Shown here: one piece after another, positions 1 to 64,000 of the stretch | How the letters are laid out: every line of letters begins with the position of its first letter | Position numbering within the stretch: the stretch's first letter is position 1 | Origin: Phytoactinopolyspora mesophila | GTDB taxonomy: Bacteria; Actinomycetota; Actinomycetes; Jiangellales; Jiangellaceae | Length of the DNA: 64,000 nt | Assembly (NCBI RefSeq): GCF_010122465.1 | Contig: NZ_WLZY01000001.1 | Span: 434,001-498,000 of the forward strand | Reading direction: 5' to 3' | Position numbers and translations under genes: made by a program | The notes under the pieces: generated by a model | The model's input: the letters and a program-made list of their open reading frames with translations, nothing else | Told to the model about the DNA's origin: nothing | Database searches by the model: none

Positions 1-1528
<1,528 letters not shown>

Positions 1529-1531
<3 letters not shown>

Positions 1532-2170
1532 TGAGGGAATGTACGCGGCCGTGACGACGATGCCGTCGGACGCCGCGCCCGATACCTCGATCTCGCCGGG
1601 AAAATCCCGGACCGGCGTCTGCAACCGAAGCCGGATCGTGCCGCCCGCGCCGTCCCAGTGAAAGCGCACGATGTGGGCGTGGTGGAAGCCCAGCCAGCGT
1701 CCAGTGACCGCGGACCACAGCTTGTAGAGCGACTCCTTGGCGGAGAAGGCAACCCTGCAGGCAAAGCTGACATGTGCTGCGGTGTCAGCGAGCAATTCGA
1801 TCTCGGAGGCGGACAGCACCTCCCCGCACAGCTCGGCCGGTAGCGGGAGTTGAGGCTCGGCGTCGATGCCGACCGCTCGGATCCGCGTCGTGCTCGCCGC
1901 GACGGCCGCACGGTAGCCGGCGCAATGGGTGATGGAACCGCAGAAGCCCACTGGCCAGACTGGCGCGCGATGACGGGTGCCGATGGCCGATACCGATGCT
2001 CCGACGTCGCGGAGCGCGGCGCGGGCGAGGATCCGGCCGGTGGTGAATTCAGCACGTCGACTGGCGCACGCGCGACGCACGGCTGAGGCTTCGCTCGGCA
2101 GCAACCTTCCCGGCAAGTCCCGCGTGGTGTCGCGCCAGGCGAGGTGGGTGGGCAGGTCAGGACGCGGCAT
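1529..2170 (-). CDS. 4'-phosphopantetheinyl transferase (EntD/Sfp type)
   Basis: Transfers phosphopantetheine from CoA to a serine of carrier domains, here most likely the PCP of the NRPS encoded at 3799-7014. The 213-residue protein has the EntD-type motifs GSITHC (about residue 79), VGIDAEP (about 100; Mg-binding Asp and Glu) and FSAKESLYK (about 142). Its ATG at 2170 overlaps the end of the AMP-ligase gene by 14 bp, so the two are translationally coupled in one minus-strand operon divergent from the NRPS operon. A PPTase beside a Cy-A-PCP protein is a usual arrangement in siderophore loci. Confidence 0.93.
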
Positions 2171-3680
2171 CGTCGCGGATCTGCTGTGCTTCCCGGACGC
2201 GATCAGCGACGTCGGCGCGGATGATCTTGCCCGATGGTGTCCGCGGCAGATCGAAGAACACGATGTCGCGCGGCTGTTCGTAGGGTGCGAGGTTGGACCG
2301 GCATGCGTCGAGTAGCTCTTGCTCCGTGGGCGGCTCCGCGTGCGGCTCGGGTTCGATGGCTGCGACGGGGACCGCGCCTACGCGCTCGTCGGGCATGCCG
2401 ATCACCGTGGCCTCACGGACGCCGGGATGGCGCTGGAGTACCTGCTCGATCCGTTCTGGCTGGATCTTGAAGCCGCCGCGCTGGATGACCGCGTCCGCCC
2501 GTCCGGCAATCCAGAGGAAGCCGTCGGCGTCGATGCGGGCGAGGTCGTTGGTGCGCGTCCAGGACGATGTGCCGGGTTGAGCCTGGTCGGAGCGGACTTC
2601 CAGGCGGCCCACCCAGCCGCGGGGGAGTACGGTCCCAGCGGCGTCGCTGACCCGGAGTTCGACGCCGGGGTAGGCCCGGCCGGCGCTCCCGGCCTTGGAC
2701 CGCACCCAGTCGGCGTGTAGCTGTCGTGTCCAGCCCGCGATGGCGCCGGCAAATTCGGTGGTGCCGTAGGTCGTCAGGACCGGAATACCGTAGTGATCCC
2801 AGAAGCCCCGCGTGACCTCAGGGGGGCAGTGGCTGGCGCCGGTGTTGATCAGCGCCAGTGAGGATAGGTGGTCGGTGGGCGGCCGGGCATCGAGGATGCT
2901 CCGCAACGCGGCGGGGACCAGGAACGCGGTATGGACGCGATGCCGGTGGACTGCGGCCACCCAGTCGTCGACGTGGAAGCGCGGCATCAGCACGATCCGG
3001 CGACCGGACACGACGGCGCCCAGGAGGGCCCAGAGTCCGGCGATGTGCGAGATCGGATGCGCGATGACGGTGGTTGGCCGCGGCGCTGCCATGCCGTTCT
3101 GGTCGGTGGTCTTGTACTGGCCGCTCGCGGCGAGTGACGCCTCCACCTGCCGCTCATGGAGGGTGATGGTGCGTGGCGGGCCGGTGGTGCCGGACGACGA
3201 TATCTCGATTGTGGCGCCGGGCGGCGCGTGCTCCGGCGCCGGGTTCGGTTGAGGATGAGCGGCTGGGCCGGGGACGACGTTTCCGTCGGCGAGGAGCGCG
3301 CCGTAGCGGGTCCCGGTGGCGCGGATCGCCTCTGTTACGCGCGTGTCCCAGAGGGTCGCGGGGCTGGCGAGTACCACCGGGAGGCGGGCATGTGTCAGGG
3401 AGGTGGCGAGGGCCGGCGGGGGCTGGATGGCGCTGAGCGAGACCAGGCAGCGCCCGCTGGACAGCACAGCCAGCGCGGCCGCGATGTGCTCGGGCTTGTT
3501 GTCCAGGACAATCCCGACACGTTGCTGGGAGCCGCACCCGGCCGCCTGGAGGAAATCCTCGGTGGCGGCCATCAGCGCGCGCATGTGTCCCCAGGTCCAC
3601 CACCCGTCCTGGTGCACGAGGGCGTCCGCGTGCGCCGGAGGAGCCGCCACCGCCCCGGCTAGTCGATCAGCGAACCCCAT
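2157..3680 (-). CDS. Stand-alone acyl/aryl-AMP ligase (ANL superfamily)
   Basis: Probably activates a carboxylic acid as its adenylate to start assembly on the neighbouring NRPS. The 507-residue protein starts at the ATG at 3680, preceded by GGGAG at a good distance; an upstream in-frame extension lacks a ribosome site. ANL motifs are SSSGTTGPP (about 165), TTYGTTEFAG, TNDLARIDADGFLWIAGR, and a C-terminal RTPSGKIIR with the catalytic lysine. The P-loop has GPPR in place of the usual GxPK. The substrate cannot be read from the sequence; a salicylate or dihydroxybenzoate-like starter is only a guess from context. No free aryl carrier protein is encoded nearby. Confidence 0.85.
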   Translation of the reverse strand: MGFADRLAGAVAAPPAHADALVHQDGWWTWGHMRALMAATEDFLQAAGCGSQQRVGIVLDNKPEHIAAALAVLSSGRCLVSLSAIQPPPALATSLTHARLPVVLASPATLWDTRVTEAIRATGTRYGALLADGNVVPGPAAHPQPNPAPEHAPPGATIEISSSGTTGPPRTITLHERQVEASLAASGQYKTTDQNGMAAPRPTTVIAHPISHIAGLWALLGAVVSGRRIVLMPRFHVDDWVAAVHRHRVHTAFLVPAALRSILDARPPTDHLSSLALINTGASHCPPEVTRGFWDHYGIPVLTTYGTTEFAGAIAGWTRQLHADWVRSKAGSAGRAYPGVELRVSDAAGTVLPRGWVGRLEVRSDQAQPGTSSWTRTNDLARIDADGFLWIAGRADAVIQRGGFKIQPERIEQVLQRHPGVREATVIGMPDERVGAVPVAAIEPEPHAEPPTEQELLDACRSNLAPYEQPRDIVFFDLPRTPSGKIIRADVADRVREAQQIRDDAAS

Positions 3681-3718
3681 GTGTTCTCCCTTCACCGGGA
3701 AGTGGACATCCCCAATGT

Positions 3719-3748
3719 CAGTATAGATAATGATTCTCAGTCTTATAG
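3719..3748. promoter_or_regulatory. Divergent promoter with Fur/Zur-like box
   Basis: The 118-bp gap between the ligase (start 3680) and NRPS (start 3799) genes holds GATAATGATTCTCAGTC at 3726-3742. AATGA-TTC-TCAgT is an imperfect inverted repeat, and its first 11 bases AATGATTCTCA recur exactly at 20221-20231. A good -10 for the ligase, TATACT on the minus strand, lies at 3720-3725 beside the box. GATAAT on the plus strand overlaps the box. A Fur-family repressor bound here would shut off both operons. The match to actinobacterial Zur boxes (ATGAnAATCATT) is partial, so the metal is inferred. Confidence 0.55.
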
Positions 3749-3798
3749 CGCCTGCTGGGTCCGCCTCTCCATGGGGTGACGCAGCTGGAAGGAGCCGC

Positions 3799-6700
3799 AT
3801 GACCTCGACCGATGTCGGGCCGTACGCCATGCAAACGGCCGCAGATCGCACCGATGATCACTCACGGTTCTTCGGTCTCACTGACATTCAGCACGCCTAC
3901 CTATTCGGCCGCAGGCCCGGACTCGAGCTGGGCGGTCTGGCGCCTCGCTGCTACCTCGAGCTGGCGGGTCAGAACCTGGACATCGACCGCTTCGAGGCCG
4001 CGGCCGGGGAGCTTTTCGAACGCCATGACATGCTGCGCGCCCGGCTCGCCGGGGAAGATCGGCTGCACGTTGCCGACCCCGCGCCGCCGAGCGTCGAGTA
4101 CGCGGACGTCAGCGGGTTGCCGCAGGCAGAGCGGGACCAGCGGCTGGAGCAGACCCGTCGCCGGATGCGCGCGGGCTCCGACACAATCGGCCCGCCGGTG
4201 GAGCTGAGTCTCACCCGGGTCGGCGAAAACCGCTGTCACGTGCACGTCGCGGTGGAACTGCTCTTTCTCGACCTGCGGAGCGTGCTCCGGCTGCTGGCCG
4301 AGCTCCGTGCTCTCGTCGACGGCGACCCACCCGGCCCGGCACCGGGCCGGTTCGGTGATTACGTCGCCGCGATCGACCGGCGGGCCGCGGGAGCCGAAGG
4401 CCAGGCCGCTGCCGAGTACTGGCAGCGGCGCCTCGATCACTTGCCCAACGCCCCAGAGCTCCCGCTGGCGGTCGCGCCCGAGCAGCTCGGCCGTCCCAAG
4501 TTCACCTCACTCCGAACCGACCTCGACGTCCGCACCTGGCAGCGCCTCGAAGCGGCCGCGCGGGCTCACGGCCTGGAACCCTCGACGCTGCTGCTCGCCG
4601 CGTTCACCGAGGTTGTCCGCACGTGGTCCAAAAACGCCGAGTTCACCCTGACCCTCACCGCGCACGAACCACGAGCCGTCGTTCCTGGCCTGCACGAGGC
4701 CGTCGGACAGTTCAGCATCCCGAGCCTGCTCGAAGTCTCCGCCGAGGCGGGGCAGACATTTCTGGAACGGGCCGCTGATCTGCAGCGGCGCATGCGCGAG
4801 GACACCGAACAGCTGGCCTACAGCGGGATCCAGGTGCTGCGTGAGCTCAGCCGCCGGTCCGATACCGGCCGGGTGTCGATGCCGGTCGTGTTCACCTCCA
4901 CGGTGGGAACCGCGGCGCCTGACGGCTTGGCCGCCTTCGGTGAGCTGATCGAGATCAGCACCGATACGCCACAGGTCTGGTTGGAGAACCAGGTCATCGA
5001 GTCCGCGGAAGGCATCGTGGTCACTTGGCACGCCGTGGATGGGCTGCTTGCCGCCGGTGTGCTCGACGCCATGTTCGCGGCGTACCGCGATCTGCTCGAT
5101 CGCCTTGCCACCGATGAGTCCTTGTGGCAGCAGAGCGGCAGCCTGGTGCCACTGCCGGCCGAGGCCGCGGCCGAACAGCGGCAGGCGAACTCCACCGCGA
5201 GCGATATACCGGCGGCCCGCCTACACGACCTCGTGGCCGAGGCCGCCCGGCGTCACCCGGACGCACTGGCTGTGGCCGGCCCTTCCGGCGAACTCACCCA
5301 TGGCGACCTGGCCGCGCGCTCGTACCAGGTCGCCCGGCACCTGCGCGAGGTCGCCGCGCCGCGCCCCGGCGAACTGGTAGCGGTCTGCATGCAGGCCGGA
5401 GCCGAGCAGCTGGCGGCCATCCTCGGCGTGCTGCACGCTGGCGGCGCCTACGTCTGTATCGACCCCGAACTCCCTGCTCAACGGCGCGCCACGCTGCTTC
5501 AGCGCTGCCGGGTTCGTGCCGTCGTCACCGATACCGTGCTGGCCGAGACGCTCCACTGGCCCGACGGCGTCGACGTCGTGACGGCCGACGGCGAGCGCAC
5601 CCGCGCCTACAGCACGGAAGCAGTGGTGAGCGCGCAAGGCTACGACGATCTCGCGTACGTCATCTTCACCTCTGGCTCCACCGGCGAGCCCAAAGGTGTC
5701 ATGATCACTCACCGCAGCGCCGCCAACACCGTGCAGGACATCAACGAGCGTTTTCGGGCCGGCAGCCATGACCGGGTGCTGTCGCTGGCGCCGACCGGAT
5801 TCGACCTCTCGGTGTATGACATCTTCGGCGTGCTCTCCGCCGGCGGCGCCGTCGTGGTCCCAGATCCTTCCCGGGCGGCGGATGTGCACCACTGGAGTGA
5901 ACTCGTCGCCCGCCACGGCGTCACGATCTGGAACACCGTGCCAGCACCGATGCGGCTGTGGATCGACAGCCTCGAGGAGCCGGGCCGGACCGGAGCCGGC
6001 GACACCCTCCGTCTGGTGCTGATGAGCGGCGACTGGATTCCAGTCGACCTGCCGGACCGGATCCGCGCTCGCTTTCCCCGGGCACAGATCATCTCCCTGG
6101 GTGGCGCCACGGAAGGCTCCATCTGGTCTATCTACCATCCGATCGAGCAGGTCTCGACCGAATGGGTGAGCATCCCGTACGGCAAGCCGCTCGCCAACCA
6201 GAGGATGCACGTCCTCAACCGTTGGCTGCAGCCGTGCCCTACCTGGGTGACCGGTGAGATTCACATCGGTGGCGTGGGTGTCGCGCAAGGCTACTGGAAA
6301 GATCCGGTCCGCACCGAGGAGCGCTTCATCGTCCACCCGGCCACCGGGGAACGGCTGTATCGAACCGGCGATCTCGGCCGGTACCTGCCCGGCGGCGACA
6401 TCGAGATCCTCGGACGTGAAGACCACCAGGTGAAGATCAACGGGTATCGGGTGGAGCTCGGCGAGATCGAGTCGTGCCTCAGTGCCGCACCCGGTGTCCG
6501 GCAGGTGCTGGTCACCGCTCCGCAGCATCCGCGGACGGGCCAGCGGCAGATCGTCGCGTATGTGGTTCCGGAAGCTCGGCCGGACAACGGGCTCTTCGAC
6601 ATCGAGGCGTTGCGGCAAACGTGCGCGGAGTCATTGCCGAGCTTCATGGTGCCCAGCCACTATCTACCCACCGAGCACATCCCGCTGACCGGAAACGGAA

Positions 6701-7014
6701 AGATCGACCGGGCTGCCCTGGTATCGCCGTGGGCCGACGACGAAACCAGCGCTGCCGTCCAGGTGGCGCCGAAGGACGACGTCGAGGCGAAGGTCGCGGC
6801 GATCTGGGCCAAACAACTCGGGCACGACGAGTTCGGCACCACCGACGGGTTCTTCGACATCGGTGGCGACTCCCTGCACGCGGTCGGCATTCTCCGCGAG
6901 GTCCGGGAGGAGCTCGGCGTCAGCGCCGAGGCTGAGCAGGACCTCGTCGAAACACTGTTCATGAACGCCGACGTCGCCGCGTTCTCCGAGGTCGTCAAGC
7001 GGGGAGCCGCGTGA
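3799..7014 (+). CDS. Nonribosomal peptide synthetase, Cy-A(Cys)-PCP
   Basis: Single-module NRPS predicted to load cysteine, condense it with a donor acyl group and cyclise it to a thiazoline. The start ATG 3799 follows AGGAG at 3789-3793. Domains in the 1071-residue protein: heterocyclisation (about 23-440; LTDIQHAYLFGR, PVVFTSTVG, TPQVWLENQ), adenylation (about 470-970; FTSGSTGEPKG near 622, YRTGDLGR, GNGKID near 965) and PCP (about 990-1060; IGGDSLHA). Reading the ten-residue pocket against GrsA gives D-L-Y-N-L-S-L-I-W (K), the cysteine code of pyochelin/yersiniabactin synthetases. The Cy motif DxxxxDxxS is ELLFLDLRS, with Glu for the first Asp. There is no N-terminal aryl carrier domain and no C-terminal thioesterase. 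Confidence 0.95.
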   Translation: MTSTDVGPYAMQTAADRTDDHSRFFGLTDIQHAYLFGRRPGLELGGLAPRCYLELAGQNLDIDRFEAAAGELFERHDMLRARLAGEDRLHVADPAPPSVEYADVSGLPQAERDQRLEQTRRRMRAGSDTIGPPVELSLTRVGENRCHVHVAVELLFLDLRSVLRLLAELRALVDGDPPGPAPGRFGDYVAAIDRRAAGAEGQAAAEYWQRRLDHLPNAPELPLAVAPEQLGRPKFTSLRTDLDVRTWQRLEAAARAHGLEPSTLLLAAFTEVVRTWSKNAEFTLTLTAHEPRAVVPGLHEAVGQFSIPSLLEVSAEAGQTFLERAADLQRRMREDTEQLAYSGIQVLRELSRRSDTGRVSMPVVFTSTVGTAAPDGLAAFGELIEISTDTPQVWLENQVIESAEGIVVTWHAVDGLLAAGVLDAMFAAYRDLLDRLATDESLWQQSGSLVPLPAEAAAEQRQANSTASDIPAARLHDLVAEAARRHPDALAVAGPSGELTHGDLAARSYQVARHLREVAAPRPGELVAVCMQAGAEQLAAILGVLHAGGAYVCIDPELPAQRRATLLQRCRVRAVVTDTVLAETLHWPDGVDVVTADGERTRAYSTEAVVSAQGYDDLAYVIFTSGSTGEPKGVMITHRSAANTVQDINERFRAGSHDRVLSLAPTGFDLSVYDIFGVLSAGGAVVVPDPSRAADVHHWSELVARHGVTIWNTVPAPMRLWIDSLEEPGRTGAGDTLRLVLMSGDWIPVDLPDRIRARFPRAQIISLGGATEGSIWSIYHPIEQVSTEWVSIPYGKPLANQRMHVLNRWLQPCPTWVTGEIHIGGVGVAQGYWKDPVRTEERFIVHPATGERLYRTGDLGRYLPGGDIEILGREDHQVKINGYRVELGEIESCLSAAPGVRQVLVTAPQHPRTGQRQIVAYVVPEARPDNGLFDIEALRQTCAESLPSFMVPSHYLPTEHIPLTGNGKIDRAALVSPWADDETSAAVQVAPKDDVEAKVAAIWAKQLGHDEFGTTDGFFDIGGDSLHAVGILREVREELGVSAEAEQDLVETLFMNADVAAFSEVVKRGAA

Positions 7015-8621
7015 CCGGCTGGGATTGCATCGTTGTCGGCGCTGGGTCGGCCGGATCGGTACTCGCCTCGCGGCTCGCGGCCGGCAGCGGCGCCCGAGTG
7101 CTCCTGCTGGAGAGCGGGCCGGACCGTTCCGACGACGAAGCCCCCGATCATCCGCTGCGTTCGGCGAGCACCCTGGTCCTGAAGGGACACAACTGGGACC
7201 ACCGTGTCAACCTGCGCTCCAGCAGCGCGCGAGAGGATCTGCTAGCCGGGCGACTCACCGCCGCCGGGGCACCCGCCGCCAGGGCGTTGTATGCGCGGTT
7301 TCCCTACGCACTCGGCCGGGGTGTGGGCGGGTCGTCGGCGGTCAACGGCGCGGTGGCGCTGCGGGCTCTTCCTCGCGACTTCGGTCAGTGGGTACGCGAG
7401 GGGAACACGGACTGGTCGTGGGGCTCGGTGCTGCCCTTCTACCGGCGACTGGAACACGACCCAGGGGCCGCGGGCAGTGATGGGGACGGCGACGAGCTGC
7501 ACGGCGTCGGCGGTCCGGTGCCCATCACCCGCACGGAGGAGATCAATGCGCTCGACGCCGCGTTCCTGGCGGCCTGCGTCCAGCTCGGCATCCCGGAGCG
7601 CAAGGACCTCAACGACGGTTCCGAGGCCGGTGTCGGCCCGGTTCCCACCAACTCGGTCGATGGCGTGCGGATGGATGCATCGAGCACCCACCTCGCGCCG
7701 GCGCGCCGGCTGCCGAACCTCGAGGTCCGGGCCAACACCGACGTGATGCGCGTAGTCGTCGAACAAGGCCGCGTAGCCGGCGTGGATGTGCTGACGGGCA
7801 CCGGCAGTCAGTTCCTTCCGGCTGACCGCGTGATTCTGAGCGCCGGCGCGATCGGTAGCCCGCAGGTCCTGCTGCGCTCCGGTATCGGCGACCCCGCGCT
7901 GTGCCGGGCGCTCGGCATCGCCGCCGTGGCGGAGCTTCCCGGGGTGGGCGAGGGGCTGAGCGATCACGTGTCGGTCGTGATCTGGGCGGTGCCGCGCGCG
8001 GGTGTGGGCTCGCCGAGCCCGCGCTGGCGCGACGTCCTGGCCCGGCTCAGCAGCGGCTACGACGAGCAGACCGACCTGCAGGTCGGCTTGCTGAACAATG
8101 TCGACACTTCAGCTATCCCGGGCTTCGCTGGACGGCTGCGGGGCGGAGCGCTGGGCATGTCGGTGATGCTGATGCGTCCGGAATCGCGCGGACGAGTGTT
8201 CCTGCGCTCGGCCGATCCAGCTGTGCCGCCCGTGGTCGAACTCGGGCTGTGCTCGGCTCCGGAGGATCTGGACCGGCTGGCCGGTGGTGTCCGGGCCGCG
8301 TGGGAGCTGCTGCACGCGCCCGGTATCGGTGAGCACATCGACAGCGTCCAGTTCTGGTCCGCTCGCACCCTGAACGACGCGGCCGTCCTGCGTAGCGGCA
8401 TCCGCAATATCGCGAATCCCGGCTGGCACGCCGTCGGCACCGCCCGAATGGGGCCGGCGGCCGACCCCGCGGCGGTGGTGGATCAGCGCTGCCGGGTGCA
8501 CGGGGTAGCGGGCCTGAGCGTCGTCGACGCGTCGGTCTTCCCGTCGATACCGAGCACTCCGACCAACCTCACGACCATGATGCTCGCCGAGCGAATCGCG
8601 AAGGAGATGTTGACATCATGA
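7011..8621 (+). CDS. GMC-family FAD oxidoreductase
   Basis: Flavin-dependent alcohol/aldehyde oxidoreductase of the glucose-methanol-choline family, 536 residues. GAGSAGSVLASRL near residue 8 is the dinucleotide fold, GRGVGGSSAVNGAV near 102 the GMC signature, and GWHAVGTARMG near 480 supplies the catalytic histidine, followed by TPTNLTTMMLAERI. Its GTG start overlaps the NRPS stop by 4 bp. In this operon it could oxidise an alcohol of the released product or a tethered intermediate. The substrate is unknown. GMC enzymes are rare in thiazoline siderophore loci, which makes it one of the distinguishing genes here. Confidence 0.9.
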   Translation: MTGWDCIVVGAGSAGSVLASRLAAGSGARVLLLESGPDRSDDEAPDHPLRSASTLVLKGHNWDHRVNLRSSSAREDLLAGRLTAAGAPAARALYARFPYALGRGVGGSSAVNGAVALRALPRDFGQWVREGNTDWSWGSVLPFYRRLEHDPGAAGSDGDGDELHGVGGPVPITRTEEINALDAAFLAACVQLGIPERKDLNDGSEAGVGPVPTNSVDGVRMDASSTHLAPARRLPNLEVRANTDVMRVVVEQGRVAGVDVLTGTGSQFLPADRVILSAGAIGSPQVLLRSGIGDPALCRALGIAAVAELPGVGEGLSDHVSVVIWAVPRAGVGSPSPRWRDVLARLSSGYDEQTDLQVGLLNNVDTSAIPGFAGRLRGGALGMSVMLMRPESRGRVFLRSADPAVPPVVELGLCSAPEDLDRLAGGVRAAWELLHAPGIGEHIDSVQFWSARTLNDAAVLRSGIRNIANPGWHAVGTARMGPAADPAAVVDQRCRVHGVAGLSVVDASVFPSIPSTPTNLTTMMLAERIAKEMLTS

Positions 8622-9355
8622 CCGGGCGCCTGCGCCTCTATTGTTTCCCGCACTCTGGTGCCACCGCATCGGTCTATCGCCCCTGGCAGACCATGGCCGG
8701 ACCCACGACCGACATCCGTCCCGTCGACCGGCCCGGCCGCGGCCTACGTACCAGGGAACCAGCGGCTGCCTCGTTATCCGAGCTGGTCGAGGCCTGCGCT
8801 CGCGAGGTGCTGGCGGACTTGGCCGACGATCCACACGTGCCGTGGATGACGTTCGGGCACAGTTTCGGGTCCGTCGTCAGTCTGGCGACCGCGGCCGCCG
8901 TCGCCGAGGCCGGCCGTGCCCCGGTCCGGGCCATCGTTTCGGCGGGTCTGCCGCCGGCGCAGCACTCGGCGGTGGACGAGGCCGCCGGTCTGGATGACGA
9001 GGCGCTTCTGGCGCAGATCAGTGACATCGGTGGCACCCCCAAGTCCCTGCTGGGCGCCGGGCCGGTGCGGGACCGGATCTTGCGGCACTTCCGCGAGGAC
9101 CACGCGATCCGTAGCCAATTCTCGCGGCAGCGAGGGCTGCGGGTGGACATCCCGTTGTCGATCATCTCCGCGAGAGGGGACACGTACGCGCCGCCGGATC
9201 GGATGTCCGCGTGGGCCGAGCACAGCACGGTGCCTTCGGAACAGGTGAGCGTCGACGGTGATCACTTCGCGGTGATGCGCGACCCCCAGCCGGTCTGGGC
9301 CGTTATCCACCGTCACATCACCAGAGAGGGTCAGCATGCGCACCAGCCCGGATGA
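8618..9355 (+). CDS. Type II thioesterase (GrsT/TesA-like)
   Basis: Editing or release hydrolase for carrier-bound intermediates, 245 residues, alpha/beta-hydrolase fold. The N-terminus LYCFPHSGATASVYRPW is typical of the family. The nucleophile is Ser82 in GHSFGS, and the rest of the triad is Asp in RGDTYAPPD and His in VDGDHFAVMR. The ATG overlaps the preceding stop by 4 bp (ATGA). Since the NRPS has no thioesterase domain, this protein may both edit mis-primed carriers and free the final product. Confidence 0.92.
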   Translation: MTGRLRLYCFPHSGATASVYRPWQTMAGPTTDIRPVDRPGRGLRTREPAAASLSELVEACAREVLADLADDPHVPWMTFGHSFGSVVSLATAAAVAEAGRAPVRAIVSAGLPPAQHSAVDEAAGLDDEALLAQISDIGGTPKSLLGAGPVRDRILRHFREDHAIRSQFSRQRGLRVDIPLSIISARGDTYAPPDRMSAWAEHSTVPSEQVSVDGDHFAVMRDPQPVWAVIHRHITREGQHAHQPG

Positions 9356-10478
9356 TCCTGATCATGAGGCGTTCCGGCAGAGGTGCCGGGACTTTCTCGA
9401 ACGCGATGTCGTGCCGCACCACGCGCAGTGGGAGCGCGACGGAATCGTCGGCCGCGATTTCTGGCGCGGTGCGGGCAAGGCTGGGCTGCTCGCCATGGGT
9501 GCGCCGGCCGAACTCGGCGGCGCTGGGCGGCCGGAGTTCCGGTATGCCGCCTTGCTCACCGAGGAGCTGATCCGGGCCCGGGTGACAGCACCCGGCATCG
9601 TCGCCCACAACGACGTCGCGGCGTCCTACCTGCTGGCCAGAACTACACCCGAGCAGCGTAGCCGCTGGGTTCCGGGGCTGGCCGCCGGTGAACTCGTCGC
9701 CGCGATCGCCATCTCCGAACCCACCGGCGGGTCGGACCTCGCGGCTCTACGGACCACGGCCCGGCGCGAGGGGGAGCACTACGTGCTCAACGGTGAGAAG
9801 GCGTTCATCACCAACGGCGAGAACGCCGACGTCGTGGTTGTGGCCTGCCGCACCTCCGACGCCCCCGGCACGCGGGGCATCAGCTTGATCGTGGTGGAAC
9901 GCGGCACACCTGGTTTCACCCGCGGGGAGCGGCTACCGACGCTGGGCTGGCTGGCCAGCGACACGTGCAACCTGCGTTTTGAAGACTGCCGGGTGCCTGC
10001 TGAGAACCTGATCGGCGCCGAAGGCGCCGGCTCTATGTACCTGATGTCGGGTATGCCCCGCGAGCGGCTGAGTATCGCTGTCGTGGCGGTGTCAGCGGCC
10101 GAACTGGTGCTGGCCGATGCCCTGGAGCACGCCCGGACCCGACAGGCGTTCGGCGGAACGCTTGGGAGCCTTCAGCACAACCGCTTCACCCTGGCGACGC
10201 TGGACACCGAGGTCTCCATCGCCCGGGTGTTCCTCGAGCACTGCATCGATGAGCTCGACGAGGGCCGGCTCACCGTGGCCGACGCCGCGAAGGTCAAGTG
10301 GTGGACCACCGAGCTGCAGGTCCGGGTGGCCGACCGCGCACTTCAGTTGCACGGAGGCCACGGCTACCTGGCCGGAAACGACGTCTCCCGGGAATGGATC
10401 AACAGCCGGGTGCAGACCATCTACGGCGGTCCCACCGAAGTGATGAAGGAACTGATCGGCCGCTCCCTCGGACTCTGA
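9336..10478 (+). CDS. Acyl-CoA dehydrogenase family flavoprotein
   Basis: FAD enzyme that would introduce an alpha,beta double bond into an acyl thioester, 380 residues. Motifs are AISEPTGGSDLAA with NGEKAFITNG (about 125-155), LQLHGGHGYL (about 335) and YGGPTEVMKELIGRSLGL at the C-terminus, containing the expected catalytic Glu. It overlaps the thioesterase gene by 20 bp. In NRPS loci such enzymes act on carrier-bound aminoacyl or acyl groups. Candidate roles are dehydrogenating the ligase-derived starter or oxidising thiazoline to thiazole. The choice is inference. Confidence 0.92.
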   Translation: MRTSPDDPDHEAFRQRCRDFLERDVVPHHAQWERDGIVGRDFWRGAGKAGLLAMGAPAELGGAGRPEFRYAALLTEELIRARVTAPGIVAHNDVAASYLLARTTPEQRSRWVPGLAAGELVAAIAISEPTGGSDLAALRTTARREGEHYVLNGEKAFITNGENADVVVVACRTSDAPGTRGISLIVVERGTPGFTRGERLPTLGWLASDTCNLRFEDCRVPAENLIGAEGAGSMYLMSGMPRERLSIAVVAVSAAELVLADALEHARTRQAFGGTLGSLQHNRFTLATLDTEVSIARVFLEHCIDELDEGRLTVADAAKVKWWTTELQVRVADRALQLHGGHGYLAGNDVSREWINSRVQTIYGGPTEVMKELIGRSLGL

Positions 10479-10509
10479 ACCCGATGTCTGTCTTAGGAAA
10501 GGACACCTC

Positions 10510-11418
10510 ATGAGCACCGTCGACGATGCACTACAACACCACAACCGAGAGGCGAACAACACCAAGTACGACCTCGGTGATTTCACGGTGGAGGTCGCCA
10601 CCCCGGAGGAGTGGAAGGTGGTGACCGAGTGGGGCAACGGTGAGCACTGGAACATCGGCTTCCGCGACCCCGAGTGTTTCTTCGCCATCGACCCCGGCGG
10701 GTTCTTTCTCGGCAAAGCCGGCGGACGTCCCGTTTCCGCGGTGTCGCTGGTCAACTACGACGACTCCTACGCCGTATGGGGTCACTATCTGGTGGCGCCG
10801 GGGGAGCGGGGCAAGGGCTACGGCATCGGCGTGTGCAAGGTCGCCAGCCGGCATTCCGGGAATCGCACCACCGCCGGTGACGCCATGCCGGAACAGGTAC
10901 AGAACTACAGCAAGGACGGCTCCCAGCCGATCCACAAGACCGTCCATTGGTATGGCGACCTCGCCCGGACCGGCTCGCAGCACGAGCAGGTGGTCCCGAT
11001 AACAGCCGCGCACCTGGACGCCGTCGCCGACTACGACGCGGAGTCCTTTCCAGCCCGGCGCGGTCCTTTCCTGGAGAAATGGCTCTTCGCCGAGGGACAC
11101 CGCGCGCTGGTGTATCTGAGCGACGACGGCGTGGCGGGTTACGGTGTCATCCGCCCGGCGCCGGTGGGACACCGCATCGGGCCGCTGACCGCGGACACCC
11201 CTGAGATCGCACATGCCCTGCTCGAATCCCTGACCGCCGAGCTGCCCGCCGGTGAAACCATGTCCGTCTTCGCCCCCGATCTTCAGCCGGCTACGGCGGG
11301 CCTACTCACCGATCTCGGCCTGGCTGAGCACTTCCACGTCGTGCGGATGTGGCGAGGTCCCCGCCCGGATCTTCGCACCGAACGGGTCTACGCCATCAGC
11401 AGCCTGGAGGTGGGCTGA
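10510..11418 (+). CDS. Two-domain GNAT acetyltransferase-like protein
   Basis: 302 residues with an N-terminal GNAT fold (SAVSLVNYDDSYAVWG then VAPGERGKGYGIGVCKVA, the acetyl-CoA loop Q/RxxGxG/A) and a C-terminal half resembling the Acetyltransf_18/YitH type (DAESFPARRGPFLEKW, VAGYGVIRPAPVGHRIGPL). It may acylate an amine or hydroxyl of the pathway product, or give self-resistance. It starts 32 bp after the dehydrogenase gene with AGGAAAGGAC upstream and overlaps the globin gene by 1 bp. The substrate is unknown. Confidence 0.8.
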   Translation: MSTVDDALQHHNREANNTKYDLGDFTVEVATPEEWKVVTEWGNGEHWNIGFRDPECFFAIDPGGFFLGKAGGRPVSAVSLVNYDDSYAVWGHYLVAPGERGKGYGIGVCKVASRHSGNRTTAGDAMPEQVQNYSKDGSQPIHKTVHWYGDLARTGSQHEQVVPITAAHLDAVADYDAESFPARRGPFLEKWLFAEGHRALVYLSDDGVAGYGVIRPAPVGHRIGPLTADTPEIAHALLESLTAELPAGETMSVFAPDLQPATAGLLTDLGLAEHFHVVRMWRGPRPDLRTERVYAISSLEVG

Positions 11419-11882
11419 TGGAGGAGAAAACCCCGACCCTCTACGAGTGGGCCGGCGGCGCCGAGGCGCTGGACCGGTTGATGACCGAGTTCTACCGGAC
11501 CGTGCGCGCCGACGATCTCCTTGCGCCCCTGTTCGCCCGGATGTCCGACGACCACCCGCACCACGTCGCCTTGTGGTTCGGCGAGGTGTTCGGTGGTCCG
11601 CCGGCGTACTCCGAGCAACGCGGCGGGTTCAAAGCGATGCGGGCCCGGCATGTCAACAGGGCGATCAAACCCGAGCAGCGCGCCCGCTGGGTGCAGTTGA
11701 TGATGCAAGCCGCCGACACCGTCGGGCTTCCCGACGACGCGGAGTTCCGGTCCGCCTTCGCCGCCTATGTCGAGTGGGGTTCGCGACGGGCGATGAGCAA
11801 CTCCCAGCCCGGAGCCACCCTCAGTCGCCGAACCACGATGCCGTACTGGGGCTGGGGCGAAGCCCCGCCGGGATTCGACTGA
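11418..11882 (+). CDS. Truncated haemoglobin (group II-like)
   Basis: Small haem globin, 154 residues, starting at the ATG that overlaps the previous stop (TGATG). The trHb pattern is clear: EWAGGAEAL, EFYRTVRADDLLAPLF with the B-helix FY pair (25-26), FGEVFGGPPAYSE, and ARHVNRAI with His78 as the expected proximal haem ligand, then RARWVQLM. A free globin inside a biosynthetic operon suggests oxygen or NO handling, or haem-based catalysis, during product tailoring. A general stress role is less likely, because it is embedded between overlapping pathway genes. Confidence 0.9.
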   Translation: MEEKTPTLYEWAGGAEALDRLMTEFYRTVRADDLLAPLFARMSDDHPHHVALWFGEVFGGPPAYSEQRGGFKAMRARHVNRAIKPEQRARWVQLMMQAADTVGLPDDAEFRSAFAAYVEWGSRRAMSNSQPGATLSRRTTMPYWGWGEAPPGFD

Positions 11883-11894
11883 GAGGGATCGAAC

Positions 11895-12974
11895 ATGAAC
11901 AACGACGACGTCACCGGTGCGGCCGGGACTCAGCCTGGTCCGAGTGAAGCGGACCATGCATGGCGACTGTGGCAGCTCAGCGACTTGACCACACCGTGGG
12001 CGCTGCGGGTGGTGGTGACGCTGGGCGTGGCCGATCTGCTCGTCGACGGTCCGGTCGACGCGGCGCTATTGGCGAAGCGGACCGGAGCCGATTCCGGCGC
12101 GCTGGCCAGGCTGTTGCGGCATCTGGCCGCCCGCGGCGTCTTCTTCGAGGTGGCCCCGGGCCTGTTCGAATTGAACGACGCCGCGCGCTGCCTGCGCGCG
12201 GGACACCCATCCCGGATGCACGAGTGGCTGTCCATGGACGGCGCGGCCGGGCGGATGGACCAGGCCTATGCTCAGCTGCTGAGTTCGGTGCGTACCGGCG
12301 GCGCGGCGTACGCGGAGATGCACGGGCGCTCCTTCTACGACGACCTCGAAGCGGACCCCGAGTTGCATCGCTCGTTCGACGAACTGATGAGCCAGGACTC
12401 CGTGGACTACGGCTCGATGGTCGACCACCTGGACTGGTCCGGCGTGCGGCACGTCGTCGACGTCGGCGGCGGCCAGGGTGAGCTGCTGGTCTACCTGCTG
12501 GCCCGCCATCCCCACCTGCGGGGCAGCCTGTTCGAACTGGCCGGCACCGCCGAGCAGGCACCAGCCCTGCTGGCCACCAACGGCGTCTCCGACCGCTGCG
12601 AGGTGGTCACCGGCAGCTTCTTCGACGAGGTGCGCCCAAGCGGCGCAGACACCTACCTGCTCGCATCCGTGCTGCACAACTGGAACGACTCCGACGCCAC
12701 TGAGATCCTGCGCCGCACGGCACAGGCAGCAGGCCCGGGCGGGCGGATCGTGGTGTTCGAAGGATGTGTGGACGACACCACCGACCAGTCCTGGGCAACG
12801 CACCTCGATCTGAAGATGCTGGTGCTCCTGGGCGGCCGCGAACGCACCGCCGAGGAGTTCCAGGACCTGGCCCGGGACGCCGGCCTGAGCGTCGCCGGCG
12901 TCACCCGCACATCCCGCGGCCCGTTCGCGCTGCCCTTCGCGGTGATGGAACTCGTCGTCGATGACCACAGCTGA
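11895..12974 (+). CDS. SAM-dependent O-methyltransferase
   Basis: 359 residues, of the plant-type/antibiotic O-methyltransferase family (Methyltransf_2). An N-terminal winged-helix dimerisation region (about 25-110) precedes the SAM site VVDVGGGQGELLVYL (about 180) and LLASVLHNWNDSDATEILRR (about 254), the active-site region. GAGAGGGATCGAAC is the ribosome site. It may methylate a phenolic or other hydroxyl on the product; the second methyltransferase at 18669 is a shorter paralogue-like protein. The stop overlaps the next ATG by 14 bp. Confidence 0.9.
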   Translation: MNNDDVTGAAGTQPGPSEADHAWRLWQLSDLTTPWALRVVVTLGVADLLVDGPVDAALLAKRTGADSGALARLLRHLAARGVFFEVAPGLFELNDAARCLRAGHPSRMHEWLSMDGAAGRMDQAYAQLLSSVRTGGAAYAEMHGRSFYDDLEADPELHRSFDELMSQDSVDYGSMVDHLDWSGVRHVVDVGGGQGELLVYLLARHPHLRGSLFELAGTAEQAPALLATNGVSDRCEVVTGSFFDEVRPSGADTYLLASVLHNWNDSDATEILRRTAQAAGPGGRIVVFEGCVDDTTDQSWATHLDLKMLVLLGGRERTAEEFQDLARDAGLSVAGVTRTSRGPFALPFAVMELVVDDHS

Positions 12975-14247
12975 CCCGCGCCGGGGAGGGGAGCCTCTCC
13001 AAGCTGCGGCGGGCGGTTTGATTGGCGACCCGGCGGAGGAAGCACGCCGGAGCCGGGGAGCAGGGTCTCTCCAAGCTGCGGCAGACGAGGGAGGACCCAG
13101 GAGACCCCGGGAGATGGAGTCTCTCCGAGCTGCGGCGGGCGCGAGCGATGAGGAGGCACCACGGAGCCGGGGAGGGGAGTCTCTCCATGGTGTGGTGGGC
13201 ATCAGCGAGCGAGGAACGAGCGAGTCTGCTGGGCAAGGAGAGACTCCCCTCCCCGGCCCTCGGGCCGGGGGAACCAATAGGCGCGTCGTCACAGTCAGCC
13301 TGGGCTACTTGGTGACCCTCCTCGTCCTCCTCGTGCTGAACTTCGCCTTACCCCGCGCCATGCCGGGGGACCCGCTGAGCGCTCAACTGGCTGCCGGCTC
13401 GCCGAGCTACATCCACGACCCGGAACTACAGCAGGCGGTGCGCGACTTCTACGGGCTCGACGAGCCGCTGACCGGGCAGTTTCGCACGTACATCACCGGA
13501 GTCGCCACTGGCGATCTCGGCGTTTCGGTGCGCTACCAGCGTCCGGTGAGCGACATGCTGGTCGAGCGGCTGCCGCGCACGGTATTGCTGGTTGGCACGG
13601 CGCTTGTTCTCGGTACCGCCGCCGGGGTTGCCGCGGGGGCGGTGGCGGGCTGGCGTCGTGGTGGGCGCTTCGATTCGGTGGCGCTCGCGGTGGTGACGGT
13701 GGTGCGCAGCGTGCCGGTGTTCTTCCTTGCCAGCGCCGCCTGCTATGTCCTTGCCGTCCAGCTCGGCTGGTTCCCGGTATCGGGGTCCGGGACCCGGTTC
13801 GCGGCGTTCGGTCCGGCTGAGCGCGTCGTCGATGTGTTGTGGCATCTGGCGCTGCCGGCGAGTGTGCTGGTGGTGTATCACGCCGCGGCGCAGTTCCTGG
13901 TGATGCGCGCCGGCATGGTGACGCAGCTGGGTGCGGACCATCTGCTGACCGCTCGGGCCAAAGGCTTGCCGGAGCGGGTGGTGCGCCGCCGCCACGCCGC
14001 CCGCAACGCGATGTTGCCGGTGATCGGGCTGCTCGGAGTGCAGGCCGGTGTCGCGATCACGGGTGCTGTCCTGGTCGAGACCGTCTTTCGCTACGACGGC
14101 ATCGGTTCGCTACTGGTCGATGCGATCAGCCACCGGGACTATCCGCTCATCCAGGGCTGTTTCCTCCTGCTCACCTGCCTGGTGCTGGTGGCGAGCTTCG
14201 TCGCCGACCTGGTGACGGCGCGCATCGACCCACGGACGGCACAGTGA
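12961..14247 (+). CDS. ABC importer permease, DppB/NikB/CntB type, with repeat-bearing N-terminus
   Basis: Inner-membrane permease of the peptide/nickel/opine family. The conserved part starts near residue 104 (VVTVSLGYLVTLLVLLVLNF) and has several membrane segments, the PGDPL motif and the cytoplasmic EAA-like loop around LTARAKGLPERVVRRRHAARNA. The first about 100 residues are hydrophilic, rich in Gly, Ala, Arg and Glu, and encoded by four imperfect repeats. I kept the ATG at 12961 because it overlaps the methyltransferase stop and the frame is open. The true start may lie downstream of the repeats, although no good ATG/GTG with a ribosome site is obvious there. Confidence 0.85.
   Translation: MTTADPRRGGEPLQAAAGGLIGDPAEEARRSRGAGSLQAAADEGGPRRPREMESLRAAAGASDEEAPRSRGGESLHGVVGISERGTSESAGQGETPLPGPRAGGTNRRVVTVSLGYLVTLLVLLVLNFALPRAMPGDPLSAQLAAGSPSYIHDPELQQAVRDFYGLDEPLTGQFRTYITGVATGDLGVSVRYQRPVSDMLVERLPRTVLLVGTALVLGTAAGVAAGAVAGWRRGGRFDSVALAVVTVVRSVPVFFLASAACYVLAVQLGWFPVSGSGTRFAAFGPAERVVDVLWHLALPASVLVVYHAAAQFLVMRAGMVTQLGADHLLTARAKGLPERVVRRRHAARNAMLPVIGLLGVQAGVAITGAVLVETVFRYDGIGSLLVDAISHRDYPLIQGCFLLLTCLVLVASFVADLVTARIDPRTAQ
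12981..13256. repeat. Four imperfect direct repeats plus one inverted copy
   Basis: Units begin with CCGGGGAG-like sequence at 12981, 13053, 13107 and 13167 and share the core GTCTCTCCAAGCTGCGG. The spacings of 72, 54 and 60 bp are all multiples of 6, so the reading frame is kept. A perfect inverted copy of the fourth unit's first 20 bases (13167-13186) lies at 13237-13256. The block sits between the methyltransferase stop and the conserved part of the permease. It reads like an invading intergenic repeat rather than normal coding sequence. Confidence 0.8.
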
Positions 14248-15155
14248 GTTTTCGTCGCACGGATTCGGTCACCGGCGTCCCAGGCGCTGAGGTCGCCGGC
14301 ATTGGCGGCGCCGCCACCGGGGTGTCTCGCAGCGCCGGGTTCCGGCTGCGGGTGGCCGGCGCGGTGCTGCTCGGGCTCTTGATCCTGGTCGCCGTGCTGG
14401 CGCCGTGGCTGGCGCCCTACGATCCGGACGTCCCGGCGGGCATGTCGTTCGATGCACCGTCGGCACAGCATCTGCTGGGCACCAACAACATCGGCCAGGA
14501 TGTGCTCTCGCGGGTCATCTGGGGGACACGGACATCGCTGCCGACCGCCGCCGCCGTGACCGCCATCGCGGTCTTTCTCGGCATCGTGGTGGGCGCCGTC
14601 GCCGGGCTGGCCGGTGGCGTGGCCGATCTGGTGTGTATGCGAATCGTGGACGTGCTGATCGCGCTGCCGCGGCTGCCGCTGCTGATCCTGGTCGGTGTGC
14701 TGGCCGGTGCCACCCGGGTGAGTGTGGTGCTCGCCCTGGGGCTGCTGGCCTGGGCGCCGATCGCGCGGGTGCTACGCAACCAGACGTTGAGCCTGCGCAG
14801 GTGCGGCTTCATTGAGGCTGCCCGAGGCTTCGGTGCCGGCGGGGCATACCTGATCCGGCGGCATGTCGCCGCGGCGCTGGGACCGGTGGTGATCGCCCAG
14901 GCGATGGCCGTGGCGAGTAGCGCGTTGCTGCTGGAGACCGGCCTGGCGTTCCTGGGCGTGGCCGACTCCAACGCGGTCTCGTGGGGGCTGGACATCAATC
15001 GGGCGCTTGCCGAGCCAGGTGTCTATTTCTCTTCCGCGTGGCTGTGGTGGGTGCTGCCCACCGGGATGGCCATCGTGACGTGCGTCGGCGCATTCATCGT
15101 GCTGGGTATCGGGATGGAGCCGCTGGCGAACCGGCGGGTGGAGGTGCGACGGTGA
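14244..15155 (+). CDS. ABC importer permease, DppC/NikC/CntC type
   Basis: Second membrane subunit of the importer, 303 residues. The GTG start at 14244 overlaps the previous stop by 4 bp (GTGA). The N-terminal membrane segment VLLGLLILVAVLAPWLAPYDPD is followed by the family motif HLLGTNNIGQDVLSRVIWGTR, several more membrane segments, and IEAARGFGAGGAYLIRRHVA, the loop that contacts the ATPase. The protein works with the permease before it and the fused ATPase after it. Confidence 0.93.
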   Translation: MSFRRTDSVTGVPGAEVAGIGGAATGVSRSAGFRLRVAGAVLLGLLILVAVLAPWLAPYDPDVPAGMSFDAPSAQHLLGTNNIGQDVLSRVIWGTRTSLPTAAAVTAIAVFLGIVVGAVAGLAGGVADLVCMRIVDVLIALPRLPLLILVGVLAGATRVSVVLALGLLAWAPIARVLRNQTLSLRRCGFIEAARGFGAGGAYLIRRHVAAALGPVVIAQAMAVASSALLLETGLAFLGVADSNAVSWGLDINRALAEPGVYFSSAWLWWVLPTGMAIVTCVGAFIVLGIGMEPLANRRVEVRR

Positions 15156-16969
15156 CCGCGTTGCTACAGGTGCGTGACCTGCGGGTGGGGTTCGGCGGCG
15201 GTGTGCGGGCACTGGCTGGCGTCGACCTGGATGTGGACCGTGGCGAGTCGGTGGCTGTGGTGGGGGAGAGCGGAGCCGGCAAATCCACGCTCGCCTTGGC
15301 GCTGACGGGTCTCAGCGACGCACCGGTGATCAGCGGCAGCATCTGCCTGGACGGCGACGAGCTGGTGGGCGCGCCGGCTGATCGGTGGCGCCTGATGCGC
15401 GGAGACCGGATCGGCCTCGCCGTGCAGGGTTCACCTCTCAATCCGGTGCTCACGCTCTTCGACCAGATCGCCGAACCGCTGCGGGAACGGCGTGGACTTC
15501 GTCGCCGCGAATGCGACGAGCGGGTGCATGCACTGCTGGAGGAGGTTCAGCTCGGGCCGGAGGTCCTCGACCGTTATCCGCACGAGGTCTCGGGCGGGCA
15601 ACGCCGGCGCGCGGCACTGGCGATGGCCCTGGCGCTGGACCCGGACCTGCTTGTCCTGGACGAACCCACCGGAGGTCTCGACACCGTTACCGCCGCTCAG
15701 CTCAGCGCCGCGATCAGCGGGCTAGTGCGTGAGCGCGGCATCGGGCTGGTGATGATCACGCATGCGTTGTCCGAGGCCGCCCGGCTGGCTGACCGGACCC
15801 TTGTGCTGTACGCCGGGCAGACGCTTGAAACCGGCCCCAGCCGGTTCGTCCTCGGCGACCCGCGCCATCCCTACACCCGTGATCTCGTCGCCGCGTATCC
15901 GGTCATGAGCACGACGCGTGACCTGCGCCCCATCCGTGGAACGGCACCTGACCCGCGTGCGTTGCCGGCGGGTTGCCCGTTCCATCCCCGCTGCGCGCAG
16001 GCGGTCGAACAGTGCCGCGATACCCCGGTTTCACTCGCGAGTCCGGCGGGGGTGCCGGAGCTGGCGCTTCGCCGGGTCGCCTGCCACCTCGGCGGTGTCG
16101 TCACAGTGCTGGAGGCACGCGGGGTGAGCAAGACGTTCGGGTCGCGCAGAGCCAAGACCGGTCTGCGTGAGGCGTCGCTGGAGCTGCGCAGCGGTGAGGC
16201 GGTGGGTGTCGTCGGCCGCTCCGGAAGCGGAAAGTCCACGCTGGCGCGGATCCTGGCCGGTCACCTCCGGTCCGAGACCGGCGAGCTCTACCTGCACGGG
16301 CAACCCTTCAATCAGGGGCGCCGGCGCGAGGACCGGCTGCTGCGTAGCCAGGTGCAGCTCATCCAGCAGGACCCGTGGGAGGCGTTGTCGCCGCGGATGA
16401 CGGTGGCCGAGCTGCTCGCCGAGCCGCTGGTCCTGCAAGGCCGCGAACATGAGGCCGCTGAAGAGCTACCGCTGGCGCTGCGCAGCGTCGGGCTGCCCGG
16501 TTCGGCCGGGATGCTCGGGTCCCGCACCCACCAGATCTCCGGAGGGCAACTGCAACGGCTGTGTGTGGCCCGCGCACTGCTGGCCAGGCCATGCGTCATC
16601 GTCGCCGACGAGCCGACCAGCATGCTCGACCCCTCCGAGCAGGCGCGGCTGCTGCTGACGCTGCGGGAACGCCAGAGCGAGCTCGGCCTCGCACTGGTGC
16701 TGGTTTCGCACGACATGGCCCTGGTGCGCAAGGCCACCGACCGTCTGCTCGTCATCGACGACGGGCGGGTGGTCGAGCACGGACAGACGGAAACCGTGTG
16801 CCATTCGCCCCGGACCGACACCGCCAAGCGGCTCATCATGGCCGCTCCGTCCTTGCCCATCACCCACAACACTCACGACACGCAGCACAGACGCGACACG
16901 TTCGACACCGACCATATCGACCACACCGGCCGGATCAGCCCGGCCGGAGAAAGACAGGCACACCGATGA
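15152..16969 (+). CDS. Fused double ABC ATPase (DppD-DppF type) with His-rich tail
   Basis: Energises the importer. 605 residues, GTG start overlapping the previous stop by 4 bp. The first ATPase (about 1-255) has GESGAGKST and VSGGQ. The Oligo_HPY region (about 265-310) has CPFHPRC plus two more cysteines, a pattern that binds an Fe-S cluster in related ATPases. The second ATPase (about 320-570) has GRSGSGKST, ISGGQ and VADEPTSMLD. After the second domain comes an unusual tail of about 35 residues rich in His, Asp and Thr (THNTHDTQHRR, DTDHIDHTGR). That tail could bind metal ions and is not part of the family core. Confidence 0.95.
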   Translation: MTALLQVRDLRVGFGGGVRALAGVDLDVDRGESVAVVGESGAGKSTLALALTGLSDAPVISGSICLDGDELVGAPADRWRLMRGDRIGLAVQGSPLNPVLTLFDQIAEPLRERRGLRRRECDERVHALLEEVQLGPEVLDRYPHEVSGGQRRRAALAMALALDPDLLVLDEPTGGLDTVTAAQLSAAISGLVRERGIGLVMITHALSEAARLADRTLVLYAGQTLETGPSRFVLGDPRHPYTRDLVAAYPVMSTTRDLRPIRGTAPDPRALPAGCPFHPRCAQAVEQCRDTPVSLASPAGVPELALRRVACHLGGVVTVLEARGVSKTFGSRRAKTGLREASLELRSGEAVGVVGRSGSGKSTLARILAGHLRSETGELYLHGQPFNQGRRREDRLLRSQVQLIQQDPWEALSPRMTVAELLAEPLVLQGREHEAAEELPLALRSVGLPGSAGMLGSRTHQISGGQLQRLCVARALLARPCVIVADEPTSMLDPSEQARLLLTLRERQSELGLALVLVSHDMALVRKATDRLLVIDDGRVVEHGQTETVCHSPRTDTAKRLIMAAPSLPITHNTHDTQHRRDTFDTDHIDHTGRISPAGERQAHR

Positions 16970-18672
16970 TCACCCGCCGTACGTTCCTAGGCGCCGGCCT
17001 CGGCATGGCTTCGGCCGCCTACCTCACCGCATGCGGCACAACGACCGAGTCGACCGGACCTTCGGGGGAGACCGAGGCGCCCAGCCCGGCCGGATCGCCG
17101 CAGCCGCCGGCGCAGGGACCGATCGAGATCAGGCTCCCTGGTAACGACGTCAACTTCCCCTCGCCGTTCTCCTACGGTGGCGGGATCGGCTACATCCAGG
17201 CCGCGTACACCTACGACACGCTGATGTGGAAAGACGGCACCGGTGCCTACATTCCGTGGCTGGCAACCGGCTTCGACCGCTCGGACGACGGGCTGAGCTA
17301 CACCTTCCAGCTGCGCGAGGGGGTGACGTGGTCGGACGACGAGCCATTCACGGCTGAGGATGTCGCGTTCACCTTCGACTACCTGGAGGAGCACCGCGCC
17401 CAGCTGGCGCCTACGGTGATCACGACTCCCACCCCGGAGAACATCGAGAGTGTGTCGGCCATCGACACCCATGTCGTCGAGTTCCGGCTGCGCGAGCCGG
17501 ACTGGACGTTTGAGCAGTTCACCGGTGCCGGGGGTGTCTTCATCATGCCCAAGCACGTGTGGTCGGGCATCGACGAACCGGGTGCCCAGAACGACCCCGA
17601 ACTGCTCGTCGGCACCGGCCCCTACCGGCTGGAATCGATGGACCTCGGAGCCGGGGCGTATCTCTATGTCGCCCGTGAGGACTATTTCCTGGGCAACCCG
17701 CTGATCCAGCGTATCGAGCATGTTCCCGTCGGCGACCCGCTGAACGCGCTGCTGGCCGGCGACATCCACCAGGCGGGCGGCGTCGGACCTGGGACGGGCC
17801 TGCGCCCGCAGGCGGTGGAGCCATTCGAGAACAGTGACGAATTCCGCGTGATGGACGCGCCTGCCGGCCACACCGTGACGGCCCTGTATTGGAACATCGA
17901 AGCCGGGGGCGCGCTGGCTGACCCGCGTTTCCGGCAGGCGTGCGCGTATGCGATCGACCGTCAGGACCTGGTCGACAGACTCTTCGACGGCCATGGCGCG
18001 CCGGGCAATCCCGGGCTGATCCCACCGGGCAACCCGTTCCACACCGACGTCGAGCAGTACGGTTACGACGTCGCCCGCGCGGAGGAGCTCCTCGACGAGG
18101 CCGGCTACGAGCGTCCAGGGCCGGATCAGGTCCGTGAGGGCCCGGATGGCCCGCTGAGCTTCGAACTGCTCATCAGCAGCGCCCAGCCTGAACCGCCGGT
18201 GCAACTCGTCGTCGCGGCCCTGGCCGAGATCGGCGTGGAGGCGACTCCGGTCACGGTTGACCTGCCGACATTCGGCGAGCGCCGCAACGCCGGTCAGACC
18301 GAGCTGTCGATCAACACCTTCGGCGGCACCAACACCGACGAGCAGCCGGACGGCATGGGCAAGGTCTACGCGTCGACGTCGCGCTCGCTGCAACGGGCCC
18401 AGGGCTACTCCAATGGCGAGGTGGATGAGCTCATCGCCGAGCAGCGTCGCGCCCTCGACGAGGACGAACGCACCCGCATCGCGCACCAGATACAGGAGGC
18501 GGTGGCTGCCGACCTGCCGTTGCTTCCGCTGTTCTACCCGCCGCTGACCACTATCGTGCGCACCGATCCGTTCGACGGCTGGTTCGACACCCCGGGTGGC
18601 GTCGGCGGTCTGGTGCCTCACGTGAACAACAAGCTGGCGTTCGTCACGGGCTCCTCGGAGGCTCCGGCATGA
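16966..18672 (+). CDS. Solute-binding lipoprotein of family 5 (DppA/NikA/CntA type)
   Basis: Extracellular capture protein of the importer, 568 residues. The ATG at 16966 overlaps the ATPase stop (ATGA). The signal TRRTFLGAG is twin-arginine-like and ends in the lipobox LTAC, so it is probably a Tat-exported lipoprotein. The SBP_bac_5 core follows, with WLATGFDRSDDGLSYTFQLREGVTWSDDEPFTAEDV. Family members bind peptides, nickel chelates or opine metallophores. Its place in a locus with an NRPS points to uptake of the metal-loaded product. Confidence 0.93.
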   Translation: MITRRTFLGAGLGMASAAYLTACGTTTESTGPSGETEAPSPAGSPQPPAQGPIEIRLPGNDVNFPSPFSYGGGIGYIQAAYTYDTLMWKDGTGAYIPWLATGFDRSDDGLSYTFQLREGVTWSDDEPFTAEDVAFTFDYLEEHRAQLAPTVITTPTPENIESVSAIDTHVVEFRLREPDWTFEQFTGAGGVFIMPKHVWSGIDEPGAQNDPELLVGTGPYRLESMDLGAGAYLYVAREDYFLGNPLIQRIEHVPVGDPLNALLAGDIHQAGGVGPGTGLRPQAVEPFENSDEFRVMDAPAGHTVTALYWNIEAGGALADPRFRQACAYAIDRQDLVDRLFDGHGAPGNPGLIPPGNPFHTDVEQYGYDVARAEELLDEAGYERPGPDQVREGPDGPLSFELLISSAQPEPPVQLVVAALAEIGVEATPVTVDLPTFGERRNAGQTELSINTFGGTNTDEQPDGMGKVYASTSRSLQRAQGYSNGEVDELIAEQRRALDEDERTRIAHQIQEAVAADLPLLPLFYPPLTTIVRTDPFDGWFDTPGGVGGLVPHVNNKLAFVTGSSEAPA

Positions 18673-19625
18673 GCACCGGCGTGAATACCCGGCACCTGAC
18701 GGCGCTAGCGCCGCCGGGGGAGCTCGTCGACTGGCGGCTCGCGCTTTCCTACGAGGCGGTGGCTGGCGCCGGCGTACTGGATGCGCTGCCCGGGACATCC
18801 GCGCAACTCGCGGAGAAGTGCGGGCTGGACGAGTTGGCCCTGCGGGCACTGCTGGAGGTGCTCGTGGCGTGGGAACTGCTGGTTGTGGACGATGCGGGAC
18901 GCTACACCGGCGGGCCCGCCGAACTCGGTGCACAGGAGTCGGCGGCCTTGGCGCAGCACGGAGTGTGGATCCGTCGCTGGGCGGCGCTGGCCGGGCCTCG
19001 GCTGCGCGAGCGCACGGCGCAGTCGCCCTTGGCGCCGGAACGTCCACCGACGGCAGTGGGCCTGGCGCTGCTGAAGGAGGCCAGCCGGCTTGGCGTCGGC
19101 GAGGTCGTGGACGTGTGTATGAGTACCTTGCCTGGAGCCGGCCGGGTGCTCGATCTCGGTGGCGGGCACGGCGCCTACGCTCTGGAGTTGCGGCGCCGAG
19201 GCTGCATGGTGACCATGCAGGATCTGCCCGGGGTGATTGAGATCGCCAGCGGCGACGGTGCCCTGCCCGCGGCCGGCGTGGAGCTCGTGGCGGCGGACAT
19301 GTTCGAGCGACTGGCGCCTGGACCGTTCGACCTCGTGTTGTGCGCGACCGTGACGAACATGTTCGATGCGCAGAAGAACCGGGACCTGCTGAAGCGGATC
19401 CGCTCGGTGCTTGCTCCGGGAGGTGCGCTGGCGATCGTCAGCTATCTGCGGGACCACGGCCCGGTGGGTGCGGTGTTCGGTGTCCAGATGCTGGTGGCCA
19501 CGCCCGGCGGGGATGCCCATGGCGAAGCCGACTACCGCCAGTGGCTGACCGAAGCCGGGTACGGCGACGTCGAGGTTGCCGACATCGAGACCCCGCCGCT
19601 GAGCGTTGTCGTCGCCCGCTACTGA
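18669..19625 (+). CDS. SAM-dependent methyltransferase (O-methyltransferase-like)
   Basis: 318 residues; ATGA overlap with the binding-protein gene makes it the last gene of the operon. The SAM motif is VLDLGGGHGAYALEL (about 160), followed by DLVLCATVTNMFD and LAPGGALAIVSYLRD. The N-terminal region (about 20-100) looks like the winged-helix dimerisation domain of the same family as the 11895 protein. It probably carries out a second methylation of the product. Its end overlaps the convergent flavoprotein gene by 7 bp. Confidence 0.88.
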   Translation: MSTGVNTRHLTALAPPGELVDWRLALSYEAVAGAGVLDALPGTSAQLAEKCGLDELALRALLEVLVAWELLVVDDAGRYTGGPAELGAQESAALAQHGVWIRRWAALAGPRLRERTAQSPLAPERPPTAVGLALLKEASRLGVGEVVDVCMSTLPGAGRVLDLGGGHGAYALELRRRGCMVTMQDLPGVIEIASGDGALPAAGVELVAADMFERLAPGPFDLVLCATVTNMFDAQKNRDLLKRIRSVLAPGGALAIVSYLRDHGPVGAVFGVQMLVATPGGDAHGEADYRQWLTEAGYGDVEVADIETPPLSVVVARY

Positions 19626-20254
19626 AGGTTGTCGGCCGTGGCTGGCGTCACACGGGCAGCACGTACCTGGGCCAGCCGTGCGAGCTCGGCCACGACGTGG
19701 TCCGGTGCAGGTATCGCCGGGTGCCGGATCATCTCGCCGGTCACCACGTCGTGGCTGTTCTCCCAGACAGGTTCGACGACGTGGTGACCGTCGGCACGTA
19801 GTTGCGCGACATTGCGCGCCACGGCCGGCTTCAACCACATGGCTGCCCCCATGTGAGGGACGAAGACGCTGGGGGCGGACGCGGACAGGATCACGGTCGC
19901 GAGCCGGTTAGGTGCGGCGCCGGTGGCGGCCGCGGCGAGGATGTGCGCGGTGGCCGGCAGGACGAGCACGAGGTCGTGGTCGCCCGCCAGGCGCGACGGG
20001 CGGTCGGTGGGCCAGTCGGCAGGGTCTTCGCCGTGGACGACGCGCTCGGCGGCGAGCCCGATGGCCTGGGGCTGGACGAACTTCTCCGCCGTGTGGGTGA
20101 GGACCACGGTGTAGCTGCCGCCGAAGGCCGCCCGGAGTGCCCGGATGTATGCGGGCAGCTCGGAGACCGCGATGGATCCGGTAGCGCCGATCAGGATACG
20201 TGGGGCCGGTGGAAGAAGGGAATGATTCTCATTCATAGTCAGATCTTGAGTCAT
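19619..20254 (-). CDS. HFCD-family flavoprotein (cysteine decarboxylase type)
   Basis: FMN protein of the family that includes phosphopantothenoylcysteine decarboxylase and peptidyl-cysteine decarboxylases such as EpiD, 211 residues. LIGATGSIAV is the flavin-binding start, and LVLPATAHILAAAATGAAPNRL plus APSVFVPHMGAAMW match the PATANxL and PAMNxxMW motifs, with His in place of Asn in the second half of PATA(N). It is convergent with the operon and carries a Fur/Zur-like box at its start. With a cysteine-loading NRPS nearby, oxidative decarboxylation of a C-terminal cysteine or thiazoline is a reasonable guess. A start at MNEN (20236) is possible too. Confidence 0.82.
   Translation of the reverse strand: MTQDLTMNENHSLLPPAPRILIGATGSIAVSELPAYIRALRAAFGGSYTVVLTHTAEKFVQPQAIGLAAERVVHGEDPADWPTDRPSRLAGDHDLVLVLPATAHILAAAATGAAPNRLATVILSASAPSVFVPHMGAAMWLKPAVARNVAQLRADGHHVVEPVWENSHDVVTGEMIRHPAIPAPDHVVAELARLAQVRAARVTPATADNLQ
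20220..20234. promoter_or_regulatory. Fur/Zur-like palindromic box at the flavoprotein start
   Basis: GAATGA-TTC-TCATTC is a perfect 6-bp inverted repeat with a 3-bp centre. On the coding strand it reads GAATGAGAATCATTC and covers codons just after the internal ATG at 20236. It shares AATGATTCTCA with the divergent NRPS promoter and resembles actinobacterial Zur boxes (ATGAnAATCATT). Repression by zinc or iron is inferred. Confidence 0.55.
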
Positions 20255-20284
20255 ACCTCACTCAGATGCAAGGCATGGGGATGG

Positions 20285-20303
20285 CACGTTGGATACACGT
20301 TGG
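20285..20303. promoter_or_regulatory. Direct repeat CACGTTGG, 11-bp period
   Basis: CACGTTGG occurs at 20285-20292 and again at 20296-20303 in the 117-bp gap between the flavoprotein start and the end of the LuxR/NB-ARC regulator gene. An 11-bp period puts both copies on one face of the helix, as in SARP-type activator sites. No convincing -10 is visible at the expected distance, so its role is open. Confidence 0.3.
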
Positions 20304-20371
20304 AAAACGGGTTCCCGGCCACGTCAGCGTGTACTCAGCGTGCCATGGTCAACGCGAGAAGCGTCAGCACG

Positions 20372-23083
20372 CTAGACCTCGCGCGCCAGTTCGAGCGTCG
20401 CGGATCGCTCGAATTCGGCGCCGATGCGGGCCCAACACTCGGCGACCTCCGTCAGAGCGGCCGTGTCGCCGGCCCGCTGAGCGAGCGCTCGCTCGCGGCT
20501 CGCGGCGGCCCAGCGGTTGTGTGTGGTGTAACCGGCGGCCCGTTCCACCAGTTCGTCGGCCTCCGCCTCGCTCAACCGCATCGCCAACTCGGCGGCGACG
20601 GCAGCGGCATACCCGTCGAATCGGCCGGAGGTGAAATCAACCGAGGCGGCGGCCAGCGCTTCTTCCAGGTCAGTGCCCGAGTGCAGCGCTACCCGGCCTC
20701 GGACGAACGCTTCCCACGGCGCGAGGTTCGGCGAGTTGGCCAGCACGCCGTCGGCTGTCATGGTGGCGGCTCGCGCCCGCCAGCGTCGCATGCCGGCGTC
20801 GTCGTCGGAGAGCCCAGCCGCAAGTGCGGCCGCGAGCAGCGGGACCGCGAGCGGTGCGTGCCGTGGACGGCCCGCCGCCTCGATCCGGGACCACAAGATC
20901 TCACCGAGCCGCTGCGTCTCGGCATGTTCGCCCGCGAGTGCGAGCGCGGTGACGAGCATGCCGTCCGCTGCGTACGGATGAGCAGTCACGTTGGGGTCTG
21001 CGGCGGCGCGCCGGGCCGTGTCCACGGCAGCCGCGATCTCACCGACGGCGACCGCGTACGTTGACGCCGCTCGGTAGGCGTCGACCACCTCGACCGCGGT
21101 CTGCGGGAGGGTGGCGTCCATCCGGCTGACCAGATCGAGGCGCCGCCGGCAGACGTCGAACGACGAAGCAGGTTCGCCACGCACGGCGTGAGCGGTGCAC
21201 AGTGCGTCGAGCGCGGCGCTCGTCAGAGCTGGGTCACCGAATGCCTGGGCAGCATCGACGGCCATACTCGCTGCCTCGAGCTCGACTTCCTGCGGCCGGG
21301 ATCCGGACATCCAGGCGCGAGCGACGGCGCGGTACGCGTGGACAGTATCCGGGGGAGTCTGTGCGGGATCCGCGTCCTCGGTGCCGGCCCCGACGCGCGT
21401 TGTGCCGATCAGCGCGGCGAGTTCGTCGTAGTCGACAGGTGGGTCGAAGTTCGAGCCCCGGAACCGAGTCGCGACGATCACCGCCAGGGCACCGGCTGCA
21501 TCACGATTCGAGGAGTGCGTGCCCATGCGATCGGCCAGCCGGATCAGCGCCTGAAACTGTGCGCCCGCGCCGGCGACCAGGTGTTCGGCCGCCGCCGCTT
21601 GGATGAGTGCGGCGAACTCGGCGCCGGCGTCCGGCGCGATATCCGCCGCGGCACGGAAACGCTCGACGGCCTCGTCGGTGAATCCACGCATGGACACCAG
21701 GCGCGCGGCGTCGACGGAGAGCCCATACCGCTCGGCGGCCCCCGGCTGCACGTCGATGGCTTGTCTGATGTCGTCGATCACCGCGTCGAGATCGTCCTGC
21801 CACGTCGGTTCCGTGATGCGTCCGAGGAGCCGGCCCATGATGGTACCGGCCCACCGCACATACGCGGTGACGGTGGACTCGTGATCGGCGGACTCGTCGA
21901 GCTGTTCCCTCGCGTACTGACGCACGACCTCGAGAATCGTCCAGCGTGCCGGCCCATTGCCGGGCGCTACGCGTTGCACGAGGCTCTTGTCCACCAGCCG
22001 GCCGAGTATGTCGGCCACCACCGCGACGTCAGCGCCGGCGACACTCGCGGCGGACGGGAGGTCGAACGTCGTACTGAACAGCGAGATCCTCGCGAGAACG
22101 TCGCGTTCGTCGCGCGCCAGCAAGCCGTAGCTCCAAGCGACGACGGCGCGCATCGACCTGTGGCGCTGGGACAGCGCGCGGCTACCGGCCAGGGCACGTA
22201 GTTGGTCGTCGAGCGCGACTTCGAGACCGTTGAAGCCCAGTGAGGCGAACCGAGCGGCGGCGAGTTCGATGGCGAGGGGGGATCTGCCGACCCGCTCACA
22301 GATGCCGGCGATGCGGGGTTGGTCTGCCGGGTCCAGATCGGCGCCCCCGGAGCGGGCACGCTCGGTGAAGAGGGCGACGGCATCCTCAACGGACCTCAGC
22401 GGTCCGAGGTAGATCACCGTCTCTTCGGGGATCGCGAGCCGTTCTCTGCTGGTGATGAGGATGCTGAGCTCGGGCAGCCATTCGGCCAGCCGGCTCACCA
22501 GCCCGGCGACGGACTCCGCGACGTGCTCGCAGTTGTCGAGCACGAGAAGCGAGCGCCCGCGCAACCGGGCGGCGATCGTAGCTTCGAGTGACTGGCCCGG
22601 TTGCTGCGCGACTCCGAGAGCGCTAGCCACCGACTCGGCCACGCTGCCCGGCGTGGCTGGTACGAGGTCGACGAACCCGCCGCCGGAGGGAAAAGCGTCG
22701 GCGACCTCGCCGGCCACGGCAGCGGCGAGTCGCGTCTTGCCGGCTCCACCGGGAGCCACGATGGTGGTGATGCGACTCGCGGTGACGAGGCGTCGCACGG
22801 ATGCGATCTCTTCGTCCCGGCCGATGAAGCTCGTGCGCGCCGCGGGCACCCCGCGGATGCCGCCGGGAGAACGGGATACGTCGTCGACGAGCCCGGCCGC
22901 CATGGAGGCGAGCTGGTGCCGGTCGGCGGCGCCGAGCTTCCTGAGCAACGCCGAGACATGTGACTCGACGGTACGCACCGAGAGGACCAGCGCACGGGCG
23001 ATCTCGGCGTTGGACGCGCCGCGGGCAATAGCTGCGAGCACATCTCGCTCCCGGGGCGAGACGGTGGGTGTGGGCGCGACCAT
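20372..23083 (-). CDS. LuxR-HTH / NB-ARC ATPase transcriptional regulator
   Basis: Large signal-integrating regulator, 903 residues. A LuxR-type HTH is at the N-terminus (about 8-62; SPRERDVLAAIARGASNAEIAR, TVESHVSALLRKLG). The NB-ARC/AAA ATPase follows (about 85-400; Walker A PGGAGKTR, Walker B SLLVLDNCEHV, ITSRERL). The rest is helical and TPR-like without clear motifs. The HTH-first order is the reverse of MalT/LAL proteins. It lies tail-to-head behind the metallophore locus and may control it, but nothing in the sequence proves this. Confidence 0.9.
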   Translation of the reverse strand: MVAPTPTVSPRERDVLAAIARGASNAEIARALVLSVRTVESHVSALLRKLGAADRHQLASMAAGLVDDVSRSPGGIRGVPAARTSFIGRDEEIASVRRLVTASRITTIVAPGGAGKTRLAAAVAGEVADAFPSGGGFVDLVPATPGSVAESVASALGVAQQPGQSLEATIAARLRGRSLLVLDNCEHVAESVAGLVSRLAEWLPELSILITSRERLAIPEETVIYLGPLRSVEDAVALFTERARSGGADLDPADQPRIAGICERVGRSPLAIELAAARFASLGFNGLEVALDDQLRALAGSRALSQRHRSMRAVVAWSYGLLARDERDVLARISLFSTTFDLPSAASVAGADVAVVADILGRLVDKSLVQRVAPGNGPARWTILEVVRQYAREQLDESADHESTVTAYVRWAGTIMGRLLGRITEPTWQDDLDAVIDDIRQAIDVQPGAAERYGLSVDAARLVSMRGFTDEAVERFRAAADIAPDAGAEFAALIQAAAAEHLVAGAGAQFQALIRLADRMGTHSSNRDAAGALAVIVATRFRGSNFDPPVDYDELAALIGTTRVGAGTEDADPAQTPPDTVHAYRAVARAWMSGSRPQEVELEAASMAVDAAQAFGDPALTSAALDALCTAHAVRGEPASSFDVCRRRLDLVSRMDATLPQTAVEVVDAYRAASTYAVAVGEIAAAVDTARRAAADPNVTAHPYAADGMLVTALALAGEHAETQRLGEILWSRIEAAGRPRHAPLAVPLLAAALAAGLSDDDAGMRRWRARAATMTADGVLANSPNLAPWEAFVRGRVALHSGTDLEEALAAASVDFTSGRFDGYAAAVAAELAMRLSEAEADELVERAAGYTTHNRWAAASRERALAQRAGDTAALTEVAECWARIGAEFERSATLELAREV

Positions 23084-23245
23084 TGCGTCATTATCGCGGC
23101 TGGCACTCAGGCGGCCGGCTCGAGGACGCCTGAGTGGTGGTTCCGTGGTGGTTCCGTGTTCACTACGGATTCGCCGCGGCTGCCGGCGCTGCAGGATGAA
23201 TCACGTGACCGGAAAAGGCCGGTCACCTCACCGAAGGGAGCCGGC

Positions 23246-23623
23246 GTGCTGGTGGCTGCGAAGGAATCCGACCTGCGCATCGGATCGGGAAAGAGCGTGC
23301 GATTCGAGGGCGAGCGGTACGGGTCCGGCATCTCGTTCTTTCACGTGCACAACGAGCCGGGACAGGGACCCGACCCGCACGTCCACCCCTACAGCGAGAC
23401 GTGGGTGGTGCTGTCGGGCTCGGCCTTGGTGCGGACCGACGACGGCGAAGCGAATATTTGCGCTGGTGACATACTGGTCGTCGGCGCGGGTACCACGCAC
23501 GCCTTCCGAGCCACCGGCTCGGAGCCTCTACGGATGATGTGTATTCACGCCTCGTCACGTATCGAGCAAACGTTCTTCGATACCGCGGACGAGCGATTCG
23601 CCGGCACGCCACTGCGTGACTGA
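23246..23623 (+). CDS. Small single-domain cupin
   Basis: 125 residues from the GTG at 23246, which follows AAGGGAG; a longer reading from 23156 lacks a ribosome site. It has the cupin motif 1 metal ligands HVHPYSE (HxHx3E) and the motif 2 histidine in GTTHAFRATG. It is a cytoplasmic beta-barrel protein, and family members range from isomerases to sensors. It is followed after 11 bp by the DUF4287 gene, so the two are probably co-transcribed. The ligand or substrate is unknown. Confidence 0.82.
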   Translation: MLVAAKESDLRIGSGKSVRFEGERYGSGISFFHVHNEPGQGPDPHVHPYSETWVVLSGSALVRTDDGEANICAGDILVVGAGTTHAFRATGSEPLRMMCIHASSRIEQTFFDTADERFAGTPLRD

Positions 23624-23634
23624 CAGGAGCAGCC

Positions 23635-23925
23635 ATGTCGTTCCAGGCCTACCTCGACAACATCGAGACGAAAACCGGGATCACACCGCGCGAGTTCATC
23701 GCACTCGCTCGCGAGCGTGGATTCGACGCCTCCACGAAGGCGACGCCGATCCTCAAGTGGCTGAAGCAGGACTACGGCCTCGGCCGTGGCCACGCGATGG
23801 CTCTCGTGCACGTCATCACCAAGGGCGAGCGCATCAGCACGAAGCATGTGGGCAGCGACGGAGTGCACCGCGACGAGTCGGCGGTGCTGTGGCTCGACGG
23901 TCAGGCCACGAATCCGGCCCGGTGA
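23635..23925 (+). CDS. DUF4287 family protein
   Basis: 96-residue cytoplasmic protein with the DUF4287 pattern: FQAYLDNIETKTGITPREFI, ILKWLKQDYGLGRGHAMALVHVI. The C-terminal part carries VLWLDG. The ribosome site AGGAGCAGCC precedes the ATG. The function is not established; the domain is common in actinobacteria and often sits next to or is fused with DUF5655 or other small ligand-handling domains. It probably shares a transcript with the cupin upstream. Confidence 0.85.
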   Translation: MSFQAYLDNIETKTGITPREFIALARERGFDASTKATPILKWLKQDYGLGRGHAMALVHVITKGERISTKHVGSDGVHRDESAVLWLDGQATNPAR

Positions 23926-23969
23926 CACCACCCGCAGGTCGTGTCCGCGTGCCTACCCGTCTAGCCTGG

Positions 23970-24218
23970 TCACGTAGGCCGTCCGGCGGCACTCCGGCTG
24001 CCGGCACGGGTGCGGCGAGGATCAGGAGCCGTCTCGGCCGGGAATCGCCGCAGGAACTCCGCCTCCAGCTCCAGCATGCGCTTGGTGTGTGCTTCCAGCG
24101 CCGACTGGCTGCCGTCGAGCAGTGTGTCGTGCCGGGTGTCGTGCAGGTGCCGGACCTCGCGCCGTAGGTCGTCGTCATCCAGTTCTTGAGCGGGAATGCC
24201 TTCGGGTCGCTGTGTCAT
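23970..24218 (-). CDS. Small charged protein, DUF6158-like
   Basis: 82 residues, very hydrophilic: LDDDDLRREVRHLHDTRHDTLLDG, then ALEAHTKRMLELEAEFLRRFP, a likely helical hairpin. It resembles a family of short actinobacterial proteins of unknown function (DUF6158 type), recalled rather than searched. It is convergent with the DUF4287 gene (45 bp apart). The C-terminal tail rich in Arg, Ala and Gly is probably disordered. Confidence 0.65.
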   Translation of the reverse strand: MTQRPEGIPAQELDDDDLRREVRHLHDTRHDTLLDGSQSALEAHTKRMLELEAEFLRRFPAETAPDPRRTRAGSRSAAGRPT

Positions 24219-24299
24219 GTAACGCCGGTACCCGTCAACGGGCCGAACATGCTCCGATCATCCGTCCGCATGGTGCCGGACCTGGGCCGGCAAGGTGGA

Positions 24300-24989
24300 A
24301 TGCGGGCTGGACAGCGTTGGTTGAGCCAGAGTGTGAACACATCCACTGATTCCGTCATCAAGATCGATATATGGTCCGACGTGGCCTGCCCATGGTGCTA
24401 TGTGGGTAAGCGCCGGCTGGAGCGGGCGCTGGCCTCGTTCGGCGGGCAGACCTCGATCGAGTTCCACTCGTTCGAGCTCGCACCGGATACACCGGTGGAT
24501 TTCGAAGGCTCCGAGGTGGATTTCCTGGCGCGGCACAAGGGGATGCCCCGTGAGCGCGTGGAGCAGATGCTGGCGCAGATGACCGCCGTAGCCGCCGAGG
24601 AAGGCTTGGCGTTCGACTTCGACGCGCTGCAGCACACGAAGACGCTCAAGGCGCACGAACTGCTGCATCACGCCAAGACGATCGGCCGGCAGGCCGAGTT
24701 GAAGGAACGGCTGCTGAAGGCGTACTTCGAGCAGGGCCGGCACGTTGGACGCATCGATGACTTGGCGGCGCTCGCGGCGGAGGTCGGTTTGGAGCCCGGA
24801 GCGGCACGAGATGCGCTGGAGTCCGGCAAGTTCGCCGCCGACGTAGCCGCGGACATTGCCCAGGCACGGACTCTGGGTATCAGCGGGGTGCCGTTCTACG
24901 TCTTCGACGGGCAAGTCGGGGTGTCCGGTGCGCAGCCGTCCGATGTGTTCGTCGATGTGCTCAACCGTGTCGCCGGCAAGGAGGGGTAG
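24300..24989 (+). CDS. DsbA/FrnE-family thioredoxin-fold oxidoreductase
   Basis: About 229 residues. DIWSDVACPWCYVGKRRLE near residue 20 holds the CxxC redox pair of the FrnE/DsbA family. The helical insert (about 60-150) and the closing cis-Pro segment TLGISGVPFYVFDG (about 195) complete the fold. The protein has no signal peptide and should act in the cytoplasm on disulfides or small-molecule thiols. The start is uncertain: ATG 24300 has AGGTGG upstream, and GTG 24333 would give a length closer to typical FrnE. Confidence 0.85.
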   Translation: MRAGQRWLSQSVNTSTDSVIKIDIWSDVACPWCYVGKRRLERALASFGGQTSIEFHSFELAPDTPVDFEGSEVDFLARHKGMPRERVEQMLAQMTAVAAEEGLAFDFDALQHTKTLKAHELLHHAKTIGRQAELKERLLKAYFEQGRHVGRIDDLAALAAEVGLEPGAARDALESGKFAADVAADIAQARTLGISGVPFYVFDGQVGVSGAQPSDVFVDVLNRVAGKEG

Positions 24990-24991
24990 CC

Positions 24992-25138
24992 ATGCAGGAC
25001 CGCGCTGCTGACCCGATGGACGACGCCTCGCCTGAGGACGTGCCGGTCAGCGGGCTCGTTGTCATGGGTGACGCTGGGGCTGGCGTGTGCGTCGACGGAG
25101 TGTGCTCCGTCCCGACGGCGCGCGACGGCGGATCCTGA
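24992..25138 (+). CDS. Possible 48-residue protein after the FrnE gene
   Basis: ATG 24992 to TGA 25136-25138, preceded by AAGGAGGGG inside the end of the FrnE gene, a strong ribosome site. The product is acidic in its first half and ends with VCVDGVCSVP, a paired-cysteine motif. The tight spacing and good ribosome site suggest translation after FrnE. The cysteines might be a metal- or disulfide-linked motif. I do not recognise the family. Confidence 0.5.
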   Translation: MQDRAADPMDDASPEDVPVSGLVVMGDAGAGVCVDGVCSVPTARDGGS

Positions 25139-25261
25139 CGGCGGCGACTCCTGGCGGTACCCGAACGCGCACGAGCGGACATTAGGCGACTATTCCGATC
25201 AGCGACCAGCTAAGGTCGGGCAGACGTTTCACCGCCGCCCACGCCCGCAACGGGAGGTCAC

Positions 25262-26341
25262 GTGTTGCCGCGCGCTCGACATGAGTATCTGCTCCGTCAG
25301 TTGGAACTGCATGGCAGCGTCGTCGCCGCGGACGTCGCCGCTGAACTGGGTGTAGCTCAGGTGACCATTCGCCGCGACATCGTCGAGCTGGAGGAAGCAG
25401 GGCTGCTCGCACGGGTACATGGTGGCGCGCTGCAACTGCCCAAAGCCGCGGCGAAACCCGCGGCCGCGCGGACCCTGGTGGGTGTCGTCGTTCCGTCCGC
25501 GAGCTCCCACTTCCCCGAAGTCATCCGGGGCATGGAGTCGGTCTCGACCGGCCTGCGGATGAGGATCGCGCTGGGTGTTTCGCAGTACCGGCAAGACGTC
25601 GAGCGCGAGCGTGTGGCGCGGCTCCTCGAGCTCGGCGTCCAAGGACTCGTGGTCACGCCGACGCTGACCCTGGACGACGAGGTCGAGGTAGCCCAGTGGC
25701 TGGAGTCCTTGCCGGTGCCGGTGGTGGTGCTCGAACGGCGAGGCCAAGACTCCCGGCTGGTCAGACATCTGGACAATGCGCGGACCGACCTGGTTCATGG
25801 GACCGTTCTTGCCATCGAACACCTCGTGGAGCTCGGCCACAAGAGCGTCGGCCTCGCGGTATACGACCGGACGCCGACCGCCCGCTCGCTGCATATCGGC
25901 TATGACGATGCCATCGCCCGGTTGGGGCTTGATCAGGCTCCGGTCCGCTCTCTGCCGAAAGGCGAGGACGACCCGATGGAACTGATGGACGTCCTGGAAC
26001 GCTTCTTGGCCGATTGTCTCGGCATGGGCGTGCGGGCAGCGCTGGTCCATACCGATCACCATGCGGCACGGATGGTGGAGGTCGCCCATAAGCAGCGCTT
26101 GCGGGTGCCGGAGGACTTCGCGATCGTCGCCTACGACGACGAGGTCGCCGAGTTCGCCGATGTCCCGCTCACAACCGTCACCCCGCCACGCCGTGCGCTG
26201 GGTCGCGAAGCACTGCGCATGCTCGCGGAGCGGCTGAGACCTGCTAGCGAGGATCAGCGTCCCACCCTCCACTTGCGCCTGCTTCCTCGTCTGACCATCC
26301 GTGAGTCCTGTGGGGCCAAGCGCGTTGCGGTTCGAATGTGA
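25262..26341 (+). CDS. DeoR-HTH / LacI-type sugar-binding hybrid repressor
   Basis: 359 residues from a GTG at 25262 behind GGGAGG. The N-terminus is a DeoR winged helix (about 4-58; HEYLLRQLELHGSVVAADVAAELGV, VTIRRDIVELEEAG). From about 72 it is a LacI/GalR-type periplasmic-binding fold (VGVVVPSASSHFPEVIRGME, FAIVAYDDEVAEFADVPLTTV). Such hybrids act as sugar-responsive repressors. It sits just before the two pectin-degradation genes on the same strand and is the natural candidate to control them. Confidence 0.9.
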   Translation: MLPRARHEYLLRQLELHGSVVAADVAAELGVAQVTIRRDIVELEEAGLLARVHGGALQLPKAAAKPAAARTLVGVVVPSASSHFPEVIRGMESVSTGLRMRIALGVSQYRQDVERERVARLLELGVQGLVVTPTLTLDDEVEVAQWLESLPVPVVVLERRGQDSRLVRHLDNARTDLVHGTVLAIEHLVELGHKSVGLAVYDRTPTARSLHIGYDDAIARLGLDQAPVRSLPKGEDDPMELMDVLERFLADCLGMGVRAALVHTDHHAARMVEVAHKQRLRVPEDFAIVAYDDEVAEFADVPLTTVTPPRRALGREALRMLAERLRPASEDQRPTLHLRLLPRLTIRESCGAKRVAVRM

Positions 26342-26344
26342 CCG

Positions 26345-26362
26345 TTTTTGTCCGTTGCACGT
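26345..26362 (+). promoter_or_regulatory. 18-bp element shared with 29485-29502
   Basis: TTTTTGTCCGTTGCACGT here and TTTTTGTCCATTTCGCGT at 29485-29502 agree at 15 of 18 positions. One copy precedes each pectin-degradation gene. It could be the operator of the hybrid repressor encoded just upstream. The T-run of the second copy doubles as a terminator tail, which weakens the case. Confidence 0.35.
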
Positions 26363-26399
26363 AAGTCACTGATCCGCCCCTGCCACGATGTGGCGCTCA

Positions 26400-26497
26400 G
26401 AGCCTGTTCCTGAATCCCGGCCGAGTCAGCGACCGGTTTCCTTTACCCGAGACGAACCGATCGAGGGGCACGAAGTGGTCAGGCCAGGAACAGGCTC
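26400..26497. repeat. Perfect 13-bp inverted repeat, 72-bp spacer
   Basis: GAGCCTGTTCCTG (26400-26412) and CAGGAACAGGCTC (26485-26497) are exact reverse complements. They lie in the 197-bp gap between the hybrid repressor gene and the Arg-rich micro-ORF, 30 bp before its ribosome site. The spacer also contains ACCGGTTTCC / GACGAACCG-like partial complementarity. A structured 5' leader or a terminator is possible. No transposase remnant is visible inside. Confidence 0.55.
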
Positions 26498-26538
26498 CTA
26501 TCTACTTCCAGGTCGTCGGCTCGAGCAAGGAGGCTTAC

Positions 26539-26682
26539 ATGAGGATGCATGGTCGCGTTCCACACCGCCTCGGCGGTCTACGCAGGCGGAAGCCCAACCT
26601 GATGAACTGGACGCCGCTGAGGCGAGACCGCGGCGCAGCGGTTCGCCGAAGTACGATTGGCCGGAGCCGGGTGAGTGTATGA
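26539..26682 (+). CDS. Arg-rich 47-residue micro-ORF coupled to the lyase gene
   Basis: ATG 26539 sits 5 bp after a perfect AAGGAGG (26527-26533). The frame ends in TGA at 26680-26682, overlapping the lyase ATG at 26679 (ATGA). The product begins MRMHGRVPHRLGGLRRRK and is strongly basic, with about a third arginine and lysine. The lyase start itself has no good ribosome site, so translation of this ORF would carry ribosomes onto it. It may be a coupling leader rather than a functional protein. The family is not recognised. Confidence 0.6.
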   Translation: MRMHGRVPHRLGGLRRRKPNLMNWTPLRRDRGAAVRRSTIGRSRVSV

Positions 26683-29408
26683 ATTCTCGCCGGTCGTTCA
26701 CGCGTCGTGAGATCTTACGTACATCAGTTGCCGCGAGCACGGCAGCGGCACTGTCCACGCTGCCCGGGCACGCCGCGGCCAGCGCCGCACCCTCGAATCG
26801 GCAGGCGGCACCGGACCCGGTCGATCTGAGCTGGCTCGGCGGGGGAGTGCCCGCGGCGAGCGCCGGTACCACCTGGGGCGTTCCGTGGGCACAAGGCGCG
26901 CTGGCCGAGAAACAACAGCTCGCCCTGGCCACCGCGGACGGCACCTCGGTGCCGGTACAAAGCTGGCCGTTGGCGTATTGGCCGGACGGTTCGGTGAAAT
27001 GGAGTGGTCATGCCATTTCACCTGGCACCGGCGAAGCGGAGCGGCTGCGGCTCGAGCCAGGGCCGTCGGCCCAGCCCGAATCGCGAGTCCGGGTGCGGGA
27101 GCGGCCCGGTAATCCGCCTCGTGGGATTCCTGACTCGTTCCACGTCACCACAGGCGTCATCACCGTGCGGGTGCCACGGTCCGGCCAGGTGCTGATCAGC
27201 TCGATCGAGCGCGATGGTTCCGAACTTGCTCGCGGCGCCGAGCTGGTGTGCTTGCTCCAGGATGGGCCCGCCCCCGAGTACGGAGCGGGCACGGTCAGCA
27301 CGCAGAGCTTCGTCGGCCAGGTGGAGAATGCCAGCGTCGAACAAGAAGGCCCGATCCGGGCCGTGGTCAAACTGGAGGGGAGATACCACGGCCCGGACGG
27401 CCGGGACTGGCTCCCCTTCACCGTCCGGCTCTACTTCTATGCGGGCGCGGAATCGGTGCGGCTGGTCCACCATTTCGTCTTCGACGGCGACGCGGACCAG
27501 GACTTCATCCGAGGACTGGGATTGCGCTGGCGGATGCCCATGCGCGACCTCGAACACAACCGGCACGTCCGGTTCGTCGCCGAGGATGACGGCATCTGGG
27601 GTGAGGCGGTCCGGGTCGTCAGCGGGCTGCGTCGTGAGGTCGGTGCGGCGATCCGGCGCCAGCAGTTCGACGGTGTCGCCACCGATCCGGTCGATCAATG
27701 GTCGAACGAGGTCCGCAACGGCATCGACGAGATTCCACTGTGGGGTGACTTCAAACTCACGCAGGTGTCGGCCGACTCCTTCCACGTGTCCAAGCGGACC
27801 GGAGATCACAGCAGCTGGCTGGACCACGCGGGCCATGGCCGCCGCGCGTACGGTCTGGGCTGGCTGGGCGGTCCCGAAGGTGGTGGGATCGCCTTCGGCC
27901 TGCGTGACTTCTGGCAACGCCATCCATGCCAGCTCGACATCCGCGGGGCGGCGAGCGACGAGGCGACGGCCACGGTCTGGTTCTGGTCGCCGGACGCTCC
28001 GGCCATGGACCTGCGCCACTACTCGGACGAGCGCCACGGGCTGGGCTTGCTCTACGAGGAGCCGGGACGAGGGCTCGACGACGAGGTCGCTACTCCGGAA
28101 GGTGTTGCCCGATCGAACGAGGTGGTTCTGTGGGCGCTGCCGGCGACGCCGTCACGGTCCCGCTTGCTGGAGTTGGCCGACGCGTTACGTGAACCACCGC
28201 TACTGGTAGCTGATCCGGAGTATCTTCACTCGGTCCAGCCCTTCGGCCGCTGGTCGTTGCCAGATCGCAGCACCGACGCCCGAGCGGCTCTGGAAGACGA
28301 CATCGAGAACTGGATCAGCTTCTTCCGCGACCAGATCGAGGAACGCCGCTGGTACGGCTACTGGTTGTACGGGGACGTCATGCACAGCTACGACAGCACC
28401 CGGCACACCTGGCGCTACGACATCGGTGGATACGCCTGGGCGCAGGGTGAGCTCAGCCCGGACCAGGCCATCTGGTATCAGTTCCTCCGTACCGGGCGGG
28501 CGGACCATTTCCGGATGGCCGAGGCGATGACCTTGTCGATCGCCGAGGCCGCCGTGCATCACGCCGGCCGTTTCGCCGGCCTGGGGTCGCGGCACAACGT
28601 GATCAAGTGGGGCGACGGCGCCAAGGAGGCCCGGATCAGCGCGTCACAGCTGAAACGGTTCTACTACTACCTCACCGCTGACGAACGCACCGGCGACTAC
28701 ATGAGGTCCACCCTGCGAGTCGATGAGACCATGCACGACGTGCCGCCGTTGCGGGAGATTTTCCCGGACCCGTCGGGCGACCGCTACATCGTGCGGATCG
28801 GACCGGACTGGATCGCCATGGCCAGCAACTGGATGACCGAATGGGAACGCACCGGCGACGGGCGCTACCGGGACTTGATCGCGACCGGACTGCAGAGTAT
28901 CGCGGACATGGAGCTGGGCATGTTCACCGGTAGCGGCGGGTCGGTCGCGTTCGATCCCGCGACCGGGGAGCTGGAGGACGTCGGCATTAGTCAGTCTCCG
29001 TCGAACATCTCGCTTCTCTTCGGCGGCGACCAGATCTTCTACGAGATGATCGATATCGTTGACGTGCCCGACTTCACCCAGGAGTTCTTGAACTTCTGCA
29101 TCGCCCGGACCGGCACCAACGACGAGCGCATCGAGCTCTACGGCCGCAACTTCAACGCGGGCGCGTTCCGCCACTTCTACTCTCGGATGATGGCGTTCGC
29201 CGGTGACCGGCTGGACGACGATTCCTATCGACAGCGGGCGTGGGAGACCTTCGACGGTCAACGCCGGCTTGCTGATGTGCGCACTGTCACCGGGCCGGAC
29301 GTGGTCACACCCGTCAGCTGGGCCCCGGGGGCCAGCTCGAATGACTTTGGCCAGCACCTGATGAGCATCATCCAATTGCTCGAACTCGCTCCAGAACAGG
29401 CGCCTTGA
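26679..29408 (+). CDS. Exo-rhamnogalacturonan lyase-like protein (PL26/YetA family), Tat-exported
   Basis: 909 residues. The N-terminus has SFTRREILRT and a hydrophobic stretch, a twin-arginine signal. The mature protein fits the PcRGLX/YetA layout: an N-terminal RIFT-barrel region (about 45-370; GVPWAQGAL, WPLAYWPDGSVKWSGHA, YFYAGAESVRLVHHFVFDGD), then a helical barrel (about 520-760; RWYGYWLYGDVMHSYD, RYDIGGYAWAQGE, RHNVIKWGDGAKE). Family members cleave the rhamnose-galacturonate backbone of pectin outside the cell. The start 26679 was chosen for the Tat signal and ATGA coupling; the earlier frame from 26388 crosses the inverted repeat. Confidence 0.85.
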   Translation: MNSRRSFTRREILRTSVAASTAAALSTLPGHAAASAAPSNRQAAPDPVDLSWLGGGVPAASAGTTWGVPWAQGALAEKQQLALATADGTSVPVQSWPLAYWPDGSVKWSGHAISPGTGEAERLRLEPGPSAQPESRVRVRERPGNPPRGIPDSFHVTTGVITVRVPRSGQVLISSIERDGSELARGAELVCLLQDGPAPEYGAGTVSTQSFVGQVENASVEQEGPIRAVVKLEGRYHGPDGRDWLPFTVRLYFYAGAESVRLVHHFVFDGDADQDFIRGLGLRWRMPMRDLEHNRHVRFVAEDDGIWGEAVRVVSGLRREVGAAIRRQQFDGVATDPVDQWSNEVRNGIDEIPLWGDFKLTQVSADSFHVSKRTGDHSSWLDHAGHGRRAYGLGWLGGPEGGGIAFGLRDFWQRHPCQLDIRGAASDEATATVWFWSPDAPAMDLRHYSDERHGLGLLYEEPGRGLDDEVATPEGVARSNEVVLWALPATPSRSRLLELADALREPPLLVADPEYLHSVQPFGRWSLPDRSTDARAALEDDIENWISFFRDQIEERRWYGYWLYGDVMHSYDSTRHTWRYDIGGYAWAQGELSPDQAIWYQFLRTGRADHFRMAEAMTLSIAEAAVHHAGRFAGLGSRHNVIKWGDGAKEARISASQLKRFYYYLTADERTGDYMRSTLRVDETMHDVPPLREIFPDPSGDRYIVRIGPDWIAMASNWMTEWERTGDGRYRDLIATGLQSIADMELGMFTGSGGSVAFDPATGELEDVGISQSPSNISLLFGGDQIFYEMIDIVDVPDFTQEFLNFCIARTGTNDERIELYGRNFNAGAFRHFYSRMMAFAGDRLDDDSYRQRAWETFDGQRRLADVRTVTGPDVVTPVSWAPGASSNDFGQHLMSIIQLLELAPEQAP

Positions 29409-29432
29409 GTCGCGCCTCGTTCGAAGTGATCG

Positions 29433-29489
29433 GTTGATGGTTGCCACCCAGCCCGTTGCCGGGTGTGGCAACCATCAACGTCGCTTTTT
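29433..29489 (+). terminator. Hairpin with U-tract after the lyase gene
   Basis: GTTGATGGTTGCCAC (29433-29447) pairs exactly with 29465-29479, and a run of T at 29485-29489 follows six bases later. This is the clearest intrinsic-terminator shape in the window and should end the lyase transcript. Confidence 0.75.
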
Positions 29490-29535
29490 GTCCATTTCGC
29501 GTCGCAGGCGCGCCGTATGTCCTGACAATGGCGGC

Positions 29536-31527
29536 GTGAGTGAGGATGCTAACGATTCTTGGCCGCGCAGCCGGTGGGTAGAGGTGGCCGACCAGCTGTT
29601 GCTGGCGGTCCGACCGCACGCGAGCAGTGGCCGTGCCTTGATCAATCTGCCCGGCCCCACCAGCGTGTCAGGGCGGTGGAGCGACGGGCTCGAAGGCTTC
29701 GCTCGGACCTTTCTGCTGGCGGCCTTCCGAGTCGGTGGTGCGCACGGCCAGGACCTGCACGGGTTGCTGGAGCAATACGCGCACGGCTTGGCCTGTGGAA
29801 CGAACCCCGACTCGGTAGAGCGGTGGCCGCGGATGACCGAACGCCGGCAGGCGCGGGTCGAGGCGGCGTCGATCGCGATCGCGTTGTCGGAAACCCGGCT
29901 GTGGCTGTGGGACAAACTCGACGAGCGCGTCCGCGAACGCACCGTGCAGTGGCTGGCCGACATCGTCGGGACCACCGACTATGGCAACAACTGGATATGG
30001 TTTCAGAACGTCGTCGAGTCCTTTCTCGCCTCGGTCGGAGGACCGTGGAGTCAACGCGATCTGGATCGCAACGCCGAGCTTCAAGAACGCCTCTACGTCG
30101 GCGATGGCTGGTACTCCGATGGTGCCGGTCCGGGCGGCGAGCTGCAGAACTTCGACTACTACACTGGGTGGGCATGGCACCTGTATCCCGTGCTCGAGGC
30201 CCGGATCCGCGGGGCGGCGCCCGACGACGTCCACCGCAACAGGCTGCGCGCCTTCCTCGAGCAAGCCCCGTCGTTGGTGGGCGCCGACGGTGCTCCGGTG
30301 CTGCAGGGCAGGTCGTTGACGTACCGGTTCGCCATGCTGGCCCCCTTTTGGGCAGGTGCGCTGGCTGACGCCACGCCTCTTGAGCCGGGCGAGACCCGAG
30401 CCATCACCTCCGCGGTCATGCGACACTTCCTCGACCATGGCGCCGTAGACAACAACGGTTTGCTACCGGTGGGGTGGTACCGCGAGTTCCCGCGCATCCG
30501 CCAGCTCTACACCGGCGCTGCTTCGCCGTACTGGGCCAGCAAGGCTTTCGCCGGGCTGTTGCTGTCGCCCGACGACCCGATCTGGACCGATGATCCCGTG
30601 CCGCCACAGCACTGGGAGCGGGATTCGATCACCTTGCTGAGCGCACCTGGCTGGCTGGTGCAGTCGACGGCCGGCGACGGGGTGGTGCGGGTGGTGAATC
30701 ACGGCACCGATCGCCAGGCTCACCTGAAGCTGATGCCGAGCGCTGACGACCCGTTCTACCATCGGCAGTCTTACTCGACCCACAGCTCACCGCAACTGCT
30801 GCCGGAGACGATCGCCGGGCCGGTGGATTCGCACACCGCTCTGCTGGATGCGGCCGGCTTGCCGTCGCACCGCGGCCGGATCGAGCGAGTGCACCTCAGC
30901 GCCACCGTCGCGGTTTCGCGGAGCCGGCCCTACTGGCTCGACCACGGCGGGATCGGTCCCGCTGGCGACAGTGCATCGTGGTCCGGGTTGCGGCACGGTC
31001 CGATGCTGACGATCGCGTCCGTCGTGCGTGGCAGCAGGGAGCTGCGCCTGGTCTGGATCGACACCGACGACCAGGGCAGTGGAGGTGCTGCAGGGCTGGC
31101 GAGCGAAGAGAGCCCATGGTTATCCGACCCTGGGCCGTGGCGTGTACACATCGGTGGCTGGCCGCTGGCGGCCGAGCATGAGGAGCTCGTGGTCGAGACG
31201 ACCGCATGGGAAGACGGCGGCCCCCGCATCCGAGTGTGCCGTTCGGACGGATTCACCTCGCTGGTCCAGGGTGTTCAAGGCCTGTCCGACACCGGGGCGC
31301 TCCGCCTGGAAGGCGCGGATCCGCTCGGTGCGGCTTCGGTGACGCCATGGATTCGTTCCCGCGGCCCTGTCGCCGCTGGGCAGGTGACGGCCGCACTTGT
31401 GTCGCTGTCGGGCATGCCGCCCGAAGGGGAGGGTTGGCCGGCGTTGCCTGAGGTGGAGACGCAACCGGAGGAGGGCCAGCTGATCGTGCGCTGGCCGGAC
31501 GGTCACGAGGACACCATCCCGGGATGA
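29536..31527 (+). CDS. DUF2264 domain protein, probable pectin-oligosaccharide enzyme
   Basis: 663 residues from the GTG at 29536; an earlier reading from 29434 crosses the terminator hairpin. The DUF2264 pattern is present: ARTFLLAAFRVGGAHGQD, NNWIWFQNVVESFLASVGG, GDGWYSDGAGPGGELQNFDYYTGWA and GAASPYWASKAFAGLLL. It is an (alpha/alpha)6 barrel family linked to polysaccharide breakdown, with a beta-rich C-terminal half here. It has no signal peptide, so it would act in the cytoplasm on imported oligomers, after the secreted lyase upstream. The exact reaction is unknown. Confidence 0.8.
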   Translation: MSEDANDSWPRSRWVEVADQLLLAVRPHASSGRALINLPGPTSVSGRWSDGLEGFARTFLLAAFRVGGAHGQDLHGLLEQYAHGLACGTNPDSVERWPRMTERRQARVEAASIAIALSETRLWLWDKLDERVRERTVQWLADIVGTTDYGNNWIWFQNVVESFLASVGGPWSQRDLDRNAELQERLYVGDGWYSDGAGPGGELQNFDYYTGWAWHLYPVLEARIRGAAPDDVHRNRLRAFLEQAPSLVGADGAPVLQGRSLTYRFAMLAPFWAGALADATPLEPGETRAITSAVMRHFLDHGAVDNNGLLPVGWYREFPRIRQLYTGAASPYWASKAFAGLLLSPDDPIWTDDPVPPQHWERDSITLLSAPGWLVQSTAGDGVVRVVNHGTDRQAHLKLMPSADDPFYHRQSYSTHSSPQLLPETIAGPVDSHTALLDAAGLPSHRGRIERVHLSATVAVSRSRPYWLDHGGIGPAGDSASWSGLRHGPMLTIASVVRGSRELRLVWIDTDDQGSGGAAGLASEESPWLSDPGPWRVHIGGWPLAAEHEELVVETTAWEDGGPRIRVCRSDGFTSLVQGVQGLSDTGALRLEGADPLGAASVTPWIRSRGPVAAGQVTAALVSLSGMPPEGEGWPALPEVETQPEEGQLIVRWPDGHEDTIPG

Positions 31528-31539
31528 ATCGACAGTCAG

Positions 31540-32331
31540 CTACGTAGTGATCATGTTGCTGATGGCGGTCACCGTCAGCACGCAGCCGCCCACGAGAACA
31601 CCGGTTGCTCCCAGCAATGGGAGATAGCGGCCGAACCGCCCGAGTTTCGGATGCCGTAGGGAGCGTTCCCGCAGCCAGTCCCGGCCGGCGAGGACGGCCA
31701 TCCCGGCGGCCAGGACCGTACCGGCCAAACCCACGCCGAAGGCGATCACCATGCCGAGCGCAAGCGCGCTACGGCCCGTGAGCAGGCCGCTGATCAGGAC
31801 GAGAAACGCCGACGGCGACGGCACGAGGGCGCCCACAGAGGCGATACCGGCCAATCCGGCACGGGACCATGGAGCGGCGCCTGGCGGCGGTCCGTGGCCG
31901 TGTCCGTGTCCGTAGCTATGACCGTGCCCGTGGCTATGACCGTGCCCGTGGCCGACCAGGACGCGGTCGCGTTCGAGCGCTCGCCACCGCTTCCGGAACA
32001 CCGCGCCGCCCACCAGCAAGACCACGGCGGCGACGAGAAGCTGTCCCCAGCGTGTCATCGCCTCGATCGAGATGGCGGAGCCGCCGGCGGTGTACCACCA
32101 CAGCAAGCCGAGGACCAGAACCGACGCCGTGTGCATGGCGGCGACTACGGCGGCGAGCACCAATGCGTGACGGCGACGGCCGTGTTCACCGATGAGATAC
32201 GCCGCGACCATCGTCTTGCCGTGCCCCGGGCGCAAACCGTGGACGGCACCCACGATCAGCGCGATCACCAGGGCCAGCGGTGGCAGGACCGTGTCGAAGG
32301 CACGAACCATGTCCGCTTCGATGCCGCTCAA
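31540..32331 (-). CDS. NicO/RcnA-type nickel/cobalt transporter with His-rich loop
   Basis: 263-residue membrane protein, about six segments. HGLRPGHGKTMVAAYLIGEHG near residue 30 is the family signature. The loop after the third segment is a run of HGHGHSHG-type repeats (about 128-148) that binds metal. The second half has PSPSAFLVLISGLLTGRSALALGM. The start is a TTG that overlaps the accessory gene stop by 4 bp (TTGA); an internal ATG seven codons later is an alternative. Members move Ni or Co across the membrane; import or export cannot be told from sequence. Confidence 0.9.
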   Translation of the reverse strand: MSGIEADMVRAFDTVLPPLALVIALIVGAVHGLRPGHGKTMVAAYLIGEHGRRRHALVLAAVVAAMHTASVLVLGLLWWYTAGGSAISIEAMTRWGQLLVAAVVLLVGGAVFRKRWRALERDRVLVGHGHGHSHGHGHSYGHGHGHGPPPGAAPWSRAGLAGIASVGALVPSPSAFLVLISGLLTGRSALALGMVIAFGVGLAGTVLAAGMAVLAGRDWLRERSLRHPKLGRFGRYLPLLGATGVLVGGCVLTVTAISNMITT

Positions 32332-33008
32332 GAGTCGCTCCGCCGGCTCCGGGCGCGCAGGGTCCGGGCAGTGCCGAGTGCGCCGGCCAGCGCAGCCACC
32401 CCGACGGCGCCCCAGAGCGCGACCGGGGCACCGGGCGCTCCGTCCTGCTCGGTCCCGAATGTCCAGGTCACCGTGGTGTCGTCGACGGTGTACAGCGCGC
32501 GGCCCGGCGTTGTGGACCCATCGCCGAGCGCCGCCGTGCGGTACGCCTCGTGCACATCGGTCAGGGTGGTGACCTCGATCTCCACGTCTTCGACGTGGGA
32601 ACGGCAGGTGAAGACGAGTTCGGCGCCGTCGTCGATCAGGCCGTCGAGCCGAACGTCCGCCGGGCAGGGCGTGCCTGCTTGCCGGACCACCACGTTCTCG
32701 GCGAGGTAGGCCGCGACGTCGGGGGACGCGATCAGCCGATCGGCATCGGTGTCGCCGACCGGCTCCGGTGGTGCGTCCGGGCTCACGTCGAACACGATCT
32801 CCCGGCGGTCCGGCAGCGCGCCCACCAGTCCGCCGAGAACGAGCAGGTCGTCAGCGGGTGCCGACCAGCGCACAACGACGGTCGACTCCTCCGCCGTCAG
32901 CTGGACCGTCTGCGGATCGCCGAACGGATGGGCAGCGGCCGAAGAAGCGCCGGCCGACATGGCGAGCACGGCCGCTGTCACAGCAGCCCGGCCCACCCAT
33001 CTCGTCAC
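32328..33008 (-). CDS. Secreted, membrane-anchored accessory protein of the NicO operon
   Basis: 226 residues from a GTG overlapping the preceding stop by 4 bp (GTGA). It has a signal peptide (AAVTAAVLAMSAGASSAAAHPFG), an extracellular beta-rich body with two cysteines (CPADV, FTCRSH), and a C-terminal membrane helix (VALWGAVGVAALAGALGTA) followed by Arg. Proteins of this shape commonly sit before NicO genes in actinobacteria. It may deliver or sense metal outside the membrane. No catalytic motif is seen. Confidence 0.75.
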   Translation of the reverse strand: MTRWVGRAAVTAAVLAMSAGASSAAAHPFGDPQTVQLTAEESTVVVRWSAPADDLLVLGGLVGALPDRREIVFDVSPDAPPEPVGDTDADRLIASPDVAAYLAENVVVRQAGTPCPADVRLDGLIDDGAELVFTCRSHVEDVEIEVTTLTDVHEAYRTAALGDGSTTPGRALYTVDDTTVTWTFGTEQDGAPGAPVALWGAVGVAALAGALGTARTLRARSRRSDS

Positions 33009-36000
33009 GACGGCGCCTGCATCGTGAACGCCGCGACCGGGGAGACGGCGGTGCGTCCCCCGGCATCCTCCGAGCGCGCGTACCAGGTGTACGGGACGTC
33101 GGACTCCAGCCCGGTCCAGCTCACCGTGGCAGGTTCGCCCGCGACGGCAGTCACGGTCCCCAGCTCCACCGACTCTTCCTGCACGGCGATCAGGTCGGTC
33201 TCGACTCGCTTGTCGTAGCTGTCGTTGAGATCGACCTCGATGGTGAACTCGTCGTCCGCGTCGCCGTATCGATCCAGCGGGTCGTACTCCCACGCGTTGT
33301 GCTCGTCGTGCAACGGGGCGTAGGTGTTCACCGCCATCCGTTTGGCGTCGAGGTCCACCTGTAGCAGTCGCAGGAAGCCGGCATTGCGCAGGCCGTCGCG
33401 CTCGAAGTTCTGGTAGTTCGCCATCATCTCCACGACGACGCGGCCGTCGACGCCGTCCACGTTCCGCTTGATGTTGAGCGCGACGCCGTGAAAATGCCCG
33501 GCCAGGACCATGAAGACGTTCTCGTTCGGCAGGATGAGCTCGTCCCAATACCGTTGTCCGAGCGATGTCCACCGGTAGGTGTCCGGGCTGGAGAGTGTGC
33601 CGTCGGCGTGGATGTACTCGTGCGTGGCGAAGATGACGTTGTGGTCGGGATACTCGGCGATGACGTCGGCGGCCCAGTCGATCGCGTCGTCGCCGGCGAA
33701 GTACCCCAGATAGACCATCAGGAACTTCGCTCCGGCGATCTCCATGACGTCATAGTGGTTCTGCGCGTCGTTGTCTCGCCAGGCACCGCCGAACCATGGC
33801 TGGTCCTCGAACCGGCTGGCCGGGAAGTACTCGTTGAACATTTCCTTTTCGCGGCCCCATTTGTCGTCGTGGTTGCCCGGCGTGACGCCGTAGGGGTGTC
33901 CGGTGCGTTCGAAGATGTTCATGACCCGCGAGGCGAACTCGTATTCGTTGCGGGCTCGAGCCTCGCTGTGGGTGCCGTTCATCCAACGCTGGATGATGTC
34001 ACCGGTGTGGAAGGTGTAGGCGATGTTGCGAGCGTCCTGGTTGGTCACGATCCAACGGTTCATCTCCGCGAACGGTGAACGGTAACCCTCGCTGAGGAAC
34101 TGCGTGTCGGTCATGTACCCGAAGGCGAAGTCGTACTCGTCCGGGTCTTTGAACGCGAGGTTGGGTTCGGCGTCGTCGTCGGAGAATGCCTCCCGCACCG
34201 CCGGGCCATCCATCACCAAGACGTCGACCCGGCGGCCGCGCACGTGGTCGGCGCGGTCCGCCGCACCGACCAGCGTGATCTCACCACCGACGACGCCGCC
34301 GTCCGCGGCGAGCAGATCCCACACGTGCGAGCGGTGGTTCCACGCATACATCTGCAACTCGTTTGTGCCCGTCGACCGCCCACTCCAGGCGATCTCCACG
34401 TCCTCGCCCATATCCGCTGACGTGGTCAGCTCGTAGCGCTGGAACGGGAACCCGTCGACCGCCTCGGACACCACGGTGTCGCGGCCGACGTCTGGCACCT
34501 GTGCGCTGCGTAGCAACTCCTCGCCGTCGATCCGTCGTGACGCCGGCGGCGCGTGATCGGTGACACCGCTGTAGATGCGTGCGGCGCGCTCGTTCACCGG
34601 GACCCGGCGGGCGCCGGTGAAGGTCACCTCCACGTTGTCATCGCTCGTGTGCGCGGCGACGGCGCTGAGTTCGGCGCTACCGCTTTCGGGATCGGCGGCT
34701 GCGTCGCCGAGCTGCGCAGGGAACGGGCGAGGCGCGGGATCGACGTGCACCGGTGCCAGCTCGTCGTCGGTGAAGTCGCCCGGGTGGCGCAGATCAGCCG
34801 GCAGCTCACCCGGCGTCCGCGGCGCCACGACGAAGTCCTGCGAGTTGTTGCCGGTCTGCTGGAGCCGTTGGATGCTGTCGCCGCCGGCGAAGTCCAGAAT
34901 GTTCATCGCCGACAGCTCCTGGGTGCAAGGGCTGTATATGGCGTCGTAGACGCCGGCGCTGTCGGCGACGCGGCCGTCGGCGTCGTACACGATGACGCCG
35001 AAACCGTCGTCGCTGAAGCTGGTGCTGTAAACCGCATCGTAGATGCCGGCATCGTGCAGCGGGGAACCGGAGCGCACCGCGAGGTAGGTGTCACCGGGGT
35101 CCAGCGTCACGTCGTCGATCACCGGGATCTGCGGTGACGGGTTGCGGCGGCCGTCGGCCTGGCAGCGGTGGACGGTCCAGCCTTCCAGCGAGACCGGCTC
35201 GTCCCCGAAGTTCGCCAGCTCGAAGAAGTTGTCCGACCGCCCGGCTGGACCACTGTGGACGAGTTCGCTGATCCGCACCCCGGTGTCTACCGGCTCCGGA
35301 TCGGCGTCCTGGCCCGGATCGGGGGTGACGAGTTCGCCCAGGCTCCGCGTTGCCTTGACGAAATCCGCGGAGTTGTCGCCGGTGTTCCGGAACCGCTGGT
35401 AAGTCTGGTCGAACCCGTAGTCGAGCCGGTTCGGCAACGCCGCGCCATGGATACACGGGCTGCCGACGGCGGGCTGATGGACACCGTCTGCCTCGTAGAC
35501 GCCCACGGAGTCCATGACATTGCCTTCGGCATCGGCCAGCAGAGCGCCGAACCCGGCATTGGCCAGGCTCGCGTCGTAGCGCACGTGCGGCACGTCGTCC
35601 GGGACATCGACGACGTCGTGCGCGGCCACAAACACCTCGCCGGAGGCCAGAACCGTTCCGGCGGGAATCTCCGCCTGCAGCGTGCCGGGGAAGCGGCGGC
35701 CGTCGGCGGCGCACCGGTAGAGCCGCCACGCGCTGATGTCCACCGGTTCGTCGCCGAAGTTGGCGAATTCGACGAAGTTGTCCGAGCTGCCTCCTGGCCC
35801 GCCATTGGTGAGTTCACTGATGAGGACGTCGCTTGCCTGCACACCGGGATCTGGCACGGAGGCATTGGGCGAGCCGGGGGTCCGCTCGGCACGGATGAAG
35901 TCGGCCGCAGGATCGCCCGTGACGTCGACACGCTGATAGCTCTGGGCACGACCCGCGTCGAGGACATTCGGCAGGGGAGTGCTGTCCAGTGCGCATTCGC

Positions 36001-36472
36001 TGTCGGTGGGCGCCGCGTAGACCGCGACGGAGTCGATCAGGTTGCGCTCGGCGTCTTCGATCCACGCACCGAAGCCGGCATTGGCGAGGCTGACGTCATA
36101 GCGGACGTCGGCGTGCTCCACCGTGGAGTTCTCATGGGCGATGACGAACGTTTCCCCGGGGGCCAGCTCAACGCCGTCCAGTTTCGGTACCTGGGCGTCG
36201 TAGACCCGGCTCCCCGTGGCGGCACACCGGTAGATGCTCCAGCCGTCCAGATCCGCGGGTTCGTCTCCGAAGTTCGCGATCTCGATGAAGTTGTCCGAGC
36301 TTCCTGCCGGCCCCGTGTTGGTGAGTTCGCTGATGCGCACGTCCGGGCCGGCGGAGGCATCGGACGGCGAACCGGACGCGACGAGGAGGCTGGACGTGAC
36401 AATCGCAGCGGCCACCACCACAGTGGCAGTGCCGGTGAGCAGACGTCGGTCACTTACGGAGAAATGGCCCAT
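33005..36472 (-). CDS. Secreted protein with three lamin-tail domains and a metallophosphoesterase
   Basis: 1155 residues. After an N-terminal signal/anchor (about 10-35) there are three lamin-tail (LTD) repeats (about 45-180, 215-385, 400-560), each opening with ISEL..GP.G.SDNF.E.ANFGDEP. A linker domain follows, then a calcineurin-type phosphoesterase (about 780-1010; MTDTQ, HTGDIIQ, TPGNHD, ATHEYIH, LAGHFH) and a C-terminal FN3-like domain (about 1065-1150). LTD-phosphoesterase proteins are extracellular and are thought to act on phosphate esters or nucleotides. Its stop overlaps the NicO accessory gene, so the three genes form one operon. Confidence 0.9.
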   Translation of the reverse strand: MGHFSVSDRRLLTGTATVVVAAAIVTSSLLVASGSPSDASAGPDVRISELTNTGPAGSSDNFIEIANFGDEPADLDGWSIYRCAATGSRVYDAQVPKLDGVELAPGETFVIAHENSTVEHADVRYDVSLANAGFGAWIEDAERNLIDSVAVYAAPTDSECALDSTPLPNVLDAGRAQSYQRVDVTGDPAADFIRAERTPGSPNASVPDPGVQASDVLISELTNGGPGGSSDNFVEFANFGDEPVDISAWRLYRCAADGRRFPGTLQAEIPAGTVLASGEVFVAAHDVVDVPDDVPHVRYDASLANAGFGALLADAEGNVMDSVGVYEADGVHQPAVGSPCIHGAALPNRLDYGFDQTYQRFRNTGDNSADFVKATRSLGELVTPDPGQDADPEPVDTGVRISELVHSGPAGRSDNFFELANFGDEPVSLEGWTVHRCQADGRRNPSPQIPVIDDVTLDPGDTYLAVRSGSPLHDAGIYDAVYSTSFSDDGFGVIVYDADGRVADSAGVYDAIYSPCTQELSAMNILDFAGGDSIQRLQQTGNNSQDFVVAPRTPGELPADLRHPGDFTDDELAPVHVDPAPRPFPAQLGDAAADPESGSAELSAVAAHTSDDNVEVTFTGARRVPVNERAARIYSGVTDHAPPASRRIDGEELLRSAQVPDVGRDTVVSEAVDGFPFQRYELTTSADMGEDVEIAWSGRSTGTNELQMYAWNHRSHVWDLLAADGGVVGGEITLVGAADRADHVRGRRVDVLVMDGPAVREAFSDDDAEPNLAFKDPDEYDFAFGYMTDTQFLSEGYRSPFAEMNRWIVTNQDARNIAYTFHTGDIIQRWMNGTHSEARARNEYEFASRVMNIFERTGHPYGVTPGNHDDKWGREKEMFNEYFPASRFEDQPWFGGAWRDNDAQNHYDVMEIAGAKFLMVYLGYFAGDDAIDWAADVIAEYPDHNVIFATHEYIHADGTLSSPDTYRWTSLGQRYWDELILPNENVFMVLAGHFHGVALNIKRNVDGVDGRVVVEMMANYQNFERDGLRNAGFLRLLQVDLDAKRMAVNTYAPLHDEHNAWEYDPLDRYGDADDEFTIEVDLNDSYDKRVETDLIAVQEESVELGTVTAVAGEPATVSWTGLESDVPYTWYARSEDAGGRTAVSPVAAFTMQAPS

Positions 36473-36558
36473 GACGGGCAGACTCTACAAGATCGGTTAA
36501 CCGACGGTGACAAGTCCTGGGCCGGCGGCCGACGTGTGGCGCAACGTTGTGCACCTGA

Positions 36559-36948
36559 TCAGAATGGTGACTCCACGGGCAACCCGTTCGCCCTGGCGGC
36601 CTCAATCAATCTCATGTCGTACGCGAGGAATGCGACCAACTCGTCGGCGAGTTCTAGCGCCGTTGCCAGATGAATGGCATCCAGCGTCCGTAGCTCAGGC
36701 GGTAGCAGTACCGCGGCGTCAGCGCGGACGCGCTCGTCGATGTCGAACCGATCACATCGGGCCAGCACGCCCGGCACGTGGGCCAGGGCGGCGGCATCGA
36801 CTCGTGCGACAGCGCGTGGCAACTCGACCTCAGTCAATGTTGAGGTCACCCAGTCGACGCCAGTCTCCGCCAACCAGTCACGAAGCGCTCTTGTCTCGCT
36901 TTCCACCCGGCACAACTTCACCAAGGTGGAGGTGTCCATATACAGCAA
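36559..36948 (-). CDS. PIN-domain ribonuclease toxin (VapC-like)
   Basis: 129 residues with the PIN acid residues: Asp5 in MLYMDTSTLVKL, Glu in STLTEVELPRA (about 40), Asp in LRTLDAIHLATALE (about 90) and Asp in FLAYDMRLIEAA (about 109). Such enzymes cut tRNA or rRNA when freed from their antitoxin. The gene starts 3 bp after the stop of the antitoxin gene on the same strand, giving the standard antitoxin-first order. Confidence 0.9.
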   Translation of the reverse strand: MLYMDTSTLVKLCRVESETRALRDWLAETGVDWVTSTLTEVELPRAVARVDAAALAHVPGVLARCDRFDIDERVRADAAVLLPPELRTLDAIHLATALELADELVAFLAYDMRLIEAARANGLPVESPF

Positions 36949-36951
36949 AGA

Positions 36952-37251
36952 TCAGTACCTCTCGTCGTCGCGCATCGCGAGAAGTGCAGCCGTGCCGGCG
37001 TCGTCATCATCGACTGGTTCGGTGGCCAGCCGTCGGTCGAGGGATGCCAGCAAAGCATCGCGGCCGCCGGTCGCAGGCTTCAAACGACCCTGGGCGATCA
37101 GCCGGGCCCGGGCCCCATCGTGGGGCTCAGCCGGCACAATGCGGCCGATCACGGTTCCTCGCTCGGTGATCTCGATGGTCTCGCCGGCCTTCACCCGGCG
37201 CAGAGTGCGCGAGGTCTCGTGCGAGAGTTCGCGGATCGATACGGCAGCCAT
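36952..37251 (-). CDS. Phd/YefM-type antitoxin
   Basis: 99 residues from the ATG at 37251; a TTG 18 bp earlier is less likely. AAVSIRELSHETSRTLRRVKAGETIEITERGTVIGRIVP is the Phd/YefM DNA-binding fold, with a C-terminal acidic tail (EPVDDDDAG) of the kind that wraps the toxin. It should neutralise the adjacent PIN protein and repress the operon. Confidence 0.88.
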   Translation of the reverse strand: MAAVSIRELSHETSRTLRRVKAGETIEITERGTVIGRIVPAEPHDGARARLIAQGRLKPATGGRDALLASLDRRLATEPVDDDDAGTAALLAMRDDERY

Positions 37252-37387
37252 GCGCTCAACGTACCACAAAAGTGTGGGACAAACGTCGTGCGGGCAAGGT
37301 CGGCACGTCGTAGACGAGCCGGACGCACGCCGGCGCTGATGTCTGCCACGCCATGGAGAGGTCCCATTCGCCGGAGAGATGTTGTGC

Positions 37388-37948
37388 TCAGAGGTCGAGG
37401 CGCACTACTGCCCGTGCTGGAGATGGGCGGTTGATCTCGACGAATCCGGCGTCAGCGAACAGCGAGGCCGTTCCGTGGTAGAGGTCGGCCGCCGCGACCG
37501 ACGCACGTGCGGAGGGCTCGACGGGGTACCCCTCGACGGCTTCGGCGCCGTACGACCGTGCGTGGTCGACCGCGCCCGCCAGCAGAGCCGTGGCGACTCC
37601 CTGGCGCCGGTGGCCGACCTTGACGACGAAACACGTCACCGACCACACGCCGTCGACGGCTGGTCCGGTGTTCGGTGAATGCAACAGCCGTGGGTATGCC
37701 GCCTTCGGTGCGACCGCACACCACCCCACCGGCTGGTTGTCGGCGTAGGCGAGTACGCCGGGCGACGCATCGCTTCCGCGCACCTGATCCTGTAGGGCTG
37801 CCCGCCGTGATTCTGTCGTGGTCGAGTGCCAGTCCCGCTGCCGGAACATGAAGAACTGGCACCAGCAGCGCGACGGATCCCCGCGGGTTCCCATGACGGC
37901 GACGACGTCGTCCCACCGTTCGCCGGTAGCCGGATGCACCGTGATCAT
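37388..37948 (-). CDS. GNAT N-acetyltransferase
   Basis: 186 residues. The GNAT core has VWSVTCFVVKVGHRRQGVATALLAGAVDHA, with the acetyl-CoA loop HRRQGVA near residue 114. The N-terminal CWCQFF is typical of a subgroup of actinobacterial acetyltransferases. The substrate is unknown. The 118 bp between its stop and the antitoxin start (37252-37387) shows no feature I can support. Confidence 0.88.
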   Translation of the reverse strand: MITVHPATGERWDDVVAVMGTRGDPSRCWCQFFMFRQRDWHSTTTESRRAALQDQVRGSDASPGVLAYADNQPVGWCAVAPKAAYPRLLHSPNTGPAVDGVWSVTCFVVKVGHRRQGVATALLAGAVDHARSYGAEAVEGYPVEPSARASVAAADLYHGTASLFADAGFVEINRPSPARAVVRLDL

Positions 37949-38006
37949 CGTGAACTCCCGATGTCGGATCCGCTACGAGTCTATGCAAGCTGCCGGCGAG
38001 GCCGGA

Positions 38007-38759
38007 TCACCCTGGTGGCCGGGGCTGACGTGCTCCGGGTGTGTGTCCGAAGGCGCGCCGGAAGACGTCGATGAACGCGCTCGTGGAAGACCATCCGCAG
38101 GTGTGTGCCACGACCGTCACCGGCGTGTTCTCGGCCAGCAGAACCAGGGCGCGATAGAGGCGCAGCTGGGTGCGCCACTGCGGAAAGGTCATACCCAGCT
38201 CGTTCCTGAAGAGCCGGGCCAGAGTCCGATCGCTTGCGCCGACCTCTTTGCCAAGGGCCGTCAGGGTACGGTTCTCAGCCGGGTCGGCGCTCAGGATCGC
38301 ACACAGCGCCGCAAGCCGGGGATCGGTGGGGGCGGGAAGGTGCACCGGCTGCTGGGGCGAGGCCTTCAGCTGGTCGAGCAGGACGGCCCGCAGCCGCTCA
38401 CGCTCGGGGCTGTCCTCGGTGCTGGTGCGGGTATAGGCGAGGATCAGCTCCCGGAACAGCGGGCTGACGCTCAACACGGTGGGCTCGTCCAGTCCGAGCG
38501 GGTTGTCCATGGCGGGCAGCCCCACGAGATGCAGTTCGAGCTCGCCGTGTGCCTGGTGCATATGCATGGACCCGGCTGGTATCCAGATGGCGCGGGTGGC
38601 GGGAGCCACCCAGGTGCCCGCGTGGGTGGTGATGGCCAGCGCGCCGCACGCCGCGTATGCGATCTGGTGATCGTCATGGCGGTGTGGGTCGATGCCCGCT
38701 CCGGGTTCCAGCCGCTGCTCGCGGGTGGGTGCGACCGGCTGGTGGCGGATTTCCGGCAT
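38007..38759 (-). CDS. AraC-family regulator with cupin sensor
   Basis: 250 residues from the ATG at 38759. The N-terminal cupin-like arm (DPHRHDDHQIAYAACG, IPAGSMHMHQAHGE) is followed by the AraC double HTH (about 155-245; GASDRTLARLFRNELGMTFPQWRTQLRLYRAL, VAHTCGWSSTSAFIDVFRRAFGHTPG). Its start lies only 30 bp from that of the divergent MFS pump gene. AraC-cupin/MFS pairs of this kind are usually inducible efflux systems. Confidence 0.9.
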   Translation of the reverse strand: MPEIRHQPVAPTREQRLEPGAGIDPHRHDDHQIAYAACGALAITTHAGTWVAPATRAIWIPAGSMHMHQAHGELELHLVGLPAMDNPLGLDEPTVLSVSPLFRELILAYTRTSTEDSPERERLRAVLLDQLKASPQQPVHLPAPTDPRLAALCAILSADPAENRTLTALGKEVGASDRTLARLFRNELGMTFPQWRTQLRLYRALVLLAENTPVTVVAHTCGWSSTSAFIDVFRRAFGHTPGARQPRPPG

Positions 38760-38789
38760 AAATCGGCAGTTTATCGGAAGCGCGACAGA

Positions 38790-39980
38790 ATGGCCGCCGG
38801 TGAACATGGCGTGGTGGCAACGAACAGATCGATCATCCTGATGTCGGTCGGGCATGCATGCGTGGACATCTACCAGGGCGCTGTCGCATCGCTCGTGCCC
38901 TTCTTCGTCGCCGAGCGCGCGTACACGTATGCGGCGGTTTCGGGGGTCGTGCTCGCGGCGTCACTGCTGTCCTCCGTGGCGCAGCCGTTGTTCGGTGTGC
39001 TGACCGACCGCCGGGCGCTGCCCTGGTTGCTCCCGGTGAGTTCGATCCTCGGCGGGTTAGGGATAGCGCTGAGCGGTCTGAGCGGTTCTTACCCGATGAC
39101 GCTGGCGTTCGTCGCGCTGTCCGGGATCGGCGTCGCTGCCTATCACCCGGAGTCCGCGCGCCTGGCTCGGATGGCCAGCACGGGGGACCACGCCGCAATG
39201 GGCTGGTTCGCACTCGGCGGCAATCTCGGCTTCGCCGCCGCGCCCATCATGGTGGCCGTGGTTGTCGGTCTCGGAGGCCTGCAGCTCTCGCCCCTGCTGG
39301 TGGTTCCGGCGCTGGTTGGGCGCGTGCTTTGCCTGCCCGTTCTGCGCGCGTTGTCCGCCGCGGCTCCCGTTCGTAGCGGTTCGGCCGTTGTCGAGCGGAC
39401 CGCGGGGGCTGACGATACGAGGTCGTTTGTGCGGTTGTCCTTGGCGGTGGTGTGCCGGTCGGTCGTCTTCGTCGGCCTGAGCACGTTCATCGCCGTGTAT
39501 GCCCAGGAGCGAACCTCGGGCGGCACGTCATCGGGCACCGCGGCGCTGTTCGTGCTCTATCTGGGCGGCGCGGTCGGCACGGTGCTGGGTGGCAGACTGG
39601 CCAATCGCTGGGACCGGGTAGTGGTCGTGCGCCGGGCCTACCTGATGGCCGTGGCCGCGGTTGCGGGGATCGTGTTCGTGCCCGGTCCGGCGCTCTACCT
39701 GTTCGTAGCCCTGACCTCTGCTGGGCTCTACATTCCGTTCTCGTTGCAGCTCACCCTCGGCCAGGACTACTGGCCGGCGCGCGTGGGCACCGCCAGCGGT
39801 ATCACCCTCGGCCTGACCGTCAGCGTCGGCGGCCTCGTGAGCTCGCTCATCGGCCGGGTGGCAGATGCCGTGTCCCTGCAGGCGGCGCTGGTACCGCTGA
39901 TCGCGATGCCGGCTCTGAGCTGGCTACTCTTCCGGACGTTGCCGGAACCGACGGCGCTGATACGTGCGAACGATGGATGA
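38790..39980 (+). CDS. MFS transporter, fosmidomycin-resistance-like
   Basis: 396 residues from the ATG at 38790, about 12 membrane segments. The beginning MSVGHACVDIYQGAVASLVPFFVAER and FGVLTDRRALPWLLP match the Fsr branch of the major facilitator family, as does AAYHPESARLARMAS. It would pump a small drug-like or sugar-like compound out of the cell. It is divergent from, and probably controlled by, the AraC regulator. A much longer upstream reading of this frame runs through the regulator gene and is not real. Confidence 0.88.
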   Translation: MAAGEHGVVATNRSIILMSVGHACVDIYQGAVASLVPFFVAERAYTYAAVSGVVLAASLLSSVAQPLFGVLTDRRALPWLLPVSSILGGLGIALSGLSGSYPMTLAFVALSGIGVAAYHPESARLARMASTGDHAAMGWFALGGNLGFAAAPIMVAVVVGLGGLQLSPLLVVPALVGRVLCLPVLRALSAAAPVRSGSAVVERTAGADDTRSFVRLSLAVVCRSVVFVGLSTFIAVYAQERTSGGTSSGTAALFVLYLGGAVGTVLGGRLANRWDRVVVVRRAYLMAVAAVAGIVFVPGPALYLFVALTSAGLYIPFSLQLTLGQDYWPARVGTASGITLGLTVSVGGLVSSLIGRVADAVSLQAALVPLIAMPALSWLLFRTLPEPTALIRANDG

Positions 39981-40058
39981 CGGCCGCACGCGTGCACGAC
40001 ATTGGCGCAGAATGGTGGCCGACGGTTGTATCCAGACAGAAGATTGCGGGGAGTGAAC

Positions 40059-41759
40059 GTGGCCGACGAAGACGGCATGGGTTTCGCCGAGCTGGCGTTG
40101 AGACCAGAGCTGCTGGACGCTTTGTCCGGGCTCGGCTATGAGGAGCCCACACCGATCCAGCGCGCGGCCGTTCCACCGCTGTTGCAGGGACGCGATCTAC
40201 TGGGGCAGGCCGCCACCGGCACCGGCAAGACGGCCGCGTTCGCGCTTCCGGTCTTGCAGATGATGCCGGACGACGGCCGGGGGAGCGCCCCGACGTCGTT
40301 GGTGCTCGTGCCCACCCGGGAATTGGCCGAGCAGGTATCACAAGCGTTCCACCGGTACGGGCGGGCGCTGGGTATTCGCGTGCTGCCGATCTACGGCGGG
40401 CAACCCATCGGCAGGCAACTGCAGGTGCTCGGGCGAGGTGTCGACGTGGTGGTCGCCACCCCCGGCCGGGCGCTGGACCACATCGGCCGCGGGACGCTCG
40501 TGCTGGACGACGTGCGGACAGTGATTTTGGATGAAGCCGACGAGATGCTCGACATGGGTTTCGCCGAAGACATCGAGGCCATCCTGGAGCAGACTCCCCG
40601 CGAGCGGCAGACGGTGCTCTTCTCGGCGACCATGCCTTCGCGGCTGGGCCAGATCGCCCGCCGGCATCTGCAGGATCCGGTGCGTATCGAGTTGGGCCGC
40701 GACGCATCGGGTGACGAGGAGACGCCCCTGGTGCGCCAGAGCGCCTATGTGGTGACCCGCGCGCACAAACCAGCCGCGCTGGGCCGGGTACTCGACATCG
40801 AAGCTCCCACCGCCGCCATCGTCTTCTGCCGGACCAGGCAGGACGTCGATGAGGTCACCGAGACGCTGAACGGGCGCGGCTACCGGGCCGAGGCACTACA
40901 CGGCGGAATGGACCAGGCGCAGCGTGACCGCGTCATGGCCCGGCTCCGGGCCGGCACGGTGGATCTGGTGGTGGCCACTGACGTGGCAGCCCGCGGGCTC
41001 GATATCCAGCAGCTGACGCACGTCGTCAACTACAACGTGCCGTCGGCCCCCGAGTCGTATGTGCACCGCATCGGCAGGGTCGGCAGGGCCGGGCGCGAGG
41101 GCGTGGCGATCACGCTCGCCGAGCCGCGCGAACATCGCATGCTCAAGGCGATCGAGCGCCTGATCAATCAGCGTATTGCCATCGAGAAGGTCCCCACTAT
41201 CGCCGACATGCGCGCGCGCCGTCTCGACCTGACCCGCGCGGCGCTGCGGGAGATTCTCATCTCCGACGACGTGGAACACTATCGCGTCGTCGTCGAGACC
41301 CTCTCGGACGAGTTCGACCTCATGCACATCGCCCTCGCCGGGGTGAAGCTGGCGCACGAGGCCACTGGTGGCACCACCGATGATGAAGAGATTCCAGAGG
41401 TTGCCCAGCCGGCCCGGAGCAAAGGGACCGATCCCGCCCGGCGCGATGGCAAACGTGCCCGGGACCGCACAGCCGGCACCACGCGGCTGTACTTCGGCGT
41501 GGGGCGCGCGGGTGGTGTGCGGCCTCAGGATCTGGTCGGAGCGATCGCCGGTGAGTCCCATCTACGTGGCCGCGACATCGGCGCGATCGAGATCGCGGAG
41601 CGGTTCTCACTCGTCGAGGTGCCTGAGTCGGCGGCCGACGACGTCATCACCGCGCTGCGGCGCACCGCCATCAAGGGGAAGAAGACGACGATCCGCCGCG
41701 AGCGCGACGACGTGAAGAAGGGAGCGCGCCGGGAGGGGCATCAGCGCCGCGGAAAGTGA
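40059..41759 (+). CDS. DEAD-box ATP-dependent RNA helicase (DeaD/CsdA-like)
   Basis: 566 residues from a GTG at 40059 behind GGGGAG. The helicase core has GYEEPTPIQ (Q motif), ATGTGKTAAF, PTRELAEQ, LDEADEMLDMGF, SATMP, ATDVAARGLDI and HRIGRVGRAGREG. The C-terminal DbpA-like RNA-binding domain (about 485-560; RLYFGVGRAGGVRPQDLVGAIA) and the basic tail are typical of DeaD proteins, which remodel rRNA and mRNA, especially in the cold. It stands alone on the plus strand. Confidence 0.95.
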   Translation: MADEDGMGFAELALRPELLDALSGLGYEEPTPIQRAAVPPLLQGRDLLGQAATGTGKTAAFALPVLQMMPDDGRGSAPTSLVLVPTRELAEQVSQAFHRYGRALGIRVLPIYGGQPIGRQLQVLGRGVDVVVATPGRALDHIGRGTLVLDDVRTVILDEADEMLDMGFAEDIEAILEQTPRERQTVLFSATMPSRLGQIARRHLQDPVRIELGRDASGDEETPLVRQSAYVVTRAHKPAALGRVLDIEAPTAAIVFCRTRQDVDEVTETLNGRGYRAEALHGGMDQAQRDRVMARLRAGTVDLVVATDVAARGLDIQQLTHVVNYNVPSAPESYVHRIGRVGRAGREGVAITLAEPREHRMLKAIERLINQRIAIEKVPTIADMRARRLDLTRAALREILISDDVEHYRVVVETLSDEFDLMHIALAGVKLAHEATGGTTDDEEIPEVAQPARSKGTDPARRDGKRARDRTAGTTRLYFGVGRAGGVRPQDLVGAIAGESHLRGRDIGAIEIAERFSLVEVPESAADDVITALRRTAIKGKKTTIRRERDDVKKGARREGHQRRGK

Positions 41760-41778
41760 CTAGTTCCCACACGAGGCA

Positions 41779-43152
41779 CTAGTGGCTGGCACTGGACACC
41801 AGATGCTTCTGGAACCAGTCGCGGGCCACCCCGGATACCTCCTCCAGCGCTCCAGCTTCCTCGAACAGGTGTGAGGCGTCGTTGACGACGTGCACCTCGC
41901 AGGTGCCGGAGATCTGCTCGCGTGCCTGTTGGTTGAGGTGCAGGACGTGCTCGTCTCGTCCGCCGACGATCAGCAGGGTCGGTGCCTGTACCTTCCCGAG
42001 GGCCTCGCCGGCAAGATCAGGACGGCCACCCCGGGAGACGACCGCGTCGACGTGACCGGGTCGCCGGGCAGCGGCGACCAGCGCGGCGGCCGCACCGGTG
42101 CTGGCGCCGAAGTAGCCTAGTGGGAGCTGTGCCGTGGAGGGTTCGCCGGCGAGCCAGCCGGCAGCCCGCTCCAGGCGCTCCGCGAGCAGTCCGACGTCAA
42201 AGCGCAACTGCCCGGTTGTCTGGTCTTCGCGTTCCTCGGCCTCAGTCAGCAGGTCTATCAGCATGGTCGCGAAGCCGTATCCGTGCAGCGATTGAGCCAC
42301 CCATCGATTACGTGGGCTGTGCCGGCTGCTCCCGCTGCCATGTGCGAACAGCACTATGCCGCCTGCGTGCTCCGGCACCACCAAGTCACCGTGGATCTGT
42401 TGTCCGGCGTCGAGGTCCACGGCGACGGTACGTTCGCTGGGATTGCTCCGGTTCGGATCCTGGTCCGGGTTCGGGCCGGCGGGCGGGGAACCCGGGCGGT
42501 GGTGTGCGCTCACCGCGCCTGTACGGAACTGGTCGAGGATGTCGAGAACCTCGTCGTCCGTGGTCTGGCTGAAGTCCTGGTAGTAAGCGCTGATGCCGCC
42601 GAGGTCGGCGGGCGTCTCGATCGCGATGACGGTGTCCGCGATGCGTGAAAGCCGCCGCAGGGTCTCCGGTGGGCACACAGGAACAGCCAGCATCAGGGTT
42701 CGAGGACCGTGATCGCGGAGTGTGCGCAAGGCCGCTTCGGCGGTGATGCCGGTGGCGAGGCCGTCGTCGACGACAATGACGTCACGCGACTCCAGCGGCA
42801 GCAGGTCGGCATCGCCGCGGTAGGCGCTGACCCTTCTGGCCAGTTCGCTCCGCTCGTCGTCCACGAGCCGCTGCATCTGCGCACCGCGGACGCCGAGCTG
42901 TTCGGCCGCGCTGCGTACCACCACTTCGTCGCCGCCTTCGGCGATGGCGCCGATGCCGAGTTCGGGTTGCCCAGGTGCGCCGATCTTGCGCGCCACGAAC
43001 ACCTCCAAAGGCGCTCCCAGCATCGATGCCACGTGCCTTGCCACCGGAACACCGCCACGGGGCAGCGCCAGGACCACAGGATCCTCGAACTTCTCGTCTT
43101 TCAGCTGGGCCGCGAGCCTGCGACCGGCGTCGTCTCGGTCTCGAAACGTCAT
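41779..43152 (-). CDS. Phosphoribosyltransferase / alpha-beta hydrolase fusion
   Basis: 457 residues. The N-terminal half (about 1-210) is a type I phosphoribosyltransferase with VVLALPRGGVPVARHVA and the PRPP motif VIVVDDGLATGITA. After a Pro/Asn-rich linker (about 218-240) comes a dienelactone-hydrolase-like domain with GYFGASTGAAAAL (Ser nucleophile), GGRDEHVLHL (Asp) and DASHLFEE (His). Both halves also occur as separate neighbours in other genomes. The joint function is not known. It converges with the helicase gene, 19 bp apart. Confidence 0.9.
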   Translation of the reverse strand: MTFRDRDDAGRRLAAQLKDEKFEDPVVLALPRGGVPVARHVASMLGAPLEVFVARKIGAPGQPELGIGAIAEGGDEVVVRSAAEQLGVRGAQMQRLVDDERSELARRVSAYRGDADLLPLESRDVIVVDDGLATGITAEAALRTLRDHGPRTLMLAVPVCPPETLRRLSRIADTVIAIETPADLGGISAYYQDFSQTTDDEVLDILDQFRTGAVSAHHRPGSPPAGPNPDQDPNRSNPSERTVAVDLDAGQQIHGDLVVPEHAGGIVLFAHGSGSSRHSPRNRWVAQSLHGYGFATMLIDLLTEAEEREDQTTGQLRFDVGLLAERLERAAGWLAGEPSTAQLPLGYFGASTGAAAALVAAARRPGHVDAVVSRGGRPDLAGEALGKVQAPTLLIVGGRDEHVLHLNQQAREQISGTCEVHVVNDASHLFEEAGALEEVSGVARDWFQKHLVSSASH

Positions 43153-43302
43153 CGATCCGCCTCCTGTCTCTTGCGTTCCCGATACCCGTTCCGCGGTGCG
43201 GCCAACGCAATCGTTCGGTGAAGCCGGAGGGGAACGGGCCGGTCATATGCGGGGTGATGCGGCCCGGCGGCATCGTCCGCTCCGACGGAGACAGCGAAAG
43301 CG

Positions 43303-43821
43303 GTGGACAAGTCCTTCCAGGTGAGTTCAAGTAGATATGGGGCCTGTGTGACCACGTCGGCGCTCGAGAACGGACATCACATGCAGAGGCTGCGGAGTCT
43401 GCGGGATCGTTCCACCGTCACGAGGGCCGCGTTCGCCGGCCCTGCGTGTGAGATGCGGGTCCAGCAATTGGGCGGGTGTTTCGTCGTCCGTCTCGAGGGT
43501 GAGATCGACATCTTCAGCGTGTCGCGGGTGCAAGAGCGGCTGTGTGGTCTCGCCGATCTCGATTATGTCGTCGTGGACTCCAATCCTGCGCGCTTCGATA
43601 CCGCGCTTGCCCGGGCATTGAGAGTGGCCGGGCAGCGCGCGCGGCTGCACGGGCGCGTCATGTGTGTCGCAGGACCACGAGACGTCGTCGAAGGGCTGTT
43701 GGAGCAAGCCGAGGCCGACGGTGACCTGGAGTACTATCCGGATGTCGCCGACGCGGTGGAGTCGGCACTCGCCGCCCGCAAACGTCATGGGCAAGCCACA
43801 CCGGACAACCGGCCGGCGTGA
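43303..43821 (+). CDS. STAS-domain protein, degenerate anti-sigma-antagonist type
   Basis: Up to 172 residues; GTG 43303, GTG 43348 and ATG 43381 are all possible starts. From MRVQQLGGCFVVRLEGEIDIFS onward it looks like a STAS domain of the SpoIIAA/RsbV type. The strand-helix that normally carries DLSGVxFxDSSG reads DYVVVDSNPARFDTALARAL, so the phosphorylated serine is missing. It may have lost the kinase switch, or be a binding-only relative. The gap 43153-43302 shows nothing else. Confidence 0.65.
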   Translation: MDKSFQVSSSRYGACVTTSALENGHHMQRLRSLRDRSTVTRAAFAGPACEMRVQQLGGCFVVRLEGEIDIFSVSRVQERLCGLADLDYVVVDSNPARFDTALARALRVAGQRARLHGRVMCVAGPRDVVEGLLEQAEADGDLEYYPDVADAVESALAARKRHGQATPDNRPA

Positions 43822-43920
43822 GATGCGAGTCACCCGGGAACTGCCCGCGCACCGCCAGCCGGTCATATGCCGTGCCGGCGTGCCGCCCGAGCCGTCACCG
43901 ACGCGGGCGTGCGGCAACGG

Positions 43921-44775
43921 TCAGCCGGGTCGTCGTCCGAATACCGCGAACATGCCGACCGACATGAAGAAGCGATCGTCACGCGCGGCCTGAAGAAGCT
44001 GTTCGATGAATCGTTCACCCAGAACAGGGTCCAGCACATCCGCCGCGATCATCTGCCGCACGATCGGCGCAATGGGAAAGATGCCCGCTGGGGCGTACTC
44101 GGTGTCGGGTTTCCAATCCGTCCAGATATGTGTGGCCGCGGTGGCTTCGAGCTCGACGACTCCCGCGTCGCGGCAGAGGTTGAGCAGCCGGCTGCCGACA
44201 GCGGCCGGAGCACCCCGCAGCTGCCAGATGGCCTCGCGGAATGCCGAGATCGCGCCAACATCCGGCAGATCGATGGTGAGCGTGAACCAATCGGTGTCGG
44301 TCAGGCACAGCCGACCGCCGGGACGTAGGACACGCACCATCTCGGCCACGGCGCGGGCCGGATCGGGCAGCCACTGCAACACTCGCTCCGAACGGCAGAC
44401 ATCGAACGACGAATCCGCCTCAGGCAGGTTCATCGCGTCGGCTATCCGGAAGCCCACCTCGACTCCGGCGCCAGCCGCGCGCCTTTCAGCTACCTCGATC
44501 ATGGCCGCGCTGGCGTCCAAGCCGACAACACGCCCGCCGGGTGTCACCTCCTTGGCCAGCGCGATGGCGATGTCGCCAAGCCCGGAGCCGACGTCGAGCA
44601 CCTCCGCGCCGGGGCCCGGCGTCAGCCGCTCGTGCTCCCAGGCGCGAAGGTAACGGACGGAGGGCCAGGTAGCGGTTGCGTCCATACCGGCCAGCACCAT
44701 GGCGACGTCTGGCTGGCTGTCGACGCGCGAGTAGCCCGACTTCGCATCCAGCCCGGTGGCGTTCGAATCGGCCAT
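43921..44775 (-). CDS. SAM-dependent class I methyltransferase
   Basis: 284 residues from the ATG at 44775. The SAM motif is VLDVGSGLGDIAIALA (about 60), followed by VGLDASAAMIEVAERRA, FDVCRSERVLQWLPDP and VLRPGGRLCLTDTDWF, a UbiE/Methyltransf_11 pattern. It starts 8 bp after the stop of the PIG-L gene, so they form an operon. The pair could act on a sugar or lipid substrate, but nothing identifies it. Confidence 0.87.
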   Translation of the reverse strand: MADSNATGLDAKSGYSRVDSQPDVAMVLAGMDATATWPSVRYLRAWEHERLTPGPGAEVLDVGSGLGDIAIALAKEVTPGGRVVGLDASAAMIEVAERRAAGAGVEVGFRIADAMNLPEADSSFDVCRSERVLQWLPDPARAVAEMVRVLRPGGRLCLTDTDWFTLTIDLPDVGAISAFREAIWQLRGAPAAVGSRLLNLCRDAGVVELEATAATHIWTDWKPDTEYAPAGIFPIAPIVRQMIAADVLDPVLGERFIEQLLQAARDDRFFMSVGMFAVFGRRPG

Positions 44776-44782
44776 GACACTC

Positions 44783-45523
44783 CTATCGCCAGTCGTCGGT
44801 GCGGGCATCGCGGAAGAACTCCTCGGCGGCCAGGTCCCGGAACGCGTTCTCGCCGACTGCCTCGTAGAGGGGGTCTATCTGGCTGGCCTGGGCCCGCAAT
44901 GCGGTCAACTTCCGTTCGAGCAGTGAGCCTTCGGGCCGGAACGAGACGGCGAGATCAGCCGGATCGACCGCGGGCGGGTCCATTCCTTCGACCATCATGA
45001 TGGCGTCAAGATCGATGTAGTTGCTGAAGCGACGGTTCCAGTCGGGCGTCTTCGTCGCGTACAGCAGTCTGCTTCCCGCTCGCGCCCCGGTCGCTTGCCG
45101 GGTGGCCAGAGTGGTCCAGCGGCTCACCGCCATGTGGTCGGCATGGCCGGTCATGCCGTCGGGGCCGAAGGTGAGGATGGTGTCCGGCCTGACCTCGTCG
45201 ATCAGCGCTGCTAGCTTGGCGACCGGCTCGGCGGGATCGACCAGGTGGCAACCGCCGTCGGGATAGTGGAGCCAGTGATGTTCCGTGACGCGCAAGATGT
45301 CCAAGCAGGCGGCGCACTCGGAGGCACGCAGCGCCCGCCGTTCGGCGCGGGTTCGGGGATCGTCGTCCGGGAAGCCCGCCTCGCCCTTGGTCGCGGTGAT
45401 ACACACGACCCGGCGGTGGTCGTCGATCGCAGCGGCCATGAGCGCACCGGACAGGTACGCCTCGTCATCAGGATGGGCCCACACCCCGAGTATGGAGCCG
45501 AGCTGTTGGGGATTCAGAGTCAT
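44783..45523 (-). CDS. PIG-L/LmbE-family N-deacetylase
   Basis: 246 residues from the ATG at 45523 with AGGA upstream. Zinc-site motifs are VWAHPDDEAYLSGALMAA near residue 16 and GPDGMTGHADHMAVSRW near 130, which define the LmbE family that removes acetyl from GlcNAc-type substrates. MshB and Mca of mycothiol metabolism belong to the family, but the rest of this sequence does not let me assign either. It is co-transcribed with the methyltransferase behind it. Confidence 0.9.
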   Translation of the reverse strand: MTLNPQQLGSILGVWAHPDDEAYLSGALMAAAIDDHRRVVCITATKGEAGFPDDDPRTRAERRALRASECAACLDILRVTEHHWLHYPDGGCHLVDPAEPVAKLAALIDEVRPDTILTFGPDGMTGHADHMAVSRWTTLATRQATGARAGSRLLYATKTPDWNRRFSNYIDLDAIMMVEGMDPPAVDPADLAVSFRPEGSLLERKLTALRAQASQIDPLYEAVGENAFRDLAAEEFFRDARTDDWR

Positions 45524-45740
45524 GAGGCGTCCTGGGTCTGATAGGCATCGTTCTATGGCCCGGGCATCCGGGTGGATGCGGGCCATCTCAGCATTGGAAG
45601 TGTGGAGGAGGCCGGTCAAGACCGGGTCAAGGCCGGGTCGGCACGCTGGATGACCCGGCATCGCGGTTCCCCATACCCGGGAGGACCAGTCGTCTGTTAT
45701 TCAGTTGCCGCGTGCGTGGTGTAGTCCGGACAATCGCGGG

Positions 45741-46661
45741 ATGATCGGGAGTCAATACGCCGACGGCCGCGCCGGGATCGATGCCGGCTTGGTGCGGCGC
45801 TTGATCGCCGCACAGTTCCCGCAGTGGAGCGGCCTGCCCGTCACACCGGTCGAAAAGGATGGCTGGGACAACCGGACCTACCGACTCGGCGACCGGTTGA
45901 CCGCGCGGCTGCCCACGCACGAGGCGTACGTCGCGGCAGTCGACAAGGAACACCGGTGGTTGCCCAGACTGGCGCCGGTCCTGCCGGTGAGCATCCCTGA
46001 ATCACTGGCCAAGGGATCTCCAGGCGAGGGGTACCCGTATCCATGGTCGGTGCGACGCTGGCTGGACGGTGATACCGCTCGCCCGGACCGCATCGCCGAC
46101 CTGCCGGCATTCGCCGAGTCGGTGGCCGAGTTCATTCTGGCGCTGCAACGGGCCGACGCCGTGGGCGGACCCAGAGCGGGCGCACACAGCTTCTACCGGG
46201 GGGCGCCGCCGGAGCACTACGACGCCGAGACCCGCCGTGCGCTGTTCGCCCTGGACGGCCGGGTCGACACCGCACGAGCCGGCGCCGTGTGGAAAGCCGC
46301 GCTGGACGCGTCCTGGACAGGAACTCCGGTGTGGTTCCACGGCGACATCGCTCACGGAAACCTTCTAGTACGTGACGGCCGGCTGGTCGCGGTGATCGAC
46401 TTCGGGACCTCCGGCGTTGGCGATCCGGCCTGTGACCTGGTGATCGCGTGGACCATGTTCTCCGGCCGGAGCCGAGAGGCGTTTCGGGCGGCAGTAGGCC
46501 AGGACCCGGGCACCTGGGCGCGGGCCCGCGGCTGGGCGCTGTGGAAGGCGCTGATCGTGCTGGCGGCGAATGTCGATGCCGCGTCCGGCACCGCCGAGGC
46601 CGCAGTCGCGGAGGAGCAGCGTCATGTGATCGACGAGGTACTGGCCGATGCCGCCCTGTAG
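45741..46661 (+). CDS. Aminoglycoside phosphotransferase-family kinase
   Basis: 306 residues from the ATG at 45741. The APH fold shows YRLGDRLTARLP (nucleotide site), WSVRRWLDGD, the catalytic loop FHGDIAHGNLLV near residue 202 and the metal motif VIDFGTSGVGDPACDL near 220. Close relatives act on unknown small molecules and only some give aminoglycoside resistance. It stands alone, converging on the alpha/beta hydrolase across a long hairpin. Confidence 0.88.
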   Translation: MIGSQYADGRAGIDAGLVRRLIAAQFPQWSGLPVTPVEKDGWDNRTYRLGDRLTARLPTHEAYVAAVDKEHRWLPRLAPVLPVSIPESLAKGSPGEGYPYPWSVRRWLDGDTARPDRIADLPAFAESVAEFILALQRADAVGGPRAGAHSFYRGAPPEHYDAETRRALFALDGRVDTARAGAVWKAALDASWTGTPVWFHGDIAHGNLLVRDGRLVAVIDFGTSGVGDPACDLVIAWTMFSGRSREAFRAAVGQDPGTWARARGWALWKALIVLAANVDAASGTAEAAVAEEQRHVIDEVLADAAL

Positions 46662-46690
46662 CGTCGTGCAGGTCGAGCCAGGGGAGGAGC

Positions 46691-46754
46691 TTCGTGGCCT
46701 GACGTAACGGTCAGGGCGGGTTTGGAGACTCAAAGCGTTACGTGAGGCCACGAA
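46691..46754. terminator. 19-bp inverted repeat between convergent genes
   Basis: TTCGTGGCCTGACGTAACG (46691-46709) pairs with 46736-46754 with a single mismatch. The 26-base loop has no structure I see. It lies midway between the phosphotransferase and hydrolase stops and could stop transcription from both sides. No U-tract follows on either strand. Confidence 0.6.
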
Positions 46755-46784
46755 CCTCGCGTGCCGAGGGCGTTGTGGGACGAT

Positions 46785-47567
46785 CTACCTGCCGTCGGCG
46801 TCGCAGATGAGCCAGTCGGTGAGACGTCGAGCGAGGTCGGGGCGCACGGCGATCTCGGCATGACCGTACCCGGGTTCCAACCACAAGGTGCCGTGTTCGC
46901 CAGCTGCCTGGCAGACTCGCCGGGCGTGCTCCACCGGGAACAGGTCGTCCTGGTCGCCATGGACCACGAGCAGTGGGACGTCGAGCTGCGCCGCGGCTGC
47001 TACCGGGTCCAGCGGATAGGGCTCTGGCCAGGGAACATGCGTGACATTGGTGCGCCGGAGCATCCGGATCGCGAGGCGCCCCCGGCGGCTGAGCACCAGC
47101 CGGTGGAGCAGCCGCATGCGGGCAGTGCCACGGTAGTACCACTGCCCGGGCCCGCTCACGGCGGCGATCCGGTCCACGCCGCCGTACAGCGCACCATGTC
47201 TGAGCGCTACTGCCGCCCCGAGCGAGAAACCAAGCGTGACCACCCGGCGGTAGCCCAGCCACCGCGCCCAGCTCACGGCGGCCTCGACGTCGTGTACCTC
47301 GTGCCAGCCAAGGGTGCTCGCGCCGCTCGAGCCACCGTGGCCGCGCAGATCGATCAGCACGACTCCGGCCTTCTCACGGAGCCAGCCGGCGATCCGCCGG
47401 AGCCGTGGGTGCCGGGAGTGGAGCATGAAACCGTGGGCGACGACGACCGCCAGTTCCCGGCTGCCCGATCTGGCGGGTAGATGCTCGGCCTGGACCACGG
47501 TGGCGTCGTCGGTGAGAAGTCGCTGCCGGCGGCTGACCGCCGGCCGGGCTGGGCGTTGGATGTCCAT
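46785..47567 (-). CDS. Alpha/beta hydrolase
   Basis: 260 residues from the ATG at 47567. It has the oxyanion region VVAHGFMLHSRHPRL, nucleophile elbow LGFSLGAAVAL (about 117), Asp in VVHGDQDDLFP and His in GYGHAEIAV, so the triad is complete. It has no signal peptide. LIDLRGHGGSSGA is typical of lysophospholipase-like hydrolases, but the substrate is not known. It follows the helicase gene on the same strand by 22 bp and may be co-transcribed with it. Confidence 0.87.
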   Translation of the reverse strand: MDIQRPARPAVSRRQRLLTDDATVVQAEHLPARSGSRELAVVVAHGFMLHSRHPRLRRIAGWLREKAGVVLIDLRGHGGSSGASTLGWHEVHDVEAAVSWARWLGYRRVVTLGFSLGAAVALRHGALYGGVDRIAAVSGPGQWYYRGTARMRLLHRLVLSRRGRLAIRMLRRTNVTHVPWPEPYPLDPVAAAAQLDVPLLVVHGDQDDLFPVEHARRVCQAAGEHGTLWLEPGYGHAEIAVRPDLARRLTDWLICDADGR

Positions 47568-47589
47568 CACTGCGCCTGACGGTACGGCA

Positions 47590-50493
47590 TCAGCTCCACG
47601 CCACCCGCAAGCGCGTCGTCGCCGCAAACGGGTCCTGGCCGCGATGGGTGACGAGGATACCTTCCCCCTCCGGCGTCGCCGTGCGTATCGCATCGCCGGC
47701 ACTCACCCAGAGCCGCCACGACGTGACGAAGCATTCGACCCTCGCCGCGTTGACCCCCAGGACCGAAGGCACCGCGTGGTAAACGACGGTGTTGGCCGGC
47801 CGTTGGCCGTCCAGCCATGCCTGCCCGGCTTGCCGCAGAGACGCGTCGTCGGCGGGCAGCTCTGGGGCGACGTAGCGGGGAACGACGTAGCGTGGTGCGG
47901 CCAGCGGCGCCAGCACGTCGTCCAGCGCGGCAGTGAACAGTTGCGATGTCGCCGTGTCCACGCCGTCCAGGGCGATGCGGTACGAGCCGTCCTTTTCCAC
48001 GGCAGCGCTGAGTCCGGCCGAGCCGCGCTCTGACAGGCCGGCCTTCTTCAAGGCATCGGCCACGGCGCAGGCGAACACGAACGGGTCGGGTTCACCGCCC
48101 AACTCATTCAGCGCGCGCCCACCGGCCAGTAGGACGCGGTCGCGGCGACGAGTCCAATCCCACCAAGCGCCGGCCGTCGCAACCCCCGCCAGCGGCGCCA
48201 GCCACCACAGCCCGGTGACGACGGCGACGAGAGCCAGGACGACAATCGTGACAGCAGCCGGCAACTGTTTTCCGGGCAGCTTCAGCCACTCCGGACGGCT
48301 GGCGGCACGCGGGCCCGGAACGAGCGCCGGCGGTGCGGGCGCGGCGAGCGAGGCGGCTCCGGAATCGTGGTGTCGTCGTAGCGGTCTTACCCGGATGGTG
48401 TGCACGAGCTCGTCGCGGTAGGCGGCGCCGACGTTCCAGAGCGCGTGCACCCGCGGCCGGTCTCGCGCCCGGTCGAGCATCGCGGCGTTCCAGCCATCGA
48501 AGTCGGCCACGGCGGGCGGCTCATACGGCGAGAGCCCGGGATCCACGTGACCGACACCGGAGGCGATTTCGCCGGAGTCGGTGACGCCGAAGTATCCGTG
48601 GTGCTTGCGGACGAACCGCTCCCAGTCGCTCGTGCCGCCGGGATGTTCCTCGGAGACACACACGACGGTCCACGTGTTGGCCACCTTCTCGGGCCAGGTG
48701 GGATCCACCCGCAGCGCCCGTCCGCGGGTCTGCACCACGGAGGTGGGGGTGGTGGCCGTCGTGAGGTCGACGAGCGTGTTGACTCCTTTGGCATCCCAGC
48801 CCTCACCGAGCAACGCGCGCGTTCCGACCAGGACACGCGCTTCGCCGGTCTCGAAGAAGCGGGTGACCAGGCCAACCCATTGCCGGGAGCGCCACCGGCC
48901 GGTGATCTCGACGGTTCCGGTGGAACCGGGCGGGATCTCGTCGAGATCGATGCCGGGTGCGTGTTCGGCCACGAACGCCACGAGCTTGCGTGCGGTGTGC
49001 GCGCTGGTGGCCACGGTACGCCCGGTGATCAATACCGGTTCGAGAGCGGCCGTTCGATGGTCGGCGAGCAGATTGGCGAGGACGAGGCGAGCCGAGCCGG
49101 CCTGGGCGTCGAGCACCCCTTGGAGGCGGGCGGGAAGGGTGGCCGTCGCCCGTTCATGGTCGCACAGCACCAGGGCGCGCAGCCGGTGTCCGAGGCCGTC
49201 GGCCTCGGCGGCGAGGATGTCGACCGTGGCGGTGGTCTTGGCCTCACTGCGGGCCAGCACCCGGTCGACGGGGGAGCGGCCCCGGCGGACACCACGTTTG
49301 GTGAGCTGAAAACCGACCGCGGGCAGTGCCGCCCGGATCTCTTGGAGAAGCTCCTCGTCGCGTGGATCGCCGGACGGGAGCAGGCAGTTCTTCAGGTAAT
49401 CATTGAGTACCGCCACCCAGTCCTCGGCGGTTGGCTTGTGCCGGTGCTCCTCCCGCACGACCGCTCCGGGCGGCAGCTCCAACAGCCCGGCGTGGTGGAA
49501 GCGCAACGCGGCGGCGGCGAGCTCGGCGTCGTTGCGCTCCAGCCGGGACCAGTCCAACGCGAGGGTCTCGACCTCGGATGCGCTGCCGCCGTCGCTGTCG
49601 CCGGATGTGCCGACGTGGCGGTCGACGAAGCGCTGGTCGAGCCAGCTGAGGAATCCGGTGCTCGCGGTGCCGGGCTGCAGGAGGTCGCCCTGAAGCTCGG
49701 CGAAGCGTTCGGCCTCGGCAGCCAGCCAATCCGTCTCGGTGGGCGTCGGTGTGGTGAACCAGGCCAGTTCGGCGAACGGCGCCAGGTGGCCTTCCTTGAC
49801 CACCGAAGGAATCGAGGTGCTATACAGCGGGGTGCCGAAGAGCTGGTCGACCAGTGCGGCCTGCTCGGAGCTCAACGAATCCGGCGGGGTGCCGGTGAGC
49901 CCGATGACGTGAGCGTTGGGAAGGTCGTCGAGCAGCTCGGCGAGCAGCCGGCCCCAGACTTCCAGCAGATGATGGCATTCGTCGAGCACGAGCGTGATGG
50001 GACCGCCGGATTCGAGCGCGGTGACGAGAGCCCGGCCGTTGGGGTGCAGGCGATCGAGCAGGCTGCTGCTGCCTTTGCGTGAGCTGCCTATCCGGGCGAT
50101 GTGGGTGTGGCCTTCCTCGTCGACCTCTGCGTCGGGGTCGAACGTGGCCAGCGATTGGTAGGTCAAGGCGGTGACCGGTGCGGACAGATCACGGCTCGTG
50201 CCGGACGGTATCTGTGCCGGGGTGAACCTGTTCCATTCGGCGAGCCACTGCGCCTGTATCGCGGTGTTCGGGCCGAAGACCACGATGGGCTGCCCCAATC
50301 GTCGCCCCGCTTCGAGTCCGACGAGTGTCTTACCGGTGCCAGGCGGCAACACGACCCACGCTCGCGTGGAACCCGAGGCGTTGGCATCGGCGATGGCATC
50401 GAGAGCGAATCGCTGGTGAGTCCGGAAAGAGTCCGGATAGCTGACCGATTCCCAGTCGGCTGGCGACGCGGGAGATTTCGGGGGCGCTGGCAC
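47590..50493 (-). CDS. SF2 DEAD/DEAH-type helicase with C-terminal membrane segments
   Basis: 967 residues. The N-terminal half is a superfamily 2 helicase: FRTHQRFALDAI, LPPGTGKTLVG (Walker A, about 50), LVLDECHHLLEV (motif II, about 170), GLTGTPPD (motif III), and in the second RecA domain LVGTRALLGEGWDAKGVN and VVQTRGRALRVDP (motif VI, about 595). A disordered Pro/Ala stretch is followed by two hydrophobic segments (about 740-778; VTIVVLALVAVVTGLWWLA, AGVATAGAWW) and a 190-residue C-terminal domain. A helicase tethered to the membrane is unusual. The substrate is unknown; XPB/UvrB-like DNA helicase or a defence role are both possible. Confidence 0.85.
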   Translation of the reverse strand: MPAPPKSPASPADWESVSYPDSFRTHQRFALDAIADANASGSTRAWVVLPPGTGKTLVGLEAGRRLGQPIVVFGPNTAIQAQWLAEWNRFTPAQIPSGTSRDLSAPVTALTYQSLATFDPDAEVDEEGHTHIARIGSSRKGSSSLLDRLHPNGRALVTALESGGPITLVLDECHHLLEVWGRLLAELLDDLPNAHVIGLTGTPPDSLSSEQAALVDQLFGTPLYSTSIPSVVKEGHLAPFAELAWFTTPTPTETDWLAAEAERFAELQGDLLQPGTASTGFLSWLDQRFVDRHVGTSGDSDGGSASEVETLALDWSRLERNDAELAAAALRFHHAGLLELPPGAVVREEHRHKPTAEDWVAVLNDYLKNCLLPSGDPRDEELLQEIRAALPAVGFQLTKRGVRRGRSPVDRVLARSEAKTTATVDILAAEADGLGHRLRALVLCDHERATATLPARLQGVLDAQAGSARLVLANLLADHRTAALEPVLITGRTVATSAHTARKLVAFVAEHAPGIDLDEIPPGSTGTVEITGRWRSRQWVGLVTRFFETGEARVLVGTRALLGEGWDAKGVNTLVDLTTATTPTSVVQTRGRALRVDPTWPEKVANTWTVVCVSEEHPGGTSDWERFVRKHHGYFGVTDSGEIASGVGHVDPGLSPYEPPAVADFDGWNAAMLDRARDRPRVHALWNVGAAYRDELVHTIRVRPLRRHHDSGAASLAAPAPPALVPGPRAASRPEWLKLPGKQLPAAVTIVVLALVAVVTGLWWLAPLAGVATAGAWWDWTRRRDRVLLAGGRALNELGGEPDPFVFACAVADALKKAGLSERGSAGLSAAVEKDGSYRIALDGVDTATSQLFTAALDDVLAPLAAPRYVVPRYVAPELPADDASLRQAGQAWLDGQRPANTVVYHAVPSVLGVNAARVECFVTSWRLWVSAGDAIRTATPEGEGILVTHRGQDPFAATTRLRVAWS

Positions 50494-50541
50494 CGGCTCA
50501 TCATCCCAGCCAGTTGTGACGGCCGCATCCGGCGGCTAGAA

Positions 50542-50567
50542 TTCTGTCCTGTCTAGATTGGACAGAA
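50542..50567. promoter_or_regulatory. Palindromic operator of the second TA operon
   Basis: TTCTGTCC (50542-50549) and GGACAGAA (50560-50567) form a perfect 8-bp inverted repeat around a 10-bp centre. It lies directly before the antitoxin gene, where Phd-type antitoxins autoregulate. TAGAAT at 50537-50542 overlaps its left end and could be the -10. Confidence 0.6.
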
Positions 50568-50571
50568 CGGC

Positions 50572-50877
50572 GTGCACGTCAAGATGGGGGCGGTCTCAGT
50601 GGACTGGCAGGTGTACGAGGCGAAGCAACGGTTCAGCGAGGTGCTGCGCGCAGTCGCCGAGGACGGCCCGCAGACCATCACCCGGCACGGAGAGGCGATA
50701 GCCGTGATCATCGATATAGCCGAATTCCACCGTCTGACTCAGCCCCGGATGAATCTGACCGAGCTGCTGAAGGGGCCGCCGTACCTAGATGACGACGCGG
50801 TTCAGGTCCTGGGCGAATTCGAGGGTGAACGCAAGCGGGACTTCCCGCGCGCGATCGCGCTCGAGGCGGATGAATGA
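50572..50877 (+). CDS. Phd/YefM-type antitoxin
   Basis: Up to 101 residues from a GTG at 50572; ATG 50584 and GTG 50599 are nearer the conserved start. VDWQVYEAKQRFSEVLRAVAEDGPQTITRHGEAIAVIIDI is the Phd fold (VSxxeAKxxFSelv). The C-terminal part (LLKGPPYLDDDAVQVLGEFEGER) should contact the toxin. The stop overlaps the toxin ATG by 4 bp. It is autoregulated, judging from the palindrome just upstream. Confidence 0.9.
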   Translation: MHVKMGAVSVDWQVYEAKQRFSEVLRAVAEDGPQTITRHGEAIAVIIDIAEFHRLTQPRMNLTELLKGPPYLDDDAVQVLGEFEGERKRDFPRAIALEADE

Positions 50878-51290
50878 GCTACTTGCTCGACACGAATGTG
50901 CTGTCGGAGACGCGCAAGCGCCAGTGCAACGCTGGGGTGCGTCGATGGATCTCCGGCATCGATCCGGAACGGCTACACGTCAGCGTCATCACCGTGGGTG
51001 AGCTCGGACGCGGGGTCGCGCGGTTGCGGCAGCGGGGCGACCAGGAGCAAGCAGACATGTTCGAACGCTGGCTGGACGACCTCATCGACGGTTTCGGGTC
51101 ACGTGTGCTGAGTGTCGACTCGCGTGTCGTCCGCGGATGGTCCGCCCAGCCGGTTTCACGCACGATGCCTACTGCCGACGCATTGATCGCGGCGACGGCG
51201 GCCGTCTACAGCCTCACGCTCGTCACCCGCAATACGGCGGATTTCGACGGCGTGGGGATCCAGCTGGTCAATCCGTTCGACAACGCTTAG
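50874..51290 (+). CDS. PIN-domain ribonuclease toxin (VapC/FitB-like)
   Basis: 138 residues. MSYLLDTNVLSETRK gives the first Asp, SVITVGELGRG the Glu (about 45), PTADALIAATA the third acid (about 101) and VTRNTADFDGVG the last (about 118); LVNPF closes the domain. This is the FitB/VapC type encoded after a Phd antitoxin. It overlaps the antitoxin gene by 4 bp (ATGA) and is followed at once by a terminator palindrome. Confidence 0.93.
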   Translation: MSYLLDTNVLSETRKRQCNAGVRRWISGIDPERLHVSVITVGELGRGVARLRQRGDQEQADMFERWLDDLIDGFGSRVLSVDSRVVRGWSAQPVSRTMPTADALIAATAAVYSLTLVTRNTADFDGVGIQLVNPFDNA

Positions 51291-51306
51291 AACCCGCGCG
51301 GGTTCT
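51289..51306 (+). terminator. 18-bp perfect palindrome at the TA operon end
   Basis: AGAACCCGC-GCGGGTTCT is self-complementary without a loop and begins inside the toxin stop codon. It would fold into a GC-rich hairpin directly at the end of the mRNA. Confidence 0.55.
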
Positions 51307-51313
51307 TAGCCGA

Positions 51314-51365
51314 CGCAATAAGGAAGCTCATTGTTGTTGGGGCAACCACAAGCTTCCTTGTTGCG
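51314..51365. repeat. 15-bp inverted repeat downstream of the TA operon
   Basis: CGCAATAAGGAAGCT (51314-51328) pairs with 51351-51365 with one mismatch around a 22-base loop. Together with the palindrome before it, it makes a double hairpin in the 216-bp gap before the DUF1906 gene. The rest of the gap (51366-51506) contains a short stem GTGACC/GGTCAC but no riboswitch I can recognise. Confidence 0.55.
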
Positions 51366-51506
51366 ACCGGATGCCTTCCCCACCTGCGCAATCACCTGAG
51401 GGTCGATGTGACGTTCGGCCCGGCGAACCGGTGACCTTCGGCACTGGTCACGGCGCCCGTCAGACCTGACACTTTGCCCAGGTCACGGAGCACCCGGGGG
51501 TGCGCG

Positions 51507-52835
51507 ATGTTCAACCGACGTACATTCAGGCGAAGAATCGCTGTCGCGGGAGCCGGGGCGCTGCTGCTGTCCGGGTTGATTTCGGTGCCGGTGATGGGTG
51601 AACCGGACACTCCGGTGCGTTACCCGTCGGGGTCGTCGGCGACGCGCGCGGACCGGCTGGGCTTCGACACCTGCACGGCGCCGTCGCTGGATGCGTTGCG
51701 AGCGTGGCGGGGCACATCGCCCTACCGCGCGGTGAACATCTACTTCGGCGGCAACAACCGCGGCTGTGCCCAGCCGAACCTGACCAAGGGGTGGGTCCGT
51801 GACGCCACCGCCATGGGATGGCGCATCTTGCCGACCTACTTCGGCTATCAGCCGTCCTGCATGTTCGGCGACAAGCCCAACCGGTACACCGCGTCGAACG
51901 CCACCGCACGAGGAACGTCGGACGCGAACGACGCGGTCGCGCGGGCCAAGGACCTGGGGCTGCTGCCGGGGAGCGCGTTGTACGCCGACGTCGAGCACTA
52001 CGACCGCACGGACACCTCCTGCCGTACCGGCGTGCGCCGGTACGTGTCCGCATGGACCAAAACCCTGCACAGCTCCGGGTACCTCGCCGGCGTGTACGTT
52101 CACCAGAACTCGGGGCTCCGGGACCTGTCCAACAGTTACAACTCCACGACCTACGCCCGCCCGGATGCGGTCTGGATGGCCCGGTGGGACGGCAATCCGT
52201 CATTGACCGGCTGGCCCACCGCCCCGAACTCGCACTGGTCGATCTGGCAGCGCGCCAAGCAGTATCGCGGCGACCACAATGAGACGTGGGGCGGCGTCAC
52301 GATCAACATCGACAGCAACTCGATCAAGGCGCCGGTCGCCACGGTGGCGCGCACGTACAAGGTGACCAGCAGCACGGCGCTGAACGCACGCACCGGGCCG
52401 GGCTCGTCCTATCCCGTCGTGCGCACCTACGCGCCCGGCAGCTCATTGCCGGTGGTGTGCCAGACAAGTGGGCAGAAGGTCGGTACGACGTCGGTGTGGA
52501 ACAGACTGACGAGTGGGTCGTGGGTGAGCGACTACTACGTCTCCACCCCGTCGAGCACCGGCTTCTCCACGGCGGTGCCACGGTGCACGTATCCGGGCCA
52601 GGTGACCGCATCGGTGGCGCTGAACGCGCGGACCGGACCCGGAACGTCGTACTCCATCAAGGGCAACCCACTTCCTCGCGGCTCGCTGGCCTACGTCGTC
52701 TGCCAGGCGCCGGGTAGCAAGGTGGGGAACACGACCGTGTGGAACAAGCTCCGTGACGGCCGGTGGGTGAGCGACCACTATGTCTCCAACCGCTCGAACA
52801 CCAGCTGGAGCGCACCCGTCCCGCGCTGCCCCTGA
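51507..52835 (+). CDS. Secreted DUF1906 (GH25-like) protein with two SH3-type repeats
   Basis: 442 residues from the ATG at 51507. A signal peptide with a basic front (FNRRTFRRRIAVAGAGALLLSGL) precedes a glycoside-hydrolase-like DUF1906 domain (about 48-275; GFDTCTAPSLDALRAW, YFGGNNRGCAQPNLTKGWV, YADVEHYDRTDTSCRTG). Two repeats of about 75 residues follow, each with TALNARTGPGSSYPV-like sequence and a closing Cys, typical bacterial SH3 wall-binding units. It resembles Rv2525c-like cell-wall proteins. It is probably exported and bound to peptidoglycan; enzymatic activity is unproven. Confidence 0.9.
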   Translation: MFNRRTFRRRIAVAGAGALLLSGLISVPVMGEPDTPVRYPSGSSATRADRLGFDTCTAPSLDALRAWRGTSPYRAVNIYFGGNNRGCAQPNLTKGWVRDATAMGWRILPTYFGYQPSCMFGDKPNRYTASNATARGTSDANDAVARAKDLGLLPGSALYADVEHYDRTDTSCRTGVRRYVSAWTKTLHSSGYLAGVYVHQNSGLRDLSNSYNSTTYARPDAVWMARWDGNPSLTGWPTAPNSHWSIWQRAKQYRGDHNETWGGVTINIDSNSIKAPVATVARTYKVTSSTALNARTGPGSSYPVVRTYAPGSSLPVVCQTSGQKVGTTSVWNRLTSGSWVSDYYVSTPSSTGFSTAVPRCTYPGQVTASVALNARTGPGTSYSIKGNPLPRGSLAYVVCQAPGSKVGNTTVWNKLRDGRWVSDHYVSNRSNTSWSAPVPRCP

Positions 52836-52921
52836 ACCCCACCTCCACCCCGGGTGGGGTGTCGACAGAGCGGGGAGAAAACCAGTCGACTGTTGCTTGT
52901 GGGGCGGGCTATGGTCCCGGG

Positions 52922-53839
52922 ATGATCTACGAGCACCCGCTGGCTTACTTGCTAGGACTCGAAGGCACCGCCCTGATGCGGGCGTTCGTCGGCGGACACG
53001 ACCGGGAGTTCGTCGAGGCGCGTATCGCCGAGGTCCGGCGTTTGATCGACGACGAGAGGCTGGCCGACGCCGGCGTCGAGGTCGAGCGGGTCGACTCTGT
53101 CGAGGGTTACCGCTTGTGGTCCAGAACCTATGACGACGGACGCAACGCGGCGTTCGATCTCGAGGAGCCGATCGTGCGCGAGATCCTCGATCAGCTTCGG
53201 CCGGGTGTTGCGCTCGATGCCGCTTGCGGCACCGGCCGCTACGCGGAGTACCTGGTGAAAGGCGGTCACCAGGTGATCGGCGTCGACAGTTCGCCCGACA
53301 TGCTGGCCAAGGCTCGCGAACGAGTTCCGGGTGCGCGGTTCCAGCTCGGCGACCTAGGAATGCTGCCGCTGGCCGACAACACCGTCGATGTCGTCGTGTG
53401 CGCGCTGGCACTCACCCACGTGGCCGATCTTGGTCCGGCGATGGCCGAGTTCGCCAGAGTCCTGCGACCGGGCGGGCATCTGATCACCTCCGACATGCAC
53501 CGCGACTCGGTCTCCCGCGGGGCGATACCTCCGGTGATCGGGCCCAACGGTGAGCGCGGGCGGTTGTCGGCCTACCAGCATCTGGGCGGCGACTACCTGC
53601 GGGCCGCCTTGCCGGTGGGGTTGCAGGTACGACGCTGCGAGGAGCCGCGGCTGCCGGAGAGCGCTGAGCCAGAGCGAGACGCCGAGGGCGACGACGATCC
53701 CCTCGACGCGTCGAACGAGCTTCCGCCGTGGCACGAATGGCCGTGGGCGCTGGTGGGCCTGGTGCCCGAAGCGGCCAGAGCCGTCGGCACCGGAACACCG
53801 CGCACCATCATCTGGCACTTCGAACTGACCGGCGTCTGA
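52922..53839 (+). CDS. SAM-dependent class I methyltransferase
   Basis: 305 residues from the ATG at 52922. The first 95 residues (EHPLAYLLGLEGTALMRAF) are a family-specific extension, then the SAM core: ALDAACGTGRYAEYLV (about 100), VIGVDSSPDMLAKARERVPG, VVVCALALTHVADLGPAMAEFARVLRPGGHL. The C-terminal acidic loop (EPERDAEGDDDP) is probably disordered. The substrate is unknown. It stands alone between the cell-wall protein and the convergent lacI-type gene. Confidence 0.88.
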   Translation: MIYEHPLAYLLGLEGTALMRAFVGGHDREFVEARIAEVRRLIDDERLADAGVEVERVDSVEGYRLWSRTYDDGRNAAFDLEEPIVREILDQLRPGVALDAACGTGRYAEYLVKGGHQVIGVDSSPDMLAKARERVPGARFQLGDLGMLPLADNTVDVVVCALALTHVADLGPAMAEFARVLRPGGHLITSDMHRDSVSRGAIPPVIGPNGERGRLSAYQHLGGDYLRAALPVGLQVRRCEEPRLPESAEPERDAEGDDDPLDASNELPPWHEWPWALVGLVPEAARAVGTGTPRTIIWHFELTGV

Positions 53840-53869
53840 CGCGCATCCACCCGGAGCGGGGCGAACGCG

Positions 53870-54961
53870 TCACTGGGCGGGCTGCGGGGGAGCTGTGCTG
53901 GCGCGCTGGATCAGCCAGGTGGGCACCAGAGTCCGGCCGCCCTCCGGCACGTTGCCTTCCACCTGTTGCAAGACACGTTCGAGGCACCGATGTCCGAGAG
54001 CGGTGAAGTCTTGATGCACGGTGGTGAGCGGCGGAATGAACGTCGCGGCCTCCGGTATGTCGTCGAACCCGACGACGCTGATGTCAGCCGGCACCCGCTT
54101 GCCGCCCTCGTGCAGCGCGCGCAAGATGCCCAAGGCCATCTGATCGTTTGCCGCGAACACGGCCGTACACTCCGGCTGGCGCAGTAGCTCGAGTCCGGCC
54201 TGGTATCCGGATTCCGACGACCAATCGCCCATGATCACCTCCGGGACGGGCCGGCCCGCACCCTCGAGGGTGGCGCGCCATGCGTCCGTTCTGCTGCGCG
54301 CGGAGTAGGAGTCTTCCGGACCGGCGACGTGCCAGACCGTCCGATGCCCGAGTGAGAGCAGATGGCGTACCGCCTGCCACGTGCCGTTGACCTGGTCGGT
54401 GTCGACGACACTGTAGAGATCGTCGGCGTCGGAGTTGACGATGATGGTCGGCACCCCTGGCGGCAACGTGACAGTGGCCGCGTCGAGCAGGTGGACCTCC
54501 ATGATGACGATCACCGCATCGACGGCGAGCTCGCCCAGCCGGGTGAACGCGCCGTGGACGCTGTCCTGTGTGGGAGCGTCGACCGGAATGAGAGTGACCG
54601 CGTAGCCTTCGGCGGCGGCTGACGCCGAGATCGCCTCCAGCGTGCGGACGTTGCCGGTGGAGGTGAGGTTGAACAAGATCACGCCGATGGTGCGGAACTG
54701 GCCGCTCTTCAGTGCGCGGGCCGCGCTGTTGGGTCGATAGCCGAGCTCGGCCATCGCCGCGCGCACGCGTTGGCGAGTCGCGTCGACGACGCCCGGATAG
54801 CCGTTGGACACCCGGGAGACGGTTTGCGGCGAGACGCCGGCCAGCCGCGCGACGTCGGCCATGGAAGCCCGCCGCCGACGGTCTTGCCCGTTTCCTGAAG
54901 TGGTCGGTTGAGCGGCATCCTCACCTGGTCTCGGGTTCAGCGCGTCTGTGCTCATCAACAC
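53870..54961 (-). CDS. LacI-family repressor of the galactoside locus
   Basis: 363 residues. The HTH ASMADVARLAGVSPQTVSRV (about 32-51) with the hinge NSAARALKSGQ is followed by a periplasmic-binding-type effector domain (about 90-345; IGVILFNLTSTGNVRTLEAI, VVGFDDIPEAATFIPPLTTV). It is divergent from the ABC importer/GH42 operon, and two palindromes of LacI type lie between them, so it is very probably the sugar-released repressor of that operon. Confidence 0.93.
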   Translation of the reverse strand: MLMSTDALNPRPGEDAAQPTTSGNGQDRRRRASMADVARLAGVSPQTVSRVSNGYPGVVDATRQRVRAAMAELGYRPNSAARALKSGQFRTIGVILFNLTSTGNVRTLEAISASAAAEGYAVTLIPVDAPTQDSVHGAFTRLGELAVDAVIVIMEVHLLDAATVTLPPGVPTIIVNSDADDLYSVVDTDQVNGTWQAVRHLLSLGHRTVWHVAGPEDSYSARSRTDAWRATLEGAGRPVPEVIMGDWSSESGYQAGLELLRQPECTAVFAANDQMALGILRALHEGGKRVPADISVVGFDDIPEAATFIPPLTTVHQDFTALGHRCLERVLQQVEGNVPEGGRTLVPTWLIQRASTAPPQPAQ

Positions 54962-55023
54962 CCTTCCGCCCGTAGCGCGAGTCTTGTGTTGCGGCCCGGG
55001 TGCAGACGTTACGCGCTTGTGTC

Positions 55024-55115
55024 TTGACGCCTCTCGACGACCGGTGCCAGTATCAGCCTAATCCATGGTTACGTAAACATCGACTCCTCACGGTCACAGA
55101 TGGTTACGCAACCAT
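55024..55115 (+). promoter_or_regulatory. Promoter and twin LacI-type operators of the galactoside operon
   Basis: TTGACG (55024-55029) and CAGTAT (55048-55053), 18 bp apart, are a plausible promoter. Downstream lie ATGGTTACGTAAACAT (55065-55080) and ATGGTTACGCAACCAT (55100-55115). They share ATGGTTACG and are centred on a CG step as LacI/GalR operators are. The centres are 35 bp apart. Repressor bound here would block transcription from this promoter. Confidence 0.7.
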
Positions 55116-55176
55116 TTCTCGGAGAGCGCCGAAACCGCGCGCTCATCCGCACCGCCTCGCAGGCAAGGAAGGGCTG

Positions 55177-56103
55177 ATGGCAACAGCGTCCGCAATCGCG
55201 GAACCTCCGGGTACCACCACGCCCGGCCGGCGCCCGCCGAAGAAGCGCAGGTGGATCGGCTGGGGCTTCATGGGCCCCTTTATGGTGGTCTTCGCGCTCG
55301 TGTTCCTGGCGCCTATCGCCTACTCGATCTACCTGAGCCTGTTCCGCGAGCAGATGATCGGCGGCAACACCTTCGTCGGTCTGGAGAACTATCAGAACGC
55401 GTTCAGCGACAGTCAGTTCTGGTCCGCGCTCGGGCGGGTCTCGATCTTTCTCGCCGTCCAGGTTCCGATCATGCTCTTCATCGCCTTGCTGGTCGCGCTG
55501 GCTATCGACAGCGGGCGCCTTTACGGCAAGAGTTTCTTCCGGATCTCCATCTTCCTCCCGTACGCCGTACCCGCCGTGGTGGCCACCCTGATGTGGGGGT
55601 TCATGTACGGGACCCGGTTCGGGCTGGTCGGGAACATCAACGACGCCTTCGGCATCTCGTTGCCCAATCCACTCTCACCGGAGCTGATCCTGGCCTCGAT
55701 CGCCAACATCGTCACGTGGGAGTTCGTCGGCTACAACATGCTGATCTTCTACGCGGCACTGAGGGTGATCGACCCGTCGCTCTACGAGGCGGCCGAGATC
55801 GACGGCGCCAGCCAGCGGCGGGTGATCACCGCCATCAAACTGCCGGCTATCCGTGGCGCCCTGGTCATCGCCACGATCTTCTCGATCATCGGCAGCTTCC
55901 AGCTCTTCAACGAGCCCAGCATCCTGCAAAATCTGGCGCCCAACGCGATCACCACGTACTTCACCCCGAACATGTACGCGTTCTCGCTGTCCTTCTCCGG
56001 CCAGCAGCACAACTACGCCGCCACGGTCGCCATCGTCATGGGACTGATCACCATGGTGATCGCCTACGCCGTACAACTGCGCGGCATGCGAAAGGCGGCC
56101 TGA
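55177..56103 (+). CDS. Sugar ABC transporter permease (MalF-like)
   Basis: 308 residues from the ATG at 55177 with AAGGAAGG upstream. Six membrane segments begin at GFMGPFMVVFALVFLAPIAYSIYLS, and the EAA loop is YEAAEIDGASQRRVITAIKLP, which contacts the ATPase. It is the first gene of the importer. No ATPase gene is present; such CUT1 importers normally borrow a shared MsiK-type ATPase encoded elsewhere. Confidence 0.93.
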   Translation: MATASAIAEPPGTTTPGRRPPKKRRWIGWGFMGPFMVVFALVFLAPIAYSIYLSLFREQMIGGNTFVGLENYQNAFSDSQFWSALGRVSIFLAVQVPIMLFIALLVALAIDSGRLYGKSFFRISIFLPYAVPAVVATLMWGFMYGTRFGLVGNINDAFGISLPNPLSPELILASIANIVTWEFVGYNMLIFYAALRVIDPSLYEAAEIDGASQRRVITAIKLPAIRGALVIATIFSIIGSFQLFNEPSILQNLAPNAITTYFTPNMYAFSLSFSGQQHNYAATVAIVMGLITMVIAYAVQLRGMRKAA

Positions 56104-56106
56104 GTC

Positions 56107-57048
56107 ATGTCGACATCGACCACGCCCGGCGCGCGCAAGGGATCGGGCCGACCATTGATCACCCTGTCCTCGGCCCGCCGGCACCCGCGACGCCACCACA
56201 CGGTGGAGCGGCCCCGCCGCAGCCCGTTGCTCACCGCATTGACCGGGCTGGTGCTGATCTACAGCCTGGTGCCGCTGCTCTGGCTGTTCATCAACTCCAC
56301 GAAGACCCAGGAAGGACTCTTCGGTTCGTTCGGGCTCTGGTTCCACAGTGACTTCGCCCTATGGGACAACGTCGTCGACACGCTGACCTACAACGACGGG
56401 ATCTTCGTTCGCTGGTTGCTGAATACCGTCCTGTATGTCGTACTCGGTGCGGGCGGGGCCACCTTCCTGGCAGTTCTGGGTGGCTATGCGCTGGCCCTGT
56501 TCAACTTTCCCGGCAAGCGGGCGGTGTTCGCCATCGTCATCGGCGCCGTGGCGGTGCCCGGCACAGCCCTCGCGGTGCCCACATTCCTGATGTTCAGCGA
56601 GATGGGCCTGACCAATACCCCGTGGGCGGTGATCATCCCGACCTTGATCTCCCCGTTCGGGCTGTACCTCATGTGGGTGTACTCGTCCGAGGCCATCCCG
56701 ACCGAGCTGCTCGAAGCCGCCCGGGTGGACGGGGCAGGAGAGTTCAGTACCTTCTTCCGGGTCAGCCTGCCGCTGCTCGGCCCGGGCATCGTCACCGTCC
56801 TGCTCTTCACCATGGTTCAGAGCTGGAACAACTACTTCCTGCCCCTGATCATGCTGCGGGACTCGTCCTGGTACCCGCTGACCCTCGGCCTCAACGCGTG
56901 GAACTCCCAGGCTTCCACGGTGGGCGGTGAGGCGATCTTCAATCTGGTGATCACCGGCTCGTTGCTGACGATCGTGCCGCTGATCACCGCGTTCCTGTTG
57001 CTCCAGCGTTACTGGCGATCCGGTCTGACCGCCGGAAGCGTCAAATGA
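56107..57048 (+). CDS. Sugar ABC transporter permease (MalG-like)
   Basis: 313 residues, starting 3 bp after the previous gene. The Arg-rich start is followed by LLTALTGLVLIYSLVPLLWLFINSTK, five further segments and the EAA loop LLEAARVDGAGEFSTFFRVSLPLLGPGI. It pairs with the MalF-like protein as the second CUT1 permease, importing a di- or oligosaccharide, most likely a galactoside given the GH42 gene downstream. Confidence 0.93.
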   Translation: MSTSTTPGARKGSGRPLITLSSARRHPRRHHTVERPRRSPLLTALTGLVLIYSLVPLLWLFINSTKTQEGLFGSFGLWFHSDFALWDNVVDTLTYNDGIFVRWLLNTVLYVVLGAGGATFLAVLGGYALALFNFPGKRAVFAIVIGAVAVPGTALAVPTFLMFSEMGLTNTPWAVIIPTLISPFGLYLMWVYSSEAIPTELLEAARVDGAGEFSTFFRVSLPLLGPGIVTVLLFTMVQSWNNYFLPLIMLRDSSWYPLTLGLNAWNSQASTVGGEAIFNLVITGSLLTIVPLITAFLLLQRYWRSGLTAGSVK

Positions 57049-57124
57049 GCTTCGCCCGGCCGCTCCGCTCCGGCGCGCTCGCATGAAACGGACCATTCGT
57101 CGCCGAACCAACGAGAGGAAGACC

Positions 57125-58495
57125 ATGAGTATGAAACGAGGCCACGCATCCAGCGCGCTCGCCCTGGCCGCAACCGCGGCCCTGACCCTGGCCGCGTGCG
57201 GCTCCGATGACGCCGGCTCCGACGACGCGGGCGCCAGTGACGCCGGAACCGGCGACGCGAACAATGCCGACGCTGTCGAGGCCGCCCTGGAAGAGGGCGG
57301 CAGCCTGACCATCTGGTCATGGGAGACCACCCTCGCCCAGGTCGTGGAGGACTTCGAGGCCGAATACCCGCAGGTCGACATCGACCTGATCAACGCTGGT
57401 AGCGGCAACGACCAGTACACGGCGCTGCAGAACGCGATCAGCGCGGGCTCCGGGATTCCGGACCTGGCCCACATCGAGTACTTCGCCCTGTCCCAGTTCG
57501 CCCTTGCCGACGCGCTGACTGACATTTCCCAGTTCGGTGCGGCCGAGTTCGACGGAACGTACACGCCCGGCCCGTGGAACGCGGTCAACCAGGACGGCGC
57601 GATCTATGGGCTGCCGATGGACTCGGGACCGATGGCGCTGTTCTATAACCAGACCGTCTTCGACGAGCACGGTATTGACGTGCCCACCACGTGGGACGAG
57701 TACGTCGAGGCCGCCCGCGACCTGCAGGCTGCTGACTCCGACGTCTACATCGCCAACGACACTGGTGAGGCCGGCTTCATCACCAGCCTGATCTGGCAAG
57801 CCGGCGGGCAGCCGTTCCAGGTGGAGGGCACTGAGGTGTCGATCGACTTCTCCGACGAGGGCTCTACCGTCGTCGCCGAGACCTGGCAGCAGCTCATCGA
57901 CGAGGATCTTCTCGCACCGATCACCGGCTGGACCGATGAGTGGTATCAGGGCCTGGCCGATGGCACCATCGCCACCCTGGCCGCCGGCGCCTGGATGCCC
58001 GCCAACTTCGAGTCCGGCGTGCCGGGCGCAGCCGGGGACTGGCGTGCCGCGCCGTTGCCGCAGTGGGAGAACGGCGCGTCGTCGAGCGCCGAGAACGGCG
58101 GCAGCGCGCTGGCGATCATGGCGAACGGCGAGAACTCCAACGAAGCTCTCGCCTACGCCTTCCTCGAGTACGCCAACGCCGGCGACGGGGTGCAGACCAA
58201 GATCGATCAGGGGCTCTTCCCGGGTACATCGGAGCACCTGGCGGATGAGGAGTTCCTCAACGCCGAGTTCGAGTACTTCGACGGCCAGCAGGCGAACCAG
58301 GTCTTCGCGGAGTCGGCGGGTGCTGTCCCCGAAGGTTGGAGCTACCTGCCGTTCCAGGCATATGCGAACTCCATCTTCAACGACACGGTCGGGCAGGCCT
58401 ACGTCTCCGGCACCACGCTGAGTGAGGGCCTGCAGGCGTGGCAGGACGCCCTGGTGACCTTCGGTAACGACCAAGGTTTCAGCGTCAACCAGTAA
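57125..58495 (+). CDS. Sugar-binding lipoprotein of the galactoside importer
   Basis: 456 residues from the ATG at 57125 with GAGAGGAAGA upstream. The signal peptide ends in the lipobox LAAC (TLAACGSDD), so the protein is anchored outside the membrane. A Gly/Asp/Ala-rich linker precedes the SBP_bac_1 fold (about 60-450; LTIWSWETTLAQVVEDFEAEYP, YGLPMDSGPMALFYN, GAWMPANFESG). It catches the sugar for the two permeases encoded before it. Confidence 0.95.
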   Translation: MSMKRGHASSALALAATAALTLAACGSDDAGSDDAGASDAGTGDANNADAVEAALEEGGSLTIWSWETTLAQVVEDFEAEYPQVDIDLINAGSGNDQYTALQNAISAGSGIPDLAHIEYFALSQFALADALTDISQFGAAEFDGTYTPGPWNAVNQDGAIYGLPMDSGPMALFYNQTVFDEHGIDVPTTWDEYVEAARDLQAADSDVYIANDTGEAGFITSLIWQAGGQPFQVEGTEVSIDFSDEGSTVVAETWQQLIDEDLLAPITGWTDEWYQGLADGTIATLAAGAWMPANFESGVPGAAGDWRAAPLPQWENGASSSAENGGSALAIMANGENSNEALAYAFLEYANAGDGVQTKIDQGLFPGTSEHLADEEFLNAEFEYFDGQQANQVFAESAGAVPEGWSYLPFQAYANSIFNDTVGQAYVSGTTLSEGLQAWQDALVTFGNDQGFSVNQ

Positions 58496-58540
58496 CAACC
58501 ACGCGCGGGCCATCGAGGCCCCGCTGAGGAGCAGGAATAC

Positions 58541-60589
58541 ATGACGATTCGCAATCCGCACCGCTGGCTGCGCTGGCCGGGAGGGGTGTCCGGGCCGCGC
58601 ATGGGATACGGCGCGGACTACAACCCGGAGCAATGGCCTCGAGACGTCTGGGATGAGGACGTGCGCCTCATGCGTGAGGCCGGCGTCAACATCGTGTCGC
58701 TGGCGATCTTCTCTTGGGCGCGGATCCAACCCGAGGAGGATACCTGGGACTTCGCGTGGCTCGACGACGCGATGGACCTGCTGCACGCGAACGGCATCGC
58801 CGTCGACCTGGCCACGGCGACGGCATCCCCGCCGCCGTGGCTGACGGCGGCCCATCCCGAGATCCTGCCGGTGACGCAGAGCGGGGAGACCTTGTGGCCG
58901 GGTGCTCGCCAGCACTGGCGACCGACGTCGCCGGTGTTCCGGAAGTACGCTTTGCTCCTGGTGGAAGAGCTCGCCGGGCGCTACGCGGAGCACCCCGCGC
59001 TGACGGCCTGGCATGTGTCGAACGAGCTGGGCTGTCACAACGTGTACGACTACTCGGACGACGCGGCACAGGCCTTCCGGGTGTGGCTGCGCGACCGGTA
59101 CGGCAGCCTCGACACGCTGAATCACGCCTGGGGGACCGCCTTCTGGTCGCAGCGATACTCGGCGTGGGACCAGGTGCTCCCGCCCCGGCTGGCGGCGTCG
59201 CACCCGAATCCGACCCAGCAGCTGGACTTCAAACGGTTCTCGTCCGATGCGCTGAAAGAGTACTTGCGGGCCGAGCGTGACATCCTCCGTCGGCTGACCC
59301 CCGATGTGCCGGTGACCACGAACTTCATGGTCATGGGCGGAACCAAGGGCATGGACTATGCGGATTGGGCGCGGGAGGTCGACTTCGTCTCCAACGATCA
59401 CTACGTCATTCCGGGGCCGCAGAGCCGGGACGAGCTGTCCTTCTCGGCCAACCTCACCGGCAACATCGCGGGCGGGCAGCCGTGGTTCCTGATGGAGCAT
59501 TCGACCAGTGCGGTCAACTGGCAACCGGTGAATCTGGTGAAGAAGCCGGGCGAGACGATCAGCGACTCGCTGACGCATGTCGCGCACGGCGCCGACGCGG
59601 TGTGCTTCTTCCAGTGGCGGCAGTCGGCCGCGGGCGCGGAGAAGTACCACTCCGCGATGGTTCCGCATGCCGGCGCCGACAGCGACGTGTTCCGGTCGGT
59701 CGTCCAGCTCGGCGATGTCCTGGACCAGCTCGCTCCGGTGGTGGGTTCGGTCCGCAAGCCGGCCCGGGCGGCGATCATGTTCGACTGGGATTCGTGGTGG
59801 GCCAGCGAGCAAGACTCGCACCCGACCTCACACCTGCGCTATCACCCGGAGGCGCTGAACTGGTATTCGGCCTTCCGGGAGCTGGGCGTGCGTGTCGACG
59901 TGGTGCCCGCCGGCGCCGAGCTGGCGGCCTACGACCTGGTGGTCGCGCCGATCCTGTACGTCGTGCCTCAGCAGTTGGCCAAGGAACTGGCCGCCTACGT
60001 GGACTCCGGCGGGCATCTGGTGACGACGTACTTCTCCGGGATCGTCGACGAGAACGACCACGCCTGGCTCGGAGGGTACCCCGGGGCGCTGCGGGATGTC
60101 CTGGGTATCCGGGTGGAGGAGTTCGCGCCGTTGCTGCCTGACGAGACCGTCGAGCTGGACAACGGCACGACGGGTTCGCTCTGGACGGACAAGATGGACG
60201 TGACCGACGCGTCGGTTCAGGTGCTCGCCAGCTACGCCTCCGGTGACCACGCCGGGCGTCCGGCGATCACGAGAAGGACCGCGGGCGAGGGGTCGGCCAC
60301 TTACGTCTCCACCCGGCTCGGCGCCGACGGCCTGCGGCCCGTACTCGACGCGGCATTGGGCGCGGCTGGAATCAGTGGCGACCTCGCGGACAATGCCGGG
60401 GGAGCGGTGGAACTCGTCATCCGGACCACAGAGACGGATGAGTTCTGGTTCCTGATCAACCGCGCCGCCCATCGGGTGGAGCTGTCCGGCCTAGCCGGAG
60501 AGCCGGTGATCGGTCCGGAGATCGCCGCGGACGGCAGCATGGCCCTCGAAGCCCGCGGCGTCGCCGTCGTTCGTCGTCCGGTCGAATAG
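58541..60589 (+). CDS. Beta-galactosidase, GH42
   Basis: 682 residues, cytoplasmic, hydrolysing imported beta-galactosides. GYGADYNPEQWP is the GH42 opening. The predicted acid/base is Glu162 in HVSNELGCHN and the nucleophile Glu319 in FLMEHSTSAVNW. The catalytic barrel (about 20-400) is followed by the trimerisation domain (about 410-610; ALNWYSAFRELGVRVDVVP) and a C-terminal beta domain. AGGAGCAGG precedes the ATG. It is the last gene of the LacI-controlled operon. Plant galactans or arabinogalactan fragments are likely substrates. Confidence 0.95.
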   Translation: MTIRNPHRWLRWPGGVSGPRMGYGADYNPEQWPRDVWDEDVRLMREAGVNIVSLAIFSWARIQPEEDTWDFAWLDDAMDLLHANGIAVDLATATASPPPWLTAAHPEILPVTQSGETLWPGARQHWRPTSPVFRKYALLLVEELAGRYAEHPALTAWHVSNELGCHNVYDYSDDAAQAFRVWLRDRYGSLDTLNHAWGTAFWSQRYSAWDQVLPPRLAASHPNPTQQLDFKRFSSDALKEYLRAERDILRRLTPDVPVTTNFMVMGGTKGMDYADWAREVDFVSNDHYVIPGPQSRDELSFSANLTGNIAGGQPWFLMEHSTSAVNWQPVNLVKKPGETISDSLTHVAHGADAVCFFQWRQSAAGAEKYHSAMVPHAGADSDVFRSVVQLGDVLDQLAPVVGSVRKPARAAIMFDWDSWWASEQDSHPTSHLRYHPEALNWYSAFRELGVRVDVVPAGAELAAYDLVVAPILYVVPQQLAKELAAYVDSGGHLVTTYFSGIVDENDHAWLGGYPGALRDVLGIRVEEFAPLLPDETVELDNGTTGSLWTDKMDVTDASVQVLASYASGDHAGRPAITRRTAGEGSATYVSTRLGADGLRPVLDAALGAAGISGDLADNAGGAVELVIRTTETDEFWFLINRAAHRVELSGLAGEPVIGPEIAADGSMALEARGVAVVRRPVE

Positions 60590-60624
60590 TTCCGACCACG
60601 GTGCGGCGCGTATCCGGCCCGGCC

Positions 60625-61425
60625 TTAACGCTGGACCACGCGCATCTCGTCCAGGAGCTCGCCGTACCCGGCGTCCCGGAGAGCCTTTCTGTAGGGCGGA
60701 ACGGTGATCGCAACCATCGTTCCGCCCTGCGCCGGAAACACGTACGCCCCGGTGCTCTTCGCGGGAAGATAGATGAGCTCGCCAGGACCGGCGGTTACCG
60801 AGCCCGTCTCGGTGCGGACGGTGAACGAGCCCTCGATCACCACCAGAACCTCGTCGTAGGGAAGCGGCGGGAACTCGGCGTCCTCGTGGGCATCCCACCT
60901 CTCGAACGTCAGGCCCAGGGCCGATCCGTGGGTCTCGTCCACCACCTCACCGAAGTAGACGGCGTCGTCATCGCCGACGGTCCACGTCCGCACGTCCGCG
61001 ACGCCGCGTCCGAGCAGGCGGCCCCGTGGATCCGGCGTGATGGACCGTGCGGAGGCGCCGTGTTCTTGCCACGCCCGGTCTTGTGGCGGATGGGTCACGG
61101 AGATCAGCTCGACGTCGTCCTTCGCCTCGTAGACGGCCGCGGTTCCTCTGGGGAGGAAGATGACCTCGCCGGCTTGCGCGCTCGCCTGCTCCTGCGCGGT
61201 GCGTACGTCGAGTGTCCCCTCGAGGACGACATAGACCTCGTCGTAGGGAATGGGGCTCTCGCGTTCGTCGATGACCGTGCCGGCGCCGAAGCGGGCATAC
61301 ATCACGCCGAGCTGGTGGTCACCGTCGCCGTCTACCACCGGTCCAGCGGACACATTGTGTCCGTCGAGCTGGAGCCAGCTGGGTGCGTCGTCGATCGTCA
61401 GAACGCGCACACGCGTCGATGCCAT
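60625..61425 (-). CDS. Bicupin protein (EutQ-like cupin repeats)
   Basis: 266 residues from the ATG at 61425 with a strong AGGAGG at 61435-61440. Two similar cupin halves carry YDEVYVVLEGTLDVRT (about 62) with GEVIFLPRGTAAVYEA, and YDEVLVVIEGSFTVRT (about 188) with GELIYLPAKSTGAYVF. Both lack the usual HxH metal ligands and look like EutQ/ethanolamine-type cupins. The reaction is unknown. It converges with the GH42 gene and is divergent from the MOSC gene. Confidence 0.85.
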   Translation of the reverse strand: MASTRVRVLTIDDAPSWLQLDGHNVSAGPVVDGDGDHQLGVMYARFGAGTVIDERESPIPYDEVYVVLEGTLDVRTAQEQASAQAGEVIFLPRGTAAVYEAKDDVELISVTHPPQDRAWQEHGASARSITPDPRGRLLGRGVADVRTWTVGDDDAVYFGEVVDETHGSALGLTFERWDAHEDAEFPPLPYDEVLVVIEGSFTVRTETGSVTAGPGELIYLPAKSTGAYVFPAQGGTMVAITVPPYRKALRDAGYGELLDEMRVVQR

Positions 61426-61498
61426 GGTTTGATTCCTCCTCGTGCGGTACGTCTCGCTGTTGAACAGCGATGTCGCCCACGCTAGGACCTTAACTAAA

Positions 61499-61510
61499 CT
61501 TGATGTCAAG
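61499..61510 (-). promoter_or_regulatory. Candidate -35 / operator upstream of the bicupin gene
   Basis: CTTGA-TG-TCAAG is a 5-bp inverted repeat that contains a consensus TTGACA on the minus strand at 61504-61509. A matching -10 is weak (TCCTAG region near 61482). The spot lies 75 bp before the bicupin start. Confidence 0.35.
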
Positions 61511-61625
61511 GCATGGTCGGACGGACGTCGTGCTGGACGTGTTGCCCGGCGGCGCCGGTTCTGTGAAGGGCGGGAAATCCGGTCTAGAGTGACGTGTCGG
61601 GAGAGCGAGAAGGAGACACCGCGAT

Positions 61626-62168
61626 ATGAACGGCACGGTGGCAGCGGTCTGCCGGAATGGTGAGCACGAGTTCAGCAAGCCGCAGCACGAGAGCATCACA
61701 CTTCTCGCCGGCCTTGGCGTGGAGGGCGATGCGCACCTGGGTGTCACGGTGAAACACCGATCCCGCGTCGCCCGTGACCCAAGCCAGCCGAACCTTCGGC
61801 AAGTTCACCTGATCCACCATGAGCTGTTCGATGAGCTTGCTGCCACGGGTCACACCGTCCAGCCGGGCGAACTCGGGGAGAACATCACAACCAGCGGCAT
61901 CGATCTGCTCGGCCTCCCCAGGGGCACGCTGCTGCACATCGGCGACCACGCGGTCGTCGAGGTCACCGGACTGCGCAATCCGTGCACCCAGATCGACGAC
62001 TTTCAGCCGGGGTTGCTCAAGCAGGTGGCCCATCGGGACAACGAGGGCACCATCATCCGCAAGGCCGGGATCATGGGGATCGTCGCGACGGGAGGCGCGA
62101 TACGCCCCGGCGACCAGGTCCGGGCAGCACTACCTGAACCGCCACACCAGCCGCTCGAACGCGTTTAG
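61626..62168 (+). CDS. MOSC-domain protein
   Basis: 180 residues with the MOSC (molybdenum cofactor sulfurase C-terminal) pattern: VEGDAHLGVTVKHRSR, RQVHLIHHELFDELAA, GELGENITTSGIDL, VEVTGLRNPCTQID. The cysteine in NPCTQ is conserved in the family and thought to carry sulfur. It acts in the cytoplasm, probably in metal-sulfur or Moco-linked reduction. AGAAGGAGA precedes the ATG. It stands alone. Confidence 0.92.
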   Translation: MNGTVAAVCRNGEHEFSKPQHESITLLAGLGVEGDAHLGVTVKHRSRVARDPSQPNLRQVHLIHHELFDELAATGHTVQPGELGENITTSGIDLLGLPRGTLLHIGDHAVVEVTGLRNPCTQIDDFQPGLLKQVAHRDNEGTIIRKAGIMGIVATGGAIRPGDQVRAALPEPPHQPLERV

Positions 62169-62242
62169 GTAGGCCCGGGAGTCGACAACCCGCGGGCCCG
62201 GCTATCGAGTGTCGGCGGCGTACGCGTCCAGCGATCCGGTTG

Positions 62243-62935
62243 TCAGGCGTTGTCGGGCAGAGTACCGACGTCGACGAGTTGCTGGGCCACCCGGTGGAGC
62301 TTGATGTTGTGCTGGGAGGAGATTCGGCGGAGGACGTCCCATGCCTGGTCAGTGGTGAGGCCGAAGCGTTCGCGGAGAATGCCGGTCGCCTCGCCGATCA
62401 TGCGGCGGGTATCCAGTGCTCGGTGCAGTTGTTCCTCCTCGATGGTCCCCGCCAGCGCCACTGCTGCGTGGGCGGCCAATGCGAGCCCGTCGAGGAGGTC
62501 CTCGTGACTGAAGGCGTCGATCTTGGTGGCGTAGAGGTTGAGCGCGCCCAGGTTCTCGCCGCTCGTGAAGAGTCGGAAGCTCATCGAGGAGTGGATGTCG
62601 AGCTCGGCGGCGATGCGGGGCCCCCAGTTCGGCCAGCGCGGGTCGGCGGCCAGGTTGGTGACGGACAACACGTCGGTCTGGTTCAGAGCATCGAGGCAGG
62701 GGCCTTCGTTCAGCTCGAACTGCAACTCGTCGATCTGCCGGAGTGTTTTGTGGCTGGCGGCGTGGGTGTCGATTCCGCTCCGGTGGACGAGGGAGACTCC
62801 GGCCAGGTCGCAGTTCTCGATGATGTCGGTGGCCATCAGAACAGCCCGCTCCAATGTGAGCTGCGTGCCCGGCTCGTCCGCCATGGCGCGCGCTGCCTCG
62901 GCCAAGAGTCGGTTGAACTGATAACGGTTCATCAC
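62243..62935 (-). CDS. GAF-ANTAR transcription antiterminator
   Basis: 230 residues. The GAF sensor spans about 25-165 (LTLERAVLMATDIIENCDLAGVSL, MSFRLFTSGENLGALNLY). The ANTAR RNA-binding domain is C-terminal (about 168-222; LDTRRMIGEATGILRERFGLTTDQAWDVLRRISSQHNIKLHRVA). ANTAR proteins relieve termination at twin-hairpin leader RNAs; no target hairpin pair was found nearby. This layout is very common in actinobacteria. Confidence 0.93.
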   Translation of the reverse strand: MMNRYQFNRLLAEAARAMADEPGTQLTLERAVLMATDIIENCDLAGVSLVHRSGIDTHAASHKTLRQIDELQFELNEGPCLDALNQTDVLSVTNLAADPRWPNWGPRIAAELDIHSSMSFRLFTSGENLGALNLYATKIDAFSHEDLLDGLALAAHAAVALAGTIEEEQLHRALDTRRMIGEATGILRERFGLTTDQAWDVLRRISSQHNIKLHRVAQQLVDVGTLPDNA

Positions 62936-63325
62936 CTCGGTGAGCCTCCTCCATAGCCCTCAACATGCTGGCGATTCCCGACGATTCACTCCGGAAACGC
63001 GGGACGACCATGTCGTACGTCACCCTATATTTGTTGATCCCGTCTGTTGATCACGCAGCCGGGCACATGTTATTTCGTCGAGCGGGTATGTTACAGCGAG
63101 CCGCCGTTTCGGCGCGCGACGGAGCTCCGGTTAGGCGTGTCGGCTCGAGCCAAGGGCCGGCACGTCGCCTTGCCCGGCCCCGGTACGCGCTCCTGACGCC
63201 GGCGGAAAGACTCACTACCTTGTGGTGGTCATGGCGGTCACCGGCCGAAGTGGTCCAAGCCCCACCACCGCTCGCCGCACAGAAAACGAGGCACTTGTCT
63301 CGACGCTAGAACGGCGCGACGGAGT
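62936..63325. other. 390-bp stretch without a supported gene
   Basis: It lies between the ANTAR start and the Fic stop. It is a little less GC-rich around 63020-63080 and has the direct repeat TGTTGATC (63032-63039 and 63045-63052, 13-bp period), which may belong to the ANTAR promoter. A plus-strand reading from 62965 to 63309 has Arg/Pro-rich low-complexity sequence and no ribosome site, so I do not call it. Confidence 0.5.
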
Positions 63326-63952
63326 TTAGTCGCTGACGGGACGTACCCCGACGAGGTCGACGAGCGGCTGGGTGTCCCGGGTCAGGTCGAAATGGCCGAG
63401 CAGGCGGATGTACTCGCTTCGATCGACGTTCCAGTCGTACTCGAGAAGCTCTTCGCCTTCCTGGGTAGCCGCAAACGCCAGGTCGGCCAGCAGCCTTGTG
63501 GTGCGTCCGTTGCCGTCGATGAACGGATGGATGTGCACCACAATCGCGTGGAAGGTAACACCGAGGACGCGGGGGGTTAGATCCGCCGTGTGTAGCCATC
63601 GCCAACGCAGGTCGTCGACATCGGTACGCAACCGGACCGCGATCTGCTCGGGCGCGACCCCGACGTTGGTCTCCAAGCGTCGATGACGACCTGCCCACGT
63701 CCAGATCCGGACGTACAGGTCTGTGTGCAACTGGCGGACAAAGTGGTCGGTGAGGATCTCCTCCGCCGTGAGCGACCCGTCTAACACCGCAGTCAGCCGA
63801 TCGGCGGCGACCTGCGCCCAGATCGCCTGCTCCAAGTCGTAGACGTCGGCCTTGCGAACTGGATCACCGACCACCGCACGGGCCTGCTCCGTCAGGGACT
63901 CCAGGTCCTCCTCGGCGACCAGCGTCTCGCCGTACTCAGGGTCGAAGGACAT
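63326..63952 (-). CDS. Fic-family AMP-transferase/toxin
   Basis: 208 residues with the complete Fic motif HPFIDGNGRTTR (about residue 141), which holds the catalytic His, acid and anion-hole residues, preceded by the flap region ETNVGVAPEQIAVRLR. VRQLHTDLYVRIWTWAGRHR matches the Fic/DOC core. Such enzymes transfer AMP to proteins such as gyrase when not inhibited. No inhibitory (S/T)xxxE(G/N) helix is evident within it, so inhibition may come from the small protein encoded upstream. Confidence 0.92.
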   Translation of the reverse strand: MSFDPEYGETLVAEEDLESLTEQARAVVGDPVRKADVYDLEQAIWAQVAADRLTAVLDGSLTAEEILTDHFVRQLHTDLYVRIWTWAGRHRRLETNVGVAPEQIAVRLRTDVDDLRWRWLHTADLTPRVLGVTFHAIVVHIHPFIDGNGRTTRLLADLAFAATQEGEELLEYDWNVDRSEYIRLLGHFDLTRDTQPLVDLVGVRPVSD

Positions 63953-64000
63953 CAGGCCTTGGACGCTGTCGACTGGGTCGACTCCAAGAACTCCTCGACC
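63952..64000 (-). CDS. C-terminal end of a gene upstream of fic (possible antitoxin)
   Basis: The last 15 codons of a minus-strand frame, ending VEEFLESTQSTASKA then TGA at 63952-63954, which overlaps the fic ATG (TGATG). Coupled position and size pattern fit a small antitoxin gene for the Fic protein. Most of it lies outside the window, so this stays a guess. Confidence 0.45.
   Translation of the reverse strand, partial: VEEFLESTQSTASKA

Follow-up and report, generated by a model that had tools for sequence, protein, structure and literature searches.

The 64-kb stretch of DNA that we have analysed, hereafter called the window, contains a tightly packed row of twelve genes (3799–19625), headed by the lone Cy-A(Cys)-PCP module of a non-ribosomal peptide synthetase (NRPS) that an earlier note on this DNA had claimed at 3799–7014. 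The genes and the features that are discussed below are the following:

1–1458, minus strand: second argininosuccinate synthase (argG) gene, with its stop left of the window
1529–2170, minus strand: Sfp-type phosphopantetheinyl transferase (PPTase)
2157–3680, minus strand: AMP-forming acyl-CoA ligase, divergent from the shared intergenic region
3725–3739: Zur-type 7-1-7 box AGATAATGATTCTCA, overlapping the −10 hexamer GATAAT (3726–3731)
3799–7014, plus strand: NRPS Cy-A(Cys)-PCP, dithiolopyrrolone type (HlmE/HolA/DtpB kind), by Pfam, homologue identity, and start codon with ribosome-binding site
4255–4281, plus strand: Cy motif ELLFLDLRS, with Glu for the first Asp
4984–4986, plus strand: Glu codon (in TPQVWLE) at the position of the catalytic Asp of heterocyclising Cy domains
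5506–5508, plus strand: Cys codon downstream of A2, positional equivalent of the dipeptide-forming Cys of DtpB
6871–6873, plus strand: phosphopantetheine serine of the PCP (GGDSLHAV)
7011–8621, plus strand: GMC oxidoreductase (HolB/HlmD kind), by Pfam and pTML1 match
8618–9355, plus strand: free thioesterase (HolC/HlmC kind), by PF00975 and pTML1 match
9336–10478, plus strand: acyl-CoA dehydrogenase (HolD/HlmB kind), by Pfam and pTML1 match
10510–11418, plus strand: GNAT N-acyltransferase (HolE/HlmA kind), by Pfam and pTML1 match
11418–11882, plus strand: truncated globin (HolF/HlmG kind), by Pfam and pTML1 match
11895–12974, plus strand: first methyltransferase (PF00891), by Pfam
12961–14247, plus strand: ABC importer permease, OppB type; start uncertain, with later in-frame starts
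14244–15155, plus strand: ABC importer permease, OppC type
15152–16969, plus strand: fused OppD-OppF-type double ATPase
16966–18672, plus strand: family 5 solute-binding protein, with a lipoprotein signal by eye
18669–19625, plus strand: second methyltransferase
19619–20254, minus strand: flavoprotein decarboxylase (HolG/HlmF, PPC-DC kind)
20217–20231: second Zur-type box AGGGAATGATTCTCA, within the flavoprotein frame, close to its 5' end
20372–23083: LuxR-type regulator gene, which may be the real switch of the pathway

The frame of the NRPS is open from 3730, and the ATG at 3799, where the earlier note had placed the start, is preceded by the ribosome-binding site GGAAGGAG. A Pfam scan of the protein finds Condensation, AMP-binding, AMP-binding_C and PP-binding domains only, and its condensation-domain match is the single one that a profile search finds in the whole genome; the enzyme is thus a stand-alone Cy-A-PCP NRPS in one copy, and the window has no free condensation protein. 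The A-domain pocket letters DLYNLSLIW, located in the translation through known anchor motifs, by themselves point to cysteine as the predicted substrate, in agreement with what had been proposed. Adjoining the NRPS are a dehydrogenase, a thioesterase, a GMC oxidoreductase, an N-acyltransferase, a globin and a PPC-DC flavoprotein, and the first methyltransferase has many solved-structure matches, one of them named DtpM, for which a literature search together with thiolutin gave no result. An MFS gene is located several kb to the left of the argG gene.

The comparison of these genes with known clusters indicates that the NRPS is, by its sequence, the head of an already known dithiolopyrrolone (holomycin/thiolutin/thiomarinol) gene set. 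All seven core proteins match holA-G, the holothin cluster of the thiomarinol plasmid pTML1 (Pseudoalteromonas sp. SANK 73390), where the same seven genes occur, the order of the first six being shared, with identities of 43% for the NRPS, 41% for the GMC oxidoreductase, 31% for the thioesterase, 52% for the dehydrogenase, 38% for the GNAT, 59% for the globin and 53% for the flavoprotein. All seven also match Streptomyces sp. AV19 (L042), with identities, in the same order, of 54, 54, 44, 69, 47, 66 and 62%. The pTML1 NRPS has the architecture of the window NRPS, with the diagnostic Cys and Glu; the window differs from pTML1 in its extra importer, its two methyltransferases, the ligase-PPTase-argG group and the Zur-type boxes, and its flavoprotein gene is relocated and inverted. 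The NRPS shares 43% of its residues with that of pTML1 and 55% with that of an S. finlayi plasmid (NZ_CP045703.1, L032), over about 95% of the length; across this plasmid and the loci of S. zaomyceticus / Streptomyces sp. adm13(2018) (L043, L044), the identities are 55–56% for the NRPS and 64–69% for the dehydrogenase, and no GNAT, box or importer match is found in the stretches compared.

With the hlm cluster of S. clavuligerus, compared by means of a table in PMC3826145, the window has in common the Cy-A-T NRPS, the dehydrogenase, thioesterase, oxidoreductase, N-acyltransferase, PPC-DC and globin, but it lacks HlmI, the free condensation protein and, among the frames scanned, an MFS exporter. 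No HlmI-type dithiol oxidase is encoded in the window, as all 21 thioredoxin-reductase matches of the genome fall outside it, those above the cut-off being two (C4:43995 and C1:1203859). According to PMC3826145, HlmI and the free condensation protein are also missing from the Y. ruckeri cluster, unlike that of S. clavuligerus, and neither is annotated in the pTML1 stretch; since proven producers lack both, the two proteins do not define the class.

In a 393-genome sample of the class, 19 genomes, that of the window included, have an NRPS match at E ≤ 1e-200, and a profile search of genome contigs yields at least 80 loci, with three of the loci listed (L042–L044) combining the NRPS, the GMC oxidoreductase and the thioesterase. 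The dithiolopyrrolone set is absent from the wider flanks of L035, L037 and L038 of the sample, and of L039 from a separate search; the remaining loci are classed as "other" because no GMC gene is matched in their 1.5-kb flanks, an assignment that refers to these flanks and not to the full neighbourhood.

The alignment of the Cy domains has revealed two substitutions of Asp by Glu that differ in their weight. The substitution of the first Asp of DxxxxDxxS, which had been singled out before, is present at 4255–4281 but is not unique: the Asp is kept in five of the six dithiolopyrrolone NRPSs, while Glu occurs in two of the 34 readable other Cy domains, and we have therefore dropped this change as the key oddity of the enzyme. 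More weight is carried, on the aligned residues, by the cyclodehydration Asp of the catalytic dyad, a residue whose role in heterocyclising Cy domains is described in PMC9547227: it is Glu in 6/6 dithiolopyrrolone NRPSs vs Asp in 36/36 other Cy domains. The passages of PMC10563805, PMC11317636 and PMC12288471 that a literature search returned contain no statement on this dyad change. The Thr of the dyad is kept in the window NRPS, whereas the other five dithiolopyrrolone NRPSs have Ser, which counts against the assignment that we favour. After core A2, the window NRPS has the conserved Cys (position 593), found in all six dithiolopyrrolone NRPSs and in one of 31 readable others.

These residues bear on the question, raised by the earlier note, of what donates the acyl group to the Cy domain when no aryl carrier protein is present. 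The absence of the carrier is upheld throughout the genome, where a profile search for PP-binding domains gives three matches: the PCP of the NRPS itself, a type II polyketide ACP (by eye) flanked by ketosynthase-like and ketoreductase-like frames, and a fatty-acid ACP (by eye) flanked by ketoacyl synthase-like frames. A free ArCP gene, which would have overturned the proposal of an orphan module, was sought genome-wide and none was found, and on the same three matches we have rejected an aryl carrier encoded elsewhere. The stated lack of a thioesterase holds for the NRPS protein itself but not for its surroundings, where the free thioesterase gene is the second one downstream.

A pathway of the pyochelin/coelibactin kind, in which an acid activated by the ligase would be joined with cysteine and closed by the Cy domain to an aryl- or acyl-thiazoline zincophore or siderophore, might be expected from the Cy domain, the Cys-type A domain and the adjoining AMP ligase and PPTase, and coelibactin is, in a passage of PMC5472717, a Zur-controlled zincophore of Streptomyces. 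We consider this pathway very improbable, given that the genome has no carrier for the acid, that the cyclodehydration Asp is replaced by Glu and that the seven-gene dithiolopyrrolone set is present; moreover, the five solved-structure matches of the ligase at ≤1e-30 are FadD13, oxalyl-CoA synthetase, FadD5, MenE and 4-coumarate-CoA ligase. Coelibactin of S. coelicolor resembles the present case as an NRPS product under Zur, which is predicted here, while the window instead holds the dithiolopyrrolone set. The divergent ligase more likely feeds the GNAT than the Cy domain.

For the dithiolopyrrolone assignment no missing partner is needed, because the enzyme is of a known kind and dithiolopyrrolones are built from two cysteines. 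The homologue in the thiolutin cluster, DtpB, uses its own A and PCP domains to form Cys-Cys by cysteine reloading, a Cys of its A domain being essential for dipeptide formation (PMC10134970); our comparison with DtpB goes by its published description. The puzzle of the donor is thereby resolved, as the homologous pathway takes cysteine as its second substrate too, from the same A domain, and among the options that had been offered, direct use of an acyl-AMP comes nearest to the DtpB mechanism (Cys-AMP), while a carrier elsewhere and an acyl-CoA donor for the Cy domain find no support. By analogy with DtpB, the A domain would activate cysteine and load one onto its own PCP, while a second cysteine, activated by the same A domain, would be held on it through the Cys at 5506–5508 and joined to the first, giving a PCP-bound Cys-Cys. 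The Cy domain probably aids the joining or the folding of the dipeptide and would close no thiazoline, because its cyclodehydration Asp is Glu. As in the known pathways, the acyl-CoA dehydrogenase, the GMC oxidoreductase, the free thioesterase, the flavoprotein and the globin would then form the bicyclic dithiol core, which the GNAT and the methyltransferases would decorate.

The control of the row has been explored through the two boxes, which follow the 7-1-7 consensus tGaNNatSatNNtCa and bear out the shared operator that the earlier note had mentioned. Between 3600 and 20400 there is one sigma-70-like site, at 3703–3731, and it is overlapped by the box at 3725; shuffled sequence also yields about one promoter-like site (1.1). 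A matrix derived solely from this genome's sites at znuA and at zinc-independent ribosomal-protein genes, with the cluster boxes excluded, ranks the two boxes first and second in the window, at 22.6 bits (3725) and 16.7 bits (20217), the next place scoring 11.5. A box of the same type is found at znuA, and others mark three sites ahead of genes for ribosomal proteins of the zinc-independent kind (L28-L33-S14, S18 and L31/L36). Divergent from znuA, at C2:125044, lies a Zur-like gene whose product is closest to S. coelicolor Zur and M. tuberculosis FurB. The cluster is thus predicted, from sequence, to belong to the Zur regulon.

The boxes might alternatively serve an iron regulator, either the second Fur-family protein or one with a dual regulon, so that the cluster would be controlled by iron and not by zinc. 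An iron response is conceivable because the genome has two Fur-family genes, the Zur-like one included, and because an NIS siderophore cluster and a FecCD-CobN operon carry similar boxes; with the same box type at znuA and the three ribosomal-protein sites, and with Zur and FurB as the nearest relatives of the znuA-divergent regulator, we regard it as unlikely. No match to the IdeR-type box consensus occurs in the window at ≤5 mismatches. Under the Zur assignment, zinc-loaded Zur would block the twelve-gene row at the 3703–3731 site and zinc scarcity would release it, the product being a dithiol that binds zinc and is formed when the cell is starved of it; the importer would probably be on the same messenger.

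Dithiolopyrrolones chelate zinc once reduced. The Zur-type sites and the import pump within the operon therefore suggest that the zinc-binding compound may help the bacterium under zinc scarcity, and it is possible, though in our view less likely than not, that the dithiolopyrrolone is here a zincophore, made only under the scarcity that Zur senses, exported, and reimported with zinc through the Opp-type importer of the operon. There is nearly an even chance, in our estimation, that it is a weapon, timed by Zur, which starves the neighbours of zinc while the producer relies on ZnuA and on ribosomal proteins that need no zinc; the importer would then serve another solute or the recovery of the drug. 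Consistent with a weapon, a passage of PMC12288471 describes dithiolopyrrolones as zinc chelators inside target cells, passages of PMC11317636 argue the same for gliotoxin and say that zinc starvation raises holomycin in Photobacterium galatheae, and the best solved relatives of the solute-binding protein bind peptides and sugars. Against it, the importer genes are located within the biosynthetic row, where the last one shares 4 nt with the second methyltransferase gene, and no exporter family is found among the frames scanned in 1529–20254, the MFS gene being several kb off. The literature search, whose scope left the original holomycin reports outside, found no Zur or zincophore role in the passages of PMC10563805, PMC11317636 and PMC12288471, in the first of which the word dithiolopyrrolone occurs in a reference only.

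The link with zinc is not a trait of the family, because the stretches compared from the five other dithiolopyrrolone loci (L032, L033, L042, L043 and L044) have neither a Zur-type box at ≤2 mismatches nor a match to the importer. At 3 mismatches, L033 has 19 places, a number that is uninformative.

Taken as a whole, the locus is likely explained by the single NRPS of a dithiolopyrrolone pathway under predicted Zur control, with an importer that is probably co-expressed. The module itself is a known type of enzyme, and its identification as such removes a false lead; what is new is the predicted Zur sites and the importer in the operon. The change of the dyad Asp to Glu, if true in more members, would allow Cy domains that link cysteines but form no thiazoline to be recognised easily from their sequence. 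The finding also bears on why bacteria make dithiolopyrrolones, since it allows one to test, within a single organism, whether they serve as weapons or as zinc carriers.

The nonribosomal peptide synthetase (NRPS) of the window has its start codon, with a ribosome-binding site, at 3799; downstream of it lie genes for a GMC oxidoreductase, a thioesterase, an acyl-CoA dehydrogenase, a GNAT and a globin, together with a flavoprotein gene:

3730-7014, forward strand: NRPS frame with condensation/Cy, A and PCP domains and no others (Pfam)
19619-20254, reverse strand: flavoprotein gene

When plasmid records were searched by tblastn, the top match was a Streptomyces finlayi plasmid, and the thiomarinol plasmid pTML1 came fourth; on pTML1 the genes run in the order NRPS, GMC, thioesterase, dehydrogenase, GNAT, globin and flavoprotein, and all seven proteins match those of the window (43, 41, 31, 52, 38, 59 and 53%, respectively). 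All seven are also matched in Streptomyces sp. AV19, while within the stretches compared no GNAT match was found in the S. finlayi plasmid, S. zaomyceticus or Streptomyces sp. adm13(2018), and no globin match in the latter two. The holomycin gene list of S. clavuligerus and Yersinia ruckeri, as given in a table of PMC3826145, is the list of the window, and we regard the cluster as almost certainly a dithiolopyrrolone set.

Two partial likenesses were seen elsewhere. On the Streptomyces sp. NBC_01435 plasmid (L034:14848-20517), a Cy-A-PCP protein is followed by a GMC oxidoreductase and a thioesterase resembling those of the window (46, 43 and 27%); no dehydrogenase match was found there, the usual Cy Asp is present, and the pathway is a related but different one. 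Six Micromonospora stretches (L045-L050, e.g. L046:10001-11119) carry acyl-CoA dehydrogenases that share 59-61% identity with the dithiolopyrrolone enzyme, and no match to the NRPS was found within the stretches compared; the gene in L046 adjoins an MFS gene and recA-recX.

The earlier note had described the NRPS as an orphan module, with neither a starter carrier nor a thioesterase. Its isolation extends to the whole source genome (6.5 Mb, 27 contigs, 99% complete), which gives one condensation-domain match and three PP-binding matches, i.e. the PCP of the NRPS and two further ones that inspection by eye assigns to a type II polyketide ACP and the fatty-acid ACP; the thioesterase, however, is present as a free gene, the second one downstream. 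One of the two PPTase matches of the genome is an Sfp-type gene that adjoins the cluster (1529-2170). Judged by homology, the module is of a known kind, which resolves the puzzle of its acyl donor: both substrates of the dithiolopyrrolone pathway are cysteine. According to passages of PMC10134970, the thiolutin NRPS DtpB still makes Cys-Cys on its own PCP without a Cy domain, the second cysteine being held as a disulfide by an essential cysteine that lies about 15 residues past the second conserved region and is special to dithiolopyrrolone A domains.

We have aligned six dithiolopyrrolone NRPSs (those of the window, the S. finlayi plasmid, pTML1, Streptomyces sp. AV19, S. zaomyceticus and Streptomyces sp. 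adm13(2018)) against 36 other Cy domains, where "other" was assigned from wide flanks for L004, L013, L019, L024 and L034, and from the lack of a GMC match within 1.5-kb flanks for the rest. The special cysteine occurs in all six dithiolopyrrolone NRPSs, that of the window included (codon 5506-5508), and in one of the 31 readable others, the remainder having Ala (21), Gly (7), Ser (1) or Thr (1). L031, a Cy-A protein of the other set, combines the otherwise special cysteine with Arg in place of the first Cy Asp.

The Cy motif of the window, ELLFLDLRS, is confirmed, and its Glu is the only one among the six dithiolopyrrolone NRPSs, the other five having Asp; as a peculiarity, however, the Glu is weakened by its occurrence in two of the 34 other Cy domains readable at this position (30 Asp, 2 Glu, 1 Asn, 1 Arg). 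Passages of PMC9547227 assign the DXXXXD aspartates a structural role, and name a putative catalytic Asp-Thr dyad and a Gln as taking part in cyclodehydration. The dyad Asp is Glu in 6/6 dithiolopyrrolone NRPSs and Asp in 36/36 others, as well as in all five of the alignments to solved Cy domains that were compared, from 12 matches (Irp2, PchE, and BmdB three times); the dyad Thr is Ser in five of the six (Thr in the window) and Thr in 33/36 others, and the Gln is retained in 6/6 and 33/36. Because the dyad Asp is replaced by Glu, we infer that dithiolopyrrolone Cy domains would close no thiazoline, which agrees with a product that retains both thiols; our literature search returned no paper on this replacement.

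The NRPS opens a row of twelve same-strand genes (3799 to 19625), with no gap longer than 31 nt when first in-frame starts are used (the OppB start is uncertain) and with 4-nt overlaps at six of the 11 junctions: NRPS/GMC, GMC/thioesterase, OppB/OppC, OppC/ATPase, ATPase/binding protein and binding protein/methyltransferase. Genes 8-11 encode an Opp/Dpp/Nik-type importer, whose binding protein has peptide- or sugar-binding proteins as its best solved relatives, with NikA and a nickel/metallophore protein ranking lower. Within the N-terminal coding stretch of OppB (12981-13208), a 42-nt repeat occurs four times (69-71% to the reference copy). Further genes lie to either side of the row:

1-1458, reverse strand: second argininosuccinate synthase gene, PRK05370 type, in line with the ligase and PPTase genes
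20372-23083, reverse strand: LuxR-type regulator gene (903 aa), adjoining the flavoprotein gene

Another argininosuccinate synthase copy lies at C2:821500 of the source genome. Further along the window, a 97-nt and a 137-nt repeat each occur three times within 34941-36343, spaced by 513-549, inside a long reverse-strand frame (33005-36472).

A predicted Zur-type box, AGATAATGATTCTCA, is located at 3725-3739, between the starts of the ligase gene (3680, reverse strand) and the NRPS (3799, forward strand), overlapping the -10 hexamer of a sigma-70-like site, TGGACA-17-GATAAT; this is the only such site within 3600-20400, where shuffles give 1.1, so that the promoter call alone is weak. The box resembles in type the S. 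coelicolor Zur box, given as tGaNNatSatNNtCa in a passage of PMC5472717, to which the mycobacterial one is similar (PMC7174638). When up to two mismatches to TGANAATNATTNTCA are allowed, only 3725 and 20217 are found in the window (three strand matches), against a mean of 0.24 in shuffled windows, with 0/100 shuffles reaching 3; the genome has 10 places at up to one mismatch (control 1) and 48 at up to two (control 8). A matrix trained on four zinc-gene sites only (znuA, the L28 operon, S18 and L31/L36; 18.7-21.6 bits) ranks 3725 first in the window at 22.6 bits and 20217 second at 16.7, the third place scoring 11.5; 60 first-order simulations give 0.0 and 0.07 places per window at the two upper scores.

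Neighbours were inspected at 29 of the 48 genome places, the two of the window among them. Clear zinc genes are znuA, the L28-L33-S14 operon (box about 100 nt upstream), S18, and L31 facing L36, and the box-linked ribosomal proteins lack paired cysteines (by eye), like zinc-independent forms. Metal-transport genes also occur: a FecCD-ATPase-binding protein-CobN operon behind its box (C6:243171), a NIS siderophore cluster whose class III aminotransferase, decarboxylase and IucA/IucC genes face two ABC genes across the box (C13:70454), and a Peripla_BP_2 gene with an ABC gene opposite. Two further family 5 binding proteins, 24-26% identical to that of the cluster, lie near two-mismatch boxes; other neighbours (MFS, sigma factor, PAP2, hydrolase, unknown lipoproteins and others) give no clear signal. 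Two lipoproteins near boxes (L135:5986-7317 and L157:185-1528), one with a His/Asp/Glu run, have no Pfam match at 1e-5 and are candidate zinc proteins.

One of the two Fur-family genes of the genome is divergent from znuA, and the box lies between the two or on the border of the znuA frame as called. Its product is nearest to Zur, a match labelled "putative metal uptake regulation protein" (1e-53) that we take to be from S. coelicolor, and to the zinc uptake regulator FurB (1e-43), presumably of M. tuberculosis; Fur proteins rank behind (9e-18). From these sequence comparisons, Zur probably controls the dithiolopyrrolone operon. Zur need not be the sole switch, since the LuxR-type gene adjoins the flavoprotein gene; this regulator has no match in the S. 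finlayi plasmid stretch, where a different LuxR gene is present.

A link with zinc is not wholly new, because dithiolopyrrolones have been described as prodrugs that become zinc chelators on reduction (PMC12288471), and holomycin production in Photobacterium galatheae is stated to have been raised by zinc starvation (PMC11317636). Our literature search found no Zur-box dithiolopyrrolone operon with its own importer, and neither an importer match nor a box was found in the 18-32 kb stretches of the five other dithiolopyrrolone loci. For the source organism, we put forward tentatively that the dithiolopyrrolone may act as a zincophore, which is less likely than not; most of the remaining probability falls to a zinc-timed weapon.
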